Source of the DNA: a virus
Virus record (IMG/VR): IMGVR_UViG_3300004151_000036
Coordinates: 1-27,020 of that record
Strand: one strand, 5' to 3'
Length of the DNA stretch: 27,020 nucleotides
In this document: piece after piece, positions 1-27,020 of the stretch
Numbering within the stretch: position 1 is the stretch's first letter
Layout of the letters: each line of letters opens with the position of its first letter
The notes under the pieces: generated by a model
What the model saw: only the letters and a program-made list of their open reading frames with translations
What the model was told of the DNA's origin: nothing
Database searches by the model: none
Position numbers and translations under genes: made by a program

Positions 1-643
1 GCAACACATCGAGATAGTTGGCCAATTTCCAATAGTTACTATAAGTTGAGCAGTCGGTACTCAGATAGGGCGGGTCAATAAAGAACACAACTTCGGGTAC
101 ATGCTTCCAACGATCAAACAATTGCCTGTAATCCATTTTTACAACTTCAATGCCGTCAATGTAATCGTTTGCGGGTTCGTAGTCATTTTTTCGGACGCAA
201 TTGTACATGCATTGCTTTGATAGATCATTGTAATTTGTAGCATAATTCATACTAAATAACAAGCTACTTGATATAGTGATATAATCAATATATCCGCTAC
301 GCTTTTCTTCCTGTTTTATGGCTTTCAGAATGGCCGCTTTGGCTTCTTTACTTATCACCTTATCAACTGGCGCATCTTTCAGTATAAAGCGAAATTCGGC
401 CAACAGCACGTTGGTTCTTTCTATGTTAGATACACGCAAATGATAATCATCATAATCATTATAGACAACCGTTGCATCCGGATATTGAGACTTAGCCCAA
501 TGGCTCAGTAAACCCGAACCACCAAACAAATCAACAAATACCGGCGCTGTTTTAAACTCGTTTAAAGCCTCTTTAAAGGCAGTACTAAACCGCCGCTTTT
601 GCCCCTGAAAAGGCAGGGGACTTTGATTGTAATTTTTACTCAT
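1..643 (-). CDS. D12-class DNA adenine-N6 methyltransferase (Dam-like), C-terminus cut by window edge
   Basis: This reading frame starts at ATG 643-641 and stays open to the left edge, giving about 214 residues with the C-terminus missing. It shows the D12-class order of motifs: PFQGQK near residues 11-16, the AdoMet-binding FVDLFGGSG at about 36-44, and the catalytic DPPY at 190-193. Proteins of this family methylate adenine N6 in double-stranded DNA, typically in a short site such as GATC. As the last visible gene of the leftward late operon it probably modifies phage DNA against host restriction. It is separated from the gene before it by about 190 bp holding a long hairpin, so its expression may be set apart from that of the tail genes. 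Family assignment is firm; target site and role are inferred. Confidence 0.88.
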   Translation of the reverse strand, partial: MSKNYNQSPLPFQGQKRRFSTAFKEALNEFKTAPVFVDLFGGSGLLSHWAKSQYPDATVVYNDYDDYHLRVSNIERTNVLLAEFRFILKDAPVDKVISKEAKAAILKAIKQEEKRSGYIDYITISSSLLFSMNYATNYNDLSKQCMYNCVRKNDYEPANDYIDGIEVVKMDYRQLFDRWKHVPEVVFFIDPPYLSTDCSTYSNYWKLANYLDVL

Positions 644-708
644 CTTTCTATTTTTTATTTAAAAAACTAATACTATTTTTGTAGTCTCCTACTATTACAT
701 ATATACCA

Positions 709-767
709 AAGGTGCACGAACACCGAGTGAAGACTTTAAGCCTTCGTCTCGGGTGTTCGTGCACCTT
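709..767. repeat. Long GC-rich inverted repeat (stem-loop) in AT-rich intergenic DNA
   Basis: The arms at 709-727 and 748-767 are complementary over 19 bp with a single bulged G. Inside them GAAG and CTTC can pair and extend the stem. Outside, ACATATA (left) and its complement TATATGT (right) can add a further interrupted stem. It lies between a tail-operon gene and the methyltransferase, both read leftward. No U-run follows either arm directly, so it is not a textbook intrinsic terminator. It could be a processing site, attenuator or protein-binding site. Confidence 0.75.
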
Positions 768-829
768 ATATGTTTAGGCGGTGTAGGAGCCGCTTAAATT
801 GGCGGAGGCTTTTTTACCTCCAATTAGGT

Positions 830-1192
830 CTAAAAACTATTATCTATTGCCCTAACGCAATGATTTTTGTCCAACAAACTCAGAAATTTTGTAAACATCC
901 TTCCAAATACGCTGAGCGAGCCAGCAAGCTGGTTCACGCCTAAGAAGTGTGAGATAGTATGTCCATCTGATTTAAATGTGATTCCATTCTTAGTTATAAA
1001 AACTAAGTTCAACAAAGCCCTGAACTCACCACAACCATAAACATCAATCCTTCGGGCAGTATCCAAAAAGTAACCCGACATAGCCTTAATGCTCTTTTTC
1101 TGAATTGTCACAATTACCACATTTAGTGGCGTTAACAACGGAAATAATATCACCGCAATGAGAAATAGCAAGAAATTTATTACTAGTTTCAT
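830..1192 (-). CDS. Small membrane-anchored protein of unknown function
   Basis: I do not recognise this 120-residue protein. Residues 1-30 are strongly hydrophobic (VINFLLFLIAVILFPLL within them) with one basic residue at position 2, consistent with a signal anchor or transmembrane segment. The rest is a mixed polar domain with two cysteines. It begins 2 nt after the fibre gene stops and is clearly co-transcribed with it. Position directly after the fibre could suggest a fibre assembly helper, superinfection exclusion or lysis role, but nothing in the sequence decides between these. Confidence 0.6.
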   Translation of the reverse strand: MKLVINFLLFLIAVILFPLLTPLNVVIVTIQKKSIKAMSGYFLDTARRIDVYGCGEFRALLNLVFITKNGITFKSDGHTISHFLGVNQLAGSLSVFGRMFTKFLSLLDKNHCVRAIDNSF

Positions 1193-1194
1193 AA

Positions 1195-4100
1195 TTATTT
1201 ATTTAATATTTTTACATCAAATCTATGTCGGACTGTGGTTGGATTTGTTATCCAATTTGGTGTCATCCACCTTATGTACAACTGATCACCAGCTATAACT
1301 TCCAAAGGTGAAGACAACTTATAATTTTTAAGAAATTCAGATGTTGAATGAGTCACATCCGTAGCAAATACCTTACTTGTACCTTTGGTATGATTATGAA
1401 TTGCAAAAGTTGAATATTCATTACTTCCTACGGAACCTCCGACGCTAGCCAATAAAGAAACTTCCGTCACATATCCCGAAACCTGACATATCAATGATCT
1501 GGAAACCATATACGTATTAGTTGGTGCTAAATCGGGTATACTACCAATATAATACGATATTCCATCTCCTGGCATTGCTGCTCCGTGAGCAAAATCATAA
1601 ACCACAAAATTATCGGGAATAAGGTCAATCCAATCCTCTAGCGGTTCATAATCAATAAGACTTCGAACATACACTTTCAATTTGTTAGTGACAAAAGACC
1701 TTGTGATCAAAAATTGAGTAATAAAACCGGAATCTTCACCGTCTACTACTATCATCCGGAATGGTATTCCATCTTCGATTCCAACATCAGGAAAGTCTCC
1801 AGGGTAAGTTAATATATAAAATCCATCGGCTGATATTTTATTCAAGTTTTCAATTGCAACATATTCATCGTCGTCGACAATATCAACACTATACTTCTCT
1901 AATTTTCTAGATAACATATTGTTAAAATGGGCGATGATATCATCGTTTCCCTTTTTAATTGCCGCACTTAAATTACGTGATGCTGGAGTAGCAGCTGACT
2001 TCTTTTCCCAGCCTATTTCAGTTTTTACCCAGACGTTTCCTTTATGTTCATGCGTCTGACCCATATAGGCATTCTCCGGAAATGTCAACACATCATCTGT
2101 TGAAATAGGTGTTTTATCAGCATTAATGACAGATTGAACGTTTGAATAAACAATCGCTCCTAACTGATCAACCGCATAGGCTTGTATATATGTGATCCCT
2201 ATTGGGAGGACATTGTCAAGCACAATTACATTTGTCAATGAACTTTCTTTTGTTCTCTTCAAAACGTCAGTTAGAGGTAATTGATTCGAACTCCAAACAA
2301 CGCCCCATTTGATAATAGATAAAGATGTTGAACTTATTATAACCTTTGCCACATTATCCGCTGAATTATAATCCAATTGATGCGTAACATCAAAATCACC
2401 AACAGGATTGGGTAAATAAATACATCTTACAGGAGCTCCAAGAGCCACATCACCTCCATAGTTGGCATATGGTGTAACGTAATACTCTGAAGTATCATTA
2501 TAAAGAGCCCTTTCTCTATAATCTCTATTAATCTCTATTACAGGCTCTTCACTTTCAAAATAATCTATAAAATCGCCAAAATTATCTGGCGGCACAATAG
2601 ATATTCCAATACCTATGTAAAGCACAGGTACTGGCATAGACGTTAATCGAATTGTCGCCCAGGTTCCTTCACTATCTGTAGTAGAACTTACTATGTTAAT
2701 AACTGGTACTAAAGACGTAGAGTCAGCAAGCGTAATAAATGTCATTTCTGAACCGTAATATACCTTGCCAGCAGCAATAGCATATGATCGAACATAATAT
2801 AATTTACCTGACTGTAAAGCTGTTAAATTTGCTTCATAACTACCCAATTTAAGTCCGAGATCAGCACTTGTTTTTAAAGTTGGCTGCGTCATCAAACCGA
2901 CACAAATACCTCGTTCGGTCACTTCTGATTCTGAAGACTCAATTATCGCACTAACTTTTGCACTATTTTTAGTTATCAAAGAAACAGAAAGAGTCTTCAG
3001 ACTCACGCCACCTGTAATAAAACTACCCGATCCAGGACTATATGACCAACCTTTCGATGTGCGCGCAGCTGCTCTGTAATAGAATTTAGAAGCAGCTTTA
3101 AGATTTAATACATTAATATAAAACGTATTATCATCTGTCACTGCAGTTGAATCTATATACGCATCTAAAACTGTCGGCATAATATTTTCAGAACTATAAA
3201 CAAATCCAGTCTGCAAGATAGTACTGCCACCATCAGAGCTAATTCCACCACCTAATATAACAGAACTATCTGTTATATTTGTTGGTAATTTCTCATAAAG
3301 TACTGGATAACCTGCAACCTGCTTTGTCGTAAAATAACCTGTTTTATTTTCTACAGGATGTGCCCAACCTGGCGACAGCTCTTGCCACTGAACATATGTA
3401 CTAGTACTAGAGGTTCCATCTTCAGTAGTGGCATAAACCTGAACATAATACCTTGTAGCCGGCAGTAGCCCAACAAGATTAGCCTCCCATCTTTGCGTAC
3501 TAACATTAATAATTTCAACGTCTTCAACAGCTTCAATTGTTGACCCAATTTTGATGCCTCTGCTAACGATAGACGAATCCCCAGTATCAAAGCAACGAAC
3601 AATTATTTTAGCAGAACTTTGTGTTAAGTTTACTTCAGGAATATCAAGTATCAAAACCGGTAATACAGGCTCATTTAAGGTCGAAAATGACTGCATAGCA
3701 CCATATACATATGTGCCGTTGTTTCGCTTAAAGAATGGGCGGCAAAAATATGTTGTGTCTGGTTCTAAATCAATAACCTCAATGTAAGGAGGATTTCCTG
3801 AATCAAATTTAAACGGATAATCAGTGCCACCATTAACGAATATATCATTAACCGTCGGCAAATTATTAGTTTTGCTAAGACAAATGCCTGAAAATATTAC
3901 ATATGAATCAAGCCAGTAAGTTTCAAAGATAGCCTTTAACTTTCGAGCGCTAGGTATTAAATTGACAATGCCAAAAGAATCGATTGGTTTAGGATCATAA
4001 TTTTCACCGACGAAAACGTACTGATCACCATTTCCACCTAGAACCTGATTTATGTATTCACGCCTCCAATCTGCGCTTCCAAAATAGGTGTCAGTTACAT

Positions 4101-4512
4101 TCCAATGCGCAAATGCATCTTGTTTCGGATTGTAACACATCGATTTGTAATCAGCTGCAACATGTGGAAATGTGTTTTTGTTGGTATCACGAGTTGAATA
4201 GTCGCGAAACACAGTTCTTGCTTCCAGCCTTGCCTCTGAATCATCGACAAACTGAGAATACGAATCGTTAACTGCATAATAATACATAGGCTCTCCGTTG
4301 TAATTCCATACAGGATTAAAAAGTTTAACCTCGAACCAGTTGTCAGAAGAATACCCCGTGAGTCGCCCAACAATGCTATTTTTAAGTACGTAAAATCCTG
4401 AAGAACGCTTTCCTGTTGACTTAAAAACATTATCTTTAATATTGCCTACTGCAATCACAACTAAACCGGCTATAGAGCCGTCATATTTCTTATAAGTATC
4501 TCTTGTTTCCAT
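1195..4512 (-). CDS. Large tail fibre/adhesin with tandem fibronectin-III-like domains
   Basis: This 1105-residue protein is the largest in the window. The N-terminal ~200 residues are a unique region (many Tyr, Trp and Asn) that may attach to the baseplate or form a head domain. From about 200 to 800 there are roughly five repeats of ~90-110 residues. Each ends in a YY(V/R)xxYA-type strand such as TRYYVQVYATTEDG, FYYRAAARTSKG, LYYVRSYAIAAG or ITYIQAYAVDQLG, the hallmark of fibronectin-III-like folds common in Bacteroidetes adhesins. A linker near 850-900 (GQTHEHKGNVWVK) leads to a C-terminal region that may trimerise or bind receptor. It sits at the end of the tail operon, where fibres are found. 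It probably contacts the host surface. It has no DGR variable repeat that I can see. Confidence 0.8.
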   Translation of the reverse strand: METRDTYKKYDGSIAGLVVIAVGNIKDNVFKSTGKRSSGFYVLKNSIVGRLTGYSSDNWFEVKLFNPVWNYNGEPMYYYAVNDSYSQFVDDSEARLEARTVFRDYSTRDTNKNTFPHVAADYKSMCYNPKQDAFAHWNVTDTYFGSADWRREYINQVLGGNGDQYVFVGENYDPKPIDSFGIVNLIPSARKLKAIFETYWLDSYVIFSGICLSKTNNLPTVNDIFVNGGTDYPFKFDSGNPPYIEVIDLEPDTTYFCRPFFKRNNGTYVYGAMQSFSTLNEPVLPVLILDIPEVNLTQSSAKIIVRCFDTGDSSIVSRGIKIGSTIEAVEDVEIINVSTQRWEANLVGLLPATRYYVQVYATTEDGTSSTSTYVQWQELSPGWAHPVENKTGYFTTKQVAGYPVLYEKLPTNITDSSVILGGGISSDGGSTILQTGFVYSSENIMPTVLDAYIDSTAVTDDNTFYINVLNLKAASKFYYRAAARTSKGWSYSPGSGSFITGGVSLKTLSVSLITKNSAKVSAIIESSESEVTERGICVGLMTQPTLKTSADLGLKLGSYEANLTALQSGKLYYVRSYAIAAGKVYYGSEMTFITLADSTSLVPVINIVSSTTDSEGTWATIRLTSMPVPVLYIGIGISIVPPDNFGDFIDYFESEEPVIEINRDYRERALYNDTSEYYVTPYANYGGDVALGAPVRCIYLPNPVGDFDVTHQLDYNSADNVAKVIISSTSLSIIKWGVVWSSNQLPLTDVLKRTKESSLTNVIVLDNVLPIGITYIQAYAVDQLGAIVYSNVQSVINADKTPISTDDVLTFPENAYMGQTHEHKGNVWVKTEIGWEKKSAATPASRNLSAAIKKGNDDIIAHFNNMLSRKLEKYSVDIVDDDEYVAIENLNKISADGFYILTYPGDFPDVGIEDGIPFRMIVVDGEDSGFITQFLITRSFVTNKLKVYVRSLIDYEPLEDWIDLIPDNFVVYDFAHGAAMPGDGISYYIGSIPDLAPTNTYMVSRSLICQVSGYVTEVSLLASVGGSVGSNEYSTFAIHNHTKGTSKVFATDVTHSTSEFLKNYKLSSPLEVIAGDQLYIRWMTPNWITNPTTVRHRFDVKILNK

Positions 4513-4515
4513 AAA

Positions 4516-4752
4516 TTAAAATTCAACCCATTGTCCGTTATACATAGTAAACTCTTTTCCCGAAATTGCCGAAACCCACTTTGCTCCATTGTGAGCATCT
4601 ACTGGAGGAACAGAAGAAATAGAACTGGATGCTTCAACAGCATCAGTTAGAACCTCAATAGCCTCACCAAGGCGTTGATGCGTATTAGCAGCACGCTCTG
4701 TTTCTTGTTTGATAAGCGCAGCTTTAGACTGTGCGTCTGATAACTTTGTCAT
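4516..4752 (-). CDS. Small coiled-coil tail-operon protein, unknown function
   Basis: The 78-residue protein is read from ATG 4752. A longer frame opens at 4833 but would overlap the preceding gene by 77 nt, whereas 4752 lies 4 nt after that gene's stop. Residues ~1-45 are helical and heptad-like (SDAQSKAALIKQETERAANT), followed by a serine/proline linker and a short C-terminal motif (GAKWVSAISGKEFTMYNGQW) resembling tip modules of fibre-associated proteins. It lies between the gpI-like tail protein and the fibre, so it may be a fibre connector or chaperone. No family was recognised. Confidence 0.6.
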   Translation of the reverse strand: MTKLSDAQSKAALIKQETERAANTHQRLGEAIEVLTDAVEASSSISSVPPVDAHNGAKWVSAISGKEFTMYNGQWVEF

Positions 4753-4756
4753 AAAT

Positions 4757-5809
4757 TTAATTGTTAATCGGGCAAGAATCGTTGTTTTCAATTCTTGCTT
4801 CATCTTTTTTAATAAATATCCCAGGATAGTCATTCTGTTTTAAATTAGTTATATACCCAGCATATGCATTGATACGTTCTATATACTCTATCATCGGCAT
4901 CGTAGACAAATAATCAACATCAACACTCTGATAAGTAATGCCATCGAAGACAAATTGGAGCCTAACATCAAAGTCATCAAATCCAATATTCAAGCCTGAT
5001 TCATATTTTATTACTCTTAGCGTTCGAGCACGCTGATGACCTGAATTGACGAAACCAGAGGAGGTTGCAATACTCTTCACAGCCCACGCTAACATGACAT
5101 TTGTTTTAGGAAAAGATATTGTGTTTCCGCCTTGATAGAGCCTAACAGCTATTGCCTCATCAGTAGACTGTTCATCAGAAGACCATAGCTCTTCATTATA
5201 TTGAATTCCTATTTTGTCTCTATTTCCAACAAATTGTTGCAACTCGATGTAACTTGGCAAATGCCAATTACTACCCATACCGGAAGCAATGAGTTTAGAA
5301 GAGCTCCAATTATGCCTTCCAAGAGGAGAAACAATTTGATATTGAACACCAATAATGGCACCAACATATCCTCCACTATAATATTCACCAATTTGTAGTT
5401 GTTTCTTTTCGCATACGTAATTAGTCCAAACCACATCGTAAGCATATGTAGACTGTTCGGTCGAAAATCGTTTTCCATATAGCTTATATTTGTTTATTAA
5501 ACTTTGGAGCCGACTATAATCAACTGTTACAGATTCAGGTATATTAATTATAAAATCAGTTGATATGCCATCTGCATCGGTAATATAAATTACACGATTG
5601 AAAGTATTCAGTAATCGATAATTCAGCATAAGCTCTAAATACATCACTTGACAAGTAGTAGATGCCTGTAATCTGATATCAGCCTGCCATGCACGGAACT
5701 CATCGTACATAAGTTGAAATACAGCACCAATAGCGGTAATCGCTGTCATGTCACGACGTAATAACGTGGGAAACAATAGCTTAAGTAATCTTTTAAAGTC
5801 GATATTCAT
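4757..5809 (-). CDS. gpI-like tail/baseplate protein carrying a DUF1566-like (C-type-lectin-type) insertion
   Basis: This 350-residue protein follows the baseplate J gene directly, the place of P2 gpI / Mu gp48. The N-terminal ~140 residues (LLKLLFPTLLRRDMTAITA onward) and the C-terminal ~90 residues look like the tail protein proper. Between them, about residues 140-265, lies a block with the DUF1566 pattern: GGYVGAIIG, a WHLPSYIELQQF strand, then ELWSSDE and a closing WAVKSI. DUF1566/Lcl domains have a C-type-lectin-like fold and occur in surface and tail proteins. The protein probably links the baseplate wedge to the fibre and may display a second binding face. The neighbour order supports the gpI role; the inserted-domain call is by motif only. 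Confidence 0.65.
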   Translation of the reverse strand: MNIDFKRLLKLLFPTLLRRDMTAITAIGAVFQLMYDEFRAWQADIRLQASTTCQVMYLELMLNYRLLNTFNRVIYITDADGISTDFIINIPESVTVDYSRLQSLINKYKLYGKRFSTEQSTYAYDVVWTNYVCEKKQLQIGEYYSGGYVGAIIGVQYQIVSPLGRHNWSSSKLIASGMGSNWHLPSYIELQQFVGNRDKIGIQYNEELWSSDEQSTDEAIAVRLYQGGNTISFPKTNVMLAWAVKSIATSSGFVNSGHQRARTLRVIKYESGLNIGFDDFDVRLQFVFDGITYQSVDVDYLSTMPMIEYIERINAYAGYITNLKQNDYPGIFIKKDEARIENNDSCPINN

Positions 5810-6681
5810 TATATTTCCGTTTGTGGTTGATAATTTACGTTGATTTCATTCACTACAAACCAGCCGCTTTGGCTTGCATAAGTTCCCCATGTTACAGGTT
5901 CTAGGTCGCGAATTACACAACTCGTTATTTGAACATCAATCACACCTTCGGCCATTTGAACCCGATCGATCAGCTTCGACAAGTTCAGTTTACCTCCAAA
6001 ATTAATATCGTTGAGTGTGTTAATAAATTCATTAACAGCATCCTCTACAGGGTGATCAGTTCCTGTTATCCTTTGCCCTGTTTGTTTAAGGATGAGTGGA
6101 TTGTAGTTGACAACTAATCCAAACGAAACAGTATCCCCTGCAGTACTGATGCACTCAACAAGCACCCCGGCAGGCCTTATTTTTTTAGCATATATATCAA
6201 ACAGTTCCAAGTCATTTGAACTAAGAGCCTCAATTGTTCCATTCGATTCTGTTGCAACGTATAACTTCACCTTACAAGGAGCTTCTCCACTTGCAGATTC
6301 ACGAACTGCAACGCGCTTTATAATCTGCCGAGACGCATCTAACGTTGCGTATTCGTAGGTAAATGTTTTTTTATTTAGGTACAAATCATCTCCTCTTTGA
6401 AATTGCAAAGCCTGAGTATGCCACCATGGAGAAGTTGCCAAATATCTAGCATCAATCTTATCTTGAATTTCTGCTTTAAATATATCAATTACAAGCTCAA
6501 AAACATATATGCAGTAGCCGACAGCATAAAAAAGAATCGATTCAAATGCTGCAATGCTAAACACAGCACTGAACCCGGCTTCGAGATCAGAACTACTAAG
6601 CTCATACCTGCGCTGAACTATTTCATTGCTCATGTAATAATCACCGATTTTGTTTTTCCAATATGTTGCTGTGTTTGCCAT
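5809..6681 (-). CDS. Baseplate wedge protein J (Mu gp47 / P2 gpJ type)
   Basis: I take ATG 6681, which starts 1 nt after the preceding stop (6683) and gives MANTATYWKNKIGDYYM and 290 residues. A frame opening at 6744 would overlap the LysM-like gene by about 60 nt. The middle contains the baseplate-J-like pattern of an RVAVRESASGEAPCKVKLYV strand region and a GVLVECISTAGDTVSFGLVV segment. The C-terminus has a helical segment and GVIDVQITSCVIRDLEPVTW, as in J proteins that end by contacting gpI. gpJ forms the wedges of contractile-tail baseplates. It overlaps the following gpI-like gene by one base (5809), as expected for partners made in fixed ratio. Confidence 0.72.
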   Translation of the reverse strand: MANTATYWKNKIGDYYMSNEIVQRRYELSSSDLEAGFSAVFSIAAFESILFYAVGYCIYVFELVIDIFKAEIQDKIDARYLATSPWWHTQALQFQRGDDLYLNKKTFTYEYATLDASRQIIKRVAVRESASGEAPCKVKLYVATESNGTIEALSSNDLELFDIYAKKIRPAGVLVECISTAGDTVSFGLVVNYNPLILKQTGQRITGTDHPVEDAVNEFINTLNDINFGGKLNLSKLIDRVQMAEGVIDVQITSCVIRDLEPVTWGTYASQSGWFVVNEINVNYQPQTEI

Positions 6682-6682
6682 G

Positions 6683-6952
6683 TTAATTAAATGTATAATC
6701 AAATGTGTAATCAAATATTCTTTTTTCTTCGTCTTTAGATGCATTTATGCCAGTCGATGGCCTTAATCCTTTGCTTGAAAAGTATTGCTTAATAGGTGCA
6801 GCTACAACATTTAACGTATCAATGTCAGTAGTGGTCAGAGGCTCATCTGTTATGCTCATATCCGCTTTAAGTGCAATAAAATACGCTGAATCAACCGAGC
6901 CAGTCTCCTGAATAGCAATATCTAAAAACGATTGTCCTTCGAGTGCTTTCAT
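6683..6952 (-). CDS. Small LysM-like tail/baseplate protein (gpX-like)
   Basis: The 89-residue protein begins with a LysM-like stretch: GQSFLDIAIQETGSVDSAYF followed by ALKADMSITDEPL. This matches the 'qsllDIA...GSv...A.aNglsitdel' layout seen in phage gpX/LysM proteins, which hold the baseplate hub or tail tube end and may touch peptidoglycan. Its start overlaps the previous gene by 4 nt (ATGA at 6949-6952) and it lies 1 nt from the J gene, so it is made as part of the baseplate set. The C-terminus repeats FDYTF twice (residues ~80-88). The LysM call is by pattern only. Confidence 0.6.
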   Translation of the reverse strand: MKALEGQSFLDIAIQETGSVDSAYFIALKADMSITDEPLTTTDIDTLNVVAAPIKQYFSSKGLRPSTGINASKDEEKRIFDYTFDYTFN

Positions 6953-7269
6953 TCTCCTACAACTTCATCCACATAGTTTTTCAATGCTTTTCTATCAGCA
7001 AGAAATTGCATATATGCAACTTCAGCAGCTACGTCGCCAATGCCGAGCTTGTACTCGTTGTAGTCATTAATTAGCTTCGCTTCAACGCCATCGCCCCATT
7101 TTTCAGATATGGCAATTGCTTTGATTTTTTTAGCATCAATCGCACCGTCAATTCTCACTTCGTGAGCCGTGAATCCACCATCTACCTGTAGAATGTCGAA
7201 TCGAAAAAGATGATAACCATCAGGAACTAGCTCCAGGGATATCGGCATAGTTTTATACGTTACTATCAT
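6949..7269 (-). CDS. Small baseplate-operon protein of unknown function
   Basis: I do not recognise this 106-residue protein. It is acidic, without membrane segments. The N-terminal half is rich in beta strands (PISLELVPDGYHLFRFDI), and the C-terminal half is helical (VAAEVAYMQFLADRKALKNY). It is the first gene after the DGR template-repeat region and overlaps the LysM-like gene by 4 nt, so it belongs to the wedge/hub assembly block. It is too short for, and does not resemble, a DGR reverse transcriptase. It also lacks the long four-helix look of the accessory protein Avd, although that cannot be excluded by eye. Confidence 0.55.
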   Translation of the reverse strand: MIVTYKTMPISLELVPDGYHLFRFDILQVDGGFTAHEVRIDGAIDAKKIKAIAISEKWGDGVEAKLINDYNEYKLGIGDVAAEVAYMQFLADRKALKNYVDEVVGE

Positions 7270-7540
7270 ATATTTTAATTTATCACTTTAAACTCTTTGC
7301 TTTACTTTAATCGCCTTCGCTTGCGCTACCAACGATCTTGTTTTTATGTATTTTTTGCCAAGAGGCAGGGTTTTCATTACATCAAAAATTTACAATGCTG
7401 GGAGCTGATGGTCGAATTCGCATTCGAAGGCGAATTATTCGTATTCGAATAAACGAGACCTGCATTCGAACTATTCGTAGCATTACCGCCAAACAACACA
7501 CTTGCAATGAACAACCTTTTTTAACAAAGCCCCGCGAACG
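7270..7540 (-). ncRNA. Noncoding region carrying the DGR template RNA
   Basis: These 271 bp between the variable-protein stop and the next gene hold no convincing gene, and the template repeat occupies 7393-7503. By analogy with known DGRs, a transcript read in the leftward direction through this region would be the template for mutagenic reverse transcription. The flank beyond the repeat (7270-7392) would be the 3' part of that RNA. It holds only a small stem, TGCC/GGCA around 7370. I see no clear promoter of its own, so it may be read through from the tail operon. Confidence 0.7.
7393..7503 (-). repeat. DGR template repeat (TR)
   Basis: This 111-bp segment aligns without gaps to 7551-7661 (constant offset 158 bp). 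It differs at 17 positions, and at all 17 the template base is T on the plus strand, i.e. A on the coding strand. Translated in the variable protein's frame, it has eight Asn (AAT) codons in the variable stretch, plus Tyr, Ile, Ser, Gln and His codons at the other changed sites. AAY-rich templates are typical of DGRs, because adenine mutation of AAY reaches many amino acids without making stop codons. Confidence 0.95.
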
Positions 7541-9064
7541 CTAAATAAAGCAAAGCCGGGAGCCGACGGTCGAATACGCATTCGAAGGCGAACGATCCGT
7601 AGTCGAACAAACGAGACCCGCAGCCGAACTATACGTAGCATAACCGCCAAACAACACACCCTTAATAACTGATGCTGAAATGTCGCGATAGAAATAGTCG
7701 GCAAAATAAGTAGCGGATGATCCACCGACAGTAGTCGGCATTATATCTCCAGATGCTCCGAACAAAATTGTTTTGATAAATCCTTCATCACGGGCAATTA
7801 AGCCTTTATAATCGTAGTCAGTAAAAGCTACAGAGCTAAATTTTGAAGCATCAGAGCTAGTGTATAATTTACTTGTACCACCAGCTGCATCTGTTTTTAC
7901 GTCGACCAAAACGCCATCCATCCATTTCCATAAATGGCCAAACGGATTTTCAATGCCGCGATATCGGTTAGCTGTAAACGATCTGTTCACCCCTGCACCA
8001 CCAAAATCCGTGACAGTAAATGACACTTCACCACTACCATTGCCGAGCGAATTAGTAACCCCGCAATTACAGAATGGATTGCGTCCATTGAAGTTTAACC
8101 ATTCGGTATCGTTCGCCATTGTTATTCCATTTCCCAATCCACCTGTACGATAGCCATTAGCATCTAATCCAGCAATAGGCAACTGAGAATTTAACGTAGC
8201 ATACTCAACTGCAAAAAGCCAGAATATTTGCGTTTGAATTGAATATACATTACAATTCCATCTGATAGAGCCCTTGTTTCTCGCATAGATTCTAAAATTT
8301 GTCAGATTTATGTTTGTAACAGGTTTTCCCAATAATGATTTAGATGTACCATCATAAGTAGCTTCGTTTGTACCACCCCTATATGTCGTGCTAGTATTTA
8401 CCACACTGCACAATCTATTAGTAGTCCTATTCAATGATGCTTCAAATGCCGATACATATTCATCCTGAATAAGTGTATATCCGGGAATTTGTCTGTCCGA
8501 ATATCTGACATCCCAAACAATAGGTGTTATCTTTTCGCATTTAAAATATCGCCTAGGCAGATGAACTTGTACATCTCCATCAGTTCCATCGAGAACCGAT
8601 GCAGTTCCATCTGATTTTTGCGCCCAGTTTGTCGGATTCAAATAATAATTAACTGATCCGTCCTCTTTTTGCAAACAACCCCTCATTAACTTATGAATCG
8701 GTAAGGTTTTATGTAGTTCAAGATTTCCTATCCTTGTAAGTGTTGGATTTGAACTCAACAAGTCAACTCGAACACCGTAACTAAATTGAGCCTCTATCAA
8801 AGTAGTCCAATCAGCGGTATTACTGACAGAGGCGTTAACGAAAAAATTTTTTATGGCTGTACGGAAGGTATCATAATCGGGGTATGGATTGCCATTGGCA
8901 TCACATACATTATTTATATTTTCCGTCAGCACTTTTTCTGAATAACGAGTCAATACTATACTACCTGTTAGTTCATTAATATCACGTGTAAATCCGTCTG
9001 ATGAATACTCCTTTGAGCCAATTACACATACATTTAAATCTGAATCATAATATACCTTTGTCAT
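7541..9064 (-). CDS. DGR-diversified tail tip/receptor-binding protein with C-terminal C-type-lectin-like fold
   Basis: The start is ATG 9064 (MTKVYYDSDLNVCVIGSKEY), which gives 507 residues; a frame opening at 9124 would run into the preceding gene. The N-terminal ~140 residues look like a baseplate-attachment and linker part. From about 250 the protein shows sulfatase-modifying-factor/C-type-lectin-like marks: FNGRNPFCNCGVTNSLGNG, RYRGIENPFGHLWKWMDG, and a final LFGGYATYSSAAG leading to GSRLCFI. In DGR target proteins this fold displays the variable residues on a rigid scaffold. Here residues 468-505 are the variable repeat, so the binding face can change between phage generations. The gene sits between the gp25/W-like and J genes, so the product probably belongs to the baseplate tip or tail fibre. 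The function as receptor binder is inferred from the DGR. Confidence 0.9.
   Translation of the reverse strand: MTKVYYDSDLNVCVIGSKEYSSDGFTRDINELTGSIVLTRYSEKVLTENINNVCDANGNPYPDYDTFRTAIKNFFVNASVSNTADWTTLIEAQFSYGVRVDLLSSNPTLTRIGNLELHKTLPIHKLMRGCLQKEDGSVNYYLNPTNWAQKSDGTASVLDGTDGDVQVHLPRRYFKCEKITPIVWDVRYSDRQIPGYTLIQDEYVSAFEASLNRTTNRLCSVVNTSTTYRGGTNEATYDGTSKSLLGKPVTNINLTNFRIYARNKGSIRWNCNVYSIQTQIFWLFAVEYATLNSQLPIAGLDANGYRTGGLGNGITMANDTEWLNFNGRNPFCNCGVTNSLGNGSGEVSFTVTDFGGAGVNRSFTANRYRGIENPFGHLWKWMDGVLVDVKTDAAGGTSKLYTSSDASKFSSVAFTDYDYKGLIARDEGFIKTILFGASGDIMPTTVGGSSATYFADYFYRDISASVIKGVLFGGYATYSSAAGLVCSTTDRSPSNAYSTVGSRLCFI
7551..7661 (-). repeat. DGR variable repeat (VR)
   Basis: This is the mutated copy of the template repeat and encodes residues 468-505 of the 507-residue tail protein, ending two codons before its stop. 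Template-to-variable changes include Asn to Tyr at 475, 478 and 497; Asn to Ala 481, Thr 488, Asp 490 and Arg 491; Tyr to Cys 486; Ile to Val 500; Ser to Gly 469 and 501; Gln to Arg 503; and His to Leu 504. One Asn (495) is unchanged, and one change (codon 482) is silent. Homology stops close to the stop codon, where the initiation-of-mutagenic-homing site would be expected. Confidence 0.95.
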
Positions 9065-9075
9065 AATTCTGTATT

Positions 9076-9396
9076 TTAATAATTTGCATTTATTACCAAT
9101 TTCCCATCCTTGCCAAACCCACACGAATTCACCGTTTGCCCATCTTCACGAAGATTTGCACGAATTTCGCGAAGCAAGTCCGAAGGGTCATCATCATCGA
9201 TAAATGAAGCTAACCCGACACCCATCGTAGGAGCTTCTTTTATTTCGCCTTTTTGAGCTAGTATAATCGTGCGTTGATTTTGCCGGGTTACATCTCCAAT
9301 CTGAAAGCCGGAAACTATTTTCCCTTCAGCATCCCGAACGACTTTGATATCCAACTCCATGTTTTCAGTCAATAATATGCCTTTGTCTTTTGCCAT
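9076..9396 (-). CDS. Baseplate wedge subunit, gp25/W-like (Mu gp46 type)
   Basis: The 106-residue protein carries the gp25-like pattern in its second half: PTMGVGLASFIDDDDPSDL, then LLREIRANLREDGQTV. This matches the 'P..GvGl..~l......l...I...l..D' layout of the small wedge protein that starts sheath assembly in contractile tails. It lies directly between spike and variable-protein genes, and shares one base with the spike gene stop (9396). Length is close to Mu gp46/P2 gpW. Assignment is by layout and neighbours. Confidence 0.65.
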   Translation of the reverse strand: MAKDKGILLTENMELDIKVVRDAEGKIVSGFQIGDVTRQNQRTIILAQKGEIKEAPTMGVGLASFIDDDDPSDLLREIRANLREDGQTVNSCGFGKDGKLVINANY

Positions 9397-9917
9397 TAGT
9401 GTTTAATTTTCATATTCTCAATTTCCGAATAATCACCTAATTGTTTCCCTGTAATTGCTCCTTTTAATGCCGCTTGTAATGCACTGGGCGAACCGTTACC
9501 TGGTTCCGGTATTGGAGTTCCTGAAATAACCGATATCAAAGCCTGAAGCAATGAGTTTGTTTTATCCAATTCATCTACCAGTTTGGGCGTTATGGTCAAT
9601 CCACCATTTTCCCCACCATCAAACACCACACTTTCAAGCTCTGAAAACATCTCCACAAACAACTCATCACTATCACCAATACGACTAACGATAACCGAAG
9701 AGTTTCTAGTAGGAGTTATCACACATCCTTTTTTAGCATCATCCCCAGTTCCAACTGAAGCACGTTTTCTGACATCAGGATAAAGTGTCCCGGATAAATC
9801 TTTTACATCAATGTAATCTTTGTCCGGATAGTTATTTTCGACAACGCCCAGGAATGTTTTTTCATTCCCGGCACCGAGCTTTTGAATAGCCTTTTTAATT
9901 CTTTCTTCAGGTGTCAT
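9396..9917 (-). CDS. Baseplate assembly/spike protein, gpV-like (Mu gp45 type)
   Basis: The 173-residue protein begins with a helical segment, then an OB-fold-like stretch: FLGVVENNYPDKDYIDVKDL, followed by GCVITPTRNSSVIVSRIGDS. The end is Gly/Ser/Pro-rich (GTPIPEPGNGSPSALQAAL) and short, so the spike tip would be small. gpV proteins trimerise into the membrane-piercing spike beneath the hub. It overlaps the hub gene by 4 nt (9914-9917) and the wedge gene by 1 nt, the usual D-V-W order in Mu and P2. No His-x-His iron-binding tip is visible, although the protein ends in a histidine. Confidence 0.65.
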   Translation of the reverse strand: MTPEERIKKAIQKLGAGNEKTFLGVVENNYPDKDYIDVKDLSGTLYPDVRKRASVGTGDDAKKGCVITPTRNSSVIVSRIGDSDELFVEMFSELESVVFDGGENGGLTITPKLVDELDKTNSLLQALISVISGTPIPEPGNGSPSALQAALKGAITGKQLGDYSEIENMKIKH

Positions 9918-10909
9918 AACTTCACTGTAAATTCAACCGTTCTACGTCCACCGCCTTTGTCAGCTTTTACCGTTGTTTTCGTAATATAATAAGTTCCGTC
10001 GCGTTCCTGGTATTTTGGGTCACTTAGTTTCCCTTTCATTCCAACCGTTGCAAATGGTTGTAAAAAAGTGGTTATCTTACCTTCGTAACCCGAATACTTA
10101 TACTTTTTTATTTCTTCAGTAGCCAATTTTTTAAGCTCAGCAACATTCGATACGTTATAAAAGAAAAGTGTTCGTTGACTTCCTTCTTTATCTCCTACCT
10201 CAGCTTCAACCTTTGTGTTGTCCGGCTTAATCCACACGGCTTTTATTTTAAGGCTTACATCATCGGCACTTCGATATTTCAGATCATCAGCATTGATTGT
10301 ATTGTAGCCCAACTTGTATTTTACCGTTCCGTTGTCAATCACATAAGCAAGCCCGGCATACAATGTTTTCCCCATAAAGAAAACCGCCACTCCATACTTT
10401 TCCTTCAGAACCTGTAAAGCTTCAAGACAGGTTATATTTGCCGGTATAATGTACTTAGTAAAATTGATTGCCGGTATGTTATCGCTCAAAACTATATCAG
10501 TGCCTTTTATAATGTGCTTCAAGACTTCCAACATGGTAGTTTTCGACCACGTTTTTGTTTCGCACGGTCTTCGCAATTGGAACTCATATCCTTCGCATTC
10601 AATTTCAAGCGGAGTTTTATAGTTTATCCGATAAATGAAACCTTCCAATTCCAGTTTGAAATCGTTGTTATAAGCTAACCAAATACTTATTTTATCGCCT
10701 CTACTGAACTGCGTAGCCGTCTGAACGCTTTCACCGACTTTCTTATCTTTATACACCAGGCGCGCTGATGTTGGTATGCTAAATTTTGCAGGTTGATTAA
10801 TTTTAAAAATGTCGTGTTCGCACTCAACAGCATGAAATGCATCAAAGGATATCTTTTTGTTATCCGATTTGCGTACTATTTCAAAATGTCCACGAAGTTT
10901 GACGTACAT
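9914..10909 (-). CDS. Baseplate hub protein, gpD/gp27-like (Mu gp44 type)
   Basis: The 331-residue protein is beta-rich. It contains GDKISIWLAYNNDFKLELEG, then GFIYRINYKTPLEIECEGYE, a feature of tail hub proteins that share the T4 gp27 fold (late control gene D family). A helical region follows (LEVLKHIIKGTDIVL, CLEALQVLKEKYGVAVFF), also typical of that family. The last ~50 residues (GTYYITKTTVKADKGGGRRT) form a strand-turn-strand end like those that contact the spike. One base overlaps the DUF6046-like gene. The hub joins the tail tube to the spike. Confidence 0.72.
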   Translation of the reverse strand: MYVKLRGHFEIVRKSDNKKISFDAFHAVECEHDIFKINQPAKFSIPTSARLVYKDKKVGESVQTATQFSRGDKISIWLAYNNDFKLELEGFIYRINYKTPLEIECEGYEFQLRRPCETKTWSKTTMLEVLKHIIKGTDIVLSDNIPAINFTKYIIPANITCLEALQVLKEKYGVAVFFMGKTLYAGLAYVIDNGTVKYKLGYNTINADDLKYRSADDVSLKIKAVWIKPDNTKVEAEVGDKEGSQRTLFFYNVSNVAELKKLATEEIKKYKYSGYEGKITTFLQPFATVGMKGKLSDPKYQERDGTYYITKTTVKADKGGGRRTVEFTVKL

Positions 10910-11541
10910 TATTCTATAATCAATTTAAATTCAATATCACTTACCAAATCACACTCAAACGCTTGCATATTTTTAAATCCTTTCACTTCAGGAAATTTCA
11001 AATTTTTCACAACAACTTTTTCGTTGTCCTCGAACAATAGCGATGTTCTTGCATTTTCAATCTCGAGCGATTCACTTGTTTTATACAGCTGCCTAAGGTC
11101 TGATACTTGCTGATCAGGATAATCCATATCAGGTGAAATAATGATACCTTTTACATTTATCTCCCAGTCATCAATTGAAATTTCTTCCTTTACAGAACCC
11201 TGTTGATTGACAAGCTGCGTTTCAACTATTGTTTTTTTGCTGACAATGGATGAAACTGTATTCTGAAGCATAAACTTTGTACCATCAGACTTAATCAACC
11301 AAATAGGCAAAAACACTTCATTGCCGTTATTATTTTGTCCGTAAAAAGGTGAACCTTTAATATTATATTCCCGACGTTCCGAAGGTTGCGCGAAGCTATA
11401 TTCCGAAGATTCCGAACTTCCACCAAATATCTTTTTTTCAACTGAATTTTGCAACCCAAACAGGAACGGAGCTGGAGCATATCCCCAAACACTTTTGAAA
11501 ACATCAACTAAATCAAACTCATTGAAATTATACTTATTCAT
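10909..11541 (-). CDS. DUF6046-like baseplate/tail protein
   Basis: The 210-residue protein follows the tape measure gene directly and shares one base with it. It has the features I associate with DUF6046 proteins of Bacteroidetes phages: an N-terminal helical part, then EVFLPIWLIKSDGTKFMLQN, a KKTIVETQLVNQQGSVKEEI strand pair, and the WEINVKGIIISPD segment before YPDQQVSDLRQLY. In Mu-like order this place is taken by gp43, a baseplate hub-cap/circularisation-type protein. Its role is likely to join tape measure and hub. The DUF assignment is from memory and should be treated as provisional. Confidence 0.6.
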   Translation of the reverse strand: MNKYNFNEFDLVDVFKSVWGYAPAPFLFGLQNSVEKKIFGGSSESSEYSFAQPSERREYNIKGSPFYGQNNNGNEVFLPIWLIKSDGTKFMLQNTVSSIVSKKTIVETQLVNQQGSVKEEISIDDWEINVKGIIISPDMDYPDQQVSDLRQLYKTSESLEIENARTSLLFEDNEKVVVKNLKFPEVKGFKNMQAFECDLVSDIEFKLIIE

Positions 11542-13223
11542 TACTCCGTTGCCAAATTGTTAGCACTATTCAATACCTGAGACATCACCTCAATCACAAT
11601 ATCCTTAATTTTTCCAGCACCTTCAGTTACATTAGTTGATTGAACCGTAATACTACCAACCATTTCTTTGTTTAGATTAATGGTTATATTTGTAGGCTTA
11701 CTTCCACCACCGGCAATGCTTTTTATTTTATCATCCGGATTTATTGACCCACCTGTTGTGTTTGCACCTGCTAATGAACTACCACCACCTATTAACGAAC
11801 TTGCACTTAAACCACTCGCTTTGCTTTTTACACCATTGTTATAGCCCTTTGCCCACGTTTCGCCAATTTTCGAACCGTTATCTTTAGCAGCTTTTACAAG
11901 ACCCTGACCACCGTAGCTATTTGCAAATCCTGAAGCTGCTTGTTTTGCACCTGATTTTACTTTATTCCAGTCAGCTGAAAATATACCTTTTATTATTTCA
12001 CCTAAACCTGAAAACATGTCAACCAGACCTTTTACTGTATTTACAACAGCATCTTTTAGAAATGTAACAAATAGCTTGAACGTTTCCCAAAGCCCCATTA
12101 CACCGCCTCTGAACCATGCGAATTTATTCCAGGCAATAACGATCATTGCAATTAAAGCAGCAATACCAATTATTATCAATCCAATAGGATTCAACATCAT
12201 TGTACCGTTTAAAATCGCTTGAGCAATAGTCCACATCTTAATTCCCCAGGTTATAAGCTTAAACGCTGCAAATGCACTTAAAGCAACACCGGTTAACTGC
12301 AACAACATGTCCGAATTTTGTCCAATCCAATCAACCATCGGCATCAGAAAATTCATAAGACTGCTAGCATACGGTAAAAGTTTGAGCCCAATTTCAGCAC
12401 CTGTTTGGCGTAAAGTTCCAACCAATGTTGAAAATTTACCTGAAGCCGTTTGGCTCATTTTATCCATCATGCCAAAGAATAACCCGCCTTTGCTTGTTGC
12501 ATGTTGAAATGCACCTTCAATCATTTCTGCAGATATCTTTCCACCTTCCATTTCTTTGCGAAGCGTAGCCATGCTTTTACCTGTCATTTTTTGCAGTTCC
12601 TGAAGCGGGTTAAACCCGGCATTAATCATCTGCAATAAATCCTGACCCTGTAATTTACCGGCACTGAACATTTGAGAGAAAGCAAGTGTCAAAGAACTCA
12701 TTTTGTTGGCATCACCCATAGCAATATCACCAAGCATTTTCAGATGAGGCAAAATCTTTTCGGCTGAAGTACCAAACGAAAGCATCATTTTAGCATTATC
12801 AATCAGCCCTTTGTTTTCGTATGGTGTGTCATTTGCAAACTTATTAATGCCGTCGAGCATTATTTTTGCTTTTTGAGCACTTCCAAGAAGTACATCGAAA
12901 CTTATTTTTGATTGCTCAAGATCGGCTCCCATCTTTACGATAGCTTTAACCCCCTGAAACAATGCCATTGCACCAACAACATTTCGGATACTTCCGGCTA
13001 AATCATTAGTGCTGTTATTTGATTCACGAACCCGGTCAATATATCCCCGCCATGATTGCCCAGCTCTATCAATTGCCCGCTGTGCAATTGTCATTGAACG
13101 TTGTGTGTTACTTCCAACTTCGTTTGTACTTCGCGATACATTTTCGGCAGCACGGGCAGCGTTTTTCAAAACGCCACTTAACAGGTCACGTGCTCGTAAT
13201 ATGTATTCAACACCGGTACTCAT
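11541..13223 (-). CDS. Tail tape measure protein
   Basis: The 560-residue protein has the composition of a short tape measure. The N-terminal ~80 residues are helical and Ala/Arg/Ser-rich. A conserved-looking core at ~100-280 includes FDVLLGSAQKAKIMLDGINK and FSQMFSAGKLQGQDLLQMIN, the latter shared with TP901/lambda-type tape measures. Strong hydrophobic segments occur at ~305-365 (LTGVALSAFAAFKLITWGIK and LNPIGLIIIGIAALIAMIVI) and probably help DNA cross the inner membrane. A Gly/Ser-rich C-terminus follows. Its ATG (13223) overlaps the frameshifted chaperone stop (13222-13220). Its length sets tail length; 560 residues suggests a tail of well under 100 nm. Confidence 0.88.
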   Translation of the reverse strand: MSTGVEYILRARDLLSGVLKNAARAAENVSRSTNEVGSNTQRSMTIAQRAIDRAGQSWRGYIDRVRESNNSTNDLAGSIRNVVGAMALFQGVKAIVKMGADLEQSKISFDVLLGSAQKAKIMLDGINKFANDTPYENKGLIDNAKMMLSFGTSAEKILPHLKMLGDIAMGDANKMSSLTLAFSQMFSAGKLQGQDLLQMINAGFNPLQELQKMTGKSMATLRKEMEGGKISAEMIEGAFQHATSKGGLFFGMMDKMSQTASGKFSTLVGTLRQTGAEIGLKLLPYASSLMNFLMPMVDWIGQNSDMLLQLTGVALSAFAAFKLITWGIKMWTIAQAILNGTMMLNPIGLIIIGIAALIAMIVIAWNKFAWFRGGVMGLWETFKLFVTFLKDAVVNTVKGLVDMFSGLGEIIKGIFSADWNKVKSGAKQAASGFANSYGGQGLVKAAKDNGSKIGETWAKGYNNGVKSKASGLSASSLIGGGSSLAGANTTGGSINPDDKIKSIAGGGSKPTNITINLNKEMVGSITVQSTNVTEGAGKIKDIVIEVMSQVLNSANNLATE

Positions 13224-13749
13224 CGTTTATTTGCTTCAGCTTCTTTTTTACGGATATAATCAAGTTGAGCCACTTTGTCAGCCCATTGTTTATCGGTTAA
13301 ATGCGAGACATCGTAACCTAAGTAGTATTCTAATTGGGTCGACAATAAGCCGACCCAATCACTTTGTACATTCTCCGAAGCCTCGCTTAGAAGTTTTTTA
13401 GTTCTGTCTCTTTAAACTCAATCAACTCTCCGGCTTTTACACAGGCGTTGAACCAAAGGGTTTCATCCTTTTTGATTTCTTCAGAACCTCCCAGCCAACA
13501 ATTAGTTAATACAGCTTCACCGGTTTTCATCAGTTTACCCATATTCATTTCAATGTCGCTGCCATCGTTTTCGCCTTTCGACATTTTGAACGACATTTGA
13601 CTGAGAGCGTAACTGGTAGTTTGACGGTCTATTTTACGAACATAAGCAATGTGTCCATCCACAATTACACCGTGAACTTTGCCGTATTTAGCTTTCCACT
13701 GTTCAATTTGATCAGGCGTTACTTCGCCCACAAAAGTTACTTTTTCCAT
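13220..13749 (-). CDS. Tail assembly chaperone G-T, made by -1 ribosomal frameshift
   Basis: This is a predicted 176-residue product. It has residues 1-119 of the 120-residue protein G, then after -1 slippage on A AAA AAC (13399-13393) a 57-residue extension in the overlapping frame (LLSEASENVQSDWVGLLSTQ onward, ending EANKR). The extension frame stays open until a TGA overlapping the tape measure ATG. It has a stop (TAA) just upstream of the slip site and no ATG of its own, so it is unlikely to be expressed separately. Phages of the lambda, P2 and Mu groups make a G/G-T pair in exactly this place to load the tape measure. The frameshift is inferred from sequence only. Confidence 0.82.
13387..13749 (-). 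CDS. Tail assembly chaperone G (unshifted form)
   Basis: The 120-residue protein ends ETELKNF just after the slippery site. It lies between the tail tube gene and the tape measure gene, the fixed place of tail chaperone G (lambda G, Mu gp41). The N-terminus (TFVGEVTPDQIEQWKAKYGK) and a central MNMGKLMKTGEAVLTNCWLG segment resemble the phage-tail-chaperone folds found upstream of tape measures in Bacteroidetes phages. It binds the tape measure during tail assembly and is not kept in the virion. Start is ATG 13749, 2 nt after the tube gene stop. Confidence 0.8.
   Translation of the reverse strand: MEKVTFVGEVTPDQIEQWKAKYGKVHGVIVDGHIAYVRKIDRQTTSYALSQMSFKMSKGENDGSDIEMNMGKLMKTGEAVLTNCWLGGSEEIKKDETLWFNACVKAGELIEFKETELKNF
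13393..13399 (-). promoter_or_regulatory. -1 frameshift slippery heptamer A AAA AAC
   Basis: In the reading direction the codons CTA AAA AAC contain A AAA AAC in the correct X XXY YYZ phase, six bases before the protein G stop. Shifting by -1 opens the 57-codon extension. A stem with a perfect 9-bp arm pair (13333-13341 with 13351-13359, 9-nt loop) begins about 33 nt downstream of the slip site. A weaker stem starts directly after it. Either could aid slippage. Confidence 0.82.
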
Positions 13750-13751
13750 GA

Positions 13752-14168
13752 TTAATAAGGAGATGTTGTGTTATACTTGATTTTTTTAGTAAACAATGGA
13801 GTAGTTATTTCCATGAATTTAGCACCTTGTTCCATGGCTTTTTCAATTTCCATAAACTGACATCCTTCGCAAATATCAGTTACGATCTTTGCACCGACAT
13901 TATTTTCAGGAATAAACGAATGCACGATTGTAAAAGGTGGAATTTTAAAAGGATCACCACCACCGGCTGATATAATCGCTTCCATTTCCGACTGGAGTAA
14001 TTTTACTTCACTCGAATACTTTTTATTGCCATAACCCACATCAACAGGCTCATCACCTTCAGCGTAAATAGGTTCAATCTCACGCTCTGATTTGTACTTA
14101 AATCCGGTTATCCCGGTTACAAACCGACCGCCCATAAAACAGCGGTATTCTGACCAACTATATGCCAT
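13752..14168 (-). CDS. Tail tube protein
   Basis: The 138-residue protein directly follows the sheath gene (12 nt gap) and precedes the chaperone gene, the fixed place of the tail tube in contractile-tailed phages. It is beta-rich: a start region YSWSEYRCFMGGRFVTGITG, a charged loop (KSEREIEPIYAEGDEPVDVG), then KYSSEVKLLQSEMEAIISAG, all compatible with the single-domain tube fold shared by T4 gp19 and Mu gpM. Hexameric rings of this protein stack into the inner tube. Length matches the family. Confidence 0.78.
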   Translation of the reverse strand: MAYSWSEYRCFMGGRFVTGITGFKYKSEREIEPIYAEGDEPVDVGYGNKKYSSEVKLLQSEMEAIISAGGGDPFKIPPFTIVHSFIPENNVGAKIVTDICEGCQFMEIEKAMEQGAKFMEITTPLFTKKIKYNTTSPY

Positions 14169-14180
14169 AATTTTGAATTA

Positions 14181-15335
14181 TTATTTGTTTACAAAACTCA
14201 ACACCACTTCTATAGGATTCAAATAACCTTTAGGAGTGATATTCAAATACATTTTTTGAGCGTTACCGGAAAGAATGTCGATAGTTGCGTCAATTTGAGC
14301 AGTGAATTTCGATATTTCACCTTTCATAGAGTCATTCACCTGGTCCTCTATCTTTTGCTTAAGATAGGCACATACTGAAGCGTGAAGCGTTCCATCATCA
14401 TTTACTTCAACATCATCGTCCAACTCTTCAACATAGGTATTGTAAGCAATTTTAAGAGCCTTGTCAATGGTTCTGATACGAGCAATCATATTCAGATCAT
14501 CAGTGGCAGATGTAGCCGTAAAGTCACCATTGAAGTAATAACCGGCGCGACCCGGGAACTGGCGAGCTATGATATATCCTTTGTCGTGAATTGTACCTAA
14601 GTCCTCACGTCCGGCAATGGCTAAACCATCACTCAAGTAAGCCGTATCGACAGGCAAAGCACCATTTTTTACACGCGATATTTTGCGCTGAACTGCTATG
14701 GCTGCTAACTGACCAAGCACCGAACCAATAGATGCTGATTTATCATTTTTTGAAGAGAACAAAACCGTACTGGTACGATAATTTGATTCGGCACGTAAGC
14801 TGGCCAATGCATCAACACCAGTCATTTTCCTGCCTTCAACAACCAAGACAAAAGGCATAATTTTAGCCAGATAATCCATTGCCAATACCTGACCCTTTGT
14901 ACGGGCGGTTTTCACTTCAGAATCAAGTCCGTCAACAGTAGCCCCGCCATCGGTTGAAGCTGCTATACCCAAAGCTGCTATTTCGCCATTAGCTGCATTC
15001 AAAATGAGTTTTGCAGGGCAAACCAAAAGCGTAGAATCTACCATTTCGGAAAGCTTAGTAGTAGCAGCCACAAGCATAATCCAAAGCTTTGCGCCCGTAC
15101 CGGCTATTGCATAAAACTCAGAAATATGCCTGTAAGCATTTGCATTCGAAGTCGTACTAATGCCTAATTCATTTGCTCCATCTGTGGAGTAAATAGCTTT
15201 AGGCTCATTGAGCGCAATTTTGTCGACAACAGCAACACCGGGCAATATCATTGCCACAGTATTGTCGTTTGTTTCGGCAACTAAGCCTAGTCCGTTACGG
15301 ACAAGGCTTATTGATACGTTTGGTAATCCGGTCAT
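14181..15335 (-). CDS. Contractile tail sheath protein (DUF2586-like)
   Basis: The 384-residue protein has the usual composition of short sheath proteins: an N-terminal strand region (ISLVRNGLGLVAETNDNTVA), a middle alpha/beta domain with MDYLAKIMPFVLVVEGRKMT, and a well-conserved-looking C-terminal domain. That domain includes GRAGYYFNGDFTATSATDDL and IRTIDKALKIAYNTYVEELD, typical of sheath C-terminal domains that pack against the tube. It lies immediately upstream of the tube gene. It marks the virion as a myovirus-type particle. The DUF2586 label is from memory. Confidence 0.82.
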   Translation of the reverse strand: MTGLPNVSISLVRNGLGLVAETNDNTVAMILPGVAVVDKIALNEPKAIYSTDGANELGISTTSNANAYRHISEFYAIAGTGAKLWIMLVAATTKLSEMVDSTLLVCPAKLILNAANGEIAALGIAASTDGGATVDGLDSEVKTARTKGQVLAMDYLAKIMPFVLVVEGRKMTGVDALASLRAESNYRTSTVLFSSKNDKSASIGSVLGQLAAIAVQRKISRVKNGALPVDTAYLSDGLAIAGREDLGTIHDKGYIIARQFPGRAGYYFNGDFTATSATDDLNMIARIRTIDKALKIAYNTYVEELDDDVEVNDDGTLHASVCAYLKQKIEDQVNDSMKGEISKFTAQIDATIDILSGNAQKMYLNITPKGYLNPIEVVLSFVNK

Positions 15336-15338
15336 GGC

Positions 15339-15722
15339 TTACAGGGTATAATATTCGGGTTTTTTACCTACTTTTTTACCATGCTCAGATGCAAGATCGG
15401 ACTTAGTAAACCAATATCCATTAACCGGGCAACGCCAAATTTCTTTGATGTATTGAGCTCTCATCAATTCTTCAGCTTCAGCCGAGAAATCAACTACATC
15501 AGGCTTCGCAACATCTTCGGTAGTAGTTTCCGGAGCTTCCACATCTGCAACCACCTCAGTAGTTTCGGTAGGAGCTTCAGTAGCTTGCATATCTGCAACC
15601 GTTTCAGTTACTTCAGTAGATTCCACATTGGTAACTTCCTGAGTTGTTTTGGTAGTAGCTGCAGCAACTTCTACTTTTTCTTTTTGTTCGACAACAGGTG
15701 TCGTATTTGTTTTCTTTGCCAT
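15339..15722 (-). CDS. Low-complexity Thr/Glu/Val-rich protein with short C-terminal Cys/Trp motif
   Basis: Residues ~1-85 of this 127-residue protein are a Thr/Glu/Val/Ala repeat-like tract (runs of TTEVVADVEAPE type) with almost no hydrophobic core, probably disordered. The last ~40 residues form a compact motif, EIWRCPVNGYWFTKSDLASE followed by HGKKVGKKPEYYTL. It starts 1 nt after the previous stop and precedes the sheath gene by 3 nt. The position would suit a small head-tail connector or tail completion factor, but I recognise no family. The DNA coding for the tract is itself repetitive, and such stretches change length easily. Confidence 0.6.
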   Translation of the reverse strand: MAKKTNTTPVVEQKEKVEVAAATTKTTQEVTNVESTEVTETVADMQATEAPTETTEVVADVEAPETTTEDVAKPDVVDFSAEAEELMRAQYIKEIWRCPVNGYWFTKSDLASEHGKKVGKKPEYYTL

Positions 15723-15723
15723 T

Positions 15724-16374
15724 TTACTTAATTAATTTATAGCGTTTCAACATTAAATACACAAATAATAAGATTCCGACAATGGTAATAACAGCCACAA
15801 TGGTAATCCAACCAGGCGTTTTCACTTCTGTTTTTTTATCAGTTGTTTGTTGCTGAGCTTGCTTAGATTGTCCTTTATCTTTTGTTTTAGCCGCTTTTTC
15901 ACTTTCCGAGTTATCGGTTAGCTTTTTAGCGTTTGTTTCCTGAGACTCCGAACTTGATTGCAAGTTCTTTTTATCGCCTCTTTTCGTTTTACGGTTTGTT
16001 GTCTCCGTTTCGGTAGGGTATTGCTTTCCGCTGCCGTCAGGAGCTGAGAACTTCGTTTTAGTTGTCGTTTCTTCAACCAATTCGTCTGTTGTACTTTTGT
16101 CTGAAGCAATTGTTTTGGCACTACCTGAATACTCATCCAGTTCGTTGACTTTAAGCTTCAGTTTTTCAGCATTTTCAGTGCTCAAATTTGCTTCAGTAGA
16201 AGCTTTCTGTTTTGATTGATCAACCTGCTTAGTCGTTTTACAACCAACTAAACTAATAATCAAAAAATACAACAACACAAAAAAAGGCATTAACAGTACT
16301 TTAGCCGGATTTCTTCTGTTTAAATTACCCAGCAGCCTGTTTTGCTTCTTGAATTTTCTCTTCGAGGTTTTCAT
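15724..16374 (-). CDS. Candidate unimolecular spanin (lipoprotein with C-terminal membrane segment)
   Basis: The protein has 216 residues from ATG 16374, or 188 from ATG 16290, which would begin MPFFVLLYFLIISLVGC. The longer start overlaps the previous gene by 50 nt but supplies the basic residues usual before a lipoprotein signal; both are possible. LVGC is a lipobox, with Cys 45 in the long form. The middle ~140 residues are Lys/Thr/Ser/Glu/Gln-rich and probably extended. Residues ~187-207 (ITIVAVITIVGILLFVYLML) form a transmembrane helix followed by a basic tail. An outer-membrane lipid anchor plus an inner-membrane helix in one chain is the u-spanin layout, used to fuse the two membranes at lysis. 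The place next to endolysin and holin supports it. Confidence 0.62.
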   Translation of the reverse strand: MKTSKRKFKKQNRLLGNLNRRNPAKVLLMPFFVLLYFLIISLVGCKTTKQVDQSKQKASTEANLSTENAEKLKLKVNELDEYSGSAKTIASDKSTTDELVEETTTKTKFSAPDGSGKQYPTETETTNRKTKRGDKKNLQSSSESQETNAKKLTDNSESEKAAKTKDKGQSKQAQQQTTDKKTEVKTPGWITIVAVITIVGILLFVYLMLKRYKLIK

Positions 16375-16723
16375 GATCTATACTATCTAAAATTTTTAAA
16401 ATCTTACTAATGGTCGTGTTTTGTTTTCTTACTTCGGTTCGTAGTGATTTTACTTCGGTCAAAACATCATTGTAATTTTTAAGCAACTGTGCACTGTTTT
16501 CTTCCTGCTGTTTGTAGCGTGCCTCCATGCTTTCAGCAATACCACGCCATAGACCTGCAACCTTTTCTACATTATCTATTTCAGTGCTTTCGGCATTTGC
16601 TTCAGCTCCTTTTGCCTCTGCATTAGCTTTGTTCTTTTGAGCTTTCAACGTCAAAAGAGAAAAGATTAATCCACCTCCAAAAACTACATTCAGAACTAAA
16701 CTGAGTATATCTAACCAACCCAT
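16325..16723 (-). CDS. Membrane protein with N-terminal helix and coiled coil; holin or lysis-accessory candidate
   Basis: The 132-residue protein opens with one transmembrane helix (LSLVLNVVFGGGLIFSLLTL, residues ~7-26). A long charged helical region follows, rich in Ala, Glu, Lys and Gln with heptad character to about residue 125. It begins 6 nt after the endolysin gene. The endolysin has no signal sequence, so a holin or similar export factor is needed, and this is the nearest candidate. The single helix plus periplasmic or cytoplasmic coiled coil would also suit an Rz-like inner-membrane spanin. The sequence alone does not settle which. Confidence 0.55.
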   Translation of the reverse strand: MGWLDILSLVLNVVFGGGLIFSLLTLKAQKNKANAEAKGAEANAESTEIDNVEKVAGLWRGIAESMEARYKQQEENSAQLLKNYNDVLTEVKSLRTEVRKQNTTISKILKILDSIDHENLEEKIQEAKQAAG

Positions 16724-16729
16724 ACCATT

Positions 16730-17203
16730 TTACTTTTTAAAATACAATTCAGCTTCGGTTTTACGCCTTTTTACTAATCCTGGTAACACAACCCCTCCGC
16801 CTTTGTTCCACTTAGAAAATTCAACTGCTATTTTTGGGTCATTTGGATTAGCTAAAACTTTTTTCAAAAGAGTGCTATCTCCCAAACCCTCAGGTACAGT
16901 ATCTATATCAATATCAGAACCGCAGTTGTATGCAAAATCAACCAATGCATCAAACTGATTTTGTGTAAGAACTACTGATTTTGTAAGTAGTGTAACATCC
17001 GATTCAAAAGCACGTAAATCCCACAAAAGCATCTCATCAGCTTTAGCTTGAGTAATAGCAGGATCTTTCATTGAAACCCGGACACCATTTGTATAACGAG
17101 TACTTCCCCAACCGATAGTTGGAACACCCGCAGGACACTTGTAGGGTTTCAATTTGCAACCTTCAAATTGCTTTACTAAAAGAACAGTTTTTATTGATTT
17201 CAT
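16730..17203 (-). CDS. Endolysin, T4/P22-type lysozyme (glycoside hydrolase 24)
   Basis: The 157-residue protein cleaves the beta-1,4 bond between N-acetylmuramic acid and N-acetylglucosamine in peptidoglycan. The active-site region reads KQFEGCKLKPYKCPAGVPTI and then GWGSTRY, giving Glu14, Cys23 and Thr29 in the E-8-(C/D)-5-T spacing of the family. A helical C-terminal domain follows, with TQNQFDALVDFAYNCGS, a strongly conserved motif. The N-terminus (MKSIKTVLLVKQF) is not a secretion or SAR sequence, so release should depend on a holin. It overlaps the preceding gene by 4 nt. Confidence 0.93.
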   Translation of the reverse strand: MKSIKTVLLVKQFEGCKLKPYKCPAGVPTIGWGSTRYTNGVRVSMKDPAITQAKADEMLLWDLRAFESDVTLLTKSVVLTQNQFDALVDFAYNCGSDIDIDTVPEGLGDSTLLKKVLANPNDPKIAVEFSKWNKGGGVVLPGLVKRRKTEAELYFKK

Positions 17204-17697
17204 TTGAATTTAAATTTTGCTGCAATATCAGGTTGCGGCTTTTCAGCAGTTTGTCTTACTATCGTTTTTGCATCATCAACCGACGTTGAAAAGTCTATAC
17301 GAAACATAATGTAGCGATTGCCATATTGAGGTTTAAACTCAGTTACACGAACCAATGGACTAAGAAGCCCCGGTATTGATAGACCTTCAAAGGTTTGGAA
17401 CAAGTCATCAAAGCGGTCGAGAATCTCGATTGTTTCATCTTCGCGTTCCGCCCCTTTGAAGCTATCAGTAACCAAATTCAAATACAAAAACAAACTAACA
17501 ATACCTTCACCTATTTGCGTGTGTTCCAGTTGGCTTTTAAACCTGAAGTCAGAGAACTCAACTAACAATGCCGGCAATGGCAATGGATAAGTATCCTTTT
17601 CTTTCTGAAACTGTCCTTTTTGTAAATCTTTCGACTTCAAGTAAGTCAGCTCAGAAGCCTTATTGCGTATAGCCTTGTATATATCGCTGCGTTTCAT
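17200..17697 (-). CDS. Head-tail connector/tail terminator-like protein
   Basis: I take ATG 17697 (MKRSDIYKAIRNKASELTYL, 165 residues). An in-frame GTG at 17727 would add 10 residues. The protein has no membrane segment. Its pattern of an N-terminal helix, a PLPLPALLVEFSDFRFKSQL strand region, a long IVSLFLYLNLVTDSFKG strand, and a late YGNRYIMFRIDFSTSVDDA strand resembles the small alpha/beta tail terminators of Bacteroidetes phages. It sits between capsid and lysis genes. The call is by fold impression and place only. Confidence 0.5.
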   Translation of the reverse strand: MKRSDIYKAIRNKASELTYLKSKDLQKGQFQKEKDTYPLPLPALLVEFSDFRFKSQLEHTQIGEGIVSLFLYLNLVTDSFKGAEREDETIEILDRFDDLFQTFEGLSIPGLLSPLVRVTEFKPQYGNRYIMFRIDFSTSVDDAKTIVRQTAEKPQPDIAAKFKFK

Positions 17698-17776
17698 TTC
17701 TTTAGGTTTAGCGTACTCACCATTCACATGGTAAGTACGCTGTTGGAAAAACTAACTATTTAAACAAAAAAAGTAT

Positions 17777-18799
17777 TTATGATTTAGCCTGATAGATCAT
17801 TGCGGAATATCGCTGTGAATCTTTTGTAAAATCAGACTTTGAACGGTGAGCAAAACCGAATTCAGTTGCACGACCTGTAGGGTTTTGCGATTTATTTACA
17901 AGGAACATTTCAAACGCTCCACCGGCATAAAACACCTCTTCTTTACAGAATACAAAACCTGCCGGTACTACATTTCCTGTAATAAGTGCTCCTTGAGCTG
18001 CCTTTGCGCCTGCTGTAATGTCATAAGCTACAAGACTATTGTCTGATGCTTTATGAATTTTGAAGTTATAATACTCAACCACCGATGGGTTAATTGTACC
18101 ATTGTTTACCTGCATACCTAATTGAGCTTTAAGAATCGTATTATTCTCAACTAAATCCCACCACAAATCAGATGGCAACACCAAGTTACGTCCACCGGGG
18201 AAACCTGCCTTATCTAAAATTCTTGCAAGGTTCAATACATCTTCTAACATTAGCGTTTTCAAGCCTCCACGTACCGGACCGGTTGTTGGAATGATAATAC
18301 GCTTATTACCGGCAGTTGCAGGCGCAAATGCATAAGCAGCATCATTGATTTCTTTGAGTACAATAGCCTCAGCCGATTTCTTTGTGTAGTACTGAATTTT
18401 ATCGAATGGCAATGCATGCATATTGATATTACGCATTTTGTAATTCTGACTATCGTAATAGTCCAAAGATACATCGTAAGTAGTTTCGGACGGCTCTACA
18501 CTGTCAACATCAGTTGTACGGTTCTTATACACCGCCGGAGCAGCACCCGCTTCAGGAAACTTCAACGTTTGACCATCGACAACAAACGAACTTAAATCCT
18601 GAGCATCTTTAAGCCATGTATCAATTTTTACATATTCCTCCTGTAAGGAGCGCATAAACACAATTTGCTGCGTATCTAACACAACAGGTGGAGCAGCCAT
18701 CAACATTCCCACACCAACTAAACTACCACCACCAAAGGAGATAATTGCACCTACCAATCCAACGATAAGCAAGCAACCAAAAACAACAATTCTTTTCAT
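17777..18799 (-). CDS. Major capsid protein with hydrophobic N-terminal segment
   Basis: From ATG 18799 (MKRIVVFGCLLIVGLVGAII) the protein has 340 residues; an in-frame TTG at 18808 and ATG 18700 (MAAPPVVLDTQQ) are alternatives. The main body has HK97-type capsid features: IVFMRSLQEEYVKIDTWL, SVEPSETTYDVSLDYYDSQN (E-loop-like region), a helix-rich spine with MLEDVLNLARILDKAG, and a C-terminal P-domain ending FAHRSKSDFTKDSQRYSAM. It directly follows the protease/scaffold gene. The first ~38 residues are a strongly hydrophobic helix with a Gly-rich tail and an AxA-like end, unlike a normal scaffold delta domain. Perhaps it is removed by the prohead protease. Confidence 0.82.
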   Translation of the reverse strand: MKRIVVFGCLLIVGLVGAIISFGGGSLVGVGMLMAAPPVVLDTQQIVFMRSLQEEYVKIDTWLKDAQDLSSFVVDGQTLKFPEAGAAPAVYKNRTTDVDSVEPSETTYDVSLDYYDSQNYKMRNINMHALPFDKIQYYTKKSAEAIVLKEINDAAYAFAPATAGNKRIIIPTTGPVRGGLKTLMLEDVLNLARILDKAGFPGGRNLVLPSDLWWDLVENNTILKAQLGMQVNNGTINPSVVEYYNFKIHKASDNSLVAYDITAGAKAAQGALITGNVVPAGFVFCKEEVFYAGGAFEMFLVNKSQNPTGRATEFGFAHRSKSDFTKDSQRYSAMIYQAKS

Positions 18800-18869
18800 A
18801 CCTTTCAAACTAATTTATATTATACTTTAAATTCACTTCGCAACGCACTTCGTAGGCTTCGCATTTGAT

Positions 18870-19946
18870 TTAAGCCTCCGTAGTAATAGAAATCCCCAAC
18901 TTTTTACTTTCTGCCAAAAATGCAGCCTCTAATGCTTTGAATTTATCAGGCTCGTTTTTTTGCATAAGGCTTAATGCTTCCTGATCTTTTTTGTAATAAT
19001 CCAAATAAGTCCACTTAGCACGTTCGTCACCTTCCTTTTCAGTTTTCTCACTACCAAGCCCGGCAACAAAGGTTTGAAGTCCATCAATTCCCTTCATCAA
19101 TTCCAACTGCTTTTTAGTACCATCGTAATCAAGCACGGCACCTGCGCGATAAATTGCTTTTTGAGGTTCGGTAATCGCTCCACGATTGAAATGCAGTGCT
19201 ACCAACGCATCCGCTTTCGCCTCAGCGGTTTCAGTTCCACCACCCGCCGGAGCCTGAACTTCGGGTTTAGTTCGCGCACCCAGCATTGAGCTTGTTGTAT
19301 CATAATCATTAAATGCAAGTTTTTTCAGCGAGGCAATTTCGCCTTCCTGAACTACACCGCGCTCTTTGTGAAACATCACAAGATTATCGGCAGCTAATTG
19401 TTTTGAGGCTGCAAGCTCAGCTTGCATTTGCTCAACGGTTTTTTGTTCTACAGCCATTTCGTTTTTTACAATTAAATTTAATTTATATTCACCACCTTCC
19501 GGTGTAGATAATTTTACAGCATTTTTTTGTCCGGGAATAGTAACTAACGAAATTTCCAATAAATCCCACTTAGTCACAGTGCTTAGTGTTTGACCTTTCA
19601 ATAGATATTTTGGGTCATCGCTTTCTTCTATAGGTAATATGTTGAGACTTACAGCACTCATAAACCCATCCTTATATTTCCAATAAAGCTTAACAGCATC
19701 GTCATCGTTTCTGTCAAACTCCAACAATCCGGAAAACTCGCTACCTTCAAGTTTAAGGTCAGACCATTTACCCACAGGAATCATCCAAGTATTGTGCTGT
19801 ACACAACATACAGGGTTCTGATTAAATCCATCCAAATTACCACCACTCATAAGCAACCGCCAACCGTATCGGTTAACCGTTTCGTCACATATTGTAAATG
19901 GAATCGTTAAAGCTCCATCCGGTAATTTTCTTTCCTGTTTAGCCAT
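18870..19946 (-). CDS. Prohead protease fused to capsid scaffold (Mu gpI/Z-like arrangement)
   Basis: The start is ATG 19946 (MAKQERKLPDGALTIPFTIC, 358 residues); a TTG further upstream would add 8 residues. Residues ~1-165 form a prohead-protease-like domain with the His of CCVQHNTWMIPVGKW and the Ser of DGFMSAVSLNIL, followed by LLEISLVTIPGQKNAV, the order expected in S78/U35-type serine proteases. Residues ~165 to the end are helical, acidic, Ala/Glu/Lys-rich scaffold. An in-frame ATG at 19457 (MAVEQKTVEQMQAELAASKQ) could make a separate 195-residue scaffold by internal initiation, as Mu does with gpI and gpZ. It is the first gene of the leftward operon, 63 nt or more from the capsid gene. 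Confidence 0.78.
   Translation of the reverse strand: MAKQERKLPDGALTIPFTICDETVNRYGWRLLMSGGNLDGFNQNPVCCVQHNTWMIPVGKWSDLKLEGSEFSGLLEFDRNDDDAVKLYWKYKDGFMSAVSLNILPIEESDDPKYLLKGQTLSTVTKWDLLEISLVTIPGQKNAVKLSTPEGGEYKLNLIVKNEMAVEQKTVEQMQAELAASKQLAADNLVMFHKERGVVQEGEIASLKKLAFNDYDTTSSMLGARTKPEVQAPAGGGTETAEAKADALVALHFNRGAITEPQKAIYRAGAVLDYDGTKKQLELMKGIDGLQTFVAGLGSEKTEKEGDERAKWTYLDYYKKDQEALSLMQKNEPDKFKALEAAFLAESKKLGISITTEA
19455..19457 (-). promoter_or_regulatory. Candidate internal start for a separate scaffold protein
   Basis: An in-frame ATG at the border between the protease and scaffold domains would start a 195-residue product beginning MAVEQKTVEQ. The border falls where Mu and lambda place their internal scaffold starts. 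No ribosome binding site is visible, but Bacteroidetes genes rarely show one. Protein evidence is needed to confirm it. Confidence 0.4.
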
Positions 19947-19975
19947 TTTATTCGAAATAATTTTCGACAAAGTAA

Positions 19976-20150
19976 AACCGAAAAAAACACAAAAAAAAAT
20001 TGTCGATTTGTAGTTAATCGGTTTTTAAACAACTACTGTCGTAAAATCAAACAACTACAAATCAAGCATTTTCAAAGCCTGAAAAAAAATAAAACCTTTG
20101 TATCTCATTTTTATATATAGTAAGTATACAAATAATTAAAAACCATGTAA
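19976..20150. promoter_or_regulatory. Divergent regulatory gap with repeated AACTAC sites
   Basis: This ~180-bp, strongly AT-rich gap separates the two late operons and holds no gene. AAACAACTAC occurs directly repeated at 20027-20036 and 20049-20058, 22 bp apart. The second copy is part of AACTACAAATC (20053-20063), which is an exact inverted copy of GATTTGTAGTT (20005-20015). These look like activator or repressor sites. On the right, AACCTTTG (20093-20100) is one base from the Bacteroidetes -7 box TAnnTTTG and lies ~45 nt before the first rightward ATG. On the left, TTACTTTG (19975-19968, minus strand) is also one base off that box. Promoter calls are weak, repeat calls are firm. Confidence 0.5.
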
Positions 20151-20636
20151 ATGCCTAAAATTTCACAAGCCGAACGCTTACAAAAAATTGAGCAAGCCCG
20201 GCAGATGTATTGCAAGGGTTTCGATGCTCAGACCATTGCCGACATTATGGGCGATGTAAAAAAACGAACCGTGGAGGACTGGATACGTGAGTACGATTTT
20301 GAACGCTCAAAACGCTCTCAAATCATTGCATTATCCGAAATTCGCAACTCCATACTCGAAAGTTATGCCGACTTGCTTGATGGCAAAAAGCCAAAAGTAA
20401 CGCCCGACCAAGCTGCGAAGTATGCAACGGCGTTTGAAAAGTTCAGCAGCAAGAAACAAGTATTGTCGTACATGCACGAAGCTTATGAGATGCTCAGCGA
20501 GGAGTATATGAATGAGATTCAAACCGCTGATACACCCAAAGAAAAATCAACCATCCTAACTGAACTACGAGGTGTACGTTCGCGAATGGAAAAAGTATTA
20601 ACCTGCCTCACTAAAGAAGTATTGGGAAATGATTAA
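20151..20636 (+). CDS. terS: Terminase small subunit
   Basis: The 161-residue protein is first in the rightward operon. The N-terminal ~60 residues hold a helix-turn-helix (ARQMYCKGFDAQTIADIMGD followed by KKRTVEDWIREYDFE), the phage DNA-recognition domain. The rest is helical: a central FEKFSSKKQVLSYMHEAYEM region and a basic C-terminus (SRMEKVLTCLTKEVL) for oligomerisation and contact with the large subunit. It selects phage DNA for packaging. It stands next to a small unknown gene and the large terminase. The 3' end overlaps the next gene by 8 nt. An ATGTAA start-stop pair lies 6 nt before its ATG. Confidence 0.8.
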   Translation: MPKISQAERLQKIEQARQMYCKGFDAQTIADIMGDVKKRTVEDWIREYDFERSKRSQIIALSEIRNSILESYADLLDGKKPKVTPDQAAKYATAFEKFSSKKQVLSYMHEAYEMLSEEYMNEIQTADTPKEKSTILTELRGVRSRMEKVLTCLTKEVLGND

Positions 20637-20886
20637 AAAATGGCTTGTAAAGGCACGGCAATTAATATTTCAAACCTATGTAGGCTATAAGGTTTATAAC
20701 CTAAAAAAAGAAGCCGACTTTGTCAGCTCCAAATTTGGCGTTCAAATATTTATAATCAAATACGAACGCGAAATTATCAGTGTCACTAAAGATTGGTTCA
20801 CGTATCAGAAACAACACGGTAAATTTCCAAAAGATTTTACGTGTGAAGATTTGAAGAAAATAGCTTTTTACTATACAAAAAAATGA
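20629..20886 (+). CDS. Small basic protein between terminase subunits, unknown function
   Basis: The 85-residue protein overlaps the small subunit by 8 nt and the large subunit by 4 nt, so translation is probably coupled. It is Lys/Tyr/Phe-rich and basic, with a short helical N-terminus (MIKKWLVKARQLIFQTYVGY) and no transmembrane segment of clear strength. C-terminal residues FPKDFTCEDLKKIAFYYTKK look like a small folded end. Its place suggests an accessory packaging factor, but I recognise no family. Confidence 0.6.
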   Translation: MIKKWLVKARQLIFQTYVGYKVYNLKKEADFVSSKFGVQIFIIKYEREIISVTKDWFTYQKQHGKFPKDFTCEDLKKIAFYYTKK

Positions 20887-22520
20887 CTAAAAAAGAGTAC
20901 CAGGAACTATTAGATCGTTTCGTTGCAAAATCAGATTTTATCCGTAGAGCTACTGTTGAGTCCATCATAAAAGAGACCACACAACAGCAAGAAGATCGTA
21001 TAGAATGGCTATTTCGTCCCGAAAATTACGGCTTCATGTTCAACCATTACTTTGGTAAAGGAACTACCATCCCCATGGCTGATAGTGATTGCGCCTGGTA
21101 CCATACTTCTATTTACAAAGATTTGTACAATGAAGCATTTATTACGCTGTTTAATCTCATTTTCCGCGGTGGAGCAAAGTCAACTCATGCCAATATGGGT
21201 TACGCTTTCGGTTTGAAGCAAACAAAAAAAGCCATGTTTCAATTGGTAGTTGGTGCAAACGAAGTACTCGCTGCCATGTTGCTTCAAGATTTACAAGTTC
21301 AATTTGAGTGCAACGAAAGAATTATTCAGGATTTTGGACTACAGAAAAGCTATGGAAACTGGGCGGATGGTCAATTCGAAACTACAGACCGATGCACGTT
21401 TATGTCTTTAGGGATTGATCAGAAATTTCGCGGACTTAGACAAAACGGTATAAGATTACAATACGTATCACTCGATGACCTTGAAGATAAAAAAAGAGCA
21501 TTAAATGACAATTTAGTAGGCGAATACACCGAGAAAATAACAGGTGATATTCAGGGAGCTTTTTCAATTGACTCCGAAAGAATGATTATGAATAATAATT
21601 TCTTCGTAAAAAAGGGATTAGTTGAGTCATTAGCTAAAAAGAAAGGTTTTAACCTTGATAAAATAGACACAAAAACCAATATCATTCTGAAAGAAAAATA
21701 TGCTCATTTATATCTTGTTAATCTTACTACAAAGTATTATACCGATATAAATGACAAAAACACATTGACTTGGGAGCCTTCATGGAAAGAACGCTATACA
21801 CACGAAGCATGTCTTAGAAAAAAGGAACAATATAAAGATGACCCGGAAACATTGTCCGGCGAATTCTATAACACCCCAATCAACGCCGGAAAGCGAATTA
21901 AAAAGCACATGATTAGGTTCGTAAAACCAAAACCATTTGATTCTTATTTGGTAATTATTGGCAACTGGGACTTAGCATACTCTACAACTGCCTGTTTCAA
22001 AGCAATGGCAGTATTAGGTGTATCAGGCATAAGAATGACTGTGATAGATATATTTTGCAGACAGACAGCAGACATTGAAACCGCATTAGACTATCATTAT
22101 ACACAAGCCAATAAAATGATAAAAATAAACGCTTCTACCTTGTATTTCTACGATGCAAGCGTATCTCAAGAAGCGGTATATGCTCAAACTATAATTAGAT
22201 CTGCAATCAGACACAAATCTATTTGTATTCCATTGCCACAAAAGACACATACCGATAAGCCAACAAAAATTGATACTGTTTTAGTTGGTTCTTTGCTCAG
22301 TGGAATATTAGATTTCAGTGAAGATTTGAAAGAAAACCCAGACTGGGATGAAGCAGAAAGACAACTATTAAGGTTTGAAAAGGGCGGTAAATATGCGGTC
22401 GATTTTCCGGATGCGCTTTCAGATGCAATTCTTAAAGCTCAAGAGTATTTGAATGTAGATGATGAAAACGATAACAACAAAGCACCTGTAACAGGGCAAG
22501 ATGAAAGAGGAGGTTATTAA
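20883..22520 (+). CDS. terL: Terminase large subunit (packaging ATPase/nuclease)
   Basis: The 545-residue protein powers DNA packaging and cuts the packaged DNA. The ATPase half shows a Walker A variant FRGGAKSTHANMG near residue 95, with the Walker B-like IRLQYVSLDDLEDKKRA at about 195. The nuclease half has the expected acidic residues in order: Asp in VIIGNWDLAYSTTACF (~residue 360), Asp in TLYFYDASVSQEAV (~420), and Asp in YAVDFPDALSDAILKAQEYL (~510). Length is normal. The C-terminal tail is acidic and Asn/Asp-rich. An AGGAGG lies within its last codons, upstream of the methyltransferase start. Confidence 0.9.
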   Translation: MTKKEYQELLDRFVAKSDFIRRATVESIIKETTQQQEDRIEWLFRPENYGFMFNHYFGKGTTIPMADSDCAWYHTSIYKDLYNEAFITLFNLIFRGGAKSTHANMGYAFGLKQTKKAMFQLVVGANEVLAAMLLQDLQVQFECNERIIQDFGLQKSYGNWADGQFETTDRCTFMSLGIDQKFRGLRQNGIRLQYVSLDDLEDKKRALNDNLVGEYTEKITGDIQGAFSIDSERMIMNNNFFVKKGLVESLAKKKGFNLDKIDTKTNIILKEKYAHLYLVNLTTKYYTDINDKNTLTWEPSWKERYTHEACLRKKEQYKDDPETLSGEFYNTPINAGKRIKKHMIRFVKPKPFDSYLVIIGNWDLAYSTTACFKAMAVLGVSGIRMTVIDIFCRQTADIETALDYHYTQANKMIKINASTLYFYDASVSQEAVYAQTIIRSAIRHKSICIPLPQKTHTDKPTKIDTVLVGSLLSGILDFSEDLKENPDWDEAERQLLRFEKGGKYAVDFPDALSDAILKAQEYLNVDDENDNNKAPVTGQDERGGY

Positions 22521-22521
22521 T

Positions 22522-27020: not shown

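Follow-up and report, generated by a model that had tools for sequence, protein, structure and literature searches.

Adenine-specific repeats at the end of a tail gene

How can the end of a phage tail gene bear the marks of a diversity-generating retroelement (DGR) when no reverse transcriptase (RT) is encoded beside it? In the window, the whole 27-kb stretch of viral DNA analysed here, the minus strand carries a gene with an ATG start for a 507-aa tail protein (7541..9064). Its last codons form a variable repeat, VR2 (7551..7661, residues 468-505), and a non-coding template repeat, TR2 (7393..7503, minus strand), lies outside the gene, 47 bp downstream of VR2; from the end of VR2 to the end of the gene there are 10 bp, stop codon counted. 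Alignment of the template (7503->7393) with the variable copy (7661->7551) on the minus strand revealed 17 mismatches over 111 bp without gaps, and all 17 fall at template adenines (A>G 10, A>T 4, A>C 3), every non-A template position being conserved. Given 28 adenines among the 111 template bases, this corresponds to a Fisher P of 4.7e-13. Outside the two repeats identity between the flanks collapses, and a repeat search returned the pair as the longest direct repeat of the window. Seven of the eight template Asn (AAT) codons are altered in VR2. The first-pass annotation had described these adenine-only differences, the altered Asn codons and the residues affected, and its description was exact. 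Its claim of DGR mutagenic homing is strongly supported by the adenine-only changes, except that a complete DGR of the BPP-1 type is not what the window holds, RT and accessory gene being absent from it. Downstream of the VR, BPP-1 is known to have a DNA hairpin; its counterpart is weak in the window (-1.9 kcal/mol) and strong in two related phage records, G036 (-8.8) and G061 (-9.8).

The target had also been called a C-type-lectin-like tail protein. The assignment as a tail protein stands (phrog_5302, E 1.1e-107), whereas a search of the C-terminal domain for the C-type lectin (CLec) fold gave no Pfam, NCBIfam or PDB sequence match. An AlphaFold model built on a 20-sequence alignment had a mean pLDDT of 55, with values below 40 over nearly all of VR2, too poor for the PDB fold search made with it to be meaningful. 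By analogy with BPP-1, it is reasonable to suppose that the window phage may switch host receptor specificity by changing this protein.

A structured RNA in place and an RT gene missing

Profile searches, six-frame translation and an RT profile of our own detected no RT in the 27-kb window, and no accessory protein, Avd or other, is encoded in the 47 bp between VR2 and TR2. The cassette therefore needs an RT from elsewhere. What stands in the usual place of the RT gene is a gene for a 106-aa protein (6949..7269, minus strand; phrog_11557) with weak similarity (E 0.003) to the gene that follows the RT in a cis-type locus, L002.

Between this gene and the template we found an RT-17 structured RNA (Rfam RF03020; 7293..7372, minus strand) that starts 20 bp past TR2 and scores 44.7 bits against a cut-off of 40.4. 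Our own RNA model, R1, gave the window copy, itself among the sequences used to build the model, 69 bits (E 4e-13). The RNA has kept its fold, and among 48 TR-flanking copies each of the 10 predicted pairs showed double-sided changes. The spacer RNA behind the TR of BPP-1 recruits bRT-Avd and primes cDNA synthesis (PMC12875486), and by analogy RT-17 is the putative element for recruiting the RT and priming the cDNA here. Since RT-17 occupies the same place as the BPP-1 spacer, a suitably specific RT could work on TR2 RNA produced at another place. A BPP-1 target placed on a separate plasmid was edited in E. coli (PMC12875486).

The window copy resembles RT-17 in scoring above the Rfam cut-off and differs in its neighbourhood, an RT gene being next to nearly all sampled copies. 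In a pattern sample of viral contigs, an RT gene lay directly downstream of 114 of 119 RT-17-type sites, and the remaining five comprised two RT-less cassettes (G061 and G101), two sites cut by contig ends and one chance match. L214 was rejected as an RNA copy, being a chance pattern match with no model score, and L272, L279, L322 and L363 were rejected as RT-less loci, the RT missing merely through contig ends. Among relatives of the tail gene an RT was found close downstream in 63 of 79 loci; the exceptions with at least 5 kb to inspect were G001, G036, G103 and L346. The tail gene of L346 (record G105) belongs to the same family and has a VR-like end, no TR nearby and an RT more than 10 kb off. 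A search of the 10 kb around that RT found no remote TR for it.

The variable repeat has changed recently

Searching IMG/VR with a degenerate TR/VR pattern returned a sole match, G001, the 38,986-bp uncircularised record of locus L001. Window and G001 have in common a module at 1..8893 (minus strand; 97.7% DNA identity) with the tail end and the TR2/VR2 cassette, and the rest of the two records is strongly diverged. Differences climb steeply in the first 400 bp of the window, which hold 103 of 206. Constancy of the template together with adenine-limited variation of the variable copy had been proposed as the check on related genomes, and G001 provided the part of it that assembled sequences allow: TR2 differs at 0 of 111 positions, the 47-bp spacer between VR2 and TR2 is identical, and VR2 differs at 13 positions (11.7%), all 13 at template adenines. 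Across positions 600-8893, the two VR2 alleles compared (n=2) differ at 13 of 111 bases and the remainder at 87 of 8183 (about 1%; P 6e-10). The window repeats are those of a DGR that mutated recently.

One RT per phage, at a distance from the cassette

The gene set of G001 includes a repressor, a MuA-like transposase, MuB, terminase, portal, sheath and tape measure, so the record is close to a whole Mu-like genome. It has a single RT (9323-10363), located by TR1, an RNA copy and two small target genes. Its RNA copies lie at 9284 and 31053, and the tail cassette is 21 kb from the RT. G036 (35,209 bp) shows the arrangement again with a tail protein of only 47% identity and carries RNA copies at 8405 and 28292, the latter being the satellite, and one RT at 8704, 20 kb from its cassette. 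The gene order of G061 is TR1, RT, tail gene, VR2, TR2 and second RNA, with its single RT 1 kb from the cassette. Each of the three thus has one RT, beside a TR1 that serves two other genes, in uncircularised records beyond whose ends a second RT could lie. The RTs situated 20-21 kb from a cassette show IGNYLSQ and YADD motifs.

Comparison of templates and variable copies in these three records (best 60-bp stretch) showed that TR1 with VR1a and VR1b, and TR2 with VR2, agree at 100% of non-A positions, while crosswise (TR1-VR2, TR2-VR1) the agreement is 57-70% of non-A positions. Each TR fits only its own VRs; the template of VR2 is therefore the TR2 RNA itself.

From this arrangement we infer that the resident RT acts on TR2 in trans, and we think it probable that the window cassette is an exchangeable DGR module devoid of RT and served by the RT of the phage in which it resides. 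The TR2 RNA with its 3' RT-17 element would be bound by a DGR RT whose gene lies at another place of the phage genome, next to the TR1 of the early region that diversifies two other small genes. This RT would make errors opposite adenines as it copies TR2, and the resulting cDNA would take the place of VR2 at the end of the tail gene. Tail gene, VR2, TR2 and RNA would then travel together as an RT-less module, exchanged among phages within the tail region.

The RNAs themselves call for some caution here. The satellite RNA of G001 has a local score of 30 with the resident RNA of G001 and of 81 with that of G061, and the window copy likewise resembles the G061 resident RNA more than the G001 one. 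The RT behind the recent VR2 changes may therefore not be the one G001 encodes; they may stem from an RT like that of G061, brought perhaps by a co-resident phage or by the donor of the module. A within-genome likeness of the RNAs, which would point to adaptation to the RT of that genome, is unsupported for G001. Together with the trans activity between loci proposed for Thiohalocapsa PB-PSB1 (PMC10907252), these similarities speak for diversification of VR2 by the RT of the host or of a co-resident prophage. We regard this as unlikely, because each of the three satellite records with an RT has just one DGR RT, encoded by the phage itself, and an outside helper is unneeded.

In the RT tree, satellite-carrying RT records fell in three separate places; the place of L002 was disregarded, its branch being implausibly long, probably owing to a wrong frame. 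A small gene of phrog_19665 lies next to the RT in G001 and after the satellite RNA in G061. It is conserved (L039 2258-2575, L286 6855-7160) and may encode an accessory protein, with no Avd match in the profiles used. The relatives also delineate a large phage DGR family with two small adjacent targets (phrog_11581), one TR, an RT-17-like RNA and an RT (L039 112-657 and 688-1065, L054-L133), which takes in most of the 80 RT relatives examined, almost all of them metagenomic.

Other RT-less cassettes and the question of decay

Further RT-less cassettes were found in G101 and G103. In G101 (L261 8713-9200) a 12-codon ORF, MKRLGILHIQLA*, stands where RTs start with MKRLGN or similar; it resembles a remnant left by deletion of the RT, and no RT was detected within 34 kb. 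G103 carries a satellite cassette with no RT in 28 kb. An RT contig, G104, is filed under the same IMG isolate number, and from the record names we would guess that the two are one prophage.

The truncated frame of G101 is what a decayed DGR would leave, and in Epsilonunovirus phages that lost the RT, retrohoming has been taken to be lost as well (PMC11054128). Applied to the window, decay would mean that RT and accessory gene were lost and that the differences in VR2 are a fossil of mutation that no longer occurs. We find this improbable. VR2 has diverged between the window and G001 at template adenines only, by 11.7% as compared with about 1% in the surrounding module, beside an unchanged TR2; moreover, the RNA has kept its fold, and phages bearing the cassette have an RT elsewhere.

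A Mu-like backbone that probably gained its tail module

The phage backbone occupies 9075..27020 with genes for baseplate, tape measure, sheath, lysozyme, head, terminase, portal and Mu F, and its DNA is 80-88% identical to that of G035. Pfam matches to Mu-like phages were above the cut-off for PF06074 and PF05069, at it for PF07030 and below it for PF04233. The window contains the Mu-type portal, F, gp36 and morphogenesis genes; the MuA/MuB transposition genes are absent from this fragment and present in G001. Two features of the backbone are recorded here in their own right. An imperfect 48-bp repeat in three copies (15516-15647) lies in a small gene adjoining the tail-sheath gene, and an N6/N4 DNA methyltransferase gene (22501-23433) lies between terminase and the Mu gp36 homologue, a place where none was found in G035. 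An Lcl_C match of the gene at 4757-5809 was weak, under the Pfam cut-off, and was discarded; that gene has no repeat.

G035, the closest record to the window backbone, lacks tail gene and cassette: the homologue of 9076-9396 is followed directly by the homologue of 6683-6952. Its RT lies 1.66-2.66 kb past the point matching the last base of the window. On the simplest view of this comparison, the window acquired its tail module by recombination, and the contig ends just short of the resident RT. That the cassette instead belongs to an ordinary complete DGR, its RT missed near TR2 or lost at the contig end, is very improbable, and for the surroundings of TR2 it is already refuted. In its favour, the window is a fragment and in most relatives the RT directly follows the RNA. 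Against it, TR2 and the RNA are situated well within the contig, 7 kb from its end, with intact phage genes after them, six-frame translation shows nothing RT-like, and the same 9-kb module in G001 has no RT within it.

Relation to known DGRs

The locus agrees with BPP-1 in the adenine-specific change from TR to VR at the 3' end of a tail gene and in the structured RNA after the TR. It departs from it in that avd, TR and RT form one operon there, whereas the window cassette has neither RT nor accessory gene. Hankyphage of Bacteroides (PMC6199706, PMC12135933) is likewise a Mu-like phage with a DGR acting on a tail gene; its one RT adjoins TR and VR, whereas here the cassette of TR, VR and RNA is apart from the RT. 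Variable genes far from the RT have been described in Treponema, cyanobacteria and Thiohalocapsa (PMC4891356, PMC7517822, PMC10907252), but the VRs of these remote targets are explained by a TR on the RT side, and the window target comes with a TR and an RT-17 RNA to itself. DGRs with several TRs exist, such as that of Stenotrophomonas SKA14 with two (PMC6642488); in the present case, in contrast, the second TR lies about 20 kb from the RT, has its own RNA and moves separately. Remote targets, multiple TRs per DGR and trans activity via a common TR are thus already described, and Roux et al. 2021 themselves state that remote targets would be missed. In the papers searched, outside the subscription literature, no description turned up of a separate cassette that keeps a TR and an RNA to itself and lacks an RT.

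Beyond this phage, we consider it rather likely that DGRs include exchangeable modules of template plus target with their own RNA, which any resident DGR RT would serve in trans, so that one RT diversifies several unrelated genes from different templates and such modules are missed by surveys anchored on the RT gene. Should a detached template indeed be served in trans, the targeting of DGRs would be modular: a gene could turn hypervariable on acquiring a TR and its RNA element, without an enzyme to itself. RT-less cassettes would then not be dismissed as dead, and targets would be undercounted by RT-anchored surveys. The two RNAs under one RT would also be natural data on what the RT recognizes.
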